Shown here piece after piece: positions 1-64,000 of a stretch of DNA of 64,000 nt. The number at the start of each line of letters is the position of its first letter. The stretch's first letter is position 1. The notes below the pieces were generated by a model. The model ran no database searches. It was not told where the DNA came from and saw only the letters and a program-made list of their open reading frames with translations. The translations under genes were made by a program, and so were the position numbers. The DNA lies in the NCBI RefSeq assembly GCF_006385875.1, contig NZ_VFSU01000022.1, positions 1 through 64,000 on the forward strand, read 5' to 3'. The stretch comes from Sandaracinobacter neustonicus. Lineage in GTDB: Bacteria > Pseudomonadota > Alphaproteobacteria > Sphingomonadales > Sphingomonadaceae.

Positions 1-214
1 GGTCTTGGATGTCGCCGCCGATGCGGTTCCACACCCTGCCTGGAGCCGATGGCCGATCTTCCAGCGCCTCCGGCCCACCTTCAAGGTAGCGGTCATACCA
101 GCGATAGAACGTCCGGCGGGCGATACCGAGCTTGTCCAGCGTGCGTTTGGCGGGCAGGTGCGACTGCTCGACGATCCGGATGATCTCGAGTTTTTCGGAT
201 GCGGGATACCTCAT
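1..214 (-). CDS. IS3-family transposase OrfB, N-terminal part (runs off the window)
   Basis: Reading frame on the minus strand from the ATG at 214, which overlaps the orfA stop, and open to base 1 (71 codons). The translation begins MRYPASEKLEIIRIVEQSHL and continues with KRTLDKLGIARRTFYRWYDR and LEGGPEALEDR. This is the helix-turn-helix segment that precedes the rve/DDE integrase core in IS3-family OrfB proteins. The catalytic DDE domain would lie beyond the left edge, so I cannot say whether the copy is intact. Identified by family pattern and position behind orfA. Confidence 0.8.
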   Translation of the reverse strand, partial: MRYPASEKLEIIRIVEQSHLPAKRTLDKLGIARRTFYRWYDRYLEGGPEALEDRPSAPGRVWNRIGGDIQD

Positions 215-597
215 TCGTCGTCGCCCCCATCCGCGATCATGCTTTTTTTCAGCAGACGGTTTTCGAGTGTCAGGTCGGCCACGCATTCCTTCAAGGCGCG
301 GGCCTCGCGGCGCAGGTCCTGCACCTCGCCGGTGGTCGCGGCACGAGCGGTGTCGCCGGCCAGGCGGCGCTTGCCAGCTTCCATGAACTCCTTCGACCAG
401 GTGTAGTACAGGCTCTGCGCGATGCCTTCCTTGCGGCACAGCTCGGCAATGCTGTCCTCGCCGCGTAGCCCATCGAGCACGATGCGGATCTTGTCCTCCG
501 CCGAGAAATGGCGACGCGTCTGCCGCCGAATGTCCTTCACCACCCGCTCAGCAGGGGCCTTGGTCGGCGATTTTTTCAAGGAGGGTTGGGCCTTCAT
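211..597 (-). CDS. IS3-family transposase OrfA (helix-turn-helix subunit)
   Basis: This is the DNA-binding OrfA of an IS3-family transposase. The protein has a basic N-terminus, a transposase_8-type helix-turn-helix (RHFSAEDKIRIVLDGLRGED, then ELCRKEGI and YYTWSKEF) and a C-terminal leucine-zipper-like helix (LRREARALKECVADLTLENR) used for oligomerisation. I start it at the ATG at 597 (MKAQPSLKK); an in-frame start 33 bases upstream is possible but adds atypical sequence. Its stop overlaps the orfB ATG. In this family a programmed frameshift or re-initiation at such an overlap makes the OrfAB transposase; that is inferred here. About 128 residues, normal for the family. Confidence 0.85.
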   Translation of the reverse strand: MKAQPSLKKSPTKAPAERVVKDIRRQTRRHFSAEDKIRIVLDGLRGEDSIAELCRKEGIAQSLYYTWSKEFMEAGKRRLAGDTARAATTGEVQDLRREARALKECVADLTLENRLLKKSMIADGGDDE

Positions 598-779
598 CTT
601 CGTTCCTTCGTCACTACGACGAAGCCCCAACCCTCCTTAAATCACAACCTCAAATCTGTGCCATTGGTGCTGACGGCGGACAGCGCTGCGACTGGTGACG
701 GAGCTGGTGCCGGGCTGAAGGCCATGTTTCCGGATCAGGCTGCTCAGGACAGTCGACTTTCCTCGCGCACAGTCCGGAT

Positions 780-2222
780 TCAGAATCCCTGTCGGCGATC
801 ATTTCGTGGCAGCCATAGCGCGATCGTCATCGCCAGCAGATTCAGCAGCACCAGCACAGCGATCGTTACCTGGAAGGCGAACTCTGTCGGATAAGTCGCC
901 TTGCTGCCGGTATCTGCAACGACATCCATTGCCAGCAGCGACGTCACCATCATCGCCCCGATCCCCTGAAACAGGCCGCGCACAACTGAAAGCATGCCTG
1001 ACGCCTCACTCGTTCTGTCATCGGTTACCGCCTGCGCGACAATCGTTGGCCCAACCGCGAACAATATGGTGGTGCCGAAGGATATGACACATACGACAAG
1101 GATAACCGTCAGCACGCTGCCGTGGAGGAAATACAGCAGCAGCCATCCCACCGAGGCGAGCAATCCTCCGAAGATCATCGTGGTCCGGCCACCCCCACGC
1201 CCGGTCATCCAGCCGCTCAGCGGCCCGGCGAAGGTCGACAATATGCTCGATGGCAGCTTGGCCAGACCGGCAGCGAAAGCCGTCAACCCCAGGCCAAGGC
1301 CGGTCCAGAGCGGGGCCTGCAGTAACACGGAGAAGATGACCGGAAGCTGCAGCGAACTCATGGAAACTACGGCAGTGATGCCATTGGCGACCAGAACTTC
1401 CCGATTGCGGAACTGCCGCACGTCCAGCAGAGGATGCGCTGACGACAGACTTCGCCAGACCCAGATCAGGATCAGGGCAAGGCCGGTCACTCCCGCCAGA
1501 AGGGGAAGGGGTGCCAACAGGCCGACTGCGGCAATCGAGCCTGCATAATAGAGAAGCAGCATCACACCGGGCGCGAAAAGGATGCCGGAAAGCCAGTCGA
1601 CTGGCTGGCCGGCCACTCCGCGACGGGAGGCTGGAACGGCAGCCATAATCGCGACGATCGTGGCGGCACAGAAGGCCGCACTTGCCAGAAACAGCCCGTG
1701 CCAGCTGAAATTGTCGGCGATCCAGCCGCCGACGACCAATCCGGCCGCTGTTCCTATCGACGCACCCGAGATCATCAGGCCTATGCCCATCGGGACCAGA
1801 GGTTCGGGCATGTTCTCACGCACCAGGCCAACGCAAAGCGCAAGCACCGCACCCGTCAGACCCTGCAGCACCCGCCCCGCAAGCAGCATCGGAAAGTTGA
1901 TGGCATAGGCGCTGATGAGCGATCCGATCAGAGCGATGAACAGCGTCACCACCAGAATCCGCCGTCGTCCAAACAGATCCCCCAGCCTGCCGACGATGGC
2001 GGCAGAGGCGGCGCCCACGATCAGGTAGGATGTGATCAGCCAGCCAACCAGAACCGGGCTGCCGAAATCCTCGATAAGTGGCTTCATCGCCGCAAGAATC
2101 ATCGCAGATTCGAACGCGCCGGTCATTTCCGCGACCCACAACGCCGCAAGAAACGGGACAAATGGTCGCAGCGACGGCTGCAAGCCTCCTGCGGCCTTCA
2201 CTGTAGCGCCCGGCCGGTTCAT
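780..2222 (-). CDS. MFS drug-resistance-type transporter (DHA2-like, about 14 TMS)
   Basis: Integral inner-membrane proton-driven transporter of the major facilitator superfamily, about 480 residues. Motif A is present in the loop after helix 2 (GRLGDLFGRRRIL), preceded by WLITSYLIVGAASA and followed by RVLQGLTGAVLALCVGLVRE, the usual N-half signature of the EmrB/QacA (DHA2) group. Around fourteen hydrophobic segments can be counted. I use the ATG at 2222 (MNRPGATVK); the frame is open to 2321 but those residues are proline/arginine-rich and not membrane-like, and neither start has a strong ribosome site. It is transcribed away from the GntR gene across a 0.4-kb gap holding an operator copy. 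Substrate unknown; export of an aromatic compound or uptake of the amidohydrolase substrate are both possible. Confidence 0.8.
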   Translation of the reverse strand: MNRPGATVKAAGGLQPSLRPFVPFLAALWVAEMTGAFESAMILAAMKPLIEDFGSPVLVGWLITSYLIVGAASAAIVGRLGDLFGRRRILVVTLFIALIGSLISAYAINFPMLLAGRVLQGLTGAVLALCVGLVRENMPEPLVPMGIGLMISGASIGTAAGLVVGGWIADNFSWHGLFLASAAFCAATIVAIMAAVPASRRGVAGQPVDWLSGILFAPGVMLLLYYAGSIAAVGLLAPLPLLAGVTGLALILIWVWRSLSSAHPLLDVRQFRNREVLVANGITAVVSMSSLQLPVIFSVLLQAPLWTGLGLGLTAFAAGLAKLPSSILSTFAGPLSGWMTGRGGGRTTMIFGGLLASVGWLLLYFLHGSVLTVILVVCVISFGTTILFAVGPTIVAQAVTDDRTSEASGMLSVVRGLFQGIGAMMVTSLLAMDVVADTGSKATYPTEFAFQVTIAVLVLLNLLAMTIALWLPRNDRRQGF

Positions 2223-2463
2223 ACGGTCAAGGATATCCGGCGGAATCCGGGCCAGCAGACACCGCGCCCCGCGAGACAGGGGCGATATGGGCTCCGGAAA
2301 GACCCGCCCCGCGAACCGCATTTCGCAAAAGGCACAAGCCCGCAGGTCTTTTCATGCAGCGCAGACAGATATGTGACGGAACGCCTGGTCCGACCAGCGA
2401 TTCCGGCCATCAAACATCCGCCCTATCTCGCATAAATTCTTCCATTCCCCCAATTTCTATATT

Positions 2464-2480
2464 AACTGTATATATTGGTT
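2464..2480. promoter_or_regulatory. Predicted GntR operator, copy 1
   Basis: AACTGTATATATTGGTT lies in the divergent gap between the MFS gene and the GntR-type regulator (gap 2223-2638, otherwise without a gene). It matches the copy at 3464-3480 at 16 of 17 bases. The core is a GTATATAC-like imperfect dyad with AA..TT ends. Binding by the neighbouring regulator is inferred from position and repetition. Confidence 0.6.
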
Positions 2481-2674
2481 ATGGAAATGACAATGCCCTC
2501 CACATCTCAAGATCGGCTCCCGCCCATGAGCATGGTCTTTTCCACCAGGCGTACGCCGGCCGTCGCGGTCGCAGCTGCACGTTTGACAGGCGCCGTTGTT
2601 CCCTTTCAGGGGCATGCAAAATACATTGAAGCTACATCATGGGAGATCGGCTTTTGGTTGGCCCGGAAACGCAC

Positions 2675-3448
2675 ATGAAGACTGTCTCGCGGCAAGCTTC
2701 CGGTCGTGGCGTAACCGTGCGCAAGGTTTCACAGATCGTGGCCGAAGAACTGCGCGGCGACATCGCCCGCGGCGACATCAAGGATGGAGATCTGCTGCCG
2801 CCCGAGCCGGAGCTGGCGCAGCGCTTCGGCGTATCGCGCCCGACCTTGCGTGAAGCCATCCGAATTCTCGAGACAGAGGGGCTGGTGACGACGACGCGCG
2901 GCGGGCGCAAGGGTGCAAAGGTTCATCACCCATCTTCCGCTCAGGCGGCGCGCGTTGCAGGCCTGGTTCTCCAGCTGCGGCGTGCGACGGTGACCGACGT
3001 TTTTGAACTGGCCGCGCTGCTGGTTCCGGCTGCGGCGCGCAAGGTGGCAGAGCTGGACCCTCCAGCCGACTTGTCGCGGCTTGAAGCCATCTATGCGGCG
3101 CTGGAGCGCGAAGCCGATCATCCCCGCGAACTCGCACGCCTCATCCGTGAGTTCGACCTCGCCCTTTGCGATCTGTCAGGCAACGAAGTGCTGAAGCTCG
3201 TCAGCCAGATGATGGCCGAAATTATCAACTTGCAGATCAATACGATCCCGGAATCCAGTTCGGATCTTCCGGTTGAAAATGCGCGTGACATCGCCCCTTC
3301 GCGCAAACGCCTCATGCATGTTCTGGACGCAATCCGGGATCGTGACGGGGTGCTTGCCGAAAGCTTGCTGCGATCGCGTATGGGCGAACTCCTGCATCAT
3401 CACCAACGGGTTGTCGAACAAAGCAACGCCCTGTCATTCGTTAGCTGA
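2675..3448 (+). CDS. GntR-family transcriptional regulator (FadR/FCD type)
   Basis: DNA-binding repressor or activator of about 257 residues. The N-terminal third is a GntR winged helix (VRKVSQIVAEELRGDIARGD, then LLPPEPELAQRFGVSRPTLR and EAIRILETEGLV with a basic wing). The rest is an all-helical FCD-like effector domain (VFELAALLVPAAARKVAEL ... LIREFDLALCDLSGNEVL ... HVLDAIRDRD). Such domains usually bind small carboxylates through a metal. The start is taken at the ATG at 2675 (MKTVSRQ); an upstream in-frame ATG at 2639 would add 12 residues. The gene sits between two copies of the same putative operator, one facing the MFS gene and one 67 bases before the amidohydrolase. It therefore probably controls both and itself. 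Its ligand is unknown. Confidence 0.88.
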   Translation: MKTVSRQASGRGVTVRKVSQIVAEELRGDIARGDIKDGDLLPPEPELAQRFGVSRPTLREAIRILETEGLVTTTRGGRKGAKVHHPSSAQAARVAGLVLQLRRATVTDVFELAALLVPAAARKVAELDPPADLSRLEAIYAALEREADHPRELARLIREFDLALCDLSGNEVLKLVSQMMAEIINLQINTIPESSSDLPVENARDIAPSRKRLMHVLDAIRDRDGVLAESLLRSRMGELLHHHQRVVEQSNALSFVS

Positions 3449-3463
3449 CGCCTCACATCTCTA

Positions 3464-3480
3464 AACTGTATATACTGGTT
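3464..3480. promoter_or_regulatory. Predicted GntR operator, copy 2
   Basis: AACTGTATATACTGGTT, 67 bases before the amidohydrolase start and exactly 1000 bases from the first copy. One mismatch in 17 to that copy. It lies in the only promoter-sized gap upstream of the amidohydrolase gene. Confidence 0.6.
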
Positions 3481-3546
3481 GAGTGATGATGACATTTTGT
3501 CTATCGTCGCTCCGACGACCGCAATGGCGGCGACTGGGAGGTTCCT

Positions 3547-4848
3547 ATGCAGATGAACGACATGATTCTCGTGAGCGTGGATGACCATGTGATCGAGCCG
3601 CCCCACATGTTCGAAGGGCGCATGCCCGCCAAGTTTGCGAATCGCGCGCCACGGGTCATTCGGTCTTCCAAGGGGCGGGATATCTGGACGCTCGATGGAA
3701 AGCCGATCCCCATGATCGGCATGAATGCCGTCGCCGGTCGCGCCAAACATGAATATGGCATGGAAGCGGCAAGCTATGACGAGATGCGCTCTGCGGCATA
3801 TGATGTCCATGCGCGGATCGACGATATGAACGCCAATGGCGTGCTCGGCGCGCTCTGCTTCCCAAGTTTTCCGTCTTTCGGCGGCAAGATGTTCTTCGAC
3901 ATGGAGGACAAGGATCTCGCGCTCGCCTGCATCCGGGCCTACAACGACTGGCACGTCGATGAATGGTGCGGAACCTATCCGGACAGGCTGATCCCGCTCG
4001 CCGTGCTCCCGCTTTGGAGCCCGGAACTGTCCGCCGCAGAAGTTCGCCGGGTTCACGCCAAAGGCACGAATACCGTCAGCCTTCCCGACAATACGACGCA
4101 GGCAGGCTTTCCCAGCATCCACGATGAAAGCTGGGAACCGCTGTGGAAGGCGATCGCCGATACCGACATGATGATCACGGCGCATATGGGCACGGGAAAT
4201 GCCGCTACCCACGCGTCAGACCAGACGCCGATCGATGCATGGATCCTTACCATGCCGATTTCGATCGCAGTCGCCGCAGCCGACTGGATGCATATGAAGA
4301 TCTGGGAAAAATATCCCAACATGCGCATAACTCTGGCTGAGGGGGGCGTTGGCTGGGTTCCCTATTTCCTCGAGCGCGCCGACATTACCCATGATCGGCA
4401 TCATGAATGGACGCGAGCCGAATTCGGCGGGCGGCTACCCAGCGAAGTCTTCAAGAAGCACTTCATGACCTGCTTTATCGAGGAGCGGTTCGGTGTCGAT
4501 ATTCTCGACTATCTGAACGACGATATGGTGACCTGGGAGTGCGATTATCCTCATGCCGATACAACCTGGCCGAGGTCACCCGAAGTCCTCTGGGAAGCCG
4601 TGAAGGATCTGCCCGCCGAGCGGATCAACAAGATCACCCATGGAAATGCGATGCGTGAGTATAAGTTCGACGCTTTCTCGCGCCGCCCTCGCGAACGCTG
4701 CACCGTCGGTGCTTTACGCGCGCTCGCGCAGGGGGTCGACACCGAACCCAAAGACATGGGCGGCGTAACTCCCGGAGAGGATGGTCGGCGCGTGACGTCC
4801 GGCGACGTGGAGCGCATGCTGCGCGAATCCATGAGCGAGCTTGCGTAG
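3547..4848 (+). CDS. Metal-dependent amidohydrolase (amidohydrolase_2 / ACMSD-like)
   Basis: Cytoplasmic TIM-barrel enzyme of 433 residues in the amidohydrolase-2 group, which includes carboxymuconate-semialdehyde decarboxylase, gamma-resorcylate decarboxylase and related hydrolases. Strand-1 metal ligands appear as DDHVIEPP (residues 12-19, the DxHxxE variant rather than HxH). Further ligand candidates are H in TAHMGTGN and the late aspartate in WECDYPHADTTWP, a signature of this clade. The ATG at 3547 has a good GGAGG six bases upstream. The gene stands alone downstream of the GntR regulator and an operator copy, so it is probably induced by an aromatic or carboxylic compound. The exact reaction (decarboxylation or C-C/C-N hydrolysis) cannot be read from sequence. 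Confidence 0.82.
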   Translation: MQMNDMILVSVDDHVIEPPHMFEGRMPAKFANRAPRVIRSSKGRDIWTLDGKPIPMIGMNAVAGRAKHEYGMEAASYDEMRSAAYDVHARIDDMNANGVLGALCFPSFPSFGGKMFFDMEDKDLALACIRAYNDWHVDEWCGTYPDRLIPLAVLPLWSPELSAAEVRRVHAKGTNTVSLPDNTTQAGFPSIHDESWEPLWKAIADTDMMITAHMGTGNAATHASDQTPIDAWILTMPISIAVAAADWMHMKIWEKYPNMRITLAEGGVGWVPYFLERADITHDRHHEWTRAEFGGRLPSEVFKKHFMTCFIEERFGVDILDYLNDDMVTWECDYPHADTTWPRSPEVLWEAVKDLPAERINKITHGNAMREYKFDAFSRRPRERCTVGALRALAQGVDTEPKDMGGVTPGEDGRRVTSGDVERMLRESMSELA

Positions 4849-5171
4849 GGGGTGTGTCGGCCATTTGCCGACACATTCTCCCCAAGACCTGGCAGAAGGT
4901 TGAAGGCGGCAAACGGCCGCAACGAAACCCTCCCCGATTGACGATCACGGTGTCGCTTCGAACTCGCCCCCCTGGGCGAATAGACCATCGAGGCCAAACC
5001 CGATCAAGTTTTGGCGCTACACTCGTCGGGATTCCGATCACCAAAGTCACAGATGAAAAGTCTGATAAGAGGGCCGCTGGTGAAGGGTTTCCACCACTAT
5101 AATCGGGTGGCGGGTTTCAAAATCCGGGTCATTCTCACCTATCGTGCTCACGAACGCGGGCTGGCGTGTCG
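4849..5171. other. Gap without a recognisable gene
   Basis: 323 bases between the amidohydrolase stop and the transposase fragment. It begins with a short dyad (TGTCGGCCATTTGCCGACA, 4855-4873), seven bases after the stop codon, which could act as a terminator stem although no T-run follows. The rest shows only short shadow frames. It probably contains mobile-element debris. Confidence 0.5.
4855..4873 (+). terminator. Possible hairpin terminator after the amidohydrolase gene
   Basis: TGTCGGC-CATTT-GCCGACA forms a perfect 7-bp stem with a 5-base loop directly after the stop codon at 4848. There is no clear T-run, so factor-independent termination is uncertain. Confidence 0.45.
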
Positions 5172-5418
5172 GCCCGCACCCAGGCGATCCATGATCGGCG
5201 CCCTGTCCATCGTGGTGGCCTGATCCACCACGGCGACCGCGGCAGCCAATATGTCTCGATCAAGTATACCGAGCGCCTTGCCGAGGCAGGCATCGAGCCG
5301 TCGGTCGGGAGCGTTGGCGACAGCTACGACAACGCCTTGGCTGAGACGATCAATGGCCTTTACAAGGCCGAGGTCATCTATCGACGAGGACCGTGGAGAT
5401 CCTTTGAAGCCGTTGAAT
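5172..5418 (+). pseudogene. IS3-family transposase OrfB fragment (DDE core remnant)
   Basis: About 80 codons from the end of the DDE integrase core of an IS3-family OrfB. Visible are the second aspartate (LIHHGDRGSQYVSIKYTERL), the conserved GSVGDSYDNALAETINGLYK with the final glutamate, and GPWRSFEAVEY. Both sides are missing: homology starts abruptly near 5172, and after EAVEY the expected WVDWFNNRR segment is replaced by unrelated sequence. No complete element or inverted repeats are recognisable. With the IS copy at the left edge it brackets the GntR/MFS/amidohydrolase cargo and shows past rearrangement just before the phosphonate operon. Confidence 0.85.
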
Positions 5419-5700
5419 ATCCGGCTCATGCGCGCCGACAACCCGGAAGGCTGGCAGGCGATCGTTGAGGCCGCCGATATGCGGCGGGGGGAACCGCGAG
5501 ACTATCGCTGCATGTCAGAAGGCCGCCGCCAAGGCCAAGGAACCGGTCAGATGCATAGTCAGGATAGCGAACCCGGCATCCGGACCGTATTGCACGGCGC
5601 GAATGCTTGATCACGCCAAGCGTGCCTGACGTCTCCGCATAGCTCTTCCTTCAGGAAGGATGAACCAACACACCGAATGCCGCATTTTGTTGCACGAGAT

Positions 5701-5745
5701 TATCGTTTAATATATCAAATAAACACGGTTTAATTAATAACGATA
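5701..5745. promoter_or_regulatory. Predicted LysR-type operator/promoter of the phnX operon
   Basis: AT-rich island in a GC-rich background, 60-105 bases before phnX. It contains TATCGTT (5701-5707), 13 bases, then AAACACG (5721-5727), and an inverted copy AACGATA at 5739-5745. The same two boxes at the same 13-base spacing occur between the lysR and phoD genes (10050-10076). It also holds a GTTTA...TAAAC dyad (5705-5724), consistent with LysR-type binding sites. Regulation by the LysR protein encoded at 9080-10030 is inferred. Confidence 0.65.
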
Positions 5746-5806
5746 CTGTCATGTCACGCCCATACGGTCAGTCTTTGAAGTTCAGAAATCCACACTATGG
5801 GCCCAT

Positions 5807-6649
5807 ATGTCAGATCAACAAAAATCCTCCTTCTTCGGGGCGTGGCCGGTCGCCGTTTCCGCCGTCATCTTCGATTGGGCGGGCACCATCCTCGATTTCG
5901 GGTGCATCGCGCCGGTAGCGGCCTTTCGGGAAGCCTTCACGAGAACCGGTGTCGCAATCAGCGAAGCCGAAGCGCGAGAGCCGATGGGCGCAGCGAAGCG
6001 CGAACATGTCGAGCTGATCCTCGCCCAGTCCGCCGTGCAGACGCGCTGGCTGAACCAGATGGGGCAGGCATCGACCCAGGCCGATGTGGATCGCATCTAT
6101 GAAGCCTTTCTGCAGATCGATGCCGCCGGTTCCGCGCGGTACAGCACTCTGATCCCGGGCGCTCTGGAGACCGTGAGTGCGCTCCGGCGAAGGGGCGTCG
6201 CGATCGGCAGCACCACCGGCTATCCGCGCAGTATCATGGACATGCTCATGCCGCTGGCGCAGGCGCAGGGCTATTGCCCGGACCATTGCGTCACGGTGAG
6301 CGAAGTCGCGCATGGGCGCCCGTGGCCGGATATGCCGCTCGCCAATCTGCTTGCGTTGAATGCCCCGGATGTGCGCGGATGCGTGGTCGTCGATGACAGT
6401 CCGAGCGGTCTCCTGTCCGCGCGGGCGGCGGGCATGTGGGCGGTGGGGATCTCCGTGAGCGGCAACGAGGTCGGGCTGTCCCTCGATGACTGGAACGCCC
6501 TGGATGATCGTGCGCGCAGCGACAGGCGGGATGCGGCATGCCGGGCATTGCGTAACGCCGGCGCACACTATGTCATTGACAGCGTTGCCGATCTGATTCC
6601 TGTGATCGAAGACATTGAGCAAAGGCTCGCGGCCGGTGACCAGCCATGA
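5807..6649 (+). CDS. phnX: Phosphonoacetaldehyde hydrolase (phosphonatase)
   Basis: Cytoplasmic HAD-superfamily enzyme that hydrolyses the C-P bond of phosphonoacetaldehyde to acetaldehyde and phosphate. Family landmarks are present: nucleophile D23 in VIFDWAGTILDFG, the Schiff-base lysine K64 with H67 in MGAAKREH, GSTTGYPR at 134-141, the HGRPWPDM loop near 169-176, and the acidic motif VVDDSPSG at 194-201 followed by AGMWAVGISVSGNEVGLS. Length of 280 is normal. The usual aspartate at the start of the specificity loop appears as SEVAHGRP, a minor change. Its stop overlaps the next gene's ATG (ATGA), so it is co-translated with the alcohol dehydrogenase. No 2-aminoethylphosphonate transaminase (phnW) is present in the window, which points to an alcohol route into phosphonoacetaldehyde. 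Confidence 0.93.
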   Translation: MSDQQKSSFFGAWPVAVSAVIFDWAGTILDFGCIAPVAAFREAFTRTGVAISEAEAREPMGAAKREHVELILAQSAVQTRWLNQMGQASTQADVDRIYEAFLQIDAAGSARYSTLIPGALETVSALRRRGVAIGSTTGYPRSIMDMLMPLAQAQGYCPDHCVTVSEVAHGRPWPDMPLANLLALNAPDVRGCVVVDDSPSGLLSARAAGMWAVGISVSGNEVGLSLDDWNALDDRARSDRRDAACRALRNAGAHYVIDSVADLIPVIEDIEQRLAAGDQP

Positions 6650-7770
6650 ACAAGTGGTCCTTCCACAATCCGGTTCATCTGCATTTCGGCGAAGGCGTGC
6701 TTGACGATATCGGCACGCTCCTTAGCGGCAGGTCATATCTTCTCGTGACACATCGGGACGATGTGATGTCGCCATGGCGCGACCGTATCGCCATGCATTG
6801 CGGTGCCCCCGATCTGGCGCTGGACGAGATCGAGCCGAACCCTTCGCTGGAAATGTTGCGCCGTCTGACGACTGTCATGAGCGCGGCCGATATCGAGCCC
6901 GAGGTGATCATTGCCCTGGGCGGCGGATCCGTGATCGACACTGCGAAGTTTCTTGCTGCGGGCAGAGGCTGCTATCGGGCCGCCGTGCAGTATATCGATG
7001 GCGGCACACCGCTTCCACGCCGTCCGCTGCCGATTATCGCCATTCCAACCACGGCCGGGACAGGCAGCGACCTCACCAAATGGGCGACGGTCTGGGATAC
7101 GGTGCGCGGACGCAAGCTGTCACTGGAACATGACGGGCTCTACCCGGAAGCAACGGTCATCGATCCATTGCTGATGGCAAGCCTGCCGTGGTCGGTCACG
7201 TTGTCGAGCGGACTGGATGCTTTGTCGCATGCGCTGGAAAGCATCTGGAACGTCAACGCCAATCCACTGACCCGGCGCTTTGCGGTCAATGCAGCACGCG
7301 ACATCATGGCAGCATTGCAGCGCCTCGGCAGGAACCCGGATGACCGGAATGGTCGCCTGCAGATGGCGCTGGGCGCGATGCGGGCTGGCCTTGCCTTCTC
7401 GAACACGCGCACGGCCGTAGCCCATAATATCTCCTATCCGCTGACCCTGAACCATGATGTGCCGCATGGCATTGCCTGTTCCTTCTGCCTGCCTGAGGTG
7501 ATGGAGGCCGTGATCGGCATCGATGCCGCCAGCGACGAAGCGCTGGCGGAGATATTCGGCGTGCTGCCCGATGCACCGGCTCGCCTGAGAGCATTTCTGA
7601 ACGATCTGGATGTGCCTGCCGCCGCAGCGGCGTTCGGCGTCGAGGACAGTGAGTGGCGCATGATCGTGGAGCGCGCCTTCGCCGGTCCACGCGGGCGGAA
7701 CTTCATCGGCGCGCAGGCCCGCTTCCCCTGGCGCACCGGGGCGCCGGATGATGATCGAGGCCAGTCGTGA
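6646..7770 (+). CDS. Iron-type alcohol dehydrogenase, probable phosphonoacetaldehyde reductase / 2-hydroxyethylphosphonate dehydrogenase
   Basis: Group III (Fe-ADH) oxidoreductase of 374 residues. The NAD(P)-binding segment is GGGSVIDTA (92-100) and the phosphate loop PTTAGTGSD (134-142). Metal ligands are D191, H195, H260 and H274 (GLDALSHALES, AHNISY, DVPHG). The WNVNANPLT segment resembles the phosphonoacetaldehyde-reductase branch (PhpC-like) known from phosphonate antibiotic biosynthesis. It overlaps phnX by four bases and the transporter by four bases, so in this context it should run in the oxidative direction, turning 2-hydroxyethylphosphonate into the PhnX substrate. The direction and substrate are inferred from operon context; acetaldehyde reduction after PhnX is the main alternative. 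Confidence 0.8.
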   Translation: MNKWSFHNPVHLHFGEGVLDDIGTLLSGRSYLLVTHRDDVMSPWRDRIAMHCGAPDLALDEIEPNPSLEMLRRLTTVMSAADIEPEVIIALGGGSVIDTAKFLAAGRGCYRAAVQYIDGGTPLPRRPLPIIAIPTTAGTGSDLTKWATVWDTVRGRKLSLEHDGLYPEATVIDPLLMASLPWSVTLSSGLDALSHALESIWNVNANPLTRRFAVNAARDIMAALQRLGRNPDDRNGRLQMALGAMRAGLAFSNTRTAVAHNISYPLTLNHDVPHGIACSFCLPEVMEAVIGIDAASDEALAEIFGVLPDAPARLRAFLNDLDVPAAAAAFGVEDSEWRMIVERAFAGPRGRNFIGAQARFPWRTGAPDDDRGQS

Positions 7771-9062
7771 ACGAAGGCAGACCCATCCAGCGAGTAAGCA
7801 ATGTCCCGGCCTTCCGGCGCGCCCAGCATCGGATGCTGTTCGCCGCGATGTTCTGTTATCTGTTTTTCTACACGGGCCGCCAGACGTTCGGTTTCGCGAT
7901 TCCCGGCATTCAGGCGGAGTTCGGCGTTTCGAAGGAAGCGCTAGGCTGGGTCAGTGCCGCCCTGCTATGGTGCTACGCCATCGGTCAGGCGATCAACGGC
8001 AACATGGCGGACAAATTCGGCGGACGCCGCGTCATGAGCGCGGGCGCGATCCTTTCCTGCCTGGCGAACTGGGCGGTCAGTTTTTCAACCTCCATCTTCA
8101 GTCTCGGCACGCTGTGGGGTGTGAACGGACTCTTCCAGTCGATGGGCTGGGCACCGGGCAGCCGGCTTCTGTCCAACTGGTTCGGGCGGCATGAACGCGG
8201 CATGGTGTTCGGCTGGTATGTGTTCGCGGCCGGCATGGCGTCGGTCCTCTCATTCGTGACCTCGATCATCGTCGTACATAGTCTGAGTCTGGACTGGCGA
8301 TGGATCTTCCGCCTGCCGGTGATCCTCATGCTCGTCGGAGGCGTGATCTTCTATCTGGTGGCGCGGGAGACGCCCGAGGAGATGGGCTTCCAGTCACCGC
8401 ATGACGATATCTCGCCGGAAGACGCCGATCCGGTCGCCGGCGCCGTCGGGGACGAGACAAGCCGGGTGCGTTACAGGGCTGTGCTGTCAAACTGGCGGCT
8501 CATCCTGGCTAGCCTGGCCATCGGTTTCCAGAACAGCGCACGCTACGGGCTACTCGTCTGGGTCCCGGTTCATTTTCTGGGTGACGGAAGCGGACCGGAA
8601 TCCTCTACTTCAATCATCGCCCCTGAATGGATCAGTATCGCGCTCCCGCTCGGCATGGCGATCGGCGCGGCCACGAATGGGTGGGTGTCCGACAACATCT
8701 TTGGTTCGAAGCGCTATGTCGCCATCGTCCTCTACATGGTGCTGGCGGCCATGACCTCGCTCATCATGTTCACCATCCCGGCAAGCGATATCTATCTCGG
8801 GATCGCCACATTGTTTCTCTGCGGCTTTTTTGTCTACGGTCCGCAGTCGTCCTTCTGGGCCTTGTGCCCCGATCTTGTCGGGCACAGGCGGGCCGGTACA
8901 GCGATCGGCGTCATGAACTTCTTCGCCTATTTGTTCGCAGGTCTCGGTGAACCCCTGATCGGTCGCTTCATGGATGCCCATGACAATACATCACTGGTGT
9001 TCCTGATCGTTGCCGGCGCCAGCGCGGCCAGTGCATCATTGGCCTTGTTTATCCGCCGTTAG
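7767..9062 (+). CDS. MFS transporter, organophosphate:phosphate antiporter (OPA) family
   Basis: Inner-membrane transporter with about 12 hydrophobic helices, 431 residues. OPA-family marks include FFYTGRQTFGFAIPGIQAEFG near the N-terminus, GNMADKFGGRR (motif A) and GLFQSMGWAPGSRLLSNWFG followed by ERGMVFGWYVFAAG, the signature loop of GlpT/UhpT/PgtP-like carriers. It starts with GTG overlapping the dehydrogenase stop (GTGA). As the third gene of the phnX operon it is the likely uptake system for the phosphonate, a sugar-phosphate-like anion, possibly in exchange for phosphate released by PhnX. No ABC phosphonate importer (PhnCDE) is seen. Substrate is inferred from context. Confidence 0.85.
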   Translation: MNEGRPIQRVSNVPAFRRAQHRMLFAAMFCYLFFYTGRQTFGFAIPGIQAEFGVSKEALGWVSAALLWCYAIGQAINGNMADKFGGRRVMSAGAILSCLANWAVSFSTSIFSLGTLWGVNGLFQSMGWAPGSRLLSNWFGRHERGMVFGWYVFAAGMASVLSFVTSIIVVHSLSLDWRWIFRLPVILMLVGGVIFYLVARETPEEMGFQSPHDDISPEDADPVAGAVGDETSRVRYRAVLSNWRLILASLAIGFQNSARYGLLVWVPVHFLGDGSGPESSTSIIAPEWISIALPLGMAIGAATNGWVSDNIFGSKRYVAIVLYMVLAAMTSLIMFTIPASDIYLGIATLFLCGFFVYGPQSSFWALCPDLVGHRRAGTAIGVMNFFAYLFAGLGEPLIGRFMDAHDNTSLVFLIVAGASAASASLALFIRR

Positions 9063-9079
9063 GCGGGCTGCAGAGTGAG

Positions 9080-10030
9080 TTAATCGGTGCCGGCTTCATC
9101 GGGAGGCTGACGGCGTTTCGCAGGCTTTGCCGTGCGCGCTTTAGGCGAGATGGCCATGCCCTTTCGCGGGCCGGTTCGTTGCAAGGCCTCGAAGAAGGCG
9201 GCGATCATCCGGCTGCGTCGCCGCTCACGCAGGCAGCAGACATAGATATGTGTCAGGACTGGCGCGTCGATAATGGGGAGCGGATGCAACAGTTCATCCG
9301 GCACATATTCCGATTCCGAGACAGTACCGACGCCAAGACCGCGAATGACGGCTTCGCGAATGGCCTCCCTGCTGCCGATCTCCATCGCCACACGCGGCTT
9401 TAGGCCTATCGCGACCAGCCCCTCTTCCAGCGCGCGGCGCGTGGTCGAACCGCGCTCACGCATGAGCAGCTTTTCCCTGCCGAGCGCTTCAAGTCCGATA
9501 CTCCTGAGACCCGCCAGCCGGTGATCGCGGTGAACGAAAGCCATGACCGGATAGCTCGCATAATGCTGGACGTGAAACCGGTCATCATCGGTATCCCGCG
9601 CCAGGATGCCGACGTCGCAGCCATAGCTGCCGAGGTCGTGCAGAACAGCTTCGGAATTGCCGAAGGTCATCGCGAGATAGACGTCAGGATAGCGGGTGTT
9701 GAACGCCTCGACGATTTCGATGACATGATAGGGGCTGACGGCGCCGATCTTCAGTTCACCGCTGCGCAGGCCGGCGCTGTCCTTCAGCATCATCGTCGCG
9801 TCGTCTTCCAGATCGACCATCCGGCGCGCGAACTGCAGCAATTCGCTCCCCACCTGCGTCAATTCGATCCTTCGCCCGCGCCGTTCGAAAAGGCGGACGC
9901 CATGCTCCTCCTCCAGCACCTGGATTTGTGAGGTGATCGTCGTCTGGCTCATCCGAAGTGCACGCGCCGCCGCCGTGAACCCATTGTGGCGGGCGACCGC
10001 AATGAAGCTGCGGAGCTGGTTCAGTGTCAC
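9080..10030 (-). CDS. LysR-family transcriptional regulator of the phosphonate block
   Basis: Regulator of 316 residues with an N-terminal winged helix (LNQLRSFIAVARHNGFTAAA, then RALRMSQTTITSQIQVLEEE) and a LysR_substrate periplasmic-binding-like domain from about residue 90 (GELKIGAVSPYHVIEIVEAF ... CDVGILARDTDDDRFHVQHY). The C-terminus is a basic tail (PKARTAKPAKRRQP). It converges on the transporter gene (18-base gap) and diverges from phoD. One copy of the conserved TATCGTT-N13-AAACACG element lies just upstream of its own start and another before phnX. Autoregulation and control of both operons are therefore likely. Relatives are found next to phosphonatase genes; the effector could be the phosphonate itself (inference). 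Confidence 0.88.
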   Translation of the reverse strand: MTLNQLRSFIAVARHNGFTAAARALRMSQTTITSQIQVLEEEHGVRLFERRGRRIELTQVGSELLQFARRMVDLEDDATMMLKDSAGLRSGELKIGAVSPYHVIEIVEAFNTRYPDVYLAMTFGNSEAVLHDLGSYGCDVGILARDTDDDRFHVQHYASYPVMAFVHRDHRLAGLRSIGLEALGREKLLMRERGSTTRRALEEGLVAIGLKPRVAMEIGSREAIREAVIRGLGVGTVSESEYVPDELLHPLPIIDAPVLTHIYVCCLRERRRSRMIAAFFEALQRTGPRKGMAISPKARTAKPAKRRQPPDEAGTD

Positions 10031-10049
10031 TTCGTAAACCCATCGAAAA

Positions 10050-10082
10050 TATCGTTACATATATATATAAAACACGTTTGAA
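10050..10082. promoter_or_regulatory. Predicted LysR operator between lysR and phoD
   Basis: TATCGTT (10050-10056), 13 AT-rich bases, AAACACG (10070-10076), then TTTGAA. It matches the site before phnX in both boxes and in spacing. It sits 20 bases upstream of the lysR start on one side and 133 bases before the phoD start on the other. Confidence 0.65.
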
Positions 10083-10214
10083 TCGCACACAATAGAGTCA
10101 CGCGTGCGGCCTATTGCATCCACGATGAAGGGGCAATGGCAGGGTGAGCGCATCGCGGTCACTGCATTTCGCCCGGACTCAGGGTTCGCAACCAGACCGA
10201 GGGAAAATTTCGCA

Positions 10215-11843
10215 ATGCGCCCGATCAGCCGTCGATCGCTCATCGAAGCCACATTGCTGGGTGCAGGCCTGTCCGCCGTCATGCCCGCCGCCGCCTGGGC
10301 ATGGCCGACACGCGGCTTTACGCATGGCGTCGCCAGTGGCGAGCCGTCCGCAGACGCCGTCACACTCTGGACGCGCTATGTAGGTGCCGATGCGCAGAGC
10401 GTTCGGCTCAGGATCGAAATCGCCGAGGATGAGCGCTTCCAGTCAATCGTAGCGACCAGTGAAGCCGTCGCCGGCCCGGAAACCGACTATTGCGCGCATA
10501 TCCGGGCCGCCGGACTTCGCCCGGGACGCCGCTATCATTATCGCTTCACGACGCCCGGCGGTGAGATGTCGCCGGTCGGTCGGACCAAGACGCTGCCCGC
10601 CGGCCGACTAGCGCGATATCGCATCGCCGTGATGTCCTGTTCGAACATCACCTCCGGTTGGTTCACGGCCTACAGCCATGCCGCCGCGCGCGACGATATC
10701 GACCTGATCGTGCATCTGGGCGACTATATCTACGAATCCCCGACGACGCGCTCGGACGCGCTGGCCGAACTCGCGAAGCAGCGAGATGTCCGGCCGTTTG
10801 GCGAGCTCGAAACACTTGCCGACTATCGGCTGCGCTACGCCAGCTACCGCAACGATCCAGCCCTTCAGGAACTGCATCGTCGCCATCCATGGGTGGTCAT
10901 GTGGGACGATCACGAGACGGCCAACAACAGCTGGACCGGCGGCGCCAGCAATCACAGCGACACGGAGGGACTGTGGGCGCTGCGCGCCGCCGCCGGTGTC
11001 CGTGCCTTCCGCGAATGGCTTCCGGTCAGTGGTGACTATGCCGCCTATCAGCTTGGCGACCTGGCGACCATGTACAGGCTGGAGACCCGCCTGCTGGCCC
11101 GCACCAGGCAACTCGATCCCGAACCGATGCTCCGGCGCGCAGCAAATCCGGAGCAGGCCGTCGCTGATTTCTTGCGAGGGCCGCTGGCCGATCCAGACCG
11201 GCAGCTGCTCGGCCCAACGCAGCTTGCGTGGCTGGCCGACGGCATGAAGGCTTCGGTCGCGACGGGTACGAAATGGCAGTTGCTGGCGCAGCAGGTCATC
11301 ATGGCACCGCTCGTGCTGCCTTCGATTACGTCAGGCTGGCATGCCCCCGGTCTGACACTCGATGCCAAGACAAGCGCCGAGATTGACCTCGCCAATCGAG
11401 TCAGCCGTGCCGGCATGCCCATCAGCATGGATCGCTGGAGTGGTTATCCCGCCGAACGGACGCGCGTGCTGGAGGCCGCGGCGGCTGCCGGCGCCAATCT
11501 CGTCACGCTGAGTGGTGACAGTCACAATGCCTGGGCCAGCGATCTGCGGCTCGGCAGCCAGCCTGCTGGCGTTGAGCTTTGCGTGCAGTCCGTTTCGTCA
11601 CAGGGCATGGAGAAAAACTTCGGCGGCGATCCGGCCAGCATTGCGCGCGATTTCCTGGCGACAAATCCCGACCTGCGTTGGTGCGACACCAGTCGCAGGG
11701 GGTACATGGTCGTCGATCTCACACCCACGAGCCTGTCCTGCGAGTGGCTGTTTTTCCCGTCTCGCCATGAAAATTCACATCGGCTGATCGGCACACACAG
11801 GCTGACATCTGATCTGCGCAGTCATCGGCTGACCGCCGCCTGA
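10215..11843 (+). CDS. PhoD-like alkaline phosphatase/phosphodiesterase, Tat-exported
   Basis: Exported phosphoesterase of about 542 residues in the PhoD family, which cleaves phosphomonoesters or diesters with an Fe/Ca centre. A twin-arginine signal opens the protein (ISRRSLIEATLLGAGLSAVM, cleavage near AAAWA). The PhoD N-terminal domain follows (GFTHGVASGEPSADAVTLWT), then the metallophosphatase core with HLGDYIYE, WDDHETANNSW and LSGDSHNAWASD. The start at 10215 is chosen because the Tat signal begins there and GAGGG precedes it; the frame itself is open from 10104. It leads a run of exported proteins transcribed from the second LysR-type promoter. Probable role: removing phosphate or phosphonate esters in the periplasm. 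Confidence 0.9.
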   Translation: MRPISRRSLIEATLLGAGLSAVMPAAAWAWPTRGFTHGVASGEPSADAVTLWTRYVGADAQSVRLRIEIAEDERFQSIVATSEAVAGPETDYCAHIRAAGLRPGRRYHYRFTTPGGEMSPVGRTKTLPAGRLARYRIAVMSCSNITSGWFTAYSHAAARDDIDLIVHLGDYIYESPTTRSDALAELAKQRDVRPFGELETLADYRLRYASYRNDPALQELHRRHPWVVMWDDHETANNSWTGGASNHSDTEGLWALRAAAGVRAFREWLPVSGDYAAYQLGDLATMYRLETRLLARTRQLDPEPMLRRAANPEQAVADFLRGPLADPDRQLLGPTQLAWLADGMKASVATGTKWQLLAQQVIMAPLVLPSITSGWHAPGLTLDAKTSAEIDLANRVSRAGMPISMDRWSGYPAERTRVLEAAAAAGANLVTLSGDSHNAWASDLRLGSQPAGVELCVQSVSSQGMEKNFGGDPASIARDFLATNPDLRWCDTSRRGYMVVDLTPTSLSCEWLFFPSRHENSHRLIGTHRLTSDLRSHRLTAA

Positions 11844-11894
11844 CCCCGCTTCACATCCATTCACACCTTCAAGCTCTTTTCTGGAGACCAGTTC

Positions 11895-14678
11895 ATGCAT
11901 TCTGCGAACGCTGACAGGCCGGGATACCGGCTGTTGCGCACCACGGCCGTCATTCTTGCGACGACTGTTTCATTGCCAAGTCTCGCGCTTGCAGGCGAAT
12001 TGCGGGGAACCGTGACCAATCCTGCACTTTCACGGCCATTGAGCGGTGCTCGTGTCACGGTCGATGGCATCGCGCAGCCGGTGTGGACCGATGCAGATGG
12101 CCGTTATCGTCTGACGGATATCCCGGCCGGCGAGCATGAACTGCGCATCGAATTGCCCGGCTACACGCCCTTCAGCGCCAGCATCGTCATCCCCGAAACC
12201 GGCGACGTGACGCGCGACGTGGAAATCGCGCTCGCCGGCGGTTCGGAAAGTGAAATCGTCGTTCTCGGGTCGCGGGCCTCGCGGCTGGCCGCCCTTGAGC
12301 GCAAGCGCTCGCTCCCCGTGATCGCCGACGTGGTTGCCGCCGATACGATCGGGCAGCTTCCCGACTATAACACGGCGCAGGCTCTCCAGCGCCTTCCGGG
12401 CATATCCGTCCAGACCGATCAGGGCGAGCCGCGCTATGTGGTGGTGCGCGGCGTCGATCCCAATCTCAATCAGGTGACGGTGGACGGCAATCTCGTCGGC
12501 ATTCCCGAGGCGGAAGGGCGTCGGGTCGCGCTCGACACCATCCCGTCCGATCTTGTCGCCGCTATCGAAGTGGTGAAGGCCGTGACGCCGGACTATGATG
12601 CCAACGCGGTTGGCGGCAGCATCAACATCGTCACGCCCACGGCTTTTGACCGTACCGACGATTTCCTTTTCGCTTCAGCCAAGATCTCTTATTCCGACGC
12701 GGCCGACAAGTTCGGTTATGGCGGCAGTGTGACTTATGGCGCCAAATTCGGTGCTGACGATCAGTTCGGCATCGTCGCGGCGGGCAGCTATTTCAAGCGG
12801 TTCATTCACAGCCAGCTTGCCGGACCGCGCGGCTGGACGGCCTTCGGCCAGGAGATGGCGCCGACCTCGTTCGTGCTTTACGATTATCGCATCATGCGTG
12901 AGCGGATCGGCGGGATCGTCAATCTTGACTGGCGTCCCGACGACGACACCCGTTTCTATCTGCGTACCATTTACAACGAATATACGGATGAGGAGGAGCG
13001 CGACCAGTTCAACTGGGATCTGGCGCGCGGGACGCAGACCTTCCCCGCCGCCGACCAGATCGCCTGGTCTCGTGGACGCGCGACGCGCGAATTCCGCCAG
13101 AACAACCAGACCCAGAAGCTCTACAATATCTCACCGGGCACGGAACTCACGCTGGGCAATGTGCAACTGGACCTCAACTACACCTATGCCCGTGCGCAAG
13201 AGCACACCCCCGTCCGTACCGATATCGAGTTCCGGTCTACCGATACCCTGTCCAGTACGCTTGACCTCACCCAACCGAGCCCGACGTTCGTCACCTATAA
13301 TCCCGCGGCGCTCGATCCCGCAGCATATCCGCTGCGCCGCATCCGCATGCGGAGTGAAGAGATTGACGAAGACCTCCACGCCTTCCGCGCGGACCTTCGC
13401 TATGATATTCCAAATATGGAGGGTAGCTTCCTAAAGTTCGGCGGTAAGTTCACCGATCGCAAGAAGCATCGCGATAATCGCCAGTCACTCGAGACGCCGA
13501 CCACCGCCGTGACCTTCGCCCAGACGGGTGCCTTCACAGCGGACATCCCCTTCTTCGACGGCGTGTATGATTTCGGTCCGGGCATGAACTATCAGGGGGT
13601 CCTCGATTATTTCGCATCCCGCCCCGGCTCGCTGGCACTCGATACGGCTGCGACCGCTATCAACGACCTCAGGCTGGACTATGACATCCATGAGAAGATT
13701 TATGCCGGCTATGGCATGGCAAGCCTGCAGCTTGGCGAACTGACCGTGATCGGCGGCGTGCGCGTGGAAAAGACCGATGGAAGCTATAGCGCCTTCGCGA
13801 TCCGTGACAGCGATGGCGACGGCACGTTGGAGCCATCGGACATCCTGCCGGTCCAGTTCAGCACCAACTACACGGACGTGCTGCCGAGCCTTCATCTCAA
13901 CTATCGGCTCCAGCAGGATTTGCTGGTGCGCGCGGCATGGACGAACACGATCGGCCGCCCCAACTATGATGCACAGGTGCCGACTTTTGAGGAAGAGGAT
14001 GGCTCCGGTACGGCCGGAAATCCGAATCTGCAGCCTTATCGCGCCATGGGCCTCGATCTGTCGCTGGAATATTATCCGGATGCGGACACACTTTTCTCTC
14101 TGGCGGGTTTCTACAAGAAGATCGAAAATCCGATTTTCACGCGGACGATCCAGAATACCAGCTTCGCCGGTGTGCCGCTGCTTACGCTCTCCCAGCCGCA
14201 AAATGCCGACTCCGGCGAGTTGCTTGGTATTGAGGCGGCAATGCAGAAGCGCTTCACTTTCCTGCCCAGGCCGCTCGATGGCCTGGGTCTGTCGGCGAAC
14301 GTGACCTATGTGGACTCCAGCGTCGATGTGCCGGGCCGGGAGACAGAGGATCTGCCCTTTTTCCGTCAGTCCAAATGGCTCTTCAACGCTGCTCTTTTCT
14401 ACGAGAAGGGCCCCTTCGAGGCCCGCGTCGCCGTCACCTATCGCGATGACTATCTGGAAGGCGTCGGGGCAAGCAAGGCAGGGGACACCTATGTGAAAGG
14501 CCGGACTGTCGTCGATGCCCGCGTCTCCTATCGCGTGACGGATCGCATCGAAGTCTTCGCTTCGGGCGCCGATCTGAACAACGCGTCGGTCATCATCTAC
14601 CAGGCCACGCCAAGCCAGCTTGTTACCGATGAAGTCTACTCCTTCACGGCGGATTTCGGGGTCAACATCCGGTTCTGA
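11895..14678 (+). CDS. TonB-dependent outer-membrane receptor
   Basis: Outer-membrane active transporter of 927 residues. A signal peptide (LLRTTAVILATTVSLPSLAL-A) is followed by a carboxypeptidase-regulatory-like beta domain (GELRGTVTNPALSRPLSGAR ... YRLTDIPAGEHELRIELPGY). The plug (IGQLPDYNTAQALQRLPGIS, VVVRGVDPNLNQVTVDGN) and a long barrel ending in aromatic NIRF complete it. GGAG precedes the ATG. The extra N-terminal domain is typical of receptors for organic nutrients rather than siderophores. It lies 52 bases after phoD and about 100 before the GDPD gene. It probably imports the organophosphorus substrate handled by these periplasmic enzymes; the ligand is inferred. Confidence 0.9.
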   Translation: MHSANADRPGYRLLRTTAVILATTVSLPSLALAGELRGTVTNPALSRPLSGARVTVDGIAQPVWTDADGRYRLTDIPAGEHELRIELPGYTPFSASIVIPETGDVTRDVEIALAGGSESEIVVLGSRASRLAALERKRSLPVIADVVAADTIGQLPDYNTAQALQRLPGISVQTDQGEPRYVVVRGVDPNLNQVTVDGNLVGIPEAEGRRVALDTIPSDLVAAIEVVKAVTPDYDANAVGGSINIVTPTAFDRTDDFLFASAKISYSDAADKFGYGGSVTYGAKFGADDQFGIVAAGSYFKRFIHSQLAGPRGWTAFGQEMAPTSFVLYDYRIMRERIGGIVNLDWRPDDDTRFYLRTIYNEYTDEEERDQFNWDLARGTQTFPAADQIAWSRGRATREFRQNNQTQKLYNISPGTELTLGNVQLDLNYTYARAQEHTPVRTDIEFRSTDTLSSTLDLTQPSPTFVTYNPAALDPAAYPLRRIRMRSEEIDEDLHAFRADLRYDIPNMEGSFLKFGGKFTDRKKHRDNRQSLETPTTAVTFAQTGAFTADIPFFDGVYDFGPGMNYQGVLDYFASRPGSLALDTAATAINDLRLDYDIHEKIYAGYGMASLQLGELTVIGGVRVEKTDGSYSAFAIRDSDGDGTLEPSDILPVQFSTNYTDVLPSLHLNYRLQQDLLVRAAWTNTIGRPNYDAQVPTFEEEDGSGTAGNPNLQPYRAMGLDLSLEYYPDADTLFSLAGFYKKIENPIFTRTIQNTSFAGVPLLTLSQPQNADSGELLGIEAAMQKRFTFLPRPLDGLGLSANVTYVDSSVDVPGRETEDLPFFRQSKWLFNAALFYEKGPFEARVAVTYRDDYLEGVGASKAGDTYVKGRTVVDARVSYRVTDRIEVFASGADLNNASVIIYQATPSQLVTDEVYSFTADFGVNIRF

Positions 14679-14779
14679 CCCTCGCCATGTGAACTGCCGC
14701 CCGGCACGCACTGGTTCCATGCAGTACGGCATGTGACCAGCGCGCGTCGGCCAGCCACTTGCTTCTCTGGAGGTTTGCG

Positions 14780-15784
14780 ATGATCCGGACCGGCCATGTC
14801 ACGCGGATCGCTGCCATGTTCTCGCTTGGCATGTGCACCACCCCTTTGCCGGCCGCGCCATCCGGTCATGCCGCCGACTATCCGGACTGGCATGTCGAAC
14901 TTGTTGCCCACCGCGGACGCTCACCGGATCGACCGGAAAACACGCTTGCGGCGTTTCGACAAGCAATCGCTCTGGGCGTGGACATCATAGAGATCGACCT
15001 GCGCATGACGGCAGACGGAGAGATCGTCATCCTGCACGATCCAACGGTCGATCGCACGACCGATGGCACAGGCGATGTCTCGACTCTCACTCTCGACCAG
15101 GTGAAGGCTCTGGATGCGGGCGGCAGGTTTGATGCCCGCTTCGCAGGAGAGCGCATTCCGACCTATGAAGAGGTTCTGGACCTTGTGACGGGAACCAGAG
15201 TGAAGCTGCTGCTCGATATCAAGTTCCAGAATGCTGGAAATATCGAACAGGTGGTCCGTTTGACCGAAGCTCACGGGCGGCAACTGGATGTCGTCGTCGG
15301 CGTTCGCAGCTTTGAACATCTGAGAGAATTTCAAGCTCTCAATCCGAATATTCGGACACTTGGCTTCATAACATCGCCGGATCAGATCGAGGCTTTTGCC
15401 TCAGCTGGCGTGGACATCATCCGGCTGTGGTCCATAACGGAAGCAGATGGTTCGACGACCGCCGCCGCCACGACGACCCGTCCGACCGAGAACTGGATCT
15501 ATGATGATCGGGATTCCCCGGCGTGCAAAGCAGCGGTTGCGCGGCGCCAACATGATTACGAAACCGGTCGCAGGGATGATCCAGGTTCGCGATCATGTCT
15601 GGTGCAGAAGGTTCATGACCTTGGCTTGCCTGTATGGGTGTCCGCGATCGACGCCCCTTATGCGGATCTCGATGAACTCATCCAGTTAAAAGTGAATGGA
15701 ATTCTCACCGATTGGCCGGAAGTAATGAAAATTCTCAGTATTGAAATAGAAAGTTTGAAGCGCACACACACCAGAAGGAGATAG
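14780..15784 (+). CDS. Glycerophosphodiester phosphodiesterase family protein, exported
   Basis: Phosphodiesterase of 334 residues with the GDPD TIM-barrel pattern: catalytic HRG (ELVAHRGRSPDRPENTLAAF), acidic metal ligands IIEIDLRMTADG and ILHDPTVDRTTDGTG, a later KLLLDIK strand and closing DWPEVM. It should split a phosphodiester of an alcohol such as glycerol or, here, perhaps a phosphonate ester. The ATG at 14780 follows GGAGG at good spacing and starts a signal peptide (MIRTGHVTRIAAMFSLGMCT, processing around PAAPSGHA), so the enzyme is periplasmic or secreted. Its place between a TonB receptor and a second phosphoesterase suggests stepwise hydrolysis of an imported ester. Confidence 0.9.
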   Translation: MIRTGHVTRIAAMFSLGMCTTPLPAAPSGHAADYPDWHVELVAHRGRSPDRPENTLAAFRQAIALGVDIIEIDLRMTADGEIVILHDPTVDRTTDGTGDVSTLTLDQVKALDAGGRFDARFAGERIPTYEEVLDLVTGTRVKLLLDIKFQNAGNIEQVVRLTEAHGRQLDVVVGVRSFEHLREFQALNPNIRTLGFITSPDQIEAFASAGVDIIRLWSITEADGSTTAAATTTRPTENWIYDDRDSPACKAAVARRQHDYETGRRDDPGSRSCLVQKVHDLGLPVWVSAIDAPYADLDELIQLKVNGILTDWPEVMKILSIEIESLKRTHTRRR

Positions 15785-15939
15785 TATCTCCCACTATCGA
15801 ATTTTGCCAATCCTCTGGAAGTCCTACCCGAGGATCGACGAATTTCGGTTCGTCCTTCGGCATTTTCTTACCGCGGCTTCAGCCTCAGGTCGAGTGACGT
15901 GCTTCCCTGAAATGTGACCGATTTTGAGGAGAATTGACG

Positions 15940-16974
15940 ATGAGGAAGCTGCTGTCGATCGCAACATTGGCGGTTGTGCTGTGCGCTGGTGTGGAATCTC
16001 AATCCCATGCCCAGGCTCCCGGATTGTACTGGTGCAAAGGGAACACCCATACCCACACGAACAATTCAAGCGATGGCGACAGCAACCCCGATGTTGCCGC
16101 CCGCTGGTATAGAGAGAATGGGTATCAATTTGTATTCATTACCGATCATGACGAATATCTGACCGATGTCGCGCCGTTGAACGCATTGATCGGGAGGCGT
16201 GACTGGTTCCTGATCCTGCCCGGTCAGGAGATCGGAGAAATACTCATTCGCAAGGGTCGGCTTCCGGGCGATCTTCATCTCAACGCGCTGTTTACGAACG
16301 AAGTGATCCGGCCGGCAGCAGGCGGCACGACATTGGGAGATGCCGTCGCTCCAATCCTGGAGCAAGGCGCCCTGGTTCAGATCAATCATCCCGTTTACAA
16401 ATGGTCGCTGAATCCGCCCGATCTTGAGGATGTGCCCGATGGCGCATTGATCGAAGTCTGGAACGGTCTGGACCCAAGCAACAATCTGGGCGGCGATGAC
16501 GGCAACGGCGATGTGAAACCTTCAGCCGAAGGCTATTGGGATTATCTCCTTGGTCGCGGCAAGATTGTATGGGCCGTGGGTGCCGACGATGTGCATATCT
16601 TTCAGGGCAATCATCCCACACCCGGCAGGGCGTGGATCATGGTGCGCGCGCCCGAGCTTACGCCCACTGCTATCAAGACTGCGATGATGAAGGGGGACTT
16701 CTATGCATCGAACGGCGTCGCGCTGAGCGACATCGCCATCGACGCAAACAGCCTGACTGTTACAATCCCGGCGGCCAAAAACGGTCCGCGTTATCTCACG
16801 CGCTTCACCGGACAAGACGGCAAGGTGCTTGCCGAAATCGCTGGTCTCAGACCGAGCTATCGCTTCACCGGCAATGAGGTCTATGTCCGCGCCACCGTCA
16901 CCGACAGCAATGGCAAAAAGGCATGGACCCAGCCCGTTTTTCGCGATGGTCGTGCGCGCAAGGTCCAGCCTTGA
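15940..16974 (+). CDS. PHP-domain phosphoesterase, exported
   Basis: Predicted exported metal-dependent phosphoesterase of 344 residues. After a signal peptide (MRKLLSIATLAVVLCAGVES, cleavage near SHAQA) comes the PHP motif I CKGNTHTHTNNSSDGD and motif II FVFITDHDEY. Later histidines occur in INHPVYKW and AVGADDVHIF, with GRAWIMVRAP near the end. PHP enzymes use a trinuclear metal site to hydrolyse phosphate esters. The ATG at 15940 has GAGGAG at ideal spacing. It lies 155 bases after the GDPD gene, the last member of the exported phosphoester set, with island-end sequence downstream. Substrate unknown; proposed to act on the phosphodiester or its product. Confidence 0.82.
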   Translation: MRKLLSIATLAVVLCAGVESQSHAQAPGLYWCKGNTHTHTNNSSDGDSNPDVAARWYRENGYQFVFITDHDEYLTDVAPLNALIGRRDWFLILPGQEIGEILIRKGRLPGDLHLNALFTNEVIRPAAGGTTLGDAVAPILEQGALVQINHPVYKWSLNPPDLEDVPDGALIEVWNGLDPSNNLGGDDGNGDVKPSAEGYWDYLLGRGKIVWAVGADDVHIFQGNHPTPGRAWIMVRAPELTPTAIKTAMMKGDFYASNGVALSDIAIDANSLTVTIPAAKNGPRYLTRFTGQDGKVLAEIAGLRPSYRFTGNEVYVRATVTDSNGKKAWTQPVFRDGRARKVQP

Positions 16975-17069
16975 CGATGGCCACCACCCGGAGCTGTTGT
17001 TGCGGGCTTATGATGCCATAATAATTCAAATAGTTGGCCAGATATACATCCAAGCTATAGCCCTAATAG

Positions 17070-17510
17070 ATGTCCGACGAGGATGGGTCCCTATTCGTGC
17101 CGAATCTGACACTGCTGCATAGGGATGACTGGTCAGACCATACTCGCCAAAGGCAGCTCCGGCACCAAGTGACAAGGACAGCGATCCGAATGAAAGCCGC
17201 CGCCTCGCCCACCAACGAAGTGAAGGCGGCAATCGTAGAGGCTGCGAGCAGGGGGGAATGCGAACCGGAAGACACCTTTGTCTTCCATGGCCTGCGGAAG
17301 AACGCCTGCTGCTATCTGATAGAGATTGGCCTCAGTGACAGTCAGGTTGGAGGCATGCTGGGTATGAGCCCGGAAATGGTCCGCTATTACAGCCGTAGGA
17401 AGCGCATTCTGATGCTGGTGAAAAGCGGCGCTGCTACCGTGCTGGCGGGTAACATCGTCGGCCTATGGAACGAGCCGGGGGGAACTGAAGTCGCAGCCGG
17501 GGGGAACTAA
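17070..17510 (+). pseudogene. Truncated tyrosine recombinase (phage-type integrase), C-terminal part
   Basis: Only the C-terminal part of a site-specific integrase is left. It shows FHGLRKNACCYLIEIGLSDS (catalytic box II arginine region), then VGGMLGMSPEMVRYYSRR, where the usual H-x(n)-Y end is replaced by tyrosines. The N-terminal core-binding domain and box I arginine are absent, and the sequence upstream of about 17160 does not look like integrase. It points at, and ends 37 bases from, the 3' end of a tRNA-Glu gene. That is where integrative elements of this kind recombine, so this is probably the decayed integrase of the island that fills the left part of the window. Confidence 0.8.
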
Positions 17511-17546
17511 CTGCCAGCCGCTGAAAATTCCCCAACCTTTTCAAGC

Positions 17547-17622
17547 TGGTGACCCCTACGGGACTCGAACCCGTGTTTTCGCCGTGAAAGGGCGACGTCC
17601 TAGACCGCTAGACGAAGGGGCC
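17547..17622 (-). tRNA. tRNA-Glu (anticodon TTC)
   Basis: On the minus strand the gene begins GGCCCCTTCGTCTAGCGG and has the anticodon stem-loop CGCCC-TTTCACG-GGCG region with anticodon TTC. The T-arm is CGGGTTCGAGTCCCG. The acceptor stem GGCCCCT/AGGGGTC closes with one G-T pair. CCA is encoded at 17547-17549. Length is 76 with CCA. It is the probable attachment site of the adjacent island. Confidence 0.95.
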
Positions 17623-17738
17623 GTGCTTGCGGAGAGGCGGCGGATTAGCCGGGGGGCGGCTGCTCGTCAAGCGATTCACGTCGGGAAATGGCTGCGATGG
17701 CGGAAATGCTTGGATATCAGCGCAAATGCAAAGATGGT

Positions 17739-19517
17739 TCAGGCTCGGGCGGCGTCTTCCAGTTGCAGTTGTGCGCGGGTGCGGCCCTGCCATTCGTCAG
17801 CGGTGATGCGGCCGGCCAGATGCACCGGCTCTGATCCGGCGCCCATCAGCATCTGGCCCAGTTCGCCTTCCAGCGCGCGAAAGGCAATGCCTTCTACCCG
17901 TCCGCCGTCCGGGCCGCTGGCCACGAAGCGCAGGTGCGTTTTCGGTTCCGTGCGCCCCACCGGATCGCATTTCAGCAGCCGCACCGGGCCGACCGCCACG
18001 CGCGGCGAGGGCCAGCCCTGCCCATAGGGGCCGCACGCCTCCAGCGCCTGCGCCAGCTCCGGCGTGACGGCGCGCGGCGCGACGGCCAGATCGATGGACA
18101 GCACCCGTTCCGATTCCGCCGCTGCCACCGGCCCGGCCAGATGCTCGGCCAGCCAGGCCGTGAAGGGTTCCAGCTGGCCCGGATCGAGCGTGACGCCGCA
18201 GGCCATGGCGTGGCCGCCGCCTTCGCGGATCAGCCCATGCGCCTTCGCCGCCAGAACCGCCGCGCCAAGATCGACCCCCGGAATGGAGCGGCCAGACCCT
18301 TTGGCGACACCGTCTTCGCCCAGCGCCAGCACCAGTGCCGGACGGTTCAGCCGCTCTTTCACCCGCGCCGCGACGATGCCCACCACGCCCGGATGCCAGC
18401 CCTGCCCGGCGACCACCGCCACCGGGCTGTTGCCCTGCGTTTCCAGCGCCTGTGCCAGCGCCTCCGCCGTGACGGCAGCCTCGATCGCGCGGCGTTCGTG
18501 GTTCAGCCTGTCGAGTTCCTGCGCGATGGCCGCGGCTTCGTCGCCGTCTTCGCTCGCCAGCAGGCGCACGCCCAGATCGGCCTGCCCCACCCGCCCCCCG
18601 GCGTTGATGCGCGGCCCCAGATGGAAGCCCAGATCATCCGAGCGCGGCGCGCGATCCAGTTTGGCGATATCGGCCAGCGCCGTCAGCCCGACGGAACGGC
18701 GGTTCGCCATCCGTCGCAGCCCCAGCGACACCAGCGCCCGGTTCAGCCCCAGCAGTGGCACCACATCGGCCACCGTGCCCAGCGCCACGATGTCCAGCCA
18801 TTCGGACAGGTTCGGTTCCGCTGTCACCGCGAAGTGACCGCGCTGGCGAAGCTCCCGGTTCAGTGCAACGCCAACAAGAAAGGCCAGCCCGGCCGTGCAC
18901 AGCGTGCCGAAGCTGGCCGCTTCCGGCGTTTCGTCCAGCCGGTTGGGGTTCAGGATGCCCAGCGCCGGGGGCAGCGCGGTGGAGGCTTTGTGATGATCCA
19001 CCACCAGCAGATCCAGCCCGGCATCCCGCGCGGCCTCCAGCGGGCCGAACGCCTGCGTGCCGCAATCCAGCAGCAACAGCAACTGCGCGCCCTGCCGTTG
19101 CAGTTCCAGCAGCGCGGCGGCGGACGGGCCATAGCCCTCCAGAATCCGGTCCGGGATATAGGGCGTCACATCGGCGCCCAGCGCGCGCAGATGCCGCCAC
19201 AGGAAGGCAGCGGAGGTCGCGCCGTCCACGTCATAATCGGCGAACAGCACGATCTTCTCGCCCCGCTGCACGGCGTCTGCCAACCGGTTCGCGACGACGT
19301 CCATATCCTGAAAGATGGAAGGATCGGGCAGCCAGTCCCTGAGGTTGGGTTTCAGCGTACGCTGGATATCGGCAGGCGCGCAGCCGCGGCTGATCAGCAG
19401 TTGCGCGGCCAGTTCGTCCACTCCCATCCGCTCGGCCGCGCCCAGCGGCAGCGGCCGTGCCCGCCACACCCAGCTGCGGGACGTGGCGGAGCGGGTGACG
19501 TTGAGAACAGGTTCCAT
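17739..19517 (-). CDS. recJ: Single-stranded-DNA-specific exonuclease RecJ
   Basis: Cytoplasmic 5'-3' single-strand exonuclease used in recombination and mismatch repair, 592 residues, of normal length. The DHH phosphoesterase domain shows ADYDVDGATSAAF, LLLDCGT and VVDHHKAS. The DHHA1 domain shows GRINAGGRVGQADLGVRLL and GGGHAMACGVTLD. A C-terminal OB-like region follows (RVAVGPVRLLKCDPVGRTEP). It is encoded after modC with a 71-base gap and may be in the same transcript. It ends about 115 bases before the tRNA-Glu gene, on the core side of the island junction. Confidence 0.95.
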   Translation of the reverse strand: MEPVLNVTRSATSRSWVWRARPLPLGAAERMGVDELAAQLLISRGCAPADIQRTLKPNLRDWLPDPSIFQDMDVVANRLADAVQRGEKIVLFADYDVDGATSAAFLWRHLRALGADVTPYIPDRILEGYGPSAAALLELQRQGAQLLLLLDCGTQAFGPLEAARDAGLDLLVVDHHKASTALPPALGILNPNRLDETPEAASFGTLCTAGLAFLVGVALNRELRQRGHFAVTAEPNLSEWLDIVALGTVADVVPLLGLNRALVSLGLRRMANRRSVGLTALADIAKLDRAPRSDDLGFHLGPRINAGGRVGQADLGVRLLASEDGDEAAAIAQELDRLNHERRAIEAAVTAEALAQALETQGNSPVAVVAGQGWHPGVVGIVAARVKERLNRPALVLALGEDGVAKGSGRSIPGVDLGAAVLAAKAHGLIREGGGHAMACGVTLDPGQLEPFTAWLAEHLAGPVAAAESERVLSIDLAVAPRAVTPELAQALEACGPYGQGWPSPRVAVGPVRLLKCDPVGRTEPKTHLRFVASGPDGGRVEGIAFRALEGELGQMLMGAGSEPVHLAGRITADEWQGRTRAQLQLEDAARA

Positions 19518-19588
19518 CTGCCGCCCGAAGTCGCGGCTGGGCGGGCCGCTGTCAAGGCGGGCTTCAGGCCGCGAGGCCTAACGGCGAG

Positions 19589-20266
19589 CTATCTCCCCAC
19601 CAGCTCGGCGATACTGGCCGAAGCGGGCCGCGCGATCACGTCTGCGGTCGCGCCCAGTTGGGCGATGCGGCCGCCTTCCAACACCGCGATGCGAGTGGCG
19701 AGAGCGGCGACGTCCTCGATGTCGTGGCTGACGAGGATGGTGGGCATGGCGAGGTCCGCGCGCAGATCTTGCAGGGTGGCGGCCAGCGCGCGGCGGGTGG
19801 GGCGATCGACTGCGGAGAAGGGCTCGTCCAGCAGCAGCAGCCGGGGGTTGCGGGCCAGCGCACGGGCTAGGGCGACTCGTTGCTGCTGGCCGCCGGAGAG
19901 CTGGTGCGGGCGGCGATCTTCAAGGCCGGGGAGGTGGACAGCGGCCAGCAGCGCGCGGGCGCGGGGCTGGTCCGGCGCGGGCATGGCGAGCAGCAGGTTC
20001 TGCAACGCGGAAAGGTGCGGGAACAGCGCGTAGGACTGGAACAGATAGCCCACCTGCCGCTGGTGGGCGGGAAGGCCGGTCCACTCCTCAGCGCCGACGC
20101 GGACATGTCCCTGCATGGGGACAAGCCCGGCCAGCGCCTTCAGCAAGGTGGATTTGCCCGCGCCGGAGCGGCCGACGAGGGCGAGGATCTCGCCGGGCGC
20201 GACTTGCAGTTGCACGTTGAGCGGCAGCGGCCGTTCCAGCCGGATATCCGCCTCAAGCCCCGACAT
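19589..20266 (-). CDS. modC: Molybdate ABC transporter ATP-binding protein (short ModC)
   Basis: Cytoplasmic ATPase of the molybdate importer, 225 residues. Walker A is GRSGAGKSTLLKAL, the Q-loop GYLFQSYALFPHLS, the signature LSGGQQQRVALARAL and Walker B LLLLDEPFSAVD, followed by the switch histidine VSHDIED. The true start is the ATG at 20266 (MSGLEADIRLERP), overlapping modB by 14 bases; the open frame to 20380 is a shadow of modB. It stops after about 225 residues and so lacks the C-terminal TOBE (molybdate-binding) domains of full-length ModC, as in other compact alphaproteobacterial versions. Third gene of modABC. Confidence 0.9.
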   Translation of the reverse strand: MSGLEADIRLERPLPLNVQLQVAPGEILALVGRSGAGKSTLLKALAGLVPMQGHVRVGAEEWTGLPAHQRQVGYLFQSYALFPHLSALQNLLLAMPAPDQPRARALLAAVHLPGLEDRRPHQLSGGQQQRVALARALARNPRLLLLDEPFSAVDRPTRRALAATLQDLRADLAMPTILVSHDIEDVAALATRIAVLEGGRIAQLGATADVIARPASASIAELVGR

Positions 20267-20921
20267 CGGGCTTCCGGCGGGTGAGCAGGTAGGCGAGGCC
20301 GACGGCGATAACGGCGATGGCGAGCAGCACGGCGGCCATGGTGGCGGCCGCGCCATTGTCCAGCGACTGCACCCGATCATAGATGCTGAGCGACAGCGTC
20401 TTGGTTTCGCCGGGGATCGCCCCGCCCACCATCAGCACCACGCCGAATTCGCCCAGCGTGTGCGCGAAGGCGAGGATCGCCCCGGTGAGCAGGCCGGGGA
20501 CGGCCAGCGGCAGTTCCACCCGGCGCAGCGTGGCGAGCGGGGAGAGGCCGCAGGTGGCCGCCGCCGCGCGCAGTTCCGCGCCGACCGCTTCGAAGCCGCG
20601 CTGCGCGGGCTGCACGGCAAAAGGGATGTTCACCAACACAGAGGCGGCGACGAGGCCCTGGAAGCTGAACACGAGGCTGCCGCCGGTCAGCGCTTCCCAC
20701 GCCTGCCCCAACGGAGAGCGGGGGCCGAGCGCGGAGAGGAGATAGAAGCCGAGCACGGTGGGCGGCAGCACCAGCGGCAACACCACCAGCGTTTCCACCA
20801 GCGGCTTCCAACGGCTGGGCGTGGTGGCGAGCCAGCGCGCGAGCAGGATCGCGGGCGGCATCAGCACCAGAAGGGTGGCCGCGCCCAGACGCAGCGAAAG
20901 GGCAAGGGCCTGCCAGTCCAT
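20253..20921 (-). CDS. modB: Molybdate ABC transporter permease
   Basis: Inner-membrane permease of 222 residues with about five or six helices. The family signature LPLVLPPTVLGFYLLSALGP is near residue 50. The EAA-type cytoplasmic loop that contacts ModC is AAAATCGLSPLATLRRVELP (about 120-139), followed by AFAHTLGEFGVVLMVGG, characteristic of ModB/CysT proteins. The gene lies 17 bases after modA and overlaps modC, giving a tight operon for uptake of molybdate as enzyme cofactor precursor. Confidence 0.93.
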   Translation of the reverse strand: MDWQALALSLRLGAATLLVLMPPAILLARWLATTPSRWKPLVETLVVLPLVLPPTVLGFYLLSALGPRSPLGQAWEALTGGSLVFSFQGLVAASVLVNIPFAVQPAQRGFEAVGAELRAAAATCGLSPLATLRRVELPLAVPGLLTGAILAFAHTLGEFGVVLMVGGAIPGETKTLSLSIYDRVQSLDNGAAATMAAVLLAIAVIAVGLAYLLTRRKPDVGA

Positions 20922-20937
20922 CTAAGCGCGGGCCATC

Positions 20938-21681
20938 TCAGGCGGGCGGCAGATAGCCGTGCCGCGCGAGCAGCGCCTGCCCGGCCGGGGAGAGCAGCCA
21001 GTCGTGAAAGCGGCGCGCGGCCGGTGTTGCGGATTTCAGCAGCACCATGCGCTGCGTCAGCGGCTGGTGCAGGTTCGCCGGAACCAGCGCATAACGACCC
21101 TTGAAGCCGGGGCTTTTCACAAGGCTGAGCGAGGTGAAGCCCGCATCCGCCGCGCCGCTGGCGACGAACTGGAAGGCCTGGGCGATATTTTCCCCCGTCA
21201 CCAGCCGGGGCTGCGCCTGCGCCCACAGGCCCACGGCCTTCAGCGCCTCCACGCTGCGCGCGCCATAGGGGGCGGTTTCCGGGTTGGCGATGGCCAGCCG
21301 CTTCACCTGCCCGGAGGCCAGCCCCGCCTTCAACGCGGCGAGCGAGGGATTGATCGGGCTGCCGGGCGGCACGATCAGCACCAGCCGCCCCACCGCATAG
21401 ATGCGACCGCGATCGGGCGCGAGGCCATTGTCCGCCAGCCGAAACACATGATCCTCGTCTGCCGAAAGGAACAGCTGATAGGGCGCGCCCGCCTCGATCT
21501 GCTGCACCAGATTGCCCGACGCCGCATAGCTGATGCGCAGCTGTTCGCCCGTGGCCTTGCTGTAGGCGGCGGCGGCATCGTCCAGCGCATAGCGCAGGCT
21601 GGCAGCCGCCGCGACGGGCACCTGTGCCAGCAGCGGCGCGGCAGCAAGCAGCCACAGCAGCGCGAGCAGGCGGCCGATCAG
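20938..21681 (-). CDS. modA: Molybdate ABC transporter substrate-binding protein
   Basis: Periplasmic molybdate-binding protein. A signal peptide (LIGRLLALLWLLAAAPLLAQ) precedes VPVAAAASLRYALDDAAAAY, ISYAASGNLVQQIEAGAPYQ and LFLSADEDHVFRL, the conserved ModA N-lobe; LLSPAGQALLARHGYLPPA closes it. The start is unusual. No ATG, GTG or TTG lies before the signal peptide within the sensible range. The nearest canonical start is 150 bases upstream, inside the patatin gene, and would add an arginine-rich non-signal segment. I place it at CTG (21681), whose bases overlap the TGA stop of the upstream gene (CTGA), suggesting translational coupling from a rare start codon. Boundaries are therefore approximate. 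Confidence 0.85.
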   Translation of the reverse strand: MIGRLLALLWLLAAAPLLAQVPVAAAASLRYALDDAAAAYSKATGEQLRISYAASGNLVQQIEAGAPYQLFLSADEDHVFRLADNGLAPDRGRIYAVGRLVLIVPPGSPINPSLAALKAGLASGQVKRLAIANPETAPYGARSVEALKAVGLWAQAQPRLVTGENIAQAFQFVASGAADAGFTSLSLVKSPGFKGRYALVPANLHQPLTQRMVLLKSATPAARRFHDWLLSPAGQALLARHGYLPPA

Positions 21682-23915
21682 AACACGCGGCCCAGAATCA
21701 GGTAGAGCGCCCCGTTGCCGCGCGTCACCCCGGCAGCGATGATGAACGGACCCAGCGGCGTATCCGCGCCGACGAAGGCGCTTCCAGCCGGGCGCAGGCT
21801 GTCCAAACCGATCCGGTCCAGCCCTTCCCATGTGTTGCCCAGTTCGAAGCTGCCGCCCACATAGACCGGGAAATCGACGATAGGGGCCTGCGCCGACAGC
21901 CGGTGATAGAAGACGGTGCGGCCGATCAGCTTGTGGCGGCCGATCAGCTGGTTTTCGTCCAGTCCTGAAAGGTTCAGGAAGCCGCCCAGCCGGAAATCGC
22001 CCAGCGAACGGCCATCCCCGCTGGTGGTGAAACCAGCCTCGCCCGAAAGCAGCAGCGTGTTGCGCCCCCAGCTGATCGGCTTCAGCAGCTTCATGCTGCC
22101 CACGCCATAGGAAAGGTCCCCGCCCAGCCAGCGGACATGATCGGTGAAGACGAACCGCGTATAGAAGCCGTTGGTGGGGAAGCGGATATTGTCCAGCCTG
22201 TCCACGGTGAAGGCGGCGTGCCAGTCGGTGTCGATGAAATTGTCGTCGGTGAAGCCGGGGAATCCCACCGTCGTGCTGAGGCTGACATCTGCGACGGACA
22301 GGCCAAGGCGAAGTTCGCCCCAGTTGCCGAACAGCATCCCGCCATCCATCCGCGCGCCCACACGGGAATCGCGCACTTCCGAAATGGCCTGTTTATCGAT
22401 GTACAGAGAGGTATCCACGCGCGACCAGAAGGGGGTAAATTCCGCGAAATAGCGCCCCGTGAGGCCCGCCTGCGCGCTGTTGCGGCCGAATTCCGTGTAA
22501 AAGCCGGATTCGATCAGCAGGTTCGAACCGACCCGCACGTCCGACCGCCACTCGATCCCGGTGCCGAAGAAGTTGCGATCCGTATAGGCGAAGCCCAGCC
22601 GCACATTGTTGTTACGGTTGAAATCGGTGCTGATGCCCAGCCCCAGTTGCAGCCAGTTGGCCGAAGTCGGGTCGCCGTCCGCCGTAATCGTCACGCCTTC
22701 GCCGGGGTGCACGCCGTCCGGCCCCACCGTGTAGCGCACCGAACGGAAGCCGCCCAGCGCATAGACATCCTGAAGATCGGCCGTCATCTGCGGCGCATCC
22801 AGCGGCTTGCCCGGTTCCGCCGACACCAGATCCTTGATCGTGCGATCCGGCAGATCGGAGTGATTGTCGACCTTCACGAATTGCAACTTCGGCGCATAGC
22901 TTGGTGCACGCGCCTTGCGGGCAGCCAGATACGCCTGCCACTCCGCCTCTGGCAGGGCGTAGGGGCGCAGCTTGTCCACCACGGCGAGCGCCGCCGCGCG
23001 GCCCGCCGCGATACCCTCCACGCTGCGCCCGAAAGCGGTGGCACCGATGTCGGGCTGATCGGGCCGGATCAGCACATCAGCCGGGGACAGGCTGGCGATC
23101 TGCTGCGCCACGGCCTTATGGCCCAGCAGCAGCTGCATCTGGCTCAGCACGGAGACGAAGCTGTTGATCTGGTCGCGGCGCTGCAGGGGCGTGCCCACGT
23201 CCACCACGATCAGCCGATCCACCCCCATGGAACGCGCGACATCGATCGGCACATTGTCCGACACCATGCCGTCCACCAGCAGCTTGCCGTTGCGCTCCAC
23301 CGGCGGCAGCCCGCCGGGCACCGCCATGGAGGCGAACACCGCGGTCGCGATGTCGCCATCCCCCATCACCTCGGTCTCGCCCGTTTCGATATCGGTGGCG
23401 ACGGCGCGGAAGGGAATGGCGAACTTGTTGAAATCCTGCGTGCCGCGCACCGGGGCCAGATACTCAGCCAGCGTGAGGAACAGATCCTGCCCGCGCAGCA
23501 CGCCCTTGGGCAGCACCAGCCCCTTGTCGTCGAAGCTGATGCGGAAATCGATCAGCACATCCCGCTCGTCGCGCTTGCGGCGGAAGCTCAGACGATCGCG
23601 CGGGATATTGTCGTTGAACACGTTCGTCCACGGAATCTCGTCCGTAATCGCCTTCAGTTCCGTCGCGGACTTGCCGGATGCATAAAGGCTGCCCACCACC
23701 GCGCCCATGCTGGTGCCGGCAATGGCGTCCACCGGAATCCGGTTCTCCTCCAGCACCTGCAACACGCCCACATGGGCAAAACCGCGCGCCCCGCCGCCAC
23801 CGAGCACCAGGCCGATGCGAGGGCCGGGGCGGGCATGATCCGCAACCGCTTCCGATTGCGCCACGGCCGGGATGGAGAAAAAGACGAAACAGAGAATCGC
23901 AAGGCAATGGCGCAT
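21678..23915 (-). CDS. Patatin-like phospholipase with BamA-type beta-barrel (PlpD / type Vd-like)
   Basis: Outer-membrane lipase of 745 residues. After a signal peptide (LAILCFVFFSIPAVAQS) comes a patatin domain: oxyanion loop LVLGGGGARGFAHVGVL, catalytic serine in AGTSMGAVVG and aspartate in LLVDGMVSDNVPIDVARS. A POTRA-like domain follows (LPDRTIKDLVSAEPGKPLDA ... YALGGFRSVRYTVG) and then a 16-strand bacterial-surface-antigen barrel ending GALYLILGRVF with terminal phenylalanine. This layout matches PlpD, a type Vd autotransporter, in which the barrel carries the lipase through the outer membrane. It diverges from the small cytochrome c gene and is followed without gap by modA. Substrate is probably phospholipid; whether the lipase is released is unknown. 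Confidence 0.9.
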   Translation of the reverse strand: MRHCLAILCFVFFSIPAVAQSEAVADHARPGPRIGLVLGGGGARGFAHVGVLQVLEENRIPVDAIAGTSMGAVVGSLYASGKSATELKAITDEIPWTNVFNDNIPRDRLSFRRKRDERDVLIDFRISFDDKGLVLPKGVLRGQDLFLTLAEYLAPVRGTQDFNKFAIPFRAVATDIETGETEVMGDGDIATAVFASMAVPGGLPPVERNGKLLVDGMVSDNVPIDVARSMGVDRLIVVDVGTPLQRRDQINSFVSVLSQMQLLLGHKAVAQQIASLSPADVLIRPDQPDIGATAFGRSVEGIAAGRAAALAVVDKLRPYALPEAEWQAYLAARKARAPSYAPKLQFVKVDNHSDLPDRTIKDLVSAEPGKPLDAPQMTADLQDVYALGGFRSVRYTVGPDGVHPGEGVTITADGDPTSANWLQLGLGISTDFNRNNNVRLGFAYTDRNFFGTGIEWRSDVRVGSNLLIESGFYTEFGRNSAQAGLTGRYFAEFTPFWSRVDTSLYIDKQAISEVRDSRVGARMDGGMLFGNWGELRLGLSVADVSLSTTVGFPGFTDDNFIDTDWHAAFTVDRLDNIRFPTNGFYTRFVFTDHVRWLGGDLSYGVGSMKLLKPISWGRNTLLLSGEAGFTTSGDGRSLGDFRLGGFLNLSGLDENQLIGRHKLIGRTVFYHRLSAQAPIVDFPVYVGGSFELGNTWEGLDRIGLDSLRPAGSAFVGADTPLGPFIIAAGVTRGNGALYLILGRVF

Positions 23916-24032
23916 GGACTATTCCTATGCCTTCACCCGGCCCCAAGCGCCAGCGGCAACAAATGCCCCCAATAGCCGCGCGCAACGCGCCACGCTAAAC
24001 AGGGCCGCGCAAGTTAAAAGGATGCAAACTGC

Positions 24033-24320
24033 ATGAACTGGTCGCCGGGACTGCCGCTGCTGCTGATCGCCACCGCACTGGCAACAGCGGCCGCACACGC
24101 CCAAACCCCTGTCACCCTGCCACCCGGGCCGGGGCTGAAACTGGTGGAAACCCACTGCACCAGCTGCCACGGACTGGACTTCATCACCAAACAACCCCGC
24201 GGCAAAGGCACCGCCTTCTGGGCCGGCAGCGTCGCCAAAATGATCGACACCCACGGCGCGGAGATTCCACCCGACGACGCGAAGGCCATCGTCGCCTATC
24301 TGGGGCGGACGTTCGGGTGA
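24033..24320 (+). CDS. Small exported c-type cytochrome
   Basis: Monohaem periplasmic cytochrome c of 95 residues. A signal peptide (LPLLLIATALATAAAHAQT) is followed by haem-binding CTSCH (LVETHCTSCHGLDF) and a C-terminal helix ending IVAYLGRTFG. The expected axial methionine is probably in VAKMIDTHG. AAGGAT precedes the ATG. It resembles small cytochromes that accept electrons from sulfite or other molybdenum oxidoreductases, but no such enzyme is encoded next to it. It is divergent from the patatin gene; the modABC genes are nearby. Role as an electron shuttle is by family only. Confidence 0.85.
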   Translation: MNWSPGLPLLLIATALATAAAHAQTPVTLPPGPGLKLVETHCTSCHGLDFITKQPRGKGTAFWAGSVAKMIDTHGAEIPPDDAKAIVAYLGRTFG

Positions 24321-24390
24321 CGGGGAGGGGCGGTCACCACTGACGCGGGGTTTTGTGCTGCGCGCGGTTGTGGGGAGCCCGGCCTCAGCG

Positions 24391-24945
24391 GTTTTTTTGC
24401 CTCCGGCGGGCAGGGAAATGATTTCCCTGCACCCTCAATATTGGCGTTGCACCTGAACTCCAGCTTCGTGCGTGTGATCAGATTCGATTGCCTGCGGCGC
24501 TACGGAGACTCTCTCTCCCCGCTGGGGAGAGAGGTGGAGAGAGGGGAGCAACGCCGGAACTGATCCACCATCCTCCCCACCCTCTCCCAACCTCCCCACC
24601 CGCTCAGCCTGAGCTTGTCGAAGGCCCGTGAGAAACCCACTACCCTCCCCACACCCACACCCGTCACCCCGGACTTGATCCGGGGTCCAGTTGTTCTTCG
24701 GCAAGGTTGGAGATGAAAGCTGGACCCCGGATCAAGTCCGGGGTGACGGGTGGAGAGGTGGGTGGGATACGCTCCAAAGCGCCGCAGGCTATAAATCCCA
24801 ACCTCGCGCGCAGCGGATGGCCCCCACCCCAACCCCTCCCCTCGAAGCGAAGCTGACGCGAAGCGTCAACGGGAGGGGCTCAGAAAAAGTCCGGGGGTGC
24901 AGGGGCGTCACGCCCCTGCCGGGGTGAAGGGGCAGAGCCCCTTCG
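24391..24945. repeat. Composite convergent-gap repeat, locus A (order a-b-c-d-e)
   Basis: Fills the gap between two converging genes. Module a has a 10-bp stem GCAGGGAAAT/ATTTCCCTGC (24410-24430), followed by GATCAGATTCGATTGCCTGC. Module b is CT-rich with CTCTCTCCCCGCTGGGGAGAGAG. Module c is a perfect 30-bp inverted repeat (24661-24690 and 24720-24749). Module d is AGCGCCGCAGGC plus CCCCACCCCAACCCCTCCC. Module e has two hairpins, AGGGGCG-TCA-CGCCCCT (24901-24917) and AAGGGGC-AGA-GCCCCTT (24927-24943). Confidence 0.85.
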
Positions 24946-24986
24946 TTTCAAACGCTCATGCCCTCAACACACAACCCATCCGCCCC

Positions 24987-27900
24987 TCAACTCCCCTCAA
25001 GCTTCAGCTCCATCCGCACCTTGCCGTCTTTTTCGGTGGCGGCATCGCGGGTGGAGATGAACAGCCGCGCCGGATCGACCTGCGCGCCGCCTTCCAGCAG
25101 GGCGACGCGGACGGCTTCGGCGCGGGCTTTGCCCAGTGCGGCCAGTTCGTCGGGGGTGGGGGCATAGCTGTTGCGCAGTTCGGCGGTCAGCCATTCGATC
25201 TCGCGGGTGCGGCGGTCGTCCTTCGGCTCGTCTTTCGGGCCTTCGGGATATTTCGGCCCGGTTTTGAAGCGGGCCTTGTACAGGTCTTGCAGCCGGTCCA
25301 GCCGGGTGGCGAGTTCGAGGCTGCCGAGATCGGCCGGTTGCCCCTTCTTTACTTCCTTCGCCATGGCGGCGGTGGCGATCTTCTGGTCGGCAAGGCCCAG
25401 CGCATCCAGCTTCAGGCCCGGCGCGGCCGGGATATCCAGCCTGAGTTCGGGCTTGTCCGCCAGCCCCTTGGCAATGCCGGAGAGGTTGGTTTTCGCCTCG
25501 TCCGGCACGGCGGCGGAGCCGGGGGCGAAATCGACGAACTGCACATCCTCTTTGCCGCCGAACAGATCGCCCAGCGCGCGGAACGGCGCGGTCAGCACCT
25601 TTTCGAACAGGTTTCCGATCACTTTCCAGATGATCGGCCCCAGCTTGAAGCTGGGATCGTCCAGCGAGCCGGTAACGGGCACGTCGAGGTCGATCACGCC
25701 ATTCTTGTCTTTCAGCAGCGAGGTCGCGAACTTGATCGGCATCGAGACCTTTTCCTTGCTGTCGGTGGCGTCGCCCCATTCCAGCTGGTCGATGATGATA
25801 TGGTGTTTCGCGTCCAGCGCGCGGTTGTCGATCGCGTAGCTGAGTTCGGTGGTGAGCTTGCCCTTGGCGATGGAATAGCCCGCCCAGCGCCCGGAATAGG
25901 GGTTGAACACCGGCAGTTCGATGTTGCGGAAGGCCATGTCCACATGGGTCCGCCGATCATATTGCAGCGGCGTGAGTTCGCCCGCGATGGTCACGGGGGA
26001 GAATTTGTCGATCACATAGCCGTTCAGCTTCATCTTCGCGACACCGCGCGGGCTGTTGCTGACATTCAGGATCGCGCCGTTGATGCCCTGCACCTTCGCC
26101 GCGAAATTGGGGCGCAGCGAATGGTCCGCGAAGTTCATCGTGCCGCCTTCCACGTCGATGCGGCGCACCAGCACTGGAATGTCCGGCTCGCGGATGGGGG
26201 CGACGAGCGCGGCGCGGGCTTTCGCCGAGGTTGCGGCCTTTTCGGCTGCAGCCTGTTTTTCCTGCTCACGGCGCTGGGCGCGGGTCAGCTTGGGCGGCGG
26301 CCCGGCGTCTGCCGCCGGGGTGACGACCGGCTGCGGATTCATGGTGACGAGCCGCTGGAAGTTCACAGTGCCGTCCTGCAGGATGATCACCGCGCCATAG
26401 GGCTGGCTGACCCGCACCCGATCCACCGTGGCACGCGCGGGCGTCGCCTCGATGCCGGAGAGCGCGAGCCGCTTCCAGCTGACGAGATCGCTGCCCTGAT
26501 AGGTTTCCACCAGTTTCAGATTGTCCACCGAGGCCGCGCCGGAATAGCTGGCAAGCTTCGGGCCATAGCGCAGGCGGCCGTCTGCCGAGGCAGTGCCGGA
26601 GACGATCTCCAGCCGGGGGAAATCCACTGTGTAGGGCACCACGGCCTTCACCGGGAAATTGGCGAGGCGCACTTTCAGGTCGGCGCTGGGGGTCGCGGGG
26701 TTCACGTCCCCGGCAAGGGCGAAGGGGGTGCTGCCGTTCAGTCGGCCATCCACCGTGAGTTTCAGCGGCCCGCCCGCCGTTTCGCCGCGCGCGGTGACGG
26801 TGAGTGGTGTGACCGTCCAGCTGGCGGCGGGGCGCACGGCCTGATCGACGAAGTGGATGCGCGCATCCGACAAAGAGAATTCGCCCACCAGCGGCATGGG
26901 AGCGGCAGGCTTGTCACTGGCCGGTGATGTGCTGGCGGGAACCAGTTTCATCAGCGAAATGCCGCCCTTCGCATCGCGGGTGACGCTGGTGTCGAGACCG
27001 GACAGGCGCAGCGCGCCGATTGAGATGGCGGACGTGGCCGGGTCCATGGAGACACGCTCGATATCGGCCGATTTCAGCGCCAGCTTCTGCCCGGCGGCCG
27101 CGCCCGTGCCTGTCAGCGCGATGTCCTTCAGGGCGATTCCACCAACGCTGGCGCTGCTCGCCAGTTCGCCCCCCGCCGGCATCCGCGCATCCGCCCGGAT
27201 GTTGGCGAGGCGGACGGAACCAAGGCTGAGATCGGCGTTCAGCAGCTTCGGATTGCCCGCAACATCCAGCCCGCGCACGCCCAGCGTCGGCAGTTCGGCC
27301 GCCGCCGTCAGCCCGTCATCGCCATATTTCACCGCATAGGCGAGGTCGAGATCGACCAGCCCCTTGCTCAGCCCCAGCGGCAGCTGCTGGCCGAAGAAAT
27401 CCTGAATGCTTTCCGCCTTCAGGCTGCGGATCACCAGCCCGCCGTGCGAATGAATGGGGGCCATGGAGGCCGTGCCCTTCAGCAGGAAAACCTCGCCCTT
27501 GTCCGAGGTGGCGGCAAGGCGGAAGCCGCCGCCTTCATCGCGGGTGGTGTGCAGGTTCTGGATGCTGAAGGCGACGGGGGCCAGATGCGCCTCCGGCTTG
27601 TTCGGCTTGGACAGATCCGCGAAATCGGCGCGGCCGCCCGCCACCTTCAGCTCGCTGATCAGCACCGCCGGCATCGGATCTGGGCTGGGCGGCGGCACCA
27701 GCTTCAGCAGGTTCAGCTTGCCATCCGCGCCGATCACCGCGTTCAGGCGCGGGGCATCCACCTCCACAAGGTCGAACCGGTAACTGTCCGCGAAAACAGA
27801 CCGAATATCGAAATCCAGATGCAGCCGCTCAACGGAAACCATCGGCTGGGCCGCCGGAATCGCAATGCCCGACAGCGTGACCTTGAAGCCGAACGGATCG

Positions 27901-28130
27901 ACCTTCACCTCGCCCAGCGCGAGATCGAGACCCAGCTTCTCCTTCGTCCAGGCCTTGGCCTGATCCTCGATCAGCCGGGGCGCAAGGAAGCGCCCGGCCG
28001 CCCAATAGGCCAGCAGAAGCAGCAACGCGCCGCCCACCAACGCAAGCAACAGGTTGCGGCCGCGATGGCTGGAAGCCGCCCCCGGACCATGCGCGTCTGA
28101 CACCAGCTGCCCTTCCGGCTGATCGGCCAT
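24987..28130 (-). CDS. DUF748 / AsmA-like large envelope protein
   Basis: Inner-membrane anchored periplasmic protein of about 1047 residues. One N-terminal helix (GRNLLLALVGGALLLLLAYW) is followed by long stretches of short beta strands typical of DUF748 and AsmA-like lipid-bridge proteins (DLALGEVKVDPFGFKVTLSG ... DVDGGTMNFADHSL-like repeats; GYSIAKGKLTTELSYAIDNR; LDAKHHIIIDQLEWG; IDLDVPVTGSLDDPSFKLGP). The C-terminus carries an OmpA-like segment near YAPTPDELAALGKARAEAVR. I start at ATG 28130 (MADQPEGQ), preceded by AAGGGAAG; the frame is open 43 codons further but without membrane logic. Such proteins are proposed to carry phospholipid to the outer membrane; function here is by family. 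Confidence 0.85.
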   Translation of the reverse strand: MADQPEGQLVSDAHGPGAASSHRGRNLLLALVGGALLLLLAYWAAGRFLAPRLIEDQAKAWTKEKLGLDLALGEVKVDPFGFKVTLSGIAIPAAQPMVSVERLHLDFDIRSVFADSYRFDLVEVDAPRLNAVIGADGKLNLLKLVPPPSPDPMPAVLISELKVAGGRADFADLSKPNKPEAHLAPVAFSIQNLHTTRDEGGGFRLAATSDKGEVFLLKGTASMAPIHSHGGLVIRSLKAESIQDFFGQQLPLGLSKGLVDLDLAYAVKYGDDGLTAAAELPTLGVRGLDVAGNPKLLNADLSLGSVRLANIRADARMPAGGELASSASVGGIALKDIALTGTGAAAGQKLALKSADIERVSMDPATSAISIGALRLSGLDTSVTRDAKGGISLMKLVPASTSPASDKPAAPMPLVGEFSLSDARIHFVDQAVRPAASWTVTPLTVTARGETAGGPLKLTVDGRLNGSTPFALAGDVNPATPSADLKVRLANFPVKAVVPYTVDFPRLEIVSGTASADGRLRYGPKLASYSGAASVDNLKLVETYQGSDLVSWKRLALSGIEATPARATVDRVRVSQPYGAVIILQDGTVNFQRLVTMNPQPVVTPAADAGPPPKLTRAQRREQEKQAAAEKAATSAKARAALVAPIREPDIPVLVRRIDVEGGTMNFADHSLRPNFAAKVQGINGAILNVSNSPRGVAKMKLNGYVIDKFSPVTIAGELTPLQYDRRTHVDMAFRNIELPVFNPYSGRWAGYSIAKGKLTTELSYAIDNRALDAKHHIIIDQLEWGDATDSKEKVSMPIKFATSLLKDKNGVIDLDVPVTGSLDDPSFKLGPIIWKVIGNLFEKVLTAPFRALGDLFGGKEDVQFVDFAPGSAAVPDEAKTNLSGIAKGLADKPELRLDIPAAPGLKLDALGLADQKIATAAMAKEVKKGQPADLGSLELATRLDRLQDLYKARFKTGPKYPEGPKDEPKDDRRTREIEWLTAELRNSYAPTPDELAALGKARAEAVRVALLEGGAQVDPARLFISTRDAATEKDGKVRMELKLEGS

Positions 28131-28282
28131 GGCTTCCCTTACACGCCTTTGATAAGCTGTCTGAACAGTAGCGCCCTCAATAGCTTGGCAGTCAAGAGAG
28201 ATTGGCGCAAATTGCACAATCGGTCTGGCGGATTTGTCGCTATTCAGGGAACCGCTCAAACCTTGGGAACCGGGAGACTTAG

Positions 28283-28870
28283 ATGACGAAACGGATGATC
28301 GGGATGGCGTTGCTCGCCGCGCCGCTCCTGGCGCTGGCGGCCTGTTCCAGCGGGCCGGACGTAAAGGCGCTGTCAGACCCGTCCGCGAACTTCAGCCAAT
28401 ATCAGACATTCGGCTTCGTCAGCCCGCTGGGCACGGATCGGTCAGGCTATCAATCCGTCGTCTCGCAACAGCTGATCGCCTCCACCCGGCGCGAAATGGA
28501 AGCGCGCGGCCTGCGCTATGATCCGGCCAGCCCGCAACTGCTGGTGAATTTCAACGCCCAGCTGAACGACAAGATGCGGGTGACGACGGTGCCCGAGCCG
28601 CTGCCGCCCGGCTATGGCTATTACGGATATCGGCGCGGCTTCTACAACCCGTGGCCGCTCTACGCAGACCGCACCGAAGTGAGCCAGTATCGCGAGGGCA
28701 CGCTGACCATCGACGTGGTGGACGCCGCGCGGAAACAGATGATCTGGGAAGGCACCGTCACCAAAAGCGTAACAGACAAGGATCAGCAGAATGTGACCGC
28801 GGCGCTGGACGCCGCCGTGACGGCTGCATTCGGGAAATTCCCGATCGCGGGGCCGGTGGCGGCGAAGTGA
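28283..28870 (+). CDS. DUF4136 lipoprotein
   Basis: Predicted lipoprotein of 195 residues. The signal peptide ends in a lipobox LALAAC-S (cysteine near residue 22), which places it in the envelope. The rest matches the DUF4136 pattern: FSQYQTFGFVSPLG at the start of the domain, ARGLRYDPASPQLLVNFNAQ in the middle and EGTLTIDVVDAARKQMIWEG towards the end, finishing AAFGKFPI. A tyrosine/glycine-rich insert (GYGYYGYRRGFYNP) sits between. Divergent from the DUF748 gene. No enzymatic function is known for the family. Confidence 0.88.
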   Translation: MTKRMIGMALLAAPLLALAACSSGPDVKALSDPSANFSQYQTFGFVSPLGTDRSGYQSVVSQQLIASTRREMEARGLRYDPASPQLLVNFNAQLNDKMRVTTVPEPLPPGYGYYGYRRGFYNPWPLYADRTEVSQYREGTLTIDVVDAARKQMIWEGTVTKSVTDKDQQNVTAALDAAVTAAFGKFPIAGPVAAK

Positions 28871-28937
28871 GGTTGAAGAGGTTGGAGAGGTTGTAACACC
28901 AGCGGGTCTGCCCTTGGAACCCGCCTCCCCTCCCCGG

Positions 28938-29340
28938 CTTTTTTTGCCTCCGGCGGGCAGGGAAATGATTTCCCTGCACCCTCTAAGTTGGTGTTGCGGC
29001 CTAACTCCAACGCTGTGTGGGTGATCAGATTCCATTGCCTGCGGCGCAATACGGCTCTCTCCCCCTGTAAGGGGGAGAGATGGAGAGGGGGTGTCAGCGG
29101 TTGGCTTGATCCACTACCATTCTCACAACCACACCCGTCACCCCGGACTTGATCCGGAGTGACGTGGGGAGGGGTGGGTGGAGCACGCTCCTGAAGCGCC
29201 GCAGGCAATCAAACCCCCAACCTCGCGCCAAGCGGATGGCCCCCACCCCAACCCCTCCCCCTGAAGAGGAGGGGCTAAAAAGTCAGGGGGTGCAGGGGCG
29301 TCACGCCCCTGCCGGGGTGAAGGGGCAGAGCCCCTTCATT
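28938..29340. repeat. Composite convergent-gap repeat, locus B (order a-b-c-d-e)
   Basis: Same module order as locus A between converging genes. The a hairpin is at 28957-28977, b is CTCTCCCCCTGTAAGGGGGAGAG, c is reduced to one arm near 29135-29163, d carries GCGCCGCAGGCAATC and the CCCCACCCCAACCCCTCCC tract, and e has both GC hairpins ending at 29340. Confidence 0.85.
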
Positions 29341-29356
29341 TAAACCTCCGGACCAA

Positions 29357-30589
29357 TCAGGCCGTGACGCTGTGGCTGCGACGACGGCGGGCGGCGAGGC
29401 CCACTGCGCCGAAGCCCAGGATCATCATCGCCCAGGTTGCGGGTTCGGGCACTACCCCGCCGCCGCCGCCTTCGACCCATTCGGTGATCGGCTTCATGCT
29501 GACGTCCACCTTGCCGGTGCCGTTGTAGATGAAGCCGCTGACGAAGGCGTTCGGATCTTCCGGATCAAGGCCGAGATCGGAATCGATCCCCAGCAGCTTG
29601 AACTTCGTCACCGGCGACGCGAATGCATACCAGGTTTCGGCGGTGATATCGGTGAGGAAGTAGTAGTCTGCGCCGTCCCAGCCCCAGATCTGGTAACCGT
29701 CCGGGTCACCGACATCGCCGAACCAGGCCTGGCTGAAGGCGAGGCTTCCATCGATCACTTCATACTCATAGCCGACGGCGACATAGGGATCGATGAACAC
29801 TGGCTGTTCCGGTTGCGTCACTTCGAACGAGAAGACGAAGCTGCCGTCCGGCTGCAGGTCGGTTGGTGCCAGCGGGTTGGTGGGGCTACTGCCGTCACCG
29901 ATGACGATCCCGCCAATGAGCAGGCCGTCGAAGGCCAAAGCGCTGTCAAAGGCCGTGTCGTCCCAGTTGGAGACGCCAAACACCAGTTCATAGGTGCCCG
30001 AGGTCTGGATAGTATATTCGGAATAGATCCAGCCGGTGTTGCCACAGCCTGCGCTCCAGCACGCGCCAGACGAGTCGCCGAGCGGCGCGAAGGTGGTGCC
30101 GGGCTTGATCAGCACGGTTGCCGGGGACAGCGTTGCTTCCACATCCGGCAGGTCGAGGCCCGGCACGATGGTGCCGCTGGGCTTGGTGCGCGCGGTGAAC
30201 AGGTTCGTGACGTTGCTGCTGTCGTTCACATCGCGCAGCTGAGACCAGCTATAGTCGGCATAGCCCGCGCCATCGCTGGTGATATAATTGAAATAATAGG
30301 AAACTTTCTGACCGGCGGCGGCATAGAAGGAGTCCGACACAAGGCGCGAGCCGTTGGTGGAGCCGCTTTCCTGCCCCGGAAGCGTGCCGCCGCCGGTGGA
30401 GCCGCCATTGGTGGATACCCAATAGTAGACGTTGTCGCCCTGCAGTGGTGGCACGCCGACCGAGCCGGTCTGGCCGCCGTTGATGTTGGTTTCGCCGCAA
30501 TTGCCAAAGCATGTGGCGGCGCTGGCTGGTGTTGATGAAAGCGCGACAAAGCTCGCGCAGCCCAGCAAAAGGCCGGTTAGAATTCGCAT
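29357..30589 (-). CDS. PEPxxWA-CTERM sorting-domain protein
   Basis: Exported protein of 410 residues with unknown main domain. It has a signal peptide (MRILTGLLLGCASFVALSST-PASA). The C-terminus is a PEP-CTERM sorting tag: VVPEPATWAMMILGFGAVGL followed by AARRRRS, the PEPxxWA form common in sphingomonads. This tag is recognised and cleaved by an exosortase. The body is rich in G, S, T, D and aromatic residues and has two cysteine pairs (CFGNC, CWSAGC), consistent with a secreted or surface beta-rich protein. GGGAG precedes the ATG. No exosortase gene is in the window. Confidence 0.88.
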   Translation of the reverse strand: MRILTGLLLGCASFVALSSTPASAATCFGNCGETNINGGQTGSVGVPPLQGDNVYYWVSTNGGSTGGGTLPGQESGSTNGSRLVSDSFYAAAGQKVSYYFNYITSDGAGYADYSWSQLRDVNDSSNVTNLFTARTKPSGTIVPGLDLPDVEATLSPATVLIKPGTTFAPLGDSSGACWSAGCGNTGWIYSEYTIQTSGTYELVFGVSNWDDTAFDSALAFDGLLIGGIVIGDGSSPTNPLAPTDLQPDGSFVFSFEVTQPEQPVFIDPYVAVGYEYEVIDGSLAFSQAWFGDVGDPDGYQIWGWDGADYYFLTDITAETWYAFASPVTKFKLLGIDSDLGLDPEDPNAFVSGFIYNGTGKVDVSMKPITEWVEGGGGGVVPEPATWAMMILGFGAVGLAARRRRSHSVTA

Positions 30590-30733
30590 GATGATCTGCT
30601 CCCGTTTGCCCCGACAGGCAGGCAGACCCGTGCAGACGGTTCCGACTCCGCTGTCTGGTTATAACTAACGCAGATTCACCATGCGGCCTTGTATAAATCC
30701 GACACTTTTGTCTGATTCCGCGCTGCCCGGCGG

Positions 30734-31129
30734 TTACTCGGTCGTCTTGCCGTCCCAATGTTCATGCGCGGCATGGGCTTCGGCGGCGGTCTTGTGGATG
30801 GTGCCGTCCACATGTTCCGGCGGGCCATAAATGGTGTAGAATTTCAGCGGCGTGCTGCCGGTGTTGCGCACATTGTGCGCCGCGCCGCCGGGCACCACCA
30901 CGCCGAAATGCGGGCCGACCTTGCTCCATGTGCCGTCGATCAGCACTTCGCCGGTGCCGGTTTCGAAGCGGAAGAACTGGTCGCCGTCGTCATGCACTTC
31001 CTCGCCGATTTCCTCGCCCGGAAGCAGCGACATGGCGACAAGTTGCAGGCGGCTGCCGGTGTAGAGCACGCGGCGGAAGTCGCCATTCTCCTCGGTCACC
31101 TGCTCGATATTGTCGACATAGCCCTTCAT
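30734..31129 (-). CDS. Small cupin-domain protein
   Basis: Single-domain cupin of 131 residues. Cupin motif 1 is visible in LLPGEEIGEEVHDDGDQFFR (with the metal-binding E/H pair) and motif 2 in VVVPGGAAHNVRNTGSTPLK. It ends AHAAHEHWDGKTTE, which may bind metal. Start at 31129 (MKGYVDNIEQ) behind CAGGAG rather than 31162. It follows the GH31 gene by 76 bases on the same strand and may be co-transcribed with the glycoside hydrolases, possibly as a sugar isomerase or sensor; no specific reaction can be assigned. Confidence 0.8.
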   Translation of the reverse strand: MKGYVDNIEQVTEENGDFRRVLYTGSRLQLVAMSLLPGEEIGEEVHDDGDQFFRFETGTGEVLIDGTWSKVGPHFGVVVPGGAAHNVRNTGSTPLKFYTIYGPPEHVDGTIHKTAAEAHAAHEHWDGKTTE

Positions 31130-31205
31130 GCGATGCTCCTGATGGTATTGCACTTCCCACAATGCGGGCGGATGTGGCCGCCCGCATTGCGCGAAGTCAA
31201 TTGCC

Positions 31206-34058
31206 TCAGCGGCGTTTCACCGTGATGGCGCGACCGGTGTAGCTGATGCTGCTGTCGGCAGCGCCGTCCAGATCGAGCGCGCGGCCCGGCGTTTCCCAGC
31301 GGATGTTGATGGTCTGGCTGGCGGGCATGCCCTTCCAGCCCTTGCCTTCGCGCGGGGCCAGCGTGAGCGTGCCGCTGCGATCATCATAGCGGATGGCGAT
31401 GCGGCTGTAGGCCCCCTTGCGGAAGGCCTCGCTGCTGCCGTCGTCGTCATATAAGGCGAACTGGCCGTCCGCGCCGGTATAGACATGCAGGGTGATCGGC
31501 GCGCCGGGCTTGTCGTTCACATGCTGGCGCACCGGACCCATGGGGATGATCGCGCCTTCGCGCACGAATAGCGGCATGCGTTCGAACGGGGCGGCGGCGT
31601 TGACGGACTGCCCGCCTGCCACGCGCTGGCCGGTGTAGAAATCCGCCCAGCGCACCGTGCCCGGCAGCCAGACGTCGCGGGTGCGCGCTTTGTAGCTGGT
31701 GACGGGGGCGACGAGGAAATCGCGGCCCAGCAGATACTGGTCCGTCACCTCGCGCGCCTTCAGGTCGTTCGGGAAATCCATGGCGATGGCGCGCATCATG
31801 CTGCCATCCTGCCAATAGGTCGCGCCTGCGAGGCTGTAGACCCACGGCAGCAGCCGATAGCGCAATTCCGTGAACCAGACCATGGAGGCGCGCATCGGCG
31901 AGCCTTCGGGGGAGATTTCGAAGATTTCCCGGTGCGGCGGCTCGCCATGGCTGCGGAACAGCGGGGTGAAGGCCCCGAACTGGAACCAGCGAAGGTTCAG
32001 TTCCTGCCATTCGGCCAGATCTTCCGATCCGGGTTTGGCGTTCAGGAAGCGGTCTTCCAGCGCGAAGCCGCCGATGTCATGCGTCCAGTTCGGCACGCCC
32101 GACAGCGAGAGGTTCACCCCCGCCGAAATCTGCGCGCCCAGATCGAACCAGCGGCTGGCGACATCGCCTGACCACAGCGCGGAATTGGTGCGCTGGATGC
32201 CGCCAAAGCCGGAGCGGGTGAGGATGAAGGGCCGCACATCGGGCTTCAGCTCGCGCCAGCCCTTCTGCACGCCCTCGGCGTGGACCAGCGGGAAGCTGTT
32301 GAAGAATTCCGCGCCGGGGCCGCGCGCCGTCGGCCCCATCGTCAGAATCCGTTCCTCGATGGAGAGGTTGGAGTGCATGTCCGGCTCGGTGGCATCCAGC
32401 CACCAAGCGTCGAAGCCATAGGTCGCCAGCCGCTCCTTGATCTGCCGCCAGTAGATGGCGCGGGCCTCGGCGGAATAGGGATCATAATCGGTGTTCAGAT
32501 AACCGGGGCCGACCCAGTCCTTGTTGCCCATCTCAAGATTGCCCTTGTAGACGTGGCCCTTCGCCGCCAGCTCCTTGTAAGTGTCTGTCGTCGGGTAGAA
32601 TTTCGGCCAGACGGAGATCATGATGCGGGCGTTCGCCGCATGCACTTCATCCACCATCGCCTGCGGATCGGGGAAGCGCTTGGGATCGAAGCGGTGGCTG
32701 CCCCAATCATCCTCGCGCCAATAGAACCAGTCCTGCACGATGGCATCCAGCGGGATGTTCAGCCGCCGATATTCGCGCACCACGCCCAGCAGTTCGTCCT
32801 GCGTGTTGTAACGCTGGCGCGATTGCCAGAAGCCATAGCTCCATTTGGGCATCATTTCCGACTTGCCGGTCAGGTGGCGAAGCCCGGCGATCACATCGTC
32901 CATGTCGCGGCCGGGCACATACCAATAATCCACCGCACGCCCCACGTCAGAGGTGAAGCGGATGGAGTTGCGGTCGGCCTCTGCCTCAGGATCGGCGTGG
33001 AACAGCGCCATGTAACCGGCGTTGGGTTCCCATTCGAGGCGGATTTTCACGGGCTTGCCGGCCGGCAGTTCCACGTCGGCGTTGGCGAACCACGGGTTCC
33101 AGTTCTGCCGCCAGCGGTCCAGCACCAGCTGATCGTTCACATAGAGCTTGTAATAGCTGGAGCCATAGAGCTGGAAGCGGTGCAGCCCGGCGGCCGTGGG
33201 GGTGAACTCGCCGGACCAGACCACCCGCTGCGTTTCCACCGCATTGCCCGCCGTGTTCTGCCCGCTGGTGGCGGCGGTGGTTTGCGCCTTGGCGGCTTCC
33301 GGCCAGTTCTTCTGATCGCGGATAAACTGGTAGTTGATGGTGGCTTCCTGCCGCTCCACCGCCAGCCGGTCGCCCAGATAATAGCGCGCGGTGAAGCCCG
33401 GCTTGCCGTTCGACGTCACCTGTGTGCCCGAACCCAGCAGCGGATAGGCGGCCGGGCGGCCGAAGCGGCTGATCCCGTCATTGTCCCACAACAGGCCGTA
33501 ATTCTTCGTGGAAACGATGAAGGGGATGGCGATTTCCATATTGTGCTGGGCGAGTTCCACATCCTCGCCCAGCTGGTTCATCACGCCCTGCTGGTGCTGG
33601 CCCAACCCGTAAACCGCTTCGTCCGTGCCCCGGTTGAACTGCGCGGAGACGGAGACATAGGGTTTGCCGTCCACGCTGACGGGCGCAAACGCCGGGTCGA
33701 CGGATTGCCCCAGCCGCACGCTGCCATCTGCCGCAAGGAAGCGGATATGCCCCGTCTTCAGGTCGATCTCGGCGGTGTCGCGCGTGGTTTCCAGCCGCAG
33801 CTTGCCGCCGGTTTCGCGCGCGCTCCACTTCGTGGCGGCGGGCGGCGCGGGCACCATCAAACTGCCCTCGCGCGCCACCGTCGCCTGAGCGGGCGTCGCC
33901 ACCACATGCAGGATTCCATCGCCATAGACGCTGACGGTCACCGTTTTCGCGGCACCGGAATCGGGCGTGACGGTGACGCCGTTCGACGTGCGGGTCCAGC
34001 TTGCGGCCTGTGCGGTGCCTGCCAGCAACAGCGCGATCAGCGCGACGGTCTTCTTCAT
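31206..34058 (-). CDS. GH31 alpha-xylosidase with PA14 domain, exported
   Basis: Exported glycoside hydrolase of 950 residues. A signal peptide (MKKTVALIALLLAGTAQA-A) leads to the N-terminal beta-sandwich. A PA14 insert follows at about residues 275-360 (GEFTPTAAGLHRFQLYGSSY, RLEWEPNAGYMALFHADPEA). The catalytic barrel has WSYGFWQSRQRYN and the nucleophile region WWLDATEPDMHSN (aspartate near 552), with the acid/base aspartate expected at ALWSGDVASRW. The PA14 insertion in GH31 is characteristic of xyloglucan alpha-xylosidases, which remove xylose from the non-reducing end of xyloglucan oligosaccharides. The ATG overlaps the stop of the GH35 gene (ATGA). Activity towards other alpha-glycosides cannot be excluded. 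Confidence 0.88.
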   Translation of the reverse strand: MKKTVALIALLLAGTAQAASWTRTSNGVTVTPDSGAAKTVTVSVYGDGILHVVATPAQATVAREGSLMVPAPPAATKWSARETGGKLRLETTRDTAEIDLKTGHIRFLAADGSVRLGQSVDPAFAPVSVDGKPYVSVSAQFNRGTDEAVYGLGQHQQGVMNQLGEDVELAQHNMEIAIPFIVSTKNYGLLWDNDGISRFGRPAAYPLLGSGTQVTSNGKPGFTARYYLGDRLAVERQEATINYQFIRDQKNWPEAAKAQTTAATSGQNTAGNAVETQRVVWSGEFTPTAAGLHRFQLYGSSYYKLYVNDQLVLDRWRQNWNPWFANADVELPAGKPVKIRLEWEPNAGYMALFHADPEAEADRNSIRFTSDVGRAVDYWYVPGRDMDDVIAGLRHLTGKSEMMPKWSYGFWQSRQRYNTQDELLGVVREYRRLNIPLDAIVQDWFYWREDDWGSHRFDPKRFPDPQAMVDEVHAANARIMISVWPKFYPTTDTYKELAAKGHVYKGNLEMGNKDWVGPGYLNTDYDPYSAEARAIYWRQIKERLATYGFDAWWLDATEPDMHSNLSIEERILTMGPTARGPGAEFFNSFPLVHAEGVQKGWRELKPDVRPFILTRSGFGGIQRTNSALWSGDVASRWFDLGAQISAGVNLSLSGVPNWTHDIGGFALEDRFLNAKPGSEDLAEWQELNLRWFQFGAFTPLFRSHGEPPHREIFEISPEGSPMRASMVWFTELRYRLLPWVYSLAGATYWQDGSMMRAIAMDFPNDLKAREVTDQYLLGRDFLVAPVTSYKARTRDVWLPGTVRWADFYTGQRVAGGQSVNAAAPFERMPLFVREGAIIPMGPVRQHVNDKPGAPITLHVYTGADGQFALYDDDGSSEAFRKGAYSRIAIRYDDRSGTLTLAPREGKGWKGMPASQTINIRWETPGRALDLDGAADSSISYTGRAITVKRR

Positions 34059-35680
34059 TTGTAACTCCCCATCGTCACCCGCAACAGGGCGGGTTTTTCA
34101 TTGAACGTCAGCCCGTAATCGACCTGATCGCCATTCCACACGCGGCTTGTGACCCATTGGCCATCCTGAAACCGGCCTTCCTCCACCTTCAGCATCAGGC
34201 CGTTTTTCACATTCGGCCCCGGAGAGAAGGTGACGCGGACATGATCACCCGCGACAAGGAACTGGTTGGGCGCGATCTGCGCCACGGCCGCGCCGCCCAC
34301 CGGCTTTCCGGCCCATGGCACGGGGTCGCGCTTCATCCATGTCCAGTCCTTGTGGCCGAACTGCCATTGTTCGAAGCTGGCCTCGATCTTCCAGTCGCCC
34401 ATCTGCGTGGTGCGGCTGCTGCCATCATCCGGGCGGGCGACGCCCCATGTGGGGTGGGCATAAGCGATCCGCGCCCAGTCCTGACCGATGCGGCTGAACA
34501 GGGCGAACTTGTCGGCAAACGCGTCCAGCGTTTCCTCGTCCAGCCGCTTCGCGCCCAGCGGATAATTGTAGAAGTCGGTGGCATCCATGCCGAACGGGGC
34601 GAAGCCGATGCCGCCGCGCCCCAGCACCGCCCAGAAGAAGCGGGCATAATCCGCCGCATTGCCGATTTCCGGCACGAACAGCGCATTATCGGCCCGGGCA
34701 TAACCATCCAGCCAGGCCGACACCGTCTTTTCCTCCCGGCTGTAGATATCGGGCGCGGCGAAATCGATGTGGGGGGCGGCCGCCTTCCAGATGTCCAGGA
34801 CGTCCCATTGCGGCCCGCCGGAGGAGACGCTGGAGGGGTCAGGTTCCCCGAAGGGGCTGTGCAGCGCCGCGTTCACGAACATCGGAATGGGCTTCACCGC
34901 TTTCCCGGCAGCGGCCATCTCGTCGATGAAGCGGGCCATATACCAGCTGTTGAAGGCACGGTCCGCCTGTTTGCCAAAGGCCTGAGCCCATGTCCCGGAT
35001 TTGCCCGTCGCCTTCGCCAGCGCGGGCGGGATGGGCTGGCGGAACAGCGCCTCGGCCTGCGGCGAGTAATCGCGCGGGTTGCCATAGCTGCCCACTTCAT
35101 TCTGCGGCTGCACGAGGATCACTGTGTTTTCGGCATCCACCTTTTTCAGATGCTGCATCAGCGCCACGAAGGCCTTTTTGTCCGCCTCCAGCGTGGTCCG
35201 CGCGTGCGGGCTGTGCAGATAATGATCGCTGCCGTCCGGCTTTTTCGCGCGCGGAAAGCGGGCGTTATCCAGCTTCACCCAATCCGGCACATAGCTGGGC
35301 GCGGTGTTCTTCCAAGTGCCAAACCACAGCAGCACCAGCTTCTTGTCGTTGGCGCGGGCCTGCTTCAGCAGCTCGTCCACGAAGCTGAAATCGAACTGGC
35401 CTTCCTTCGGCTCCACCTGCTGCCAGGCCACCGGCATTTCCAGCGTGTTGGCGTGGATGCGGTCCAGCATCGGCCAGACTTTCGGCAGCATATCCGGGTA
35501 GTTGCTGCTGTTGTTGGCCTGCGCACCAAGGATCAGGAAGGGCTGGCCATCCACCAGCAACGCGTGGCGGCCGTCCTTCGCAACCAGCCTCGGCAACTCG
35601 GCCGACAGCACTGGCTGAGAGGCAGCCAGCAACAGGCCAGACAGCAGCAGATGCAGCGGTTTCAGAACGATTCTCCCCAA
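34055..35680 (-). CDS. GH35 beta-galactosidase with DUF5597 C-terminus, exported
   Basis: Exported glycoside hydrolase of about 540 residues. It has the GH35 catalytic barrel (LILGAQANNSSNYPDMLPKV, LVLLWFGTWKNTAPSYVPDW) with acid/base glutamate in VQPQNEVGSYG and nucleophile candidate in LFVPEIGN. A DUF5597-type beta domain follows (WKIEASFEQWQFGHKDWTWM). Removal of beta-galactose from xyloglucan side chains would feed the galactose genes encoded opposite. The start is uncertain. The frame opens with ATG at 35725, but a LacI-type palindrome (35693-35706) lies inside that extension. A signal peptide begins only at LKPLHLLLSGLLLAASQPVL, so TTG at 35680 or CTG at 35665 (behind GGGGAG) is more likely. 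It is translationally coupled to the GH31 gene. Confidence 0.85.
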   Translation of the reverse strand: MGRIVLKPLHLLLSGLLLAASQPVLSAELPRLVAKDGRHALLVDGQPFLILGAQANNSSNYPDMLPKVWPMLDRIHANTLEMPVAWQQVEPKEGQFDFSFVDELLKQARANDKKLVLLWFGTWKNTAPSYVPDWVKLDNARFPRAKKPDGSDHYLHSPHARTTLEADKKAFVALMQHLKKVDAENTVILVQPQNEVGSYGNPRDYSPQAEALFRQPIPPALAKATGKSGTWAQAFGKQADRAFNSWYMARFIDEMAAAGKAVKPIPMFVNAALHSPFGEPDPSSVSSGGPQWDVLDIWKAAAPHIDFAAPDIYSREEKTVSAWLDGYARADNALFVPEIGNAADYARFFWAVLGRGGIGFAPFGMDATDFYNYPLGAKRLDEETLDAFADKFALFSRIGQDWARIAYAHPTWGVARPDDGSSRTTQMGDWKIEASFEQWQFGHKDWTWMKRDPVPWAGKPVGGAAVAQIAPNQFLVAGDHVRVTFSPGPNVKNGLMLKVEEGRFQDGQWVTSRVWNGDQVDYGLTFNEKPALLRVTMGSYK

Positions 35681-35692
35681 CTCCCGGCAAAA

Positions 35693-35706
35693 TGTTAGCG
35701 CTAAAC
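35693..35706. promoter_or_regulatory. LacI-type operator between GH35 and dgoK
   Basis: TGTTAGCGCTAAAC contains the perfect palindrome TTAGCGCTAA with a central CG pair, the usual shape of LacI/GalR-family sites. It lies in the divergent gap between the glycoside hydrolases and the dgoK-dgoA-dehydrogenase operon, so one regulator could control both. No LacI gene is in the window. Confidence 0.65.
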
Positions 35707-35776
35707 TAAGGCGTATTTCAACCATGTATCATGCGCCTCTTGCCTCTCCCCCGCAATTTTGTAGGACAAATGCGCC

Positions 35777-36667
35777 ATGGGAGACACGGGCAACGGCAAG
35801 GCCAACAAGGGCGGCGAATGGCTGGCGATCGACTGGGGAACCAGCCGGCGGCGGGCGTGGCGCATGTCCGCCACGGGCGACGTTCAAGACACACTGGAGG
35901 ATGATCGCGGCGTGCTCGCCATCCCCCCCGGCGGCTTCCTGGCGGAGCTGGCATCGCTGCGCAACCGACTGGGTCAGCTGCCCGCGCTGGCGGCCGGAAT
36001 GGTCGGCTCCAATCGGGGCTGGGTGGAGGCGCCCTACCAGCCGCTGCCCGCCGGATTGCCCGATCTCGCCGCCCGGCTGACCCACGTGCCGGGCGAAAGC
36101 TTCACCATCGTCCCCGGCCTCGCCGACACCGCAGACGTGATGCGCGGCGAGGAGGTGCAACTGCTGGGCGCGGTGGAAGCCGGGCTGGTGCCGCCAGACG
36201 CGCTGGTCTGCCAGCCGGGCACGCACAACAAATGGGCGAAACTGCAAGCCGGCCGCATCACCGGCTTCACCACGGTGATGACGGGCGAGCTATTCGCGCT
36301 GCTGAAATCCGGCGGCGTGCTGGCGGGCATGCTGGACGCTGACGCCACAGACAGCCCGGCCTTCCGCGCGGGCGTGGCTGAAGCCGCCGAAGCCCGCGAC
36401 CTCTCCGCCTCCCTGTTCAAGGTGCGCGCCGCCGTGCTGCTGAAGCGGCTGCCGCTGGCCGATGCCGCTTCCTTCGCCTCCGGCCTGCTGATCGGGGCCG
36501 ATGTCGCGCCCCGATTGCAGCCCGGCCCCATCCATATCCTTGCGGCAGAACCGCTGGCGGGCTTGTATGCCGCCGCCATCGGCACGCTGGGCGGGCACAG
36601 TATCGCCCATGAATCCGGCGCGGCCTTTCTGGCGGGCATGCGCCGCATCCGGGAGCTTTCGGCATGA
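35777..36667 (+). CDS. dgoK: 2-dehydro-3-deoxygalactonokinase
   Basis: Cytoplasmic sugar-acid kinase of 296 residues that phosphorylates 2-keto-3-deoxygalactonate at C6 in galactonate breakdown. Family marks: N-terminal phosphate-binding strand EWLAIDWGTSRRRAWRM, GVLAIPPGGF, AGMVGSNRGWVEAPY, PGLADTADVMRGEEVQLLGA and CQPGTHNKWAKL. The ATG overlap with dgoA (ATGA at its end) and a further overlap to the dehydrogenase make a three-gene operon read away from the LacI-type operator. Together with the aldolase and the dehydratase at 40051-41844 it forms the De Ley-Doudoroff route. Confidence 0.93.
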   Translation: MGDTGNGKANKGGEWLAIDWGTSRRRAWRMSATGDVQDTLEDDRGVLAIPPGGFLAELASLRNRLGQLPALAAGMVGSNRGWVEAPYQPLPAGLPDLAARLTHVPGESFTIVPGLADTADVMRGEEVQLLGAVEAGLVPPDALVCQPGTHNKWAKLQAGRITGFTTVMTGELFALLKSGGVLAGMLDADATDSPAFRAGVAEAAEARDLSASLFKVRAAVLLKRLPLADAASFASGLLIGADVAPRLQPGPIHILAAEPLAGLYAAAIGTLGGHSIAHESGAAFLAGMRRIRELSA

Positions 36668-37287
36668 AAAACGCCTTCAGGGATCTGCCGCTCGTCGCCA
36701 TCCTGCGCGGCCTCACGCCCGAGGAAGCGCTGCCGGTGGGCGAAGCGCTGGTGGGCGCAGGCTTCCGGCTGGTGGAAGTGCCGCTGAACTCGCCGCGCCC
36801 GCTCGACAGCATCGCCCTGCTGGCCAAAGCGTTGCACGGCCGCGCCAGCGTCGGCGCGGGCACCGTCCTCACCCCCGCCGAAGTCGCCGCCGTCGCCGAG
36901 GCGGGCGGGCAGCTGATCGTCTCCCCCAACTGCAACCCCGCCGTCATCGCCGAAACCAAGCGGCGCGGCCTGTGGTCCGTGCCCGGCTTCTTCACCGCGA
37001 ACGAAGCCTTCGCCGCGCTGGAGGCAGGCGCCGACGCGCTCAAGCTCTTCCCCGCCGAAGCCGCCTCGCCCGCCGTCGCCAAAGCGCTGCGCGCGGTGCT
37101 CCCGCGCGACGTGCCGCTGCTCGCGGTGGGCGGCGTTTCCCCCGAAACCATGTCCCCATGGCTCGCCGCCGGGGTGAACGGCTTCGGCATCGGCTCCAGC
37201 CTCTATCGCCCCGGCCGCAGCCCAGCGCAGGTGGGGGCCGAAGCCGCCCGCTTCGTCGCCGCCTTCCGCACGGAACACCGGCTGTGA
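36664..37287 (+). CDS. dgoA: 2-dehydro-3-deoxy-6-phosphogalactonate aldolase
   Basis: Class I aldolase of the KDPG/KHG family, 207 residues, which splits 2-keto-3-deoxy-6-phosphogalactonate to pyruvate and glyceraldehyde-3-phosphate. Motifs: LVAILRGLTPEEALPVGEAL, glutamate in LVEVPLNSPRPLDS, GAGTVLTP, SPNCNPAVI and the Schiff-base lysine in ADALKLFPAEA; FGIGSSLYRPG closes the phosphate site. Its ATG overlaps the dgoK stop and its stop overlaps the GTG of the next gene, so all three products are probably made in fixed ratio. Confidence 0.94.
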   Translation: MKNAFRDLPLVAILRGLTPEEALPVGEALVGAGFRLVEVPLNSPRPLDSIALLAKALHGRASVGAGTVLTPAEVAAVAEAGGQLIVSPNCNPAVIAETKRRGLWSVPGFFTANEAFAALEAGADALKLFPAEAASPAVAKALRAVLPRDVPLLAVGGVSPETMSPWLAAGVNGFGIGSSLYRPGRSPAQVGAEAARFVAAFRTEHRL

Positions 37288-38207
37288 GCATCGCCATCGC
37301 CATCATCGGCTATGGCAAGATCGCCGAGGATCAGCATGTCCCGGCGATCCGCGCCAACCCGGATTTCCACCTCGCCGCCAGCGTCAGCCGCCGCCTCGCC
37401 GGGCCGCCGGGCGTCCCCGCCTTCGCCTCCATCGCCGATCTCAGCGCCAGCGGCCTGCCCATCGACGCCGTCGCGCTCTGCAACACCCCCACCGAACGCC
37501 CCGCAACCGCCTTCGAGGCGCTGGCCGCTGGCTGGCATGTGCTGATGGAAAAGCCGCCCGCCGCCACGCTGGCCGTCGCCGAACAGATCGCCGCCGCCGC
37601 CCGCGCCGCCGGGGTCAGTCTGTTCGCCAGCTGGCACTGCCGCTTCGGCCCCGCCGTTGCCGCCGCCAAAGCCCTGCTCAGCGGGCGGCGCATCGACAGC
37701 CTGCTGATCGACTGGCGCGAAGACGTCCGCAAATGGCACCCCGGCCAGCAATGGATCTGGCAACCCGGCGGCTTCGGCGTGTTCGATCCCGGTATCAACG
37801 GCCTCTCCCTGCTGTCCGAGATTCTCCCCGTGGAACTCGCCATCTCCGCCGCCCGGCTGGAGACGCCTGCCAACCACCAGACCCCCATCGCCGCCCGGCT
37901 GGACTTCAGCGGCCCCGGAATCCCCGCCAACGCCCACGGCCTGTTCGACTGGCTGGAACCAGACGACCGCTGGAACATCCACATCGGCTTCGAGGGCCAC
38001 ACCCTCCTCCTCTCCCACGGCGGCTCCCGCCTGACGCTGGACGAGGTGCCGCAGGAAGTCGGCAACGAAGGCGAATACCCCCCACTCTACCGCCGCTTCG
38101 CCGAACTGGTGAACCACCGCGAAAGCGAGGTGGACCTGCGCCCGCTACAGCTGGTGGCCGACGCGTTCCTGCTGGGGGAACGGGTGACGGTGCCAGCGTT
38201 TGAGTGA
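37284..38207 (+). CDS. Gfo/Idh/MocA oxidoreductase, probable D-galactose 1-dehydrogenase
   Basis: NAD(P)-dependent dehydrogenase of 307 residues. The Rossmann fold opens at the start codon: SIAIAIIGYGKIAEDQHVPA. EKPPAATLAVAEQIAAAA holds the catalytic lysine, WHCRFGPAVAAAK follows, and GGFGVFDPGINGLSLLSEIL is the substrate loop seen in bacterial galactose dehydrogenases. The gene starts with GTG overlapping dgoA's stop (GTGA); the same frame extends upstream only as a shadow of dgoK and dgoA. In this operon it should oxidise galactose to galactonolactone, the first step before dehydration. The lactonase is not visible here, so spontaneous or unlinked hydrolysis is required. Confidence 0.85.
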   Translation: MSIAIAIIGYGKIAEDQHVPAIRANPDFHLAASVSRRLAGPPGVPAFASIADLSASGLPIDAVALCNTPTERPATAFEALAAGWHVLMEKPPAATLAVAEQIAAAARAAGVSLFASWHCRFGPAVAAAKALLSGRRIDSLLIDWREDVRKWHPGQQWIWQPGGFGVFDPGINGLSLLSEILPVELAISAARLETPANHQTPIAARLDFSGPGIPANAHGLFDWLEPDDRWNIHIGFEGHTLLLSHGGSRLTLDEVPQEVGNEGEYPPLYRRFAELVNHRESEVDLRPLQLVADAFLLGERVTVPAFE

Positions 38208-38217
38208 AGTTGGGGGG

Positions 38218-38635
38218 TGTTTGCGCCTCCGGCGGGCAGGGAAATGATTTCCCTGCACCCTCAAAATTGGCGTCGTGTCAAAACTCAAACACCGTGTGAG
38301 TGATCAGATTCGATTGCCTGCGGCGCAACGAAGCACTCTCCCCCTGCAAGGGGGAGAGATGGAGAGGGGGTGTCACCGGTTGGCCTGATTCACAACATCC
38401 CCACCAACCACGACCGTCACCCCGGACTTGATCCGGGGTCCAGCTGTTCTTCGGCGACGTGTGGGCAAGAAAGCTGGACCCCGGATCAAGTCCGGGGTGA
38501 CGTGTGGAGAGGTGAGTGGGAAGCGCTGCAGAAGCGCCGCAGGCAATCAAAACCAACCGTCAGCACAGCCTTATCCGTGTGGCATGGTAATGTGGGTGCA
38601 GGGAGCACGGCTCCCTGCCCGCCGGAGGCACCCCC
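38218..38635. repeat. Composite convergent-gap repeat, locus C (order a-b-c-d, then inverted a-like)
   Basis: Between the galactose dehydrogenase and the FucP-like gene, which converge. The a hairpin is at 38236-38256, b is CTCTCCCCCTGCAAGGGGGAGAG, and c is a perfect 31-bp inverted repeat (38415-38445 and 38472-38502). d is AGCGCCGCAGGCAATCAAA. Instead of e there is an inverted a-like hairpin, GCAGGGAG-CACGG-CTCCCTGC at 38598-38618. Confidence 0.85.
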
Positions 38636-38637
38636 CC

Positions 38638-39927
38638 TTACGCCTTACGCTCCGACTTCAACCGGCTCCCCCACAGCGCATACCAGAACACATACACTTC
38701 GCAGGCCGCTGTCAGCAGGAACGAGGGTTGCAGGCCATAGCGGTCTGCCAGCCAGCCGTGCACGACCACCAGCGCGCCGCCGGCGATGGCCATCACCAGC
38801 AGGCCGGAGGCTTCTTCGGTGAGCGGGCCGAGGCCGCGGATGCCCAGCGTGAAGATGGTGGGGAACATGATGGAGTGAAACAGGCCCACAGAGATCAGCG
38901 CCCACATCGCGGTTTTGCCGGTGCTGAACACGGTGACGAGCATGACGGCGCAGGCGAGTGCGGCGGCTGCCGCGAGGACATGGCCGGGTTCGATCGCGCG
39001 CATCAGGAAAGAGCCGATGAAGCGGCCCACCATCATCCCGCCCCACAGCAGGAACAGATAGTTGGAGGCTTCGGCGTGGGTGAGGTTGCCGATCTCGGGT
39101 TGCGAGACGAAGTTGATGAACAGGTTGGCGACGCCGATTTCCGCGATCAGGTATATGAAGATGGCGGGGATGCCCCAGATGAGATTGGGGTGGTTCCACA
39201 AGGAGAGTTGCTTGCGCTCGGCGGCTTCCAGCGCGAGGTCGGAGCGGCTGAGGTCCGGCAGGCGGGAGCGGTAGATCACGAAGGCCAGCAGGATCAGCAC
39301 GACGGCGACGATCAGGTAAGGCAACTCCACGGAACGGGCGTCTGCGAGGCGTTCGGCGTCTGTCAGCACCCGGTCTGCGCCGGAGGTGCCGCCGGTGCTG
39401 CGGGAGAGGATCAGCCAGCCGCCGAACAGCGGCGCGAAAGTGGTGCCCATGGAGTTGAAGGCCTGCACCAGATTCAGCCGCGAGGACGAGGTTTCCGGCG
39501 GGCCGATCACCGCGACATAGGGGTTGGCGGCCACCTGCAGCAGGGTGATGCCGGACGCGATGATGAACAGCGCGACCAGCGTGAACGGATAGGATGGGAT
39601 GCGCGCGGCCGGGATCATCAGCAGCGCGCCCACCGCCATGATCCCCAGTCCGATCACCAGCGCCGGGCGATAGCCGACCCGCTCGATCAGCTTTGCCGAG
39701 GGGATGGAGGCGAAGAAATAGGCGATAAACCACGCCGATTCGATCAGCGTCGCCTGCGTGTAGCTCAGGTCGAACACGCTGCGCAGATGTGGCAGCAGCG
39801 TGTTGTTGATGACGGTGATGAAGCCCCACATGAAGAACAGGGTGGCCAGCAGCGCCAGCGCCTGCCGGTAGGGCATCGCCGTATCGTTCAGCTTGAATCC
39901 GCTGCCTTCGCCGCCTGCCGCCGCCAT
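38638..39927 (-). CDS. FucP-family sugar:H+ symporter (MFS)
   Basis: Inner-membrane sugar permease of 429 residues with 12 helices, in the L-fucose/glucose-galactose permease (FHS) family. Features: LATLFFMWGFITVINNTLLP in helix 1, YFFASIPSAKLIERVGYRPA, ITLLQVAANPYVAVIGPPET and SSRLNLVQAFNSMGTTFAPL, all family hallmarks. The ATG at 39927 has GGAGGAGAG upstream; the frame remains open for another 1.9 kb opposite the dehydratase, which is an antisense shadow. It probably brings galactose or a related sugar from the periplasm, where the glycoside hydrolases release it, to the dehydrogenase. It diverges from the dehydratase over a 123-base promoter gap. Confidence 0.9.
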   Translation of the reverse strand: MAAAGGEGSGFKLNDTAMPYRQALALLATLFFMWGFITVINNTLLPHLRSVFDLSYTQATLIESAWFIAYFFASIPSAKLIERVGYRPALVIGLGIMAVGALLMIPAARIPSYPFTLVALFIIASGITLLQVAANPYVAVIGPPETSSSRLNLVQAFNSMGTTFAPLFGGWLILSRSTGGTSGADRVLTDAERLADARSVELPYLIVAVVLILLAFVIYRSRLPDLSRSDLALEAAERKQLSLWNHPNLIWGIPAIFIYLIAEIGVANLFINFVSQPEIGNLTHAEASNYLFLLWGGMMVGRFIGSFLMRAIEPGHVLAAAAALACAVMLVTVFSTGKTAMWALISVGLFHSIMFPTIFTLGIRGLGPLTEEASGLLVMAIAGGALVVVHGWLADRYGLQPSFLLTAACEVYVFWYALWGSRLKSERKA

Positions 39928-39954
39928 CCCACTCTCCTCCCGGCTTCCCTTTTG

Positions 39955-39976
39955 ATTTATATGACTATATAGCTTC
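39955..39976. promoter_or_regulatory. AT-rich divergent promoter/operator between permease and dehydratase
   Basis: The gap 39928-40050 is GC-rich except for one AT island containing the dyad TATAT-GACT-ATATA. It could hold overlapping -10 elements or a GntR-type site for both genes. It does not match the LacI-type palindrome at 35693-35706. Confidence 0.4.
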
Positions 39977-40050
39977 CGCCGCGCGGTCAATGCGGGGCGG
40001 CCCTGCCCGAAAACCGGCAACATGCTGATAAAGCGGAGGTTTGAGAAACG

Positions 40051-41844
40051 GTGTCTGACAGCAAGCCATTCAAGCTGCGCTCCCAGGCCTGGTTCGACAA
40101 CCCCGACAATATCGACATGACGGCGCTCTATATCGAGCGTTACCTGAATTTCGGGCTTTCGCAGGAAGAACTGCAATCGGGCCGCCCGATCATCGGCATC
40201 GCCCAGACCGGCTCCGATCTCAGCCCCTGCAACCGCCACCATCTGGTGCTCGCCGAGCGCATCCGCGAAGGCATCCGCGACGCGGGCGGCATCGCCTTCG
40301 AATTCCCGGTTCACCCCATTCAGGAAACCGGCAAGCGCCCCACGGCGGGGCTGGACCGCAACCTGACCTACCTCTCTCTGGTGGAGGTGCTGCACGGTTA
40401 TCCGCTGGATGGCGTGGTGCTGACCATCGGCTGCGACAAGACCACACCTGCCCTGCTGATGGCGGCGGCGACGGTGGATATCCCGGCCATCGCGCTGTCC
40501 GTGGGGCCAATGCTGAACGGGCGGCACGACGGGCAGCGCACCGGGTCCGGCACCATCGTCTGGAAAGCGCGCGAATTGCTGGCCGCAGGCGAGATCGACA
40601 AGGCCGGGTTCGTGAAGCTGGTCGCCTCGTCCGCGCCCTCCACCGGCTATTGCAACACCATGGGCACAGCGACGACGATGAATTCGCTGGCCGAAGCGCT
40701 GGGCATGCAGCTGCCCGGCTCGGCCGCGATTCCAGCCCCCTATCGCGCCCGGCAGGAAATGGCATGGGCCACCGGCAAGCGCATCGTTGATATGGTGCGG
40801 GAGGATTTGAAACCCTCCGACATCCTCACGCGCGAGGCCTTTCTGAACGCGATCATGGTCAATTCCGCCATCGGCGGCTCCACCAACGCGCCGATCCATC
40901 TGGCCGCCATCGCCCGCCATGCCGGGGTGGAACTGGAACTGGCGGATTGGCAGCGAACCGGCCATCACATCCCGCTGCTGGTGAACCTGCAACCGGCGGG
41001 CGAGTATCTGGGCGAGGATTATTATCACGCGGGCGGTGTCCCCGCCGTGGTGGCGGAACTGATGCGGCAAGGGCTGATCCACGAAGGCGCGCGCACCGTC
41101 ACCGGCCGCAGCATCGGCGAGACTTGCGCGGGCGTGGCCATCGCCGACGAAGCGGTGATCCGCCCGTTCGACCGCCCGCTGAAGCCGGATGCCGGGTTCG
41201 TCATCCTGTCCGGCAATCTGTTCCATTCGGCGATCATGAAAACCAGCGTGATTTCGGACGAATTCCGCGCCCGCTACCTCTCCAACCCGGACGATCCGGA
41301 CGCCTTCGAAGGCCCCGCCGTGGTTTTCGACGGGCCGGAGGATTATCACGCCCGCATCGACGATCCGGCGCTGGAGATCACGGCGCAAACCCTGCTGTTC
41401 ATGCGCGGGGCCGGCCCCATCGGCTTCCCGGGTGCCGCCGAAGTGGTGAACATGCGAGCGCCCGCCTACCTGATCCGCGCCGGACTCCACGCGCTGCCCT
41501 GCATCGGAGACGGCCGCCAATCCGGCACCTCCGGCTCCCCCTCCATCCTGAACGCCTCCCCGGAGGCAGCCGCGGGCGGCAACCTCGCCCTGCTGCAAAC
41601 CGGCGACCGGGTGCGCATCGACCTGCGCCGAGGCACCGCCGACATGCTGATCAGCGACGAGGAACTGGCCCGCCGCCGCGCCGCCCTCGATGCAAGCGGA
41701 GGCTATGCCCACCCCGCCTCGCAGACGCCATGGCAGGAAATCCAGCGCCGCCTTGTGGGGCAGCTGGAATCCGGGGCGATTCTGGAAGGGGCGGAGCGGT
41801 ATCAGCGGATCGCCGCCAAGGGGCTGCCGCGCGACAATCATTGA
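40051..41844 (+). CDS. IlvD/Edd-family sugar-acid dehydratase, probable galactonate/arabinonate dehydratase
   Basis: Cytoplasmic [2Fe-2S] dehydratase of 597 residues in the pentonate/hexonate branch of IlvD/Edd. Cluster-binding cysteines C60 (GSDLSPCN), C128 ([10 protein letters not shown]) and C201 ([16 protein letters not shown]) align with those of characterised L-arabinonate and D-xylonate dehydratases. The active-site region [15 protein letters not shown] is intact. The GTG start has GGAGG twelve bases upstream. Given dgoK, dgoA and a galactose dehydrogenase on the neighbouring operon, D-galactonate to 2-keto-3-deoxygalactonate is the expected reaction, taking the place of the usual enolase-superfamily DgoD. 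Arabinonate or fuconate would be alternative substrates. Confidence 0.88.
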
Positions 41845-42190
41845 AGGGGCTCTGCCCCTTCACCCCGGCAGGGGCGTGACGCCCCTGCACCCCCGACGTT
41901 TTTTAGCCCCTCCACTGCAGGGGAGGGGTTGGGGTGGGGGTTCTCCGCTTGGCGCGAGGTTCGGGGTTATAGCCTGCGGCGCTTTCCGTTGTGGCTGTTG
42001 AGGTGTTGGTGGATCAGGCCCGGCGGTGACACCCCCTCTCCAACTCTCCCCCTTGCAGGGGGAGAGAGCTGCGGTGCGCCGCAGGCAATGGAATCTGATC
42101 ACACGCACGACGTGGACGTTGGGTCACAACGCAAATGTTGAGGGTGCAGGGAAATCATTTCCCTGCCCGCCGGAGGCAAAAAAGAACCGG
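41844..42190. repeat. Composite convergent-gap repeat, locus D (reverse order e-d-b-a)
   Basis: Begins in the stop codon of the dehydratase with hairpin AAGGGGC-TCT-GCCCCTT, followed by the GGGGCG/CGCCCC stem and the d tract. Module c is missing. Module b (CTCTCCCCCTTGCAGGGGGAGAG) and the inverted a hairpin (42146-42166) close it next to the soxG-like gene's stop. Confidence 0.85.
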
Positions 42191-42207
42191 AGGGCCGGGT
42201 TCCCCCC

Positions 42208-42672
42208 CTACGCCGCCGCCAGCCGCTCCAGCAGCCAGTTCCACAGTAAGTCTGCATCGGGGGTTTCGGCGATCAGCAGCAGCCCGTCCGATGTGCCGCT
42301 GATGGTCACGCGGATGTCGGCGAGCCGGGTGGTGAGGCTGTCGCCGGGCGCGAGCGGTTCGAGGCCAGCGAGGCCGATGGCTTCGAGGGGGGCGGGGCCG
42401 TTGAGGTCGATGCAGGTGAAGGCGGCGCTCATCTCGTGCAGGCTGGCGGCGGCGGGCAATTCGGCTTCACCCGAGAGCAGCAGCAATTCGCCGGGGCCGC
42501 GATAGAGGGCACCGGCGATTGCGAGCGGATCGTGGCTGTGGGCGAGCCAGACGGATTGGCCGGGGCGGGGGGCGATCTGCCACGCGCCGATCTCGCGCGG
42601 GGCTTCGCTGTCCAGCGGGCGGCTGCGCGACAGCCCGGCGGCTGGCGCTGTTTCAGCCGGGACGTCACACAT
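42208..42672 (-). CDS. Sarcosine oxidase gamma-subunit-like protein (SoxG/GcvT-like)
   Basis: Protein of 154 residues resembling the small gamma subunit of heterotetrameric sarcosine oxidase. Typical features are FTCIDLNGPAPLEAIGLAGL and LAPGDSLTTRLADIRVTISG, ending in LLIAETPDADLLWNWLLERL. The ATG at 42672 overlaps the stop of the preceding soxA-like stump (ATGTGTGA), the tight coupling usual between soxA and soxG. However, soxB, soxD and nearly all of soxA are absent. The gene therefore looks like an orphan left after deletion. Similarity is by pattern only and moderately strong. Confidence 0.6.
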   Translation of the reverse strand: MCDVPAETAPAAGLSRSRPLDSEAPREIGAWQIAPRPGQSVWLAHSHDPLAIAGALYRGPGELLLLSGEAELPAAASLHEMSAAFTCIDLNGPAPLEAIGLAGLEPLAPGDSLTTRLADIRVTISGTSDGLLLIAETPDADLLWNWLLERLAAA

Positions 42673-42865
42673 GCAACTGCACTCCATTGCGGTCGAACGA
42701 GCAGCGCGGGGCGACTTGCGCCTTCCACGTCTGCCCTTCGGACCAGATTTCGATGGTCTCGCCTGTGCAGCGGCGCCCGCATTCAAGCGGGGCAAGCGAC
42801 AGGCCGCGGTTCAGCGTGGGGCTGAATCCGCTGGATGTGACGCCCCTTTGGCGCGGGCGAGATGA
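42665..42865 (-). pseudogene. C-terminal stump of a sarcosine oxidase alpha-subunit / GcvT-like protein
   Basis: About 60 codons are recognisable: GVTSSGFSPTLNRGLSLAPL, then ETIEIWSEG and ending FDRNGVQLHV. This matches the aminomethyltransferase-fold end of SoxA and dimethylglycine dehydrogenases (G-x-V-T-S-x-x-x-S-P...GETV...). Upstream, where 900 residues of SoxA should follow, there is only the promoter region of a tetR gene on the other strand. The long open frame to 43447 is a shadow of tetR. The remnant and the coupled soxG-like gene show that a demethylation operon was cut here. Confidence 0.7.
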
Positions 42866-42942
42866 ACCTCCGATGATTTGCGCGTCGAAGGGACGGACGA
42901 GCGCATCAGCTTGACAGGTTGCCCCGCCGCAAGGCCCTGAGG

Positions 42943-42957
42943 TAGACAATTGTCCAA
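42943..42957. promoter_or_regulatory. TetR-type site upstream of tetR (copy 1)
   Basis: TAGACAATTGTCCAA, containing the perfect palindrome GACAATTGTC, 62 bases before the regulator start. It shares TA.ACA.T.GTC.AA with the two sites at 45376-45390 and 45421-45435. Probable autoregulatory operator. Confidence 0.6.
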
Positions 42958-43018
42958 TCTTGCGCATGTGCAGAGACGCGGGGGCGTCCCCCGGCACCAG
43001 AGCGAGCAGAGGACAGCC

Positions 43019-43657
43019 ATGACCAAGACCGCATCCGTGAAGATCGAGCCGCCGCCCCGGTCCCGCGCGCGCCGGCAGGCTCCCACCGTGCGCCGGCAGG
43101 ATTTGCTCGCCGTCACCGTCTCCTGCCTCGCCCGGCTCGGCCCGCGCGGCACCACCGGCCGAGAAATCTGCCGTCAGGCGGGCGTCTCTCATGGGCTGTT
43201 GCGGCACTATTTCCACAACCCGGAAAACCTGCTGTACGAAACCTACGAAGAGCTGTGCGACCATTTCATCGCCCGCTTCGAAGCCGTGCTGGCAGACGAC
43301 AGCCTGCAACCATGGGACGCGCTCGACCGCTTTTTCGCCGTGCTCTACTCGGAGGAATGGGCCAACACAGACCTGCTGGGCGCATGGATGGCCTTCTGGA
43401 CCATGGTGCGCACCAATGCCGACTTCGCCGCCAAAAGCGAGGAGCATAACGTCCGCCTGCGCGAACTGCTGGCCCTCGCCATCAGCCGCCTGCCCACGGG
43501 CGGCCAGACGGTGAAAACCGAAGATGCCGTGGTGATCATCTCCGCCGTGATGGACGGGCTGTGGCTGGATTACTGCCTCTCCCCCACACGCACCACCCGC
43601 GATCGCGCGCTGGAGCTGTGCTGCCTGACGGCCCGGCGGCTGATCCCGCCGGGTTGA
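43019..43657 (+). CDS. TetR-family regulator (BetI-like)
   Basis: Repressor of 212 residues. The N-terminal helix-turn-helix reads VRRQDLLAVTVSCLARLGPR, GTTGREICRQAGVSHGLLRH and YFHNPENLLYETYEEL. The form with SHGLLRHYF followed by a long helical TetR_C domain (LLGAWMAFWTMVRTNADFAA) resembles BetI, the choline/betaine repressor. Start at ATG 43019 behind AGAGGA; the upstream frame to 42950 would begin inside the operator. It probably controls itself and the amidohydrolase and Rieske genes, each of which has a matching site. The ligand is likely an N-methylated or quaternary compound, by analogy. Confidence 0.88.
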   Translation: MTKTASVKIEPPPRSRARRQAPTVRRQDLLAVTVSCLARLGPRGTTGREICRQAGVSHGLLRHYFHNPENLLYETYEELCDHFIARFEAVLADDSLQPWDALDRFFAVLYSEEWANTDLLGAWMAFWTMVRTNADFAAKSEEHNVRLRELLALAISRLPTGGQTVKTEDAVVIISAVMDGLWLDYCLSPTRTTRDRALELCCLTARRLIPPG

Positions 43658-43679
43658 GGGCGTCGAGCTGGCGGCTGCG

Positions 43680-44030
43680 GATGGAGGCCTCCGGCGGGCC
43701 GGGCTCTGCCCGGCACCCGGCAGGGGCGTGACGCCCCTGCACCCCCGGACTTGATCCGGGGCCTCGCTTTTTTCTACTCCGACGTTGCCGAAGAACAGCT
43801 GGACCCCGGATTAAGTCCGGGGTGACGGTTGTATTTGTCGGGATGTCAGCGGATCAGGCCCGGCGTTGACACCCCCTCTCCAACTCTCCCCCTTGGCACG
43901 GGGGAGAGAGCTGCGGTGCGCCGCAGGCAATCGAATCTGATCACACACACGGCGCGGCGGGTGGGCCGCAACGCAAAGTTAGAGGGTGCAGGGAAATCAT
44001 TTCCCTGCCCGCGCGGCGCGCAAAAGCCCC
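43680..44030. repeat. Composite convergent-gap repeat, locus E (reverse order e-c-b-a)
   Basis: Between tetR and the amidohydrolase gene, which converge. It has the GGGGCG/CGCCCC hairpin (around 43724-43740) and a degenerate c inverted repeat (43744-43764 and 43798-43828, one arm with ATTAAG for ATCAAG). Module b (CTCTCCCCCTTGGCACGGGGGAGAG) and the a hairpin (43988-44008) follow. Confidence 0.85.
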
Positions 44031-44041
44031 AACCCACCAAC

Positions 44042-45337
44042 CTACCGCACCAGCACCCCGCCCTTCATCACATGCGCCACCGTCTCCAGCGCGCCGATGT
44101 CGGCCAGCGGGTCGGCTGAAACGGCGATCATGTCGGCGTAGCGGCCCGGCGCGATGGCACCGATGTCGGCGGATTTGCCCATCAGCTCGGCGGGGCTTGT
44201 GGTGGCGGACTGGATGGCCTGCATCGGCGTCATGCCATTGCGGACCATGTAGCGGAACTGGCGGGCGTTGGCACCATGGGGGTAGACGCCCGGATCGGTG
44301 CCGTAGGCGATTTTTGCGCCTGCTTTCACGGCTTTGCGGAAGCCGATGCGCTGGGCTTCGGTGGTTTCGTCATTCTTGCGCAGGATGTCGGCGGGCCAGT
44401 TCTCTTTGCGGCCGATTTCGCTGATGTAGTCGCCATTGTAGATGTCCATCACCAGCCATGCGCCCTTGGCTTTGGCGAGGGCGATGCCCTCGTCGTCGAT
44501 CAGGGAGGCATGTTCGATGGAGCGCGCGCCGCCATTCAGGGCGATCTTGATTCCTTCTGCGCCATGGGCGTGGGCGGTGGCGTAACTGCCGTAGCGCCGG
44601 GCTTCGTCGGTGATGGCGCGCACCTCTTCTACCGTGACTTCGGGCGCGCCGGGTTCCGTACCTTGCGCCAGCACCGCGCCGGTGGCGATGATCTTCAGGA
44701 AGTCCGCGCCGTGCTGGAAGAGGTAACGTGCCTTGTCCCGCGCCTGTTGCGGGCCGGAAAACACGCCTGCGCGCATCAGCGCGGGGATTTCCACGTCCGG
44801 GGCGAAGCCAGTCACTTCGCCGCCGCCGCCGGGCACCGTCAGATAGGCCCCGGCCACGGCCATGCGCGGGCCTTGCACCAGCCCGGCGTCTATGGCGTTC
44901 CGCAGGGAGACGTCGCCGAAGGCGCGGAAGGTGCCGACGTCGCGCACGCTGGTGAAGCCCGCGTTCAGCGTGTCGCGGGCGTTGCGGGCGGCCATGAAGG
45001 CGACATCCTCGGCGGAATGCAGCAGCGGTTCGGCCGGGTTGTTGCTTTGCAGCGCGTCAGACAAATGGGTGTGGCTGTCGATCAGGCCGGGCAGCACGGT
45101 GAAGGCGGACCAGTCTGTGACGGCCGCACCGGGTGGCGGCGGGGCATAGGGGGTGACGGCGGTGACGCGGCCATTTTCGATGCGGATCAACTGATCCTGA
45201 AGCACCACGCCCTTCAGCGTGTCGATCAGCCGCCCGGCGCGGACGTAGCTGACCTCCGGATCGGCGTGTGCGGGAGAGGCGAGTGCAACCATGGCGGCGG
45301 CGAGCGCGGCGAACAGGGCGGTGGCGGATCGGAACAT
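44042..45337 (-). CDS. Exported amidohydrolase (imidazolonepropionase-like)
   Basis: Metal-dependent hydrolase of 431 residues with a signal peptide (LFAALAAAMVALASPAHA-D), so periplasmic. Amidohydrolase-1 motifs: strand-1 ligands GLIDSHTHLSD, carboxylated-lysine candidate in HGADFLKIIATGAV, histidines in YATAHAHGAEGI and RSIEHASLIDD, and the final aspartate in IAYGTDPGVYPHG. It starts at 45337 (MFRSATA) behind GGGGAG. This group includes Xaa-Pro and N-acyl dipeptidases and related enzymes. It diverges from the Rieske gene, and both promoters hold a TetR-type site, so it may hydrolyse the compound whose product the oxygenase attacks. Substrate unknown. Confidence 0.87.
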   Translation of the reverse strand: MFRSATALFAALAAAMVALASPAHADPEVSYVRAGRLIDTLKGVVLQDQLIRIENGRVTAVTPYAPPPPGAAVTDWSAFTVLPGLIDSHTHLSDALQSNNPAEPLLHSAEDVAFMAARNARDTLNAGFTSVRDVGTFRAFGDVSLRNAIDAGLVQGPRMAVAGAYLTVPGGGGEVTGFAPDVEIPALMRAGVFSGPQQARDKARYLFQHGADFLKIIATGAVLAQGTEPGAPEVTVEEVRAITDEARRYGSYATAHAHGAEGIKIALNGGARSIEHASLIDDEGIALAKAKGAWLVMDIYNGDYISEIGRKENWPADILRKNDETTEAQRIGFRKAVKAGAKIAYGTDPGVYPHGANARQFRYMVRNGMTPMQAIQSATTSPAELMGKSADIGAIAPGRYADMIAVSADPLADIGALETVAHVMKGGVLVR

Positions 45338-45375
45338 CTGGTCTCCCCTTGTCATGGGGCATCCTGCCGGGGCGT

Positions 45376-45390
45376 TATACACTTGTCAAA
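45376..45390. promoter_or_regulatory. TetR-type site, amidohydrolase side (copy 2)
   Basis: TATACACTTGTCAAA in the 114-base divergent gap between the amidohydrolase and Rieske genes, 38 bases before the amidohydrolase ATG. Same orientation as copy 3, 45 bases apart. Confidence 0.6.
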
Positions 45391-45420
45391 CAACGGCGCT
45401 TGCGGCTTTTTCTCCACTGC

Positions 45421-45435
45421 TATACACTCGTCCAA
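45421..45435. promoter_or_regulatory. TetR-type site, Rieske side (copy 3)
   Basis: TATACACTCGTCCAA, 16 bases before the GTG start of the Rieske gene and just ahead of its GGAG. A repressor here would block the Rieske promoter or its early transcript. Confidence 0.6.
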
Positions 45436-45451
45436 TAAACTGGAGACAGCC

Positions 45452-46633
45452 GTGGCGACTCAACCCGCATCGATCCCGAATCTGGACCCGGATGACGGCT
45501 GGAGCCTGCCTGCATGGACCTATTCCGATCCGGAATTCCATGCGCTGGAGATGCGCCGGGTGTTCCGCCCATCTTGGCAGATCGTCTGCCATGTCAGCGA
45601 TGTGCCGAACGCGGGCGATTATCACACGCTGGAATATGCGGGCGAAAGCATCATCGTCATTCGCGGCAAGGATGATGTGATCCGCGCCTTCACCAACGTC
45701 TGCCGCCATCGCGGCGCGCGTATCGTGGACGGGCCTTCGGGCTGCGCCAAGAAACTGGTCTGCCCCTATCACGCATGGGCTTATGAACTGGACGGCCAAC
45801 TCTCCGCCGTGCCGATCAGGGGCACCTACCCGCAACTGGACATGTCGAAGCACGGCCTCGCGCCGGTCGATCTCGAAATCTATCGCGGCTTCATCTTCGT
45901 GCGGCTGGAGGATGACGGCGGGCCGTCCGTGGCCCAGATGATCGCGCCCTATGATCATGAAGTGGCGCATTACCGCTTCGAGGATTTGCGCGCGATCGGC
46001 CGGGTGACGATGCGGCCGCGCGGCGTGAACTGGAAGAATGTGGGCGACAATTATTCCGACGGCCTGCACATCCCCGTCGCCCACCCCGGCCTCACCCGGC
46101 TGATGGGCACGGGCTATGGCGTGGAAGCGCAGCCCAATGTGGACAAGATGTGGGGCCCGCTGCTGATGCGGATGAACCGCAACCCGTCCGAGCGCGCCTA
46201 TCTGAAGTATCTGCCGCGCGTCGATCATCTGCCGGAGGATCGGCAGACGCTGTGGACCTATTTCAAGCTGTGGCCGAACGTGGCCTTCGATATCTACCCG
46301 GATCAGGTGGATTTCATGCAGTGGCTGCCGACATCCCCCACGGAATGCCTGATCCGCGAGATCAGCTATGCCATCCCCGATGACCGGCGCGAGATGAAGG
46401 CCGCGCGTTACCTGAATTGGCGCATCAACCGGCAGGTGAACGCGGAAGACACATGGCTGATCACCCGCGTGCAGGACGGCATGGCCTCCGAAAGCTTCAC
46501 CGTGGGGCCGCTGAGCGAAGCCGAAGTGGCGCTGCGCAACTTCGCGCGCAAAATCCGCCGCCTGATCCCGGAAGCCCGCCAGCACCGCGCCCCCGCGCCG
46601 GGCTGGAGCCGCACCTCCGCCCCCGCCGCCTGA
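45452..46633 (+). CDS. Rieske non-haem iron oxygenase, alpha subunit
   Basis: Terminal oxygenase of 393 residues. The Rieske [2Fe-2S] centre is C84-x-H86 and C104-x2-H107 (TNVCRHRGARIVDG, KKLVCPYHAWAYE). The catalytic iron site lies in NWKNVGDNYSDGLHIPVAHP, giving two histidines, with a distal aspartate expected near the C-terminus. It groups with oxygenases acting on N-methyl/quaternary or small aromatic substrates rather than with classic dioxygenase alpha subunits; no beta subunit is present. GTG start behind TGGAG; the frame upstream is antisense to the amidohydrolase gene. Followed after 20 bases by a flavoprotein gene; no dedicated ferredoxin or reductase gene is seen. Substrate unknown. 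Confidence 0.9.
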   Translation: MATQPASIPNLDPDDGWSLPAWTYSDPEFHALEMRRVFRPSWQIVCHVSDVPNAGDYHTLEYAGESIIVIRGKDDVIRAFTNVCRHRGARIVDGPSGCAKKLVCPYHAWAYELDGQLSAVPIRGTYPQLDMSKHGLAPVDLEIYRGFIFVRLEDDGGPSVAQMIAPYDHEVAHYRFEDLRAIGRVTMRPRGVNWKNVGDNYSDGLHIPVAHPGLTRLMGTGYGVEAQPNVDKMWGPLLMRMNRNPSERAYLKYLPRVDHLPEDRQTLWTYFKLWPNVAFDIYPDQVDFMQWLPTSPTECLIREISYAIPDDRREMKAARYLNWRINRQVNAEDTWLITRVQDGMASESFTVGPLSEAEVALRNFARKIRRLIPEARQHRAPAPGWSRTSAPAA

Positions 46634-46652
46634 CAAGCCGAAAGACCGCCCC

Positions 46653-48260
46653 ATGACGAAGACTTATGACGCCCTCATCATCGGCGGCGGGCACAACGGC
46701 CTTGTCTGCGCCTTCTACCTCGCCCGTGCGGGGCTGAAGGTGCGCATCCTCGAACGGCGCGAAGTGATCGGCGGCGCGGCCGTTACCGAGGAATTCGCGC
46801 CCGGATTTCGCAATTCCGTCGCCAGCTACACCGTCAGCCTGCTGAACCCCAAGGTGATCGCGGACATGAAGCTGGCCGATCATGGCTATCGCGTGATCGA
46901 GCGGCCCGTCTCCAACTTCCTGCCCTTGAGCGACAGCGACTACATCCTGATGGGCGGTGGGCTGGAGCGAACGCAGGCGGAATTCCGCCGTTTTTCCGCG
47001 AAGGACGCAGAGGCGCTGCCCGCTTATTATGACGCGCTGGAGAATGTGGCGGACGTGCTCCGCTCGCTCTCACTGCAGGCCCCGCCGAACGTGGGGGACG
47101 GGCTGAAATCGCTGGTGGATGCCGTGAAGCAGGGCTGGGGCCTTGCGGGGATGCCGCTGAACCAGCAGCGCGATGTGCTGGACCTGTTCGTGAAAAGCGC
47201 CACCAGCTTCCTCGACGGCTGGTTCGAAAGCGCCCCCGTGAAGGCCGGCTTCGGCTTCGATGCGGTGGTGGGCAATTACGCCAGCCCGGATACGCCGGGC
47301 AGCGCCTATGTGCTGCTGCACCATGTGTTCGGCGAAGTGAACGGCAAGAAGGGCGCATGGGGCCACAGCGTCGGCGGCATGGGCAACATCACCCGCATCA
47401 TGGCCGATGTGTGCCGCAGCCTCGGCGTGGAGATCACGCTGGAAGCGCCGGTGGCGAAGCTGCTGGTGAACGGCGGCAAGGTCAGCGGCGTGAAGCTGGA
47501 AAGCGGTGAGGAAATCGCTGCCCCGCTGGTGGCCGCCAACGTCGGCCCGAAGCTGCTGTATGACCGGCTGGTGGACCCAGCCGACCTCCCCGCCGATTTC
47601 CGCCGCCGCATCAAGGCGTTCAAGGTCGGCTCCGGCACCTTCCGCATGAATGTCGCGCTGTCTGAACTGCCCAGCTTCTCCGCGCTGCCGGGCCATGGCG
47701 AGCATCTGCAATCCGGCATCATCATCGCCCCCTCGCTGGATTATATGGACAAGGCATTCCTCGACGCGAAGCGCACGGGTATGTCGGCGAACCCCATCGT
47801 CGAAATGCTGATCCCCTCCATCGTCGACGACAGCCTCGCCCCCCCCGGCCAGCATGTCGCCAGCCTGTTCTGCCAGCAATTCGCGCCGGTGCTGCCGGAT
47901 GGCCGCAGCTGGGACGATGAGCGCGAAACCGCTGCCGACCTCATCATCGACACGGTGGAGAGATATGCGCCGGGCTTCAAATCCAGCGTCATCGCCCGGC
48001 AGATCCACTCGCCCCTCGATCTCGAACGCAAGTTCGGGCTGATGGGCGGAGACATCATGCACGGCCATATGTCGCTCGATCAGCTCTGGTCCGCCCGCCC
48101 CATGCTGGGCAACGGCGCATACCGGGGGCCGATCAGCGGCCTTTACATGTGCGGCGCAGGCACCCACCCCGGCGGCGGCGTCACCGGCGCGCCGGGGCAT
48201 AACGCGGCGCACGAGATTCTGGCGGAGCGGTCGCTGTTCGGGCGGTTGCTGCGGCGGTAG
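46653..48260 (+). CDS. NAD(P)/FAD-dependent oxidoreductase (phytoene dehydrogenase/PYROXD2-like)
   Basis: Flavoprotein of 535 residues. The FAD-binding Rossmann motif is at the N-terminus (YDALIIGGGHNGLVCAFYLA, then VRILERREVIGGAA). A central substrate region contains FDAVVGNYASPDTPGSAYVL and GGMGNITRIMADVCRSLGVE. The C-terminal FAD-closing motif is GLYMCGAGTHPGGGVTGAPG. The family (COG1233) includes carotenoid desaturases and PYROXD2-type enzymes of unclear function; no carotenoid genes are nearby. Being 20 bases after the Rieske gene and in the same TetR-controlled unit, it probably oxidises the oxygenase product or its substrate. Confidence 0.87.
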   Translation: MTKTYDALIIGGGHNGLVCAFYLARAGLKVRILERREVIGGAAVTEEFAPGFRNSVASYTVSLLNPKVIADMKLADHGYRVIERPVSNFLPLSDSDYILMGGGLERTQAEFRRFSAKDAEALPAYYDALENVADVLRSLSLQAPPNVGDGLKSLVDAVKQGWGLAGMPLNQQRDVLDLFVKSATSFLDGWFESAPVKAGFGFDAVVGNYASPDTPGSAYVLLHHVFGEVNGKKGAWGHSVGGMGNITRIMADVCRSLGVEITLEAPVAKLLVNGGKVSGVKLESGEEIAAPLVAANVGPKLLYDRLVDPADLPADFRRRIKAFKVGSGTFRMNVALSELPSFSALPGHGEHLQSGIIIAPSLDYMDKAFLDAKRTGMSANPIVEMLIPSIVDDSLAPPGQHVASLFCQQFAPVLPDGRSWDDERETAADLIIDTVERYAPGFKSSVIARQIHSPLDLERKFGLMGGDIMHGHMSLDQLWSARPMLGNGAYRGPISGLYMCGAGTHPGGGVTGAPGHNAAHEILAERSLFGRLLRR

Positions 48261-48281
48261 GTGAAAACCGTTCTGGCTGAT

Positions 48282-49511
48282 TCAGTCTGCGAACAGCTGA
48301 TCCAGCCAATCCAGCACCCGGCGGTTCAGCAGGGAGCGGTTCATCATCTCGCAATGGCCGCCAGCGCCTTCCGCTGCGGTGAACTGCAGAAACGTCTTTG
48401 GGCAGCGCAGTTCCTCGAAGAAGCTGGCCGCGCTTTGCGCCAGAGGGTCGCCTTCCGCAGCCGTCAGCAGCGTTGGGCAGCGGATTTCGGCTGCACGGCC
48501 TTTCATCGTGAACAGTTCGGCCGAGCGCAGATAGTCGCGCAGATTGTCTACCCCATGCACCCAGAAGCCGCGCTGGACGATCGACCAGCGCAGCCTGCGG
48601 TTGGTCAGCAGCAACTGCTCGAGTTTGCCCACCAGTGCATCGTTCAGTTCACCCAGATTTTCGGCCTGCGTAAGCGTTGCGCCCATCGCCACCGCCACCG
48701 CCCGAAAGCTGCCGCCCATATCCCACAGGCCGGGATCGGCGATGCAGGCGGCAAGACGATGTTCGCCGGATGCCGCGCGGGGGGCGAGATAGCCGCCAAG
48801 GCTCCAGCCGCTGAGCACGATGCGCGCCGGATCGACGCCGGGCAGGGTGATCGCCACATCGACCACCGCCTTCACCACCACCTCCCAATCGGGCCGGAGG
48901 CGCAGGCCCTGCAGGATCAGCGCTTCGCCCTGCCCGGGGCCATCGAACAACAGGCAGTGATAGCCCCGCCGGGACGCGGCGACGGCAGAGGCGAAATATT
49001 GGTCGGTGATGGTGCCGTCATAACCGTTGGTGAGGATCAGCAGCGGCCGCACCTCCGCCGCCCGACCTTCGGCGGGGATGAAGTAGCCGGGCAGCGTTTG
49101 CCCTTCGAACGGGATGCTGAGCGGCCGGAACCCGTTGCTGCGAAGGCGGAGCGCCGCTTCCAGCGCGGCCTTCTGCTTGCCGAATGCACGGACGATGCGC
49201 GGGTCCACCGGTTCGCCGAATATCGGATGGTAAGATGTCGCATAGAAGGCCGCCGCCTTCAGATACTGGGCCTCTGCCCCCGCGCGCGATCCTGCCGACA
49301 GGCAGACCTGCGCTTCCTGTTCCAGCCGCTCTCCGGCGGCCATCCACGCGTCGTAATAGGCACCATCGTCGCCGTCGCCCACCGCTTCGGCGACGGCCTG
49401 AATCTCCCCATAATCGGCCCCGCCGGTGGAGATATAGGCCAGCGGCCATGTGCCGAAGCCGTCGTGGAACGCGTCGCGGAACAACATGTTGGCCCCCGTC
49501 GATCTCACCAT
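48282..49511 (-). CDS. Alpha/beta hydrolase with helical N-terminal domain
   Basis: Serine hydrolase of 409 residues. The core has the nucleophile elbow LSGWSLGGYLAPRA, oxyanion region LLILTNGYDGT, acid in TAAEGDPLAQSAASF and histidine in GAGGHCEMMNRS. The long helical N-terminal part (residues 1-130) resembles FrsA/2,6-dihydroxypseudooxynicotine-hydrolase-like enzymes that cut C-C or ester bonds. Its ATG overlaps the end of the autotransporter gene by seven bases, so it may be co-translated with it; an in-frame ATG at 49487 is an alternative. It converges on the flavoprotein gene with a 21-base gap and could belong functionally to that catabolic set. Confidence 0.85.
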   Translation of the reverse strand: MVRSTGANMLFRDAFHDGFGTWPLAYISTGGADYGEIQAVAEAVGDGDDGAYYDAWMAAGERLEQEAQVCLSAGSRAGAEAQYLKAAAFYATSYHPIFGEPVDPRIVRAFGKQKAALEAALRLRSNGFRPLSIPFEGQTLPGYFIPAEGRAAEVRPLLILTNGYDGTITDQYFASAVAASRRGYHCLLFDGPGQGEALILQGLRLRPDWEVVVKAVVDVAITLPGVDPARIVLSGWSLGGYLAPRAASGEHRLAACIADPGLWDMGGSFRAVAVAMGATLTQAENLGELNDALVGKLEQLLLTNRRLRWSIVQRGFWVHGVDNLRDYLRSAELFTMKGRAAEIRCPTLLTAAEGDPLAQSAASFFEELRCPKTFLQFTAAEGAGGHCEMMNRSLLNRRVLDWLDQLFAD

Positions 49512-52500
49512 GACAGCCTGATGCCGCCCCGGAACTGGTTGTTGCTGCTGCCGCCGCCCGGCTCGCCCTCATAGCTGACGAACAGCGAACCGGTCCGGCT
49601 GACTTTGGCCGCGACCGACACGCCGATCAGTGCGCTGTCGCGCGGCAGGCTGGCCCCCTGAACGGTGAACGCGCTGCCGGGGGCCGATGCGAAGGCCGCT
49701 GTCATGGAGCGCCCGGTATCGGCGAATTCATGCGCCCAGCCCAGCCGCAGGCCGACTTCGACCGGCGTCGATTTGCCGAGATCGAACCCCGCCGCGAAAT
49801 CCCCACCAAGCACGCTTCGCACCGACGTCGTGGATTGGGACTCCACGGCAAGCGCATATTCGCCGCCACCGCTTTCGGTGAAGCTGTTCTGGCTGTTCGT
49901 CAGGATCTGCAACCGGCCGAACGGGGTGATCGCGCTTTTCTCGGACGCGCCAAGGGCAATCCTGTAGCCAGCTTCCAACTGGCCGAGGAACTGGTCGGCC
50001 CGGCCTTCGCCCTTGGCCCGTCCCGCCGCCAGTCCGGCGCTGGCGACATCTCGCTTCAGACTGTTGCGGGCGTTGGCATAGCCAGCCAGCGCCTCGACAT
50101 GCAGCGCGCCCTGCCCGAATGACCCATAAGCAGCGATGCTGAGGGTTTCGGCATCCGTGTCTCCGCTGAAACCGTCGACCGACTGCGAGCCACTGACGTA
50201 TCCGCCCGCCACGCCGACGAGGAGGCCGGGGTTCAGCCGATAATCGAAGCCGACGGTCACGCCGCCCAGCGAGGTGTCGTGGCCTGCCGCATTGCCGTCG
50301 CCATCGACGCTGCCCCTGCTGCCGACGCCGCTGATCCACATCGAAACGCCCGCCAGCGTGTCCGAGCCGGGTTCGGCCAGCGCGGCGCGGTTGCCGCCTG
50401 AACTGCCGCTGCGCGCAATCGACATCTGCTGCCCCACCGTGCTCGTGAACAGCTGGCTGGCGCGCAGGTTCACGGTGGCCCAGTCGGCATAGGGTTGCCC
50501 GCTCAACGTTTGCAGCGCGGCGGCGCCTTGCGCGGTCTGCAGGTTCGCCATCGTCGTCACGATCCCGCCGACATTGCCGCTGGCCGCAGCCGCGTCGAGC
50601 GCCGCGCCGACCGCCTGCTGGTTGCGGGTCTGGCCCGCCGCGCTGAACGCGTCCGGCGCTAGCGCCAGCGTGACATAAATGTTGTTCGCATCCAGCGACA
50701 CTTTGGGCGTCAGGAAGCCCACGCCGCCGACCACCTGATCAAAATGCACGCGCCCGCCGCCTTCGGTGCTGATAATCGTATAGCGGGTGTTGGGGATGTA
50801 ACGGCCGGGATCTGCGGTGATTTCCAGCATGCCTGCGTCAATGTTCACGCGGTGCCCGGCCCCGATTACGCTGATCCGGTCGCTGTTGCCGCCAGCGTTG
50901 ATTTCGATTCCCAGCGTTCCGCTGTTCAGGGCGAAGTTGCCGTCGAAGACAAGATGGCCGATCGAGTTCCCCGGCCGGATGCTGCCGCCATTGTTGGTGA
51001 TGTCGCCCTTGATATTGCCCACGCCGCTGAGCGTGCCGCCTGCGTTGAGCACGATGTCGCTGATGAGCGGACCGTTCACCGCGAGGGTACCGGCATTGAT
51101 GGTGGTGCCGCCGCCGACGCGGCTGTTGCCGGTGAGGTTCAGCTTTCCCGTGCCGTTCTTGGTGAGTGTGCCGGTGCCGCTCATATGGCCGGCATAGCTG
51201 CCGTCGAAATCCTGATCGAAAATCAGCGCGGCATTGTTCAGGATGGCGCCTTGTAGGTTGTTGGTCGTGCCTTGCAGAGTGCCTTGCAAAATCGTCACCT
51301 CTGCGGACACCTCGGCGTCCTGCGATTTGTAGTTGCTCGTGCCCGACAGGGTGAGTTTTCCGGCCCCCAACTTGATGATGTTGCCCAGCCCCTGCACCTC
51401 ACCGATGCCGCCGATGTTGCCGGCGAAAACCCCGTCCTCGGTCTGATCGAACAGGATGGTGCGGGCGTTGCTGTTCTGGGGGTTGGTGTCGAAGGCGATG
51501 TTCCCGTTCAGAAATTTGCTGTCTGCCTGAATGGTGCCGCCATAGTTATAGACGCCGGTATAATTGGCTGACGTCAGATTCAGGACGAGCGTGCCCGTGC
51601 CGACAAGGCTGAGCGTTCCTTCTCCGGCTACCGTTCCGGTGAGGGTCAGCGTCGTGCCCGTATCCAGCAGAAAGCCACCGCCGCCGCCTTCAAGCCGGAT
51701 GGGACGCGCGGTGGTGAAGCTCTCGCTGGCCCGAAGCAGCCCGTTGTTGCCCATGGCGATCCCCGCCCCGGCCGCGCCTAGCTTGTCGTCTGAGGCGACT
51801 TGCAAAACACCCCCCCAGATTTCGGTGCCGCCGCTATGGCTGTTGTTGCCGGTCAACTGCAGCACGCCGGCGCCGCTCTTTATCAGCCTGCCGCCGCCGT
51901 TGATGTCGCCGCTCCAGATCAGCGGGCGCAGCCCGACCTCGATGGTGCCATCGCCTTCCAGATAGAGGGCGCGATGGATGGAAAGCCCGTCTGCGGCGTC
52001 GTTCGTGGTGGCGATGATGCCGTTGTTGAGCAGCACGCCGCCGCCGGCTGCGCCAAGGTTGGAGTCGGTGGTGAAGCGCAGCGTGGTCGAGTGGTAGTAG
52101 CTGTCTCCGGTTATGCGCGTGCCGCCGGTGTAGCTGTTGTCCGCCGTCAGCTCGAGAATGCCGCCGCCGTTCACCGTCAGCCTGCCGTTCCCGCTGATCG
52201 TCCCGTTCCAGCTGAGCTGCTCCAGACCGGTGGTTTGACCCTCCCCGACATGGATGCGGCCGCCCCCTTCCAGTCGCAAAGCGCGGCTGATGGCCTGCCC
52301 GTTCGCCGCCACGACCCCGACGCCGCCGTCCCCGCCGCCGCCGATGAGCCGGATAGGACTGGTGGACGTGCCAAGATTGGCATCGGAATCGAAGAGCAAA
52401 TTGCCCTGCAGAACATTGATGTTCCCGGTCAGCCGGTTTTCGCCCGTGAGGATCAGATTGCCCGCACCTTCCTTCTCAAAAAGTCCGGCGCCCGCGAGCA

Positions 52501-53824
52501 GGCCCGTATAGGTTCCGTCCACCTTCTGATCGAAGATCACATGGGCGTTGACGAAGACATTATATTTCAGGCTGTCGGTGTTTCCGATCAGCACGCCAGC
52601 GTTGACGGTGGTGCCGCCGGTATAGTTGTTCACGCCTGTCAGCCGCAGTTCGCTCGACGAATCCAGCACCAGCCCCCAGCTGCCGGCTTCGGCACCTTCT
52701 CCGCCAAGACCGGTCTGATCGGCGATGGAGTCCGGGATCACGAACGTCTGGAATGTGTTCGACTTGAAGACCAGTGTCCCGTTGCCCGCCAGAAATATGC
52801 CGTCGCCGGCGGCGCTGCCGGAATCTGCCTTGTACGTCCCGTTCCAGCCGCCCATTCCGCCCGCGCCGGCCACAGCCGCATTGCCCGAGGCTTCGAAGCC
52901 GCCGACCACCGTGAGCGTGCCGCCGTTCTCGATGAAAAGCCCGCCGCCAAGGCCGGCACCGCCGCCGCCGCCGCCGCCGAATTTCCCGATGCCGCCTACA
53001 TAATCCGCGCCCGGCGCGCCGTTACCGCCCAGAAAACCCCCTTCTGCGTTGGTGTTAAAGGCGCTGCCGCCGCCCCCGCCGCCGAAGCCGCCCTTGCCGC
53101 CGTCCCACTGGCCGGAGCCGCCGCCGCCGCCGCCGAATGCGCCATCATCGCCATAATCATTGTCATAACCGTCGCCGCCACCGCCCGTGCCACCGCCGCC
53201 GCTGGTGAAGCCGTTGGCATTGCCGCCATCCGCACCGGTCGGGTAATAGCCGCCCCCGCCGCCGCTGGTCCATGTGTAGCCGCCCTCGCTGCTGCCGCCA
53301 GCGCCGCCGCGCGCGCTGTTCTTTATCAGGTTGACACTGTCGAGCGTCACATGTGCGCCATTCCCGACATACAGTGCACCGCCAAGCCCGGCCCCGCCGC
53401 CACCGCCGCCACCGCCCCAGCCATTGCCGCCCGCGCCGCCCTGCGCCACACTGTTGGTGATGTTGAGATCCTGCAAGTTAACGGTGCCAGACTGCACGAA
53501 CAGGCCGCGATACTTGCCGTCGCCCGAAATGGTAGTGCCATAGAATTTGTCGCCGTGGATCGTCAGATTCTTGGTGATGACCGGCAGATTTTCGGTGAGC
53601 GTGATGTTAAGGACGATGTAGATACTGTCGCCATCCTGCGCGTTGGTGATGGCGTATCTGAGATCGCCCTCATTCTCTACGATATGTTGGGTCGCCTGCG
53701 CGGGGCTTGCCAACAGGCCGAGGCCGAGAAGGCCGGTCAGCGCGGTTGTGGCGGACAATCTGGCAACGAACCGGGCCCCATTCATCCGGGCCATCTGCGT
53801 CCGGGGCTTTGCAACGGCTGTCAT
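49505..53824 (-). CDS. Autotransporter with PATR repeats and outer-membrane barrel
   Basis: Type Va secretion protein of about 1439 residues. A signal peptide (ATTALTGLLGLGLLASPAQA-T) is followed by a glycine-rich segment (about 80-290). The passenger has at least six autotransporter-associated beta-strand (PATR) repeats, of the form G-G-L-x-K-x-G-x-G-x-L-x-L-T-G-x-N-x-Y-x-G-G-T (for example GAGVLQLTGNNSHSGGTEIW). A C-terminal barrel of about 280 residues starts at VSMWISGVGSRGSVDGDGNA and ends in FRGGIRLSW. I start at ATG 53824 with AAGGA upstream. Likely a surface-displayed adhesin-like fibre; the target is unknown. The alpha/beta hydrolase gene overlaps its 3' end. Confidence 0.9.
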   Translation of the reverse strand: MTAVAKPRTQMARMNGARFVARLSATTALTGLLGLGLLASPAQATQHIVENEGDLRYAITNAQDGDSIYIVLNITLTENLPVITKNLTIHGDKFYGTTISGDGKYRGLFVQSGTVNLQDLNITNSVAQGGAGGNGWGGGGGGGGAGLGGALYVGNGAHVTLDSVNLIKNSARGGAGGSSEGGYTWTSGGGGGYYPTGADGGNANGFTSGGGGTGGGGDGYDNDYGDDGAFGGGGGGSGQWDGGKGGFGGGGGGSAFNTNAEGGFLGGNGAPGADYVGGIGKFGGGGGGGAGLGGGLFIENGGTLTVVGGFEASGNAAVAGAGGMGGWNGTYKADSGSAAGDGIFLAGNGTLVFKSNTFQTFVIPDSIADQTGLGGEGAEAGSWGLVLDSSSELRLTGVNNYTGGTTVNAGVLIGNTDSLKYNVFVNAHVIFDQKVDGTYTGLLAGAGLFEKEGAGNLILTGENRLTGNINVLQGNLLFDSDANLGTSTSPIRLIGGGGDGGVGVVAANGQAISRALRLEGGGRIHVGEGQTTGLEQLSWNGTISGNGRLTVNGGGILELTADNSYTGGTRITGDSYYHSTTLRFTTDSNLGAAGGGVLLNNGIIATTNDAADGLSIHRALYLEGDGTIEVGLRPLIWSGDINGGGRLIKSGAGVLQLTGNNSHSGGTEIWGGVLQVASDDKLGAAGAGIAMGNNGLLRASESFTTARPIRLEGGGGGFLLDTGTTLTLTGTVAGEGTLSLVGTGTLVLNLTSANYTGVYNYGGTIQADSKFLNGNIAFDTNPQNSNARTILFDQTEDGVFAGNIGGIGEVQGLGNIIKLGAGKLTLSGTSNYKSQDAEVSAEVTILQGTLQGTTNNLQGAILNNAALIFDQDFDGSYAGHMSGTGTLTKNGTGKLNLTGNSRVGGGTTINAGTLAVNGPLISDIVLNAGGTLSGVGNIKGDITNNGGSIRPGNSIGHLVFDGNFALNSGTLGIEINAGGNSDRISVIGAGHRVNIDAGMLEITADPGRYIPNTRYTIISTEGGGRVHFDQVVGGVGFLTPKVSLDANNIYVTLALAPDAFSAAGQTRNQQAVGAALDAAAASGNVGGIVTTMANLQTAQGAAALQTLSGQPYADWATVNLRASQLFTSTVGQQMSIARSGSSGGNRAALAEPGSDTLAGVSMWISGVGSRGSVDGDGNAAGHDTSLGGVTVGFDYRLNPGLLVGVAGGYVSGSQSVDGFSGDTDAETLSIAAYGSFGQGALHVEALAGYANARNSLKRDVASAGLAAGRAKGEGRADQFLGQLEAGYRIALGASEKSAITPFGRLQILTNSQNSFTESGGGEYALAVESQSTTSVRSVLGGDFAAGFDLGKSTPVEVGLRLGWAHEFADTGRSMTAAFASAPGSAFTVQGASLPRDSALIGVSVAAKVSRTGSLFVSYEGEPGGGSSNNQFRGGIRLSW

Positions 53825-53931
53825 CCTCAAAAATCCTTCAAATGTGCAGGAGATCGAGCGGCTTAAGCCGGTGCTCGCCCTCTCCCTCGAGTCGCTGTTA
53901 CATGCGTTTATCGAAATATGATGCCGTTTTC

Positions 53932-53944
53932 CGACCAATGGTCG
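53932..53944. promoter_or_regulatory. Palindrome in the autotransporter promoter region
   Basis: CGACCAATGGTCG is a perfect 6-bp-arm palindrome in the 249-base gap upstream of the autotransporter gene. A TTGACA-like -35 candidate on the minus strand lies at 53949-53954, so the palindrome would sit between -35 and -10. A regulator is not identified. Confidence 0.35.
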
Positions 53945-54073
53945 AATTTGTCAATATGCGGACTGTTTTGACTCTGCGGCACATGATGTCGGGCTGTCGC
54001 AGGTGAACGCGCACGCCTGCGTGCCGCGCGGCGGCGCGGGTACGGGGGGGGCGGTTGAGCGAGGGGCGCCCGA

Positions 54074-55252
54074 CTAGCGGGGGCTGAATCGGTGCCGAAG
54101 CTGCAAGGCGGCGGCAGCGGTGATCAGGGCGCTGCCAAGGATCACCACGCCCGTCCATCCAAAGCGCGTATAGGCGTGCATGGACAAGGCTGAACCCGCA
54201 GCCCCGCCCAGAAACATGATGCCAAGGAAGATGGTGTTCAGCCGCGCCCGCGCCTCCGGCCGCAGCGAAAAGACGATATACTGGTTGGAAATCAGCGTGA
54301 CCTGCACGGCGAAATCCAGCAGCACCACGCCCGCCACCAGCCCGGGGATGGAGGTCCAGACGCCGAACAAGGCCCATGCGAACAGGGCGAGCGCCACGCC
54401 GAACAGGATGGTGTTGCCGGGGCCTTGCCGGTCAGCCACACGGCCCGCGATCGGCGCGCCCAGCACGCCGACAGCGCCCGCGATGCCGAACAGACCGGCG
54501 ATCTCCGCGCCCAATCCGAAGCGTGCATGCAACCGAAAGGCAAGGATCGTCCAGAACACGGAAAAGGCCGCGAACATCAGCGCCTGCGTGAAAGCCGCCA
54601 GCCGCAACTCGGAAAACTCGCGCCACAAGGATCTGAGCGACCCGAGCAGCGCCCCATAGCTGAGGCCAGCCTCAGGCTGGCTGCGCGGCAGCACGGCGGC
54701 CATCCACAGCCCGGCGGCCATCGCAACCGGCACGCCCAGCCAATACATCTCCCGCCAGCCGAAATGATCTCCGACAAAGCCCGATATCGTGCGGCTGAGC
54801 AGGATTCCGCAAAGCAGCCCGCCCATCACCTTGCCGACGACGGCCCCGCGCTGCTCCGGCGAGGCGAGATGCGCGGCCAAAGGCACCACCTGCTGCGCAA
54901 CCGTCGCCATCAGCCCGACCAGCAGCGACGCCGAGATCAGCAGGAGCGGACCCGGCGAGAGGGCAACGGCGGCAAGGGCGATGGCGAGCAGGGCGAACTG
55001 CACGACGATCAATCGCCGGCGCTCCAGAAGATCGCCCAGCGGCACCAGCAGGAACAGCCCGGCAGCATAGCCCAGTTGCGTTGCCGTCGGCACCATGCCG
55101 ACAAGCGCCCCGGGCATGTCCTGCTCCATCAGCCCCAGCATCGGCTGGCTGTAATAGATGTTGGCAACGGCGACCCCCGCCGCCACCGCCATGGCAAAGC
55201 CCAGCGCCGGGGTCATGGCACCGGCAGTGGAAGTCGGAACGGTGTTCGGCAT
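54074..55252 (-). CDS. MFS efflux transporter (12 TMS)
   Basis: Inner-membrane transporter of 392 residues with 12 hydrophobic segments. MFS motif A appears as LVPLGDLLERRRLIV after helix 2. The N-terminus VAVANIYYSQPMLGLMEQDM and GYAAGLFLLVPLGD are typical of a group of small-molecule exporters found beside TetR genes. It follows the tetR gene by 31 bases on the same strand and is probably repressed by it. Expected to pump a toxic compound out; the substrate is not predictable. Confidence 0.87.
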   Translation of the reverse strand: MPNTVPTSTAGAMTPALGFAMAVAAGVAVANIYYSQPMLGLMEQDMPGALVGMVPTATQLGYAAGLFLLVPLGDLLERRRLIVVQFALLAIALAAVALSPGPLLLISASLLVGLMATVAQQVVPLAAHLASPEQRGAVVGKVMGGLLCGILLSRTISGFVGDHFGWREMYWLGVPVAMAAGLWMAAVLPRSQPEAGLSYGALLGSLRSLWREFSELRLAAFTQALMFAAFSVFWTILAFRLHARFGLGAEIAGLFGIAGAVGVLGAPIAGRVADRQGPGNTILFGVALALFAWALFGVWTSIPGLVAGVVLLDFAVQVTLISNQYIVFSLRPEARARLNTIFLGIMFLGGAAGSALSMHAYTRFGWTGVVILGSALITAAAALQLRHRFSPR

Positions 55253-55283
55253 CCTGCCCCCCCTTTGTCGCCTGCGTGCGCGT

Positions 55284-55949
55284 TCAGCCCGCAGCGGCGG
55301 CGAACACCTTGCTCAACCCGTCGATCAGTTGCTCGTCGGAATAGAGCAGCGGATCACCCTGAGATTCCGCCAGCCCCTTCATGGTGAGCAGCCCGAGCGC
55401 GGAGACGAACGCAAGGAAGGCCAGCAGGCGCGGCTCCACCACCGAAGCCTGGCCAGTCTCCGACAATTTCTCCACCGTGCCGCTGAGCAGCGCGTTGTTC
55501 AGCGGGCGGATGCGCGTGAACTGCTCCGGCGATAACTGCAGCCCGGACTGCCCCGAAACCTGACTCAGCAGATAGGCGAGGCGGAAATCATCCATTTGCG
55601 GGGCAAAGCCGCCGATGGTGTTGCGGATCACTGCCGCCAGCGCCTCCGGGCCGGTTTCCACATCGTCCACCGCGTTCCGTACCCGCTCGCTCTGGCTTTC
55701 CCAGACGGCGAACATCAGTTCGAACACCAGCGCCTCTTTCGAGGCAAAGTAATAATAAAGCCCGGTTTTCGACATCCCGGCCTCGCGCGCCACGGCCTCC
55801 AGAGTGACGGAGGCAATGCCGTCGCGCAGCAGCACGGCGCGGGCTGCCGTCAGAATATCCTCGCGCGAGCGGTCCCGCTTGCGTTGCTGACGGGCACGGC
55901 GCGCTTCTGCCATGTCTGGGGCCGGATCGGGGCGGGAGATGGGCTTCAT
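55284..55949 (-). CDS. TetR-family regulator of the MFS pump
   Basis: Repressor of 221 residues. The N-terminal helix-turn-helix is DRSREDILTAARAVLLRDGI, SVTLEAVAREAGMSKTGLYY and YFASKEALVFELMF, of AcrR type. The C-terminal helices (AAVIRNTIGGFAPQMDDFRL, LLAFLAFVSALGLLTMKGLA) form the ligand pocket. I start at 55949 (MKPISRPD); a later ATG (MAEARRARQQ) is also possible, and the frame upstream to 56465 is antisense to the MAPEG gene. A dyad in the divergent gap to the MAPEG gene (56008-56023) is a likely operator, so MAPEG may share the regulon. Confidence 0.87.
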   Translation of the reverse strand: MKPISRPDPAPDMAEARRARQQRKRDRSREDILTAARAVLLRDGIASVTLEAVAREAGMSKTGLYYYFASKEALVFELMFAVWESQSERVRNAVDDVETGPEALAAVIRNTIGGFAPQMDDFRLAYLLSQVSGQSGLQLSPEQFTRIRPLNNALLSGTVEKLSETGQASVVEPRLLAFLAFVSALGLLTMKGLAESQGDPLLYSDEQLIDGLSKVFAAAAG

Positions 55950-56007
55950 TCCTTCTTGCGACAATTTGCCGAGAGCATAGCGGGCGAAAGAAAAAAGTCC
56001 ACTGATT

Positions 56008-56023
56008 GACTTTTTCGAACGTC
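56008..56023. promoter_or_regulatory. Possible TetR operator between tetR and MAPEG
   Basis: Dyad GACTTTTTCGAACGTC, matching GAC-n-TT-n4-AA-n-GTC, in the 135-base divergent gap. Its position would allow control of tetR/MFS and the MAPEG gene. Confidence 0.4.
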
Positions 56024-56084
56024 GGTCTAAAAATGTCTCTGCGATTCGAGGGACGAATCGTGCAGAGCATTCGGAGGATGCGAT

Positions 56085-56546
56085 TTGGACCAGCTGACTT
56101 TGGCAAATCCGGTGTTCGCTGCCTATGCGATCGCCGCTGCCATCATGGTGCTGAAGGGCGTCGCCATGTCGTGGCTGACGGTGGCGCGGATGATCTCCAC
56201 CGATTCCGGGCTGCTGAACCCGGAGGATCTGCGCAACACACCGTTCAACCGCAATCCGTCCGACGTCCAGCTGGAGCCGGATGAACGGGTGGAGCGCATC
56301 CGGCGCATTCAGCGCAACGATCTGGAAAACCTGCCCTATTTCTTCATGGCTGGGCTGCTTTACGTCACCACCGCGCCGCCGCTCTGGCTGGCGCAACTGT
56401 TGTTCTATGGCTTTGTTGTCACCCGGCTGGCGCATTTCGTGGCCTATTTCACGGCGCAAAACCATGAAGTGCGCGCCGCTTTGTGGACGCCGGGTTCGTT
56501 GATCATCCTGTTCCTTGGCGGAGCCTCTCTGGTGGCCGCCTTCTAG
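56085..56546 (+). CDS. MAPEG-family membrane protein
   Basis: Inner-membrane protein of 153 residues with four helices (AYAIAAAIMVLKGVAMSWLT, PYFFMAGLLYVTTAPPLWLA, LFYGFVVTRLAHFVAYFTAQ, SLIILFLGGASLVAAF). The glutathione/eicosanoid-type MAPEG signature lies in RIRRIQRNDLENLPYFF. Members include microsomal glutathione transferases that detoxify lipophilic electrophiles. It starts with TTG behind GGAGG at good spacing. It is divergent from a TetR/MFS efflux pair, which fits a detoxification function. Confidence 0.88.
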   Translation: MDQLTLANPVFAAYAIAAAIMVLKGVAMSWLTVARMISTDSGLLNPEDLRNTPFNRNPSDVQLEPDERVERIRRIQRNDLENLPYFFMAGLLYVTTAPPLWLAQLLFYGFVVTRLAHFVAYFTAQNHEVRAALWTPGSLIILFLGGASLVAAF

Positions 56547-56680
56547 GAGTCTGCCCCGGACAATCCGGGCCTGAAACCGGGCGCTCGGCCGCTGGCCTGA
56601 GCGTGATGGCGGAGCTGTGCCCGTTGCGTTCGACCTTAATTCTTTGGGCTATTGCGGCCCGTTTCACTCGTGCGGAGACT

Positions 56681-57805
56681 ATGATGCAGGTTCGCAATCT
56701 CTTGTGTGGCGCGGCATTTCTGGGCCTTACGCTCGCCGCCGCGCCCGCAGTGGCACAGGCAGCAGACCCTGTGGTGGAAGCCGCCGAGTTCGCAGGCGAA
56801 GTGCTGTTCATGGAATCCGGCGCGCCGGGCATGGTGATGGTGATCGTGCGCAACGGCCAGAGCAAAGTCTTTGGCTTTGGCGAGACCGCCAAGGGCAATG
56901 GCAGGCAGCCAGACGGCCAGTCGATGTTCCGGTTGAACTCCATCAGCAAGGTGTTTGTCGGCGAAGTCGCCGCCTCTCTGGCGGCGGACGGCAAGTTGCG
57001 CCTGACCGATCCGCTGCAAAATTATGCGGGCGGCACGAAGGTTCCGGCTTCGGGGCAACGCCAGATCACCCTGCTCGATCTCGCCACCCATTCCGCCGCC
57101 ATGCCGCGCGAAATGCCGGGCGCGCCGGAGGGTGTGAACCCGCGCGCATGGCCCGCCCGCGCAGACCGCTGGAAGTGGCTGCCCGCGCAAAAGCTGCCAT
57201 GGGCACCGGGCAGCGTCGCCTCTTATTCCAATGTCGGCTTCGATTTTCTGGCCGATGCAGCCGAAACCGCAGGCGGCATGCCCTATTCCGAATTGCTGAA
57301 GGCGCGGATCACCCAGCCGCTGGGGATGCCGGATACAGGGCTGACGCCCAGCCCTGCGCAATGCGCGCGGCTGATGCAAGGTTCCGGCCTTGGCGGCGTC
57401 TTCCCCTGCGGCGACACGCGCGCCACCGGCGGCAGCGGCGGGCTTTACAGCACCGGCGATGACATGGCGCGCTGGATGATCCACAGCCTTGCCGATCCGG
57501 ACGGAAGGCTGGGCATCAGCCACGCCGTCTATCGCTCGCGGCAGGGGCTGGATGCGGCCATCGGCTTCGATGAAGGGGCCTCCATGGCGGGTCTGGGGCT
57601 GGGCTGGGTCTCCGTCGCGGCCGACGGCATCAAGCCGATGTTGCTGACGAAGAGCGGCGCCGGCCTTGGCTTCATGAGTTATGTGGCGATGGCCCCGGGG
57701 CGCGATGTCGCCGTGCTGGTCGTCGTCAACCGCGCCGATTTCGCCATGTTCTCAGATATCACCAGAACCGTGAACGGCCTGATCGCCAGCCTCTCCACCA
57801 GATAA
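56681..57805 (+). CDS. Serine hydrolase, AmpH/class C beta-lactamase family, exported
   Basis: Periplasmic penicillin-binding-type serine hydrolase of 374 residues. The signal peptide is NLLCGAAFLGLTLAAAPAVA-Q. SxxK is FRLNSISKVF (serine near 88), YxN is ASYSNVGF and the KTG-like motif is LTKSGAGLGF (KSG). Such proteins act as D-Ala-D-Ala carboxypeptidase/endopeptidases on peptidoglycan or as esterases. Start at ATG 56681 or 56684 behind CGGAG; the frame upstream to 56483 is a shadow of the MAPEG gene. The large glycine-rich autotransporter starts only 16 bases downstream, so the two are probably one operon. Confidence 0.88.
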   Translation: MMQVRNLLCGAAFLGLTLAAAPAVAQAADPVVEAAEFAGEVLFMESGAPGMVMVIVRNGQSKVFGFGETAKGNGRQPDGQSMFRLNSISKVFVGEVAASLAADGKLRLTDPLQNYAGGTKVPASGQRQITLLDLATHSAAMPREMPGAPEGVNPRAWPARADRWKWLPAQKLPWAPGSVASYSNVGFDFLADAAETAGGMPYSELLKARITQPLGMPDTGLTPSPAQCARLMQGSGLGGVFPCGDTRATGGSGGLYSTGDDMARWMIHSLADPDGRLGISHAVYRSRQGLDAAIGFDEGASMAGLGLGWVSVAADGIKPMLLTKSGAGLGFMSYVAMAPGRDVAVLVVVNRADFAMFSDITRTVNGLIASLSTR

Positions 57806-57820
57806 AGTCCGGGGGATCCG

Positions 57821-60800
57821 ATGAACCAGATTGTGCAAACGCCGATGCGTTCGGCCACGAACCACTGCGCCCTGAAACCCTGCCTGCTGGCACTCGGCGG
57901 CTTTGCGCTTGTCGGGTTGTTCGTGGCTCCGGCGAACGCACAGTGCAACGCCAACCCGGCACCTTCGGCCGCGCCGGGCGTCACCGCCAATTCCGACAAC
58001 GAGGTCTTCGGTGCCGGCAACCCCTTCAATGTCGTCAACAGGGGCATGGCCGGATGCGCCGGTGCCGATGGCGGCACAGATGAAGATGGCGCGCCGGGGC
58101 TGCCCGGCCAGCAGGCCGGCACGATTTTCAGCGCTGCAACCAATGCCACCGTCGATGGCCCCTCGGTCTCCGTGCCGCTGGAATATAGCTATGGCATGGA
58201 GTTGGTGGCTGCGGGTGGCGCTGGCGGAAATGGCGGCAGCGGCGGAGAGCCTGTTGCCAATGATGTTCGCGGCGGGGCTGGCGGGGTCGGTGGCGCAGGC
58301 GCGGACATCACCTTCGATTTCACCGGCTCGATCCATGACGATGACCATGAGCGGCTCGCTGCAACCGGCATACATGTTCTGACGTCAGGCGGATCCGGCG
58401 GATCCGGGGGAACCACCGACAGCGCCTTCATGTGGGCGAAATATGGCGGCGCGGGCGGCGCGGGCGGTGCAGGCGGAACGGTTAAAATCGCGGGCAGCGG
58501 CAAGATCCGCGTTTACTCCGTCGCGATTGAGGCCTGGGCGGATGGCGGCATCGGCGGGGCAGGCGGCTCTGTTCCTTACACCAGCGACCAGATCAATGCG
58601 CTGTTCGGCGGCACCGGGGGTGCAGGCGGCGCGGGCGGAAACAGCAGCATCGCCTGGGTTGGCGGCAACATCGTGGCCGAGGATGGCGGGCTGTTCGCAA
58701 CCGCCATCGGCGGGCAAGGAGGTGCCGGTGGCTCCACCGGACACGCGCTGGAAAACAAGGGTGGCAACGGCGGCGACGGCGGCGACGGCGGCACGGCCGT
58801 GGTGACAATGGCGGGCGGCTCGATCCTGTTGACGGCCATCGACCAGCCGATGGACGGGGCGGCCGTCGCGTCGGCATCCGGCGGCTATGGCGGGGCGGGC
58901 GGCACCGCCAACTTCGCCATCGGCACCGATGGCGGCAGCGGCGGCAATGGCGGGGCGGGCGGCACCGCCAGCGCCAGCGTGATCGGCACGATTGAGGTGA
59001 CGGGGACGGGCAGCAATCCGTCTGCCGGTGTTTATGTGAACACGAATGGCGGCGGCGGCGGCGAGGGCGGCGGCTCTGCCTCGATCGTCGGCGAGGCGGG
59101 CGCGGGAGGATATGCCGGTGCGGGCGGCACGGCCACGCTGACCATCGGCAGCGCGACAACGGCCGGGGATGTGCAGGCGCACGGCGCTCTGGCGACTGCT
59201 GCACTTGTGCAAAGCATCGGCGGCGGCGGCGGCGAGGGTGGACAGGCGGATTTCGGCGGGCAGGCTGGCCGCGGGGAGGGGGGCGGTGACGGCGGCGCGG
59301 CCTCGGCCGATATCGTCAACGGCCAGCTGTTGGCGTACGGGGCATCCGCCAGCGCGCTGATCGTGCAGAGCATCGGCGGCAGCGGCGGTGTGGGCGGCAA
59401 TTCGACGGGCGGCGGCGGCGTCCTCGATTTTCTGGTCGGTGGCCGCGGCGCTGTCGGCGGAGACGGCGGCACCGTGAATGTGAACCTGATCGGGCCGGCC
59501 ATCGTCGGATCTCGGGACCCGATGGGGGATGGAGCCGTGCTGGCGCAGAGCATCGGCGGCGCAGGCGGTGTCGGCGGCAGCGCGACGGTGAAAAACGAGG
59601 CGCTGTTCACCTTTGCCGTGGGCGGCAAGGGCGGCAGCGGTGGTGCCGGTGGTGCGGTGAATGTCACCAACAGCGCGGTGATCGGCAGCTATGGCGACCA
59701 TGCGGCCGGCATTCACGCGCAATCCATCGGCGGCGGCGGCGGCAAGGGCGGGGCGGCGACGATCTACGGCGTGCAGGAGGTGCCGACGGTGTCCGTCGCG
59801 GTGGGCGGCGATGGCGGCGTTGGCGGCGTCGGCGGCAGCGTCAATATCCTGAACGGCGGCGGCGTTTCCACCTTTGGCGCGGATGCCGTCGGGCTGATGG
59901 CGCAGTCCATCGGTGGCGGGGGCGGCAGCGGCGGGGCGGCCGCCGCCCGCACGGCGTCGCTGATGCCAGTGCCGCTGCCTGCCGTTTCCATCAATGTGGC
60001 GATCGGCGGCAATGGCGGGTCCGGCAACCATGGCGGCAAAGCCTCCATCAACAACAGCGGCACCGGTGCTGTCGTCACCACCGCCAATCATGGCGCGCAC
60101 GCGATGCTGGTGCAATCGATCGGCGGCGGCGGCGGCGGCGGCGGAGACAGCACGGCGGGGTCTTTCTCCGAGGGAACTTACAGCGACCTGTCCGTCTCTA
60201 TTGCTGTCGCGGTGGGCGGCGGCGGTGGCGGCGGCGGCGATGGGGGCGAAGCCGACGCCCGGAACAGCGGGCTGCTGCTGACGATGGGCGCAGATGCCTA
60301 CGGTATGGCGGCGCAGAGCATCGGCGGCGGCGGCGGCATGGGCGGCGGCGGCGACGCGACAGCGACAGCAGACTCGGCGAACAGCAGCTTCAGCGCCGAT
60401 ATCGCGGTGGGCGGCAAGGGCGGCACCGGCGGCCACGGACAGCAGGCGCAGGCCGAGAATGCGGGCGGCATCACCACCGGCGGCGACGGATCGGACGGCA
60501 TGTTCGTGCAGAGCGTGGGCGGCGGCGGCGGCGCGGGCGGCGGTGGTGTCGGCACGGCCAGCGGCGACAATCTGGCGATCAGCGTGGGTGTCGGTGGCAG
60601 CGGCGGCGCTGGCGGAAACGGCGGCAACGCGATCGCAACCAACAACGGGGCCATCGTGACACGCGGCGCGGATGCGGCGGGCCTGTTTGCCCAGAGCATC
60701 GGCGGCGGCGGCGGCAAGGCCGGCAAGGCGGCGGCGACTGCCGGCGGCAACACCAAGGTGGATCTGGTGAAATCCCTTGTCGAGGCGCTGCAGAGCGGCC

Positions 60801-63800
60801 TGAACATGGGCGGAACCGTCAACGAGGATGTGGAGGGGCTGTTCGAAATCGCCGGCCTGACGGAGAACATCATTTCCTCCGCCGAGGAACTGGAGAAAAT
60901 CCTGAAGCAACTGGCGGGCGGCCCGCCTTACGACATCGGCCAGGTCGATAATCTGGATGTCGCGGTGTCTGTCGGCGGCAGCGGCGGCGCGGCCGGAGAC
61001 GGCGGTGTCGCCAGTGCCACGAACAGCGGCGATATCACCACCTTCGGGGCCCAGTCAGACGGGATGTTCGTGCAGAGTGTGGGCGGCGGCGGCGGCAAGG
61101 GCGGTGCCGCCAGCTCCACCGGCAGTTCCAGCGACGACAGTCGCAATCAGGCCGCCATCGGCATCGGCGGCAGCGGCGGCGCGGGGGGCAGCGGCGGGGC
61201 TGTCACTGCGGAGAATCTGGCAAGCGGGAACATCCTGACGCAGGGCGTGCTCGGCTTCGGTATGGTGGTGCAGTCGGTCGGTGGCGGTGGCGGCTTTGGC
61301 GGGATGACGGGAACGGTCGCCGGCTCCCTGTTCAGCCTGTCCGTCGGGATTGGCGGCAATGGCGGGGCACAGGGTCATGGCGGCGATGTTCAGGCCCGGA
61401 ACGACGGCAGCGTCCGCACGGAAGGCAAGCATGGCATCGGCATCCTTGCCCAATCCATCGGCGGCGGCGGCGGCACCGTCCGCACCATGACGACGGACCA
61501 GACGTTCGACCCGCATCTGTTGCCCGACAATCGGCAGGGGCGCGTGGCCGATGTCCATGGCCTGACCATGACATTCGGCGGCACCGACAATCCCAGCGGC
61601 GACGGCGGGGAGGTGGAAGTCGTCAATACCGGCTCCATCGTCACCCTTGGCCGCACCGCGCATGCCATTGTCGCGCAATCGATCGGCGGCGGTGGCGGGG
61701 CCGGGTTCGGCGGCCAGTTGCACGGGAATGCCTCAGAGCCTGGGGAAGGCGGCACCGGCAATGGCGCGAAGGTCAGCATTTCGCTGGCGGGCGGGGCGTC
61801 TGTGTCGACCAGCGGCGACGGCGCGTACGGCCTGTTGGCGCAATCCATCGGCGGCGGCGGCGGATTGGGTGGCGATCTGGGCAGCGGCGACGACAATATC
61901 TACACGCGGGTCGACGGCAGTATCCTGCGCGGCCATGGCGATGGCGGCAATGTCGATATCGAACTGACGCACGCGGCGATCAGCACCAAAGGCCAGTTCG
62001 CACCGGCGATCTTCGCGCAATCGGTCGGCGGCGGTGGCGGGCTGCTGGGCGCGAATGGCAGCATTCTCTATGGCACAGCCTATGGCAATGGCTCAGGCGG
62101 GACGGTTACCGTCGATGTGGCCAACAGCAATATCAGCACCACCGGCACTCGCTCGCCTGCGATCATGGTGCAGGTCGACGGCGGCGTGCAATCCGGCGGA
62201 GCCAGCATCAGCATCGACGCAGACAGCAAGGTCATCGGCGGCCTCGGCAGTTCGGACTTCAATTTCATGCCGATGGCGGGTGCCATCTACATCGCGGGCG
62301 GCGCGCCCGCCAACATCACCAACGCCGGGCTGATCTCCGGCATCGATGGCGATCAGCCGGCCGTTGCGATCAACGCATGGGAGGCCCCGCTGACGATCTC
62401 GAACAGCGGCACCATCCGCGGCTCCGTCTATGCCCCCATCGGGAGCAGCAGCGTCGACAACCTGAAAGACGGCATCTTCGATGCGCGAAACGAGATCAAC
62501 CTGGGAACAGAGGGCCGGTTCAGGAACAGCGGCACGCTGGAAGTCGGCGGCGTGCAACGCGTCGGCACCACGGCGCTGACGGGCAATTTCGTGCAGGATG
62601 GCAGCGGCCGACTGGTGTTCGCCGTCGATTTCAGTGGCGGCACGTCGGATCTGCTGACCGTGGAAGGCGCGGCCAACATCGACGGCGCCATCGTCTTGCA
62701 GCCCACAAGGATCACAAACCGCGCCGTCACCATCCTGACAACGACCGCAGGGGCCATGCTGCAGCCCGCCAGCCAGCAGGCGAGCGGCGACTATGGCCTT
62801 TACCGCTTTCCGATCACCGTCAGCGGAAACAATGTGCAGGTGACGCCGCAGGCGCTGTTCGCCCGGCAGGCGCAGCAATTTGGTGCCAACCATCAGGCGG
62901 TGGCGGGCCATCTGCAGGCGCTGTTCGATGGCGGTGCCAGTGCAGACGCGGCGTTCAGCCGCCTCTCCGGGGTATCGGATGCAACCAGTTACGAATCAGC
63001 GCTTGGGCAGATGTCAGGCAAGGCGCTGGGTGCGTTCGGGGCATTCCGCTTCAACAGCAGCCGCAGCTTTGCCGGCAGCCTGTTCGGCGGCTGCGACGAA
63101 GCCCGGCTGGCTGGCATGTCCACCCAAAAATGCGGCTGGGCGCGCGCACTGGCAAGCAGCGCCACGCAGGACGCGAGCGCCGACATGCTGGGCTACAGCG
63201 TAGATACCTATGCCCTGCAAATGGGCGGGCAGCTGCCATTGTCCGACACCGCCGCGCTGACGGGATCGTTCGCCTATGAGGGCACGACCTTCCGCGACGG
63301 CGGGGCAAAGATCAGCGGCGACACGCTGATGGGCGGCCTAGGCCTTCTGTATGCGCCAGACCGGCTGGAACTTTCCGCCGGGATCGACTTCGCCTACGCT
63401 TGGTACAAATCCCGCCGGGACATCGCCATCGGCGGCGTGAGCGAGCTTGCGACCGCCAGACCTGAACAGTCGCAAGTCGGCGGCCATCTGCGGGTGGCCT
63501 ATGATCTGCTGGAGGCTGACGACAGTTTCGTTCGCCCGTTCGTGGAAGGCCATGCGGTCCGCGTCGCCAACAAGGCGTTCACTGAAGCTGGCCAGTCTCC
63601 ATTCCGTCTCGCGATTGAGGGACGGTCTGACACGGCGCTGATCGGCGTGGCAGGCGTGGAGCTGGGCACGGCGGTCGCGCTGTCGGGCAAGGTGAAGCTT
63701 CGCCCCTTAGCCAGCGCCGCAGTCGAGTTCGGCAACGGCCGTGCATGGACGATGACTGCAAGGCTTGCCGAACAGCCGCAGAGCGACAGCTTTCACCAGA

Positions 63801-63952
63801 CCACGGCCGGCCCCGGCACACTGGGCCGCTTCTCGATCGGCACAGACCTGCTGGGGGCGAACAATGTCACCTTCTCGGTTCGCTACGCACCTGAATTCGG
63901 CAGCGATTTCCGCTCGCACTCGGGAACGGCAACGCTGACCATCCTGTTCTGA
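57821..63952 (+). CDS. Giant glycine-rich autotransporter with QS(I/V)GG repeats
   Basis: Type Va autotransporter of 2043 residues. An N-terminal signal sequence (CLLALGGFALVGLFVAPANA-Q) precedes a glycine-rich passenger (about 40-1650). The passenger contains 15 recognisable copies of the unit x-A-Q-S-(I/V)-G-G-(G/S/A)-G-G, usually led by G-A-D-A-x-G-(L/M) and followed by a strand of the type (I/V)-x-V-(A/G)-V-G-G-x-G-G-x-G-G. A degenerate sixteenth copy is at PAIMVQVDGG. Later comes ARQAQQFGANHQAVAGHLQA, and the C-terminal barrel from about 1750 ends SGTATLTILF with terminal phenylalanine. GGGGGA precedes the ATG. One break in the repeats (KVDLVKSLVEALQSGLNMGG, near 985) is a helical insert. 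Repetition suggests a long beta-solenoid fibre. Confidence 0.9.
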   Translation: MNQIVQTPMRSATNHCALKPCLLALGGFALVGLFVAPANAQCNANPAPSAAPGVTANSDNEVFGAGNPFNVVNRGMAGCAGADGGTDEDGAPGLPGQQAGTIFSAATNATVDGPSVSVPLEYSYGMELVAAGGAGGNGGSGGEPVANDVRGGAGGVGGAGADITFDFTGSIHDDDHERLAATGIHVLTSGGSGGSGGTTDSAFMWAKYGGAGGAGGAGGTVKIAGSGKIRVYSVAIEAWADGGIGGAGGSVPYTSDQINALFGGTGGAGGAGGNSSIAWVGGNIVAEDGGLFATAIGGQGGAGGSTGHALENKGGNGGDGGDGGTAVVTMAGGSILLTAIDQPMDGAAVASASGGYGGAGGTANFAIGTDGGSGGNGGAGGTASASVIGTIEVTGTGSNPSAGVYVNTNGGGGGEGGGSASIVGEAGAGGYAGAGGTATLTIGSATTAGDVQAHGALATAALVQSIGGGGGEGGQADFGGQAGRGEGGGDGGAASADIVNGQLLAYGASASALIVQSIGGSGGVGGNSTGGGGVLDFLVGGRGAVGGDGGTVNVNLIGPAIVGSRDPMGDGAVLAQSIGGAGGVGGSATVKNEALFTFAVGGKGGSGGAGGAVNVTNSAVIGSYGDHAAGIHAQSIGGGGGKGGAATIYGVQEVPTVSVAVGGDGGVGGVGGSVNILNGGGVSTFGADAVGLMAQSIGGGGGSGGAAAARTASLMPVPLPAVSINVAIGGNGGSGNHGGKASINNSGTGAVVTTANHGAHAMLVQSIGGGGGGGGDSTAGSFSEGTYSDLSVSIAVAVGGGGGGGGDGGEADARNSGLLLTMGADAYGMAAQSIGGGGGMGGGGDATATADSANSSFSADIAVGGKGGTGGHGQQAQAENAGGITTGGDGSDGMFVQSVGGGGGAGGGGVGTASGDNLAISVGVGGSGGAGGNGGNAIATNNGAIVTRGADAAGLFAQSIGGGGGKAGKAAATAGGNTKVDLVKSLVEALQSGLNMGGTVNEDVEGLFEIAGLTENIISSAEELEKILKQLAGGPPYDIGQVDNLDVAVSVGGSGGAAGDGGVASATNSGDITTFGAQSDGMFVQSVGGGGGKGGAASSTGSSSDDSRNQAAIGIGGSGGAGGSGGAVTAENLASGNILTQGVLGFGMVVQSVGGGGGFGGMTGTVAGSLFSLSVGIGGNGGAQGHGGDVQARNDGSVRTEGKHGIGILAQSIGGGGGTVRTMTTDQTFDPHLLPDNRQGRVADVHGLTMTFGGTDNPSGDGGEVEVVNTGSIVTLGRTAHAIVAQSIGGGGGAGFGGQLHGNASEPGEGGTGNGAKVSISLAGGASVSTSGDGAYGLLAQSIGGGGGLGGDLGSGDDNIYTRVDGSILRGHGDGGNVDIELTHAAISTKGQFAPAIFAQSVGGGGGLLGANGSILYGTAYGNGSGGTVTVDVANSNISTTGTRSPAIMVQVDGGVQSGGASISIDADSKVIGGLGSSDFNFMPMAGAIYIAGGAPANITNAGLISGIDGDQPAVAINAWEAPLTISNSGTIRGSVYAPIGSSSVDNLKDGIFDARNEINLGTEGRFRNSGTLEVGGVQRVGTTALTGNFVQDGSGRLVFAVDFSGGTSDLLTVEGAANIDGAIVLQPTRITNRAVTILTTTAGAMLQPASQQASGDYGLYRFPITVSGNNVQVTPQALFARQAQQFGANHQAVAGHLQALFDGGASADAAFSRLSGVSDATSYESALGQMSGKALGAFGAFRFNSSRSFAGSLFGGCDEARLAGMSTQKCGWARALASSATQDASADMLGYSVDTYALQMGGQLPLSDTAALTGSFAYEGTTFRDGGAKISGDTLMGGLGLLYAPDRLELSAGIDFAYAWYKSRRDIAIGGVSELATARPEQSQVGGHLRVAYDLLEADDSFVRPFVEGHAVRVANKAFTEAGQSPFRLAIEGRSDTALIGVAGVELGTAVALSGKVKLRPLASAAVEFGNGRAWTMTARLAEQPQSDSFHQTTAGPGTLGRFSIGTDLLGANNVTFSVRYAPEFGSDFRSHSGTATLTILF

Positions 63953-64000
63953 AGGCAGGAGTCGCGCAAGGCACAGCGCTCGTTCCCTCCAACCGCCCCG

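Follow-up and report, generated by a model that had tools for sequence, protein, structure and literature searches.

The DNA to the left of a tRNA-Glu(TTC) gene, which recJ flanks on the other side, very probably ends in what remains of one end of an element that was inserted in this tRNA beside recJ by a phage-type tyrosine recombinase. The window analysed here is the first 64 kb of a contig (C22, 79,336 bases) in a genome of 3.65 Mb and 34 contigs, and its position 1, the contig start, is the left limit of the readable sequence. This tRNA is the sole one that ARAGORN calls in the window, and recJ lies on its core side, where the sequence-only reading had placed it (Table 1). What course of events could have led to this arrangement? 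In what we infer was a single insertion event, the integrase would have recombined about 40 bp of the 3' half of the tRNA, with the tRNA staying whole at the integrase side and a displaced 3' fragment lying at the far end. A later deletion would have removed roughly the first 78% of the integrase (270 of 348 profile positions). Left now are a complete-looking integrase-side att site (tRNA, core, element flank and paired repeats) and a dead integrase, with the far end absent from the assembly. One boundary of the foreign DNA is likely to lie at the tRNA 3' end, and the element is likely fixed.

Table 1. Features of the window in order of position
Feature	Position	Strand	Basis or remark
IS3-type TnpA, part of the IS3 piece that opens the contig (1 to ~690)	211..630	-	below NCBIfam cut-off
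IS3-family transposase fragment	5166..5468 (match 5166-5465)	+	below NCBIfam cut-off
Phosphonoacetaldehyde hydrolase	5807..6649	+	TIGR01422, over cut-off
Iron-containing alcohol dehydrogenase PsrA	6646..7770	+	TIGR03405, over cut-off
MFS transporter	7767..9062	+	best NCBIfam matches organophosphate transporters, below cut-off
LysR-type regulator	9080..10030	-	Pfam
PhoD-type phosphatase	10104..11843	+	Pfam
TonB-dependent receptor	11895..14678	+	Pfam
Glycerophosphodiester phosphodiesterase (GDPD)	14759..15784	+	Pfam
PHP-domain-like protein	15934..16974	+	below Pfam cut-off
ORF with truncated tyrosine recombinase	17070..17510	+	tblastn, profile search
14-bp direct repeat AGCCGGGGGGAACT, copy 1, putative arm-type site of the integrase	17473..17486	+	
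Copy 2 of the same repeat, 22 bp further on, putative arm-type site	17495..17508	+	
Element-side att flank	17511..17546	+	comparison with G250 junction
Putative att core (40 bp of the tRNA-Glu 3' part)	17547..17586	-	identical to displaced copy in G250 (C45:7252-7291)
tRNA-Glu (TTC), integration target	17547..17622	-	ARAGORN; CCA encoded; CCA end at 17547
recJ, conserved core-side neighbour	17739..19517	-	Pfam and genus comparison

The integrase remnant and its full-length relatives

The open reading frame whose stop lies 36 bases from the encoded CCA end of the tRNA is, judged from its sequence, a real C-terminal remnant of a tyrosine recombinase. General models see little of it: Pfam PF00589 (Phage_integrase) gives 18.7 bits (E 0.0016) under a cut-off of 27.1, a MerR model matches weakly at 14.6 bits, and NCBIfam returns no match. 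Such scores would suit an accidental similarity or a small HTH protein with no relation to integrases, a reading to which we give almost no credence, as the chance match is refuted by a profile of the integrase's own family. This profile was built from the eight best matches outside the genome itself in a search of 298 family genomes (E <= 0.001, matches in 15, own genome included); the proteins are 345-385 aa long, with start codons chosen by us, and one of them (L019) has no clear start. Searched against the six frames of 16500-17546 it finds the remnant with 91.0 bits (E 1.6e-29), and the alignment of the same eight proteins (A1), searched against the whole genome, with 92.7 bits (E 4.3e-26), in both cases over profile positions 271-339 of 348. 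A protein from G225 shares 58% identity over 81 residues, and the matching att flank and repeats described below also speak against chance.

Within the frame the family homology covers 17259-17465 by profile; by tblastn with 15 relatives as queries its start varies from 17175, reached with one relative, to 17286. C-terminal identity to the intact integrase of the genus relative G250 is 53% over 68 residues. Measured against the tyrosine recombinase pentad as set out in PMC8138268, the remnant keeps box II HxxR (HGLR) and the nucleophile Tyr (VRYY), as lambda-type enzymes do, and it lacks the core-binding domain and box I, the region of the box I Arg and the beta Lys being deleted. As elsewhere in this tRNA-Glu integrase family, a C-terminal match goes together with an integrase 3' end that faces the CCA end of tRNA-Glu. 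These results bear out the sequence-only reading, which had noticed a recombinase C-terminus without N-terminal domains beside tRNA-Glu and had called the integrase broken.

The missing part was looked for in several ways. The six-frame profile search of 16500-17546 finds no piece of profile positions 1-270 left of the remnant, and tblastn with the 15 relatives (E <= 10) over window 1-17600 finds elsewhere chance-level matches only, at E 0.022 or worse. The fragment occurs only once in the genome, and it has no match among plasmid records. Genome-wide, A1 also matches two open frames that PF00589 recognises as well, one of 365 aa on contig C34 (profile positions 13-254) and one of 396 aa on C30 (16-240); these are taken for other, intact integrases, not N-terminal remnants. 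A match on C31 was dismissed as chance-level.

Full-length relatives mostly sit in places much like that of the remnant. Their profile alignment has an invariant R195 and K219 in all eight proteins, which by position we take to be the box I Arg and the beta Lys. tRNA-Glu is present at seven of the 15 family loci outside the genome itself; a scan of genome contigs gave 60 loci, with tRNA-Glu at 20, other tRNAs at 23 and no tRNA at 17, and tRNA-Glu stands at 18 of the 23 best-ranked loci (L116-L138). Among more distant alphaproteobacterial relatives (L144-L173), tRNA-Lys lies beside 17 loci, and tRNAs for Arg, Pro, His, Cys and Thr also occur. In the measured loci the integrase 3' end faces the tRNA 3' end, mostly in the same orientation as in the window, and the end of the integrase match lies 14-135 bp from the tRNA in most and 751-1441 bp in four. 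Viral contigs yielded 73 and 37 loci in two scans with many contigs common to both; tRNAs were scanned at 37 of the 73 loci from the first, and tRNA-Glu was present at 8 of these 37.

In PHROGs, four full-length relatives match the phrog_1 integrase (E 1.4e-21 to 2.7e-30). All seven full-length relatives scanned fall below the cut-off of the Phage_integrase model or do not match it, and none of six proteins tested matches NCBIfam at E 0.01. In Sphingomonas faeni and S. sanguinis NBRC 13937 the integrases next to tRNA-Glu (L131, L137) look interrupted, and decay at tRNA-Glu sites may be recurrent. We found no paper that combines tRNA-Glu, integrase, Sphingomonas and genomic island.

The attachment site

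A search for the tRNA 3' end in eight relative genomes found a second copy in six (G225, G112, G122, G266, G217 and G250), and in all six the integrase lies between the two copies and adjoins one of them. Five of the pairs share one contig, 15.2 to 45.9 kb apart; the second copy in G250, 40 bp long, sits on another contig. In G017 there is no nearby second copy, and in G127 the integrase is about 12 kb from the nearest. The identical att stretch measures 40-52 bp; it begins near the last anticodon base and ends at the CCA or a few bases past it. These pairs, together with the relatives that lie beside tRNA-Glu, support the integration at a tRNA gene that had been proposed from the window. Next to the core the window also resembles the G250 junction, which is identical to window 17515-17550 at 31 of 36 aligned bases, the last four of them tRNA.

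In the window's own genome, two probes allowing up to 3 mismatches in 23 bases find no displaced tRNA-Glu fragment across the 3.65 Mb in 34 contigs: the tRNA itself is the only match, and an assembly gap is possible. A 301-base query likewise returns the site itself and chance-level matches only. The repeat of the tRNA 3' end that the sequence-only reading had expected at the other end thus has no counterpart in the assembly, and because no second tRNA-Glu fragment was found in it, the far end of the island is not demonstrable from these 3.65 Mb. Three candidates were tried and rejected. The match on C24 (81% over 31 bases, E 0.955) turned out to be a tRNA-Met gene and not a displaced att copy; C34, considered as the source of an empty site, is 78% identical over 6.4 kb to the G250 flank and has no att copy in 12 kb; and C17, considered as an empty site, is matched by the left flank of G101 at 66-69% and in scattered short places. 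The flank beyond the second att copy of G250 (L076, left of 7252), by eye an RND-efflux-like region, matches C34:71412-77797.

Beyond the flank, at the end of the integrase frame, lie the two perfect copies of the 14-bp repeat, at -70 and -48 from the CCA end. The relatives carry the same arrangement: a GGGGGNAA-like word occurs twice, 21-24 bp apart and with variation, which typically puts the two words roughly 73 and 50 bp away from the CCA end. It was counted in 33 hand-chosen junctions (the window, 7 family loci, 18 genome contig loci and 7 viral loci), a set that excludes loci with no nearby tRNA end and the repeat entries L133, L117, L138 and L248. The pair is present in 30 of the 33, where 200 shuffled sets averaged 5.5 and reached 11 of 33 at most; the count is partly circular, since the GGGGGNAA consensus was derived from the same junctions. 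The pair is absent from G017, L140 and L141. In a looser test, which compared the best direct repeat of any sequence with simple shuffles, the 5% level was reached in 14 of 26 junctions only. The fixed position of the repeats is a stronger point than their count: in 28 of the 30 junctions the first word starts 84-69 bases and the second 60-48 bases ahead of the CCA end, and in the other two (L135, L136) the best-scoring pair lies further out, at -96/-75. At the far-end att copies of six elements we see by eye one similar word each, followed by TTGA. From their position and layout the paired repeats are likely arm-type sites. Together with the att flank, the paired words suggest a test of element type for decayed islands that have lost their far end and most of the integrase. 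A promoter and terminator scan of 16900-17800 detected nothing.

The remnant belongs to a known kind of insertion scar, and its intact relatives show the family layout. It resembles the tRNA-targeting islands of Islander, as described in PMC4383910, in having a whole tRNA gene at the integrase side, a tyrosine integrase facing the tRNA, probably foreign DNA on the integrase side and a conserved core gene on the other. It differs from them in that neither a displaced piece of this tRNA at the far end nor an intact integrase gene was found, and it would therefore fall outside the putatively active islands as Islander defines them. The nearest single parallel is the G250 integrase (L020/L138), at the same tRNA-Glu and recJ, with a similar att flank and C-terminal homology; that integrase, unlike the remnant, is full length, lies about 720 bp from its tRNA and has its second att copy on another contig. 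This spacing counts against the insertion reading, as that of the window is unlike it.

The recJ-tRNA-Glu hotspot and the origin of the island DNA

Within the genus, recJ-tRNA-Glu is a variable chromosomal hotspot. A recJ-tRNA-Glu query matches all six genomes, and ARAGORN calls the tRNA gene in four of the five relatives, G284 reading N in places. Left flanks of about 17 kb each were fetched for G163, G101 and G250, of 2.3 kb for G284 and of 0.35 kb for G212; none of the window's left genes is in them, save the integrase end in G250. The comparison of gene content that had been proposed as a check thus loses similarity at the tRNA, and the relatives have no island-side DNA at the site apart from that integrase end, a feature that Islander also uses. 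G163 and G284 share with each other a different integrase region at the same tRNA-Glu, and several elements therefore use the site. The G163 protein (L073:2631-3863) is a full Arm-DNA-bind_3/Phage_integrase protein whose gene starts 163 bases past the tRNA-Glu 3' end and reads away from it. A search of 119 family genomes, with 28 loci examined, finds recJ flanking the tRNA in 10; the left flanks of the 28 are dissimilar, except for the integrase-bearing ones and the pair L188/L202. An ancestral left neighbour was not found, the flanks of G101, G163 and G250 being different. Several family genomes (G004, G047, G058, G061, G078, G098, G111 and G115) list two tRNA-Glu matches about 104-126 bases apart, start to start, where the window has a single tRNA.

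On the island side, the 17 kb look foreign, to go by a rare PHP-like gene and a lower GC content. Window 5807-16974 is a run of phosphonate and phosphoester genes, and further left, between the two IS3 pieces, lie an amidohydrolase, a GntR regulator and an MFS transporter. The PHP-like gene beside the integrase occurs in 3 of 298 family genomes, own genome included, and is absent from the five other members of the genus; the GC content is 54-64% to the left of the tRNA and 62-72% on the recJ side. This rarity and GC content support acquisition and do not tie the genes to this integrase; the phosphonate and phosphoester genes are probably acquired DNA in the hotspot. Of the island with cargo genes that had been read from the sequence, the foreign look of the 17 kb holds, and this particular element may have carried them in; we dropped the description of the whole of 1-17 kb as cargo, which is unproven. 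The same side had been described as IS-rich, which overstates two IS3 pieces in 17 kb among 14 larger ORFs examined. The contig starts within one of these pieces (window 1-690), which is a likely cause of the assembly break. Window 1-17510 matches 97 plasmid records, and in no case does the match reach 80% of the query. The best 15 of the 97 all fall within query 1-717, the IS3 piece, and in these 15 it is about 88-93% identical to copies on sphingomonad, Croceicoccus and Roseomonas plasmids.

Could the phosphonate and phosphoester genes have come as the cargo of this integrase, with only the integrase and the far end decayed since? We put this at slightly under an even chance. A precedent is the G112 element, which has an integrase of the same family and 15.2 kb between its att copies, and which carries an epoxide hydrolase, a LysR regulator and a methyltransferase-like ORF and, among nine ORFs scanned by Pfam, no recognised phage gene; the rarity of the PHP-like gene and the GC difference point the same way. 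The lack of a far-end att copy weighs against it, as does the finding that the two other genomes with the PHP-like gene have, in the 20-kb stretches fetched, neither the family integrase nor the rest of the module. The element could instead have been a temperate phage, by now mostly deleted, with the metabolic genes and IS pieces brought by other events at the hotspot or by rearrangement, a reading that also falls a little short of evens. It draws on the tail or primase genes that PHROGs finds in the related elements of G225, G266 and, weakly, G250, on the family members in IMG/VR contigs, and on the integrase of a different, Arm-DNA-bind_3 type at the same tRNA in G163. Its cost is that the deletion must have taken nearly everything: by Pfam and NCBIfam, with PHROGs run on the remnant, no phage gene is recognised left of the remnant, and the integrase is the only phage remnant recognised in the 17 kb.

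An integrase clade lacking the box II arginine

The relatives are integrases whose att layout can be read, and they include a clade with an unusual active site. The box III position of tyrosine recombinases is usually His or Trp. The 150 homologs tabulated are loci, some of them one element under two ids (e.g. L019/L117 and L020/L138), and five have a gap at box II, box III or both. The box II Arg is present in 137, combined at box III with Met (84), Gln (40), Lys (7) or His (6); the Arg occurs with a gap at box III in two more, and both positions are gaps in three. In the remaining eight the box II Arg is replaced by Gly (3, HGLG) or Ser (5, HGLS), and Lys occupies the box III position in every one of them. 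A tree of 60 places the seven distinct Arg-less rows on one side of a branch with support 100/99; a single origin therefore fits, and the eight are not independent. Two members, in G266 and G217, sit in elements with both att copies, and with these repeats intact the clade may therefore be active. That it would be an active tyrosine recombinase whose second catalytic cation has moved to another position is a tentative and rather unlikely proposal.

At the corresponding position, Arg-292 of Cre is essential on normal DNA, according to PMC2747268. The survey of tyrosine recombinases in PMC8138268 describes IntCTnDOT, with its first Arg substituted, and IntDes, with its first Arg shifted; a limited search, passages of the survey included, found no report of a loss of the box II Arg. 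The Arg-less loci are L021:652-1707, L022:730-1794, L024:673-1707, L139:5001-6056, L236, L237, L238 and L243.

The family shares with lambda-type recombinases (PF00589, phrog_1, 1z1g) the phrog_1 match of four full-length relatives, and the paired repeats resemble arm-type sites; it differs from them in its low or missing Phage_integrase matches and in the Met at box III. A modelled relative, the Arg-less L238 (mean pLDDT 82.4, pTM 0.54), is closest in the PDB to lambda integrase (1z1g), with E 3.9e-12 and a TM-score of 0.58 by query length.
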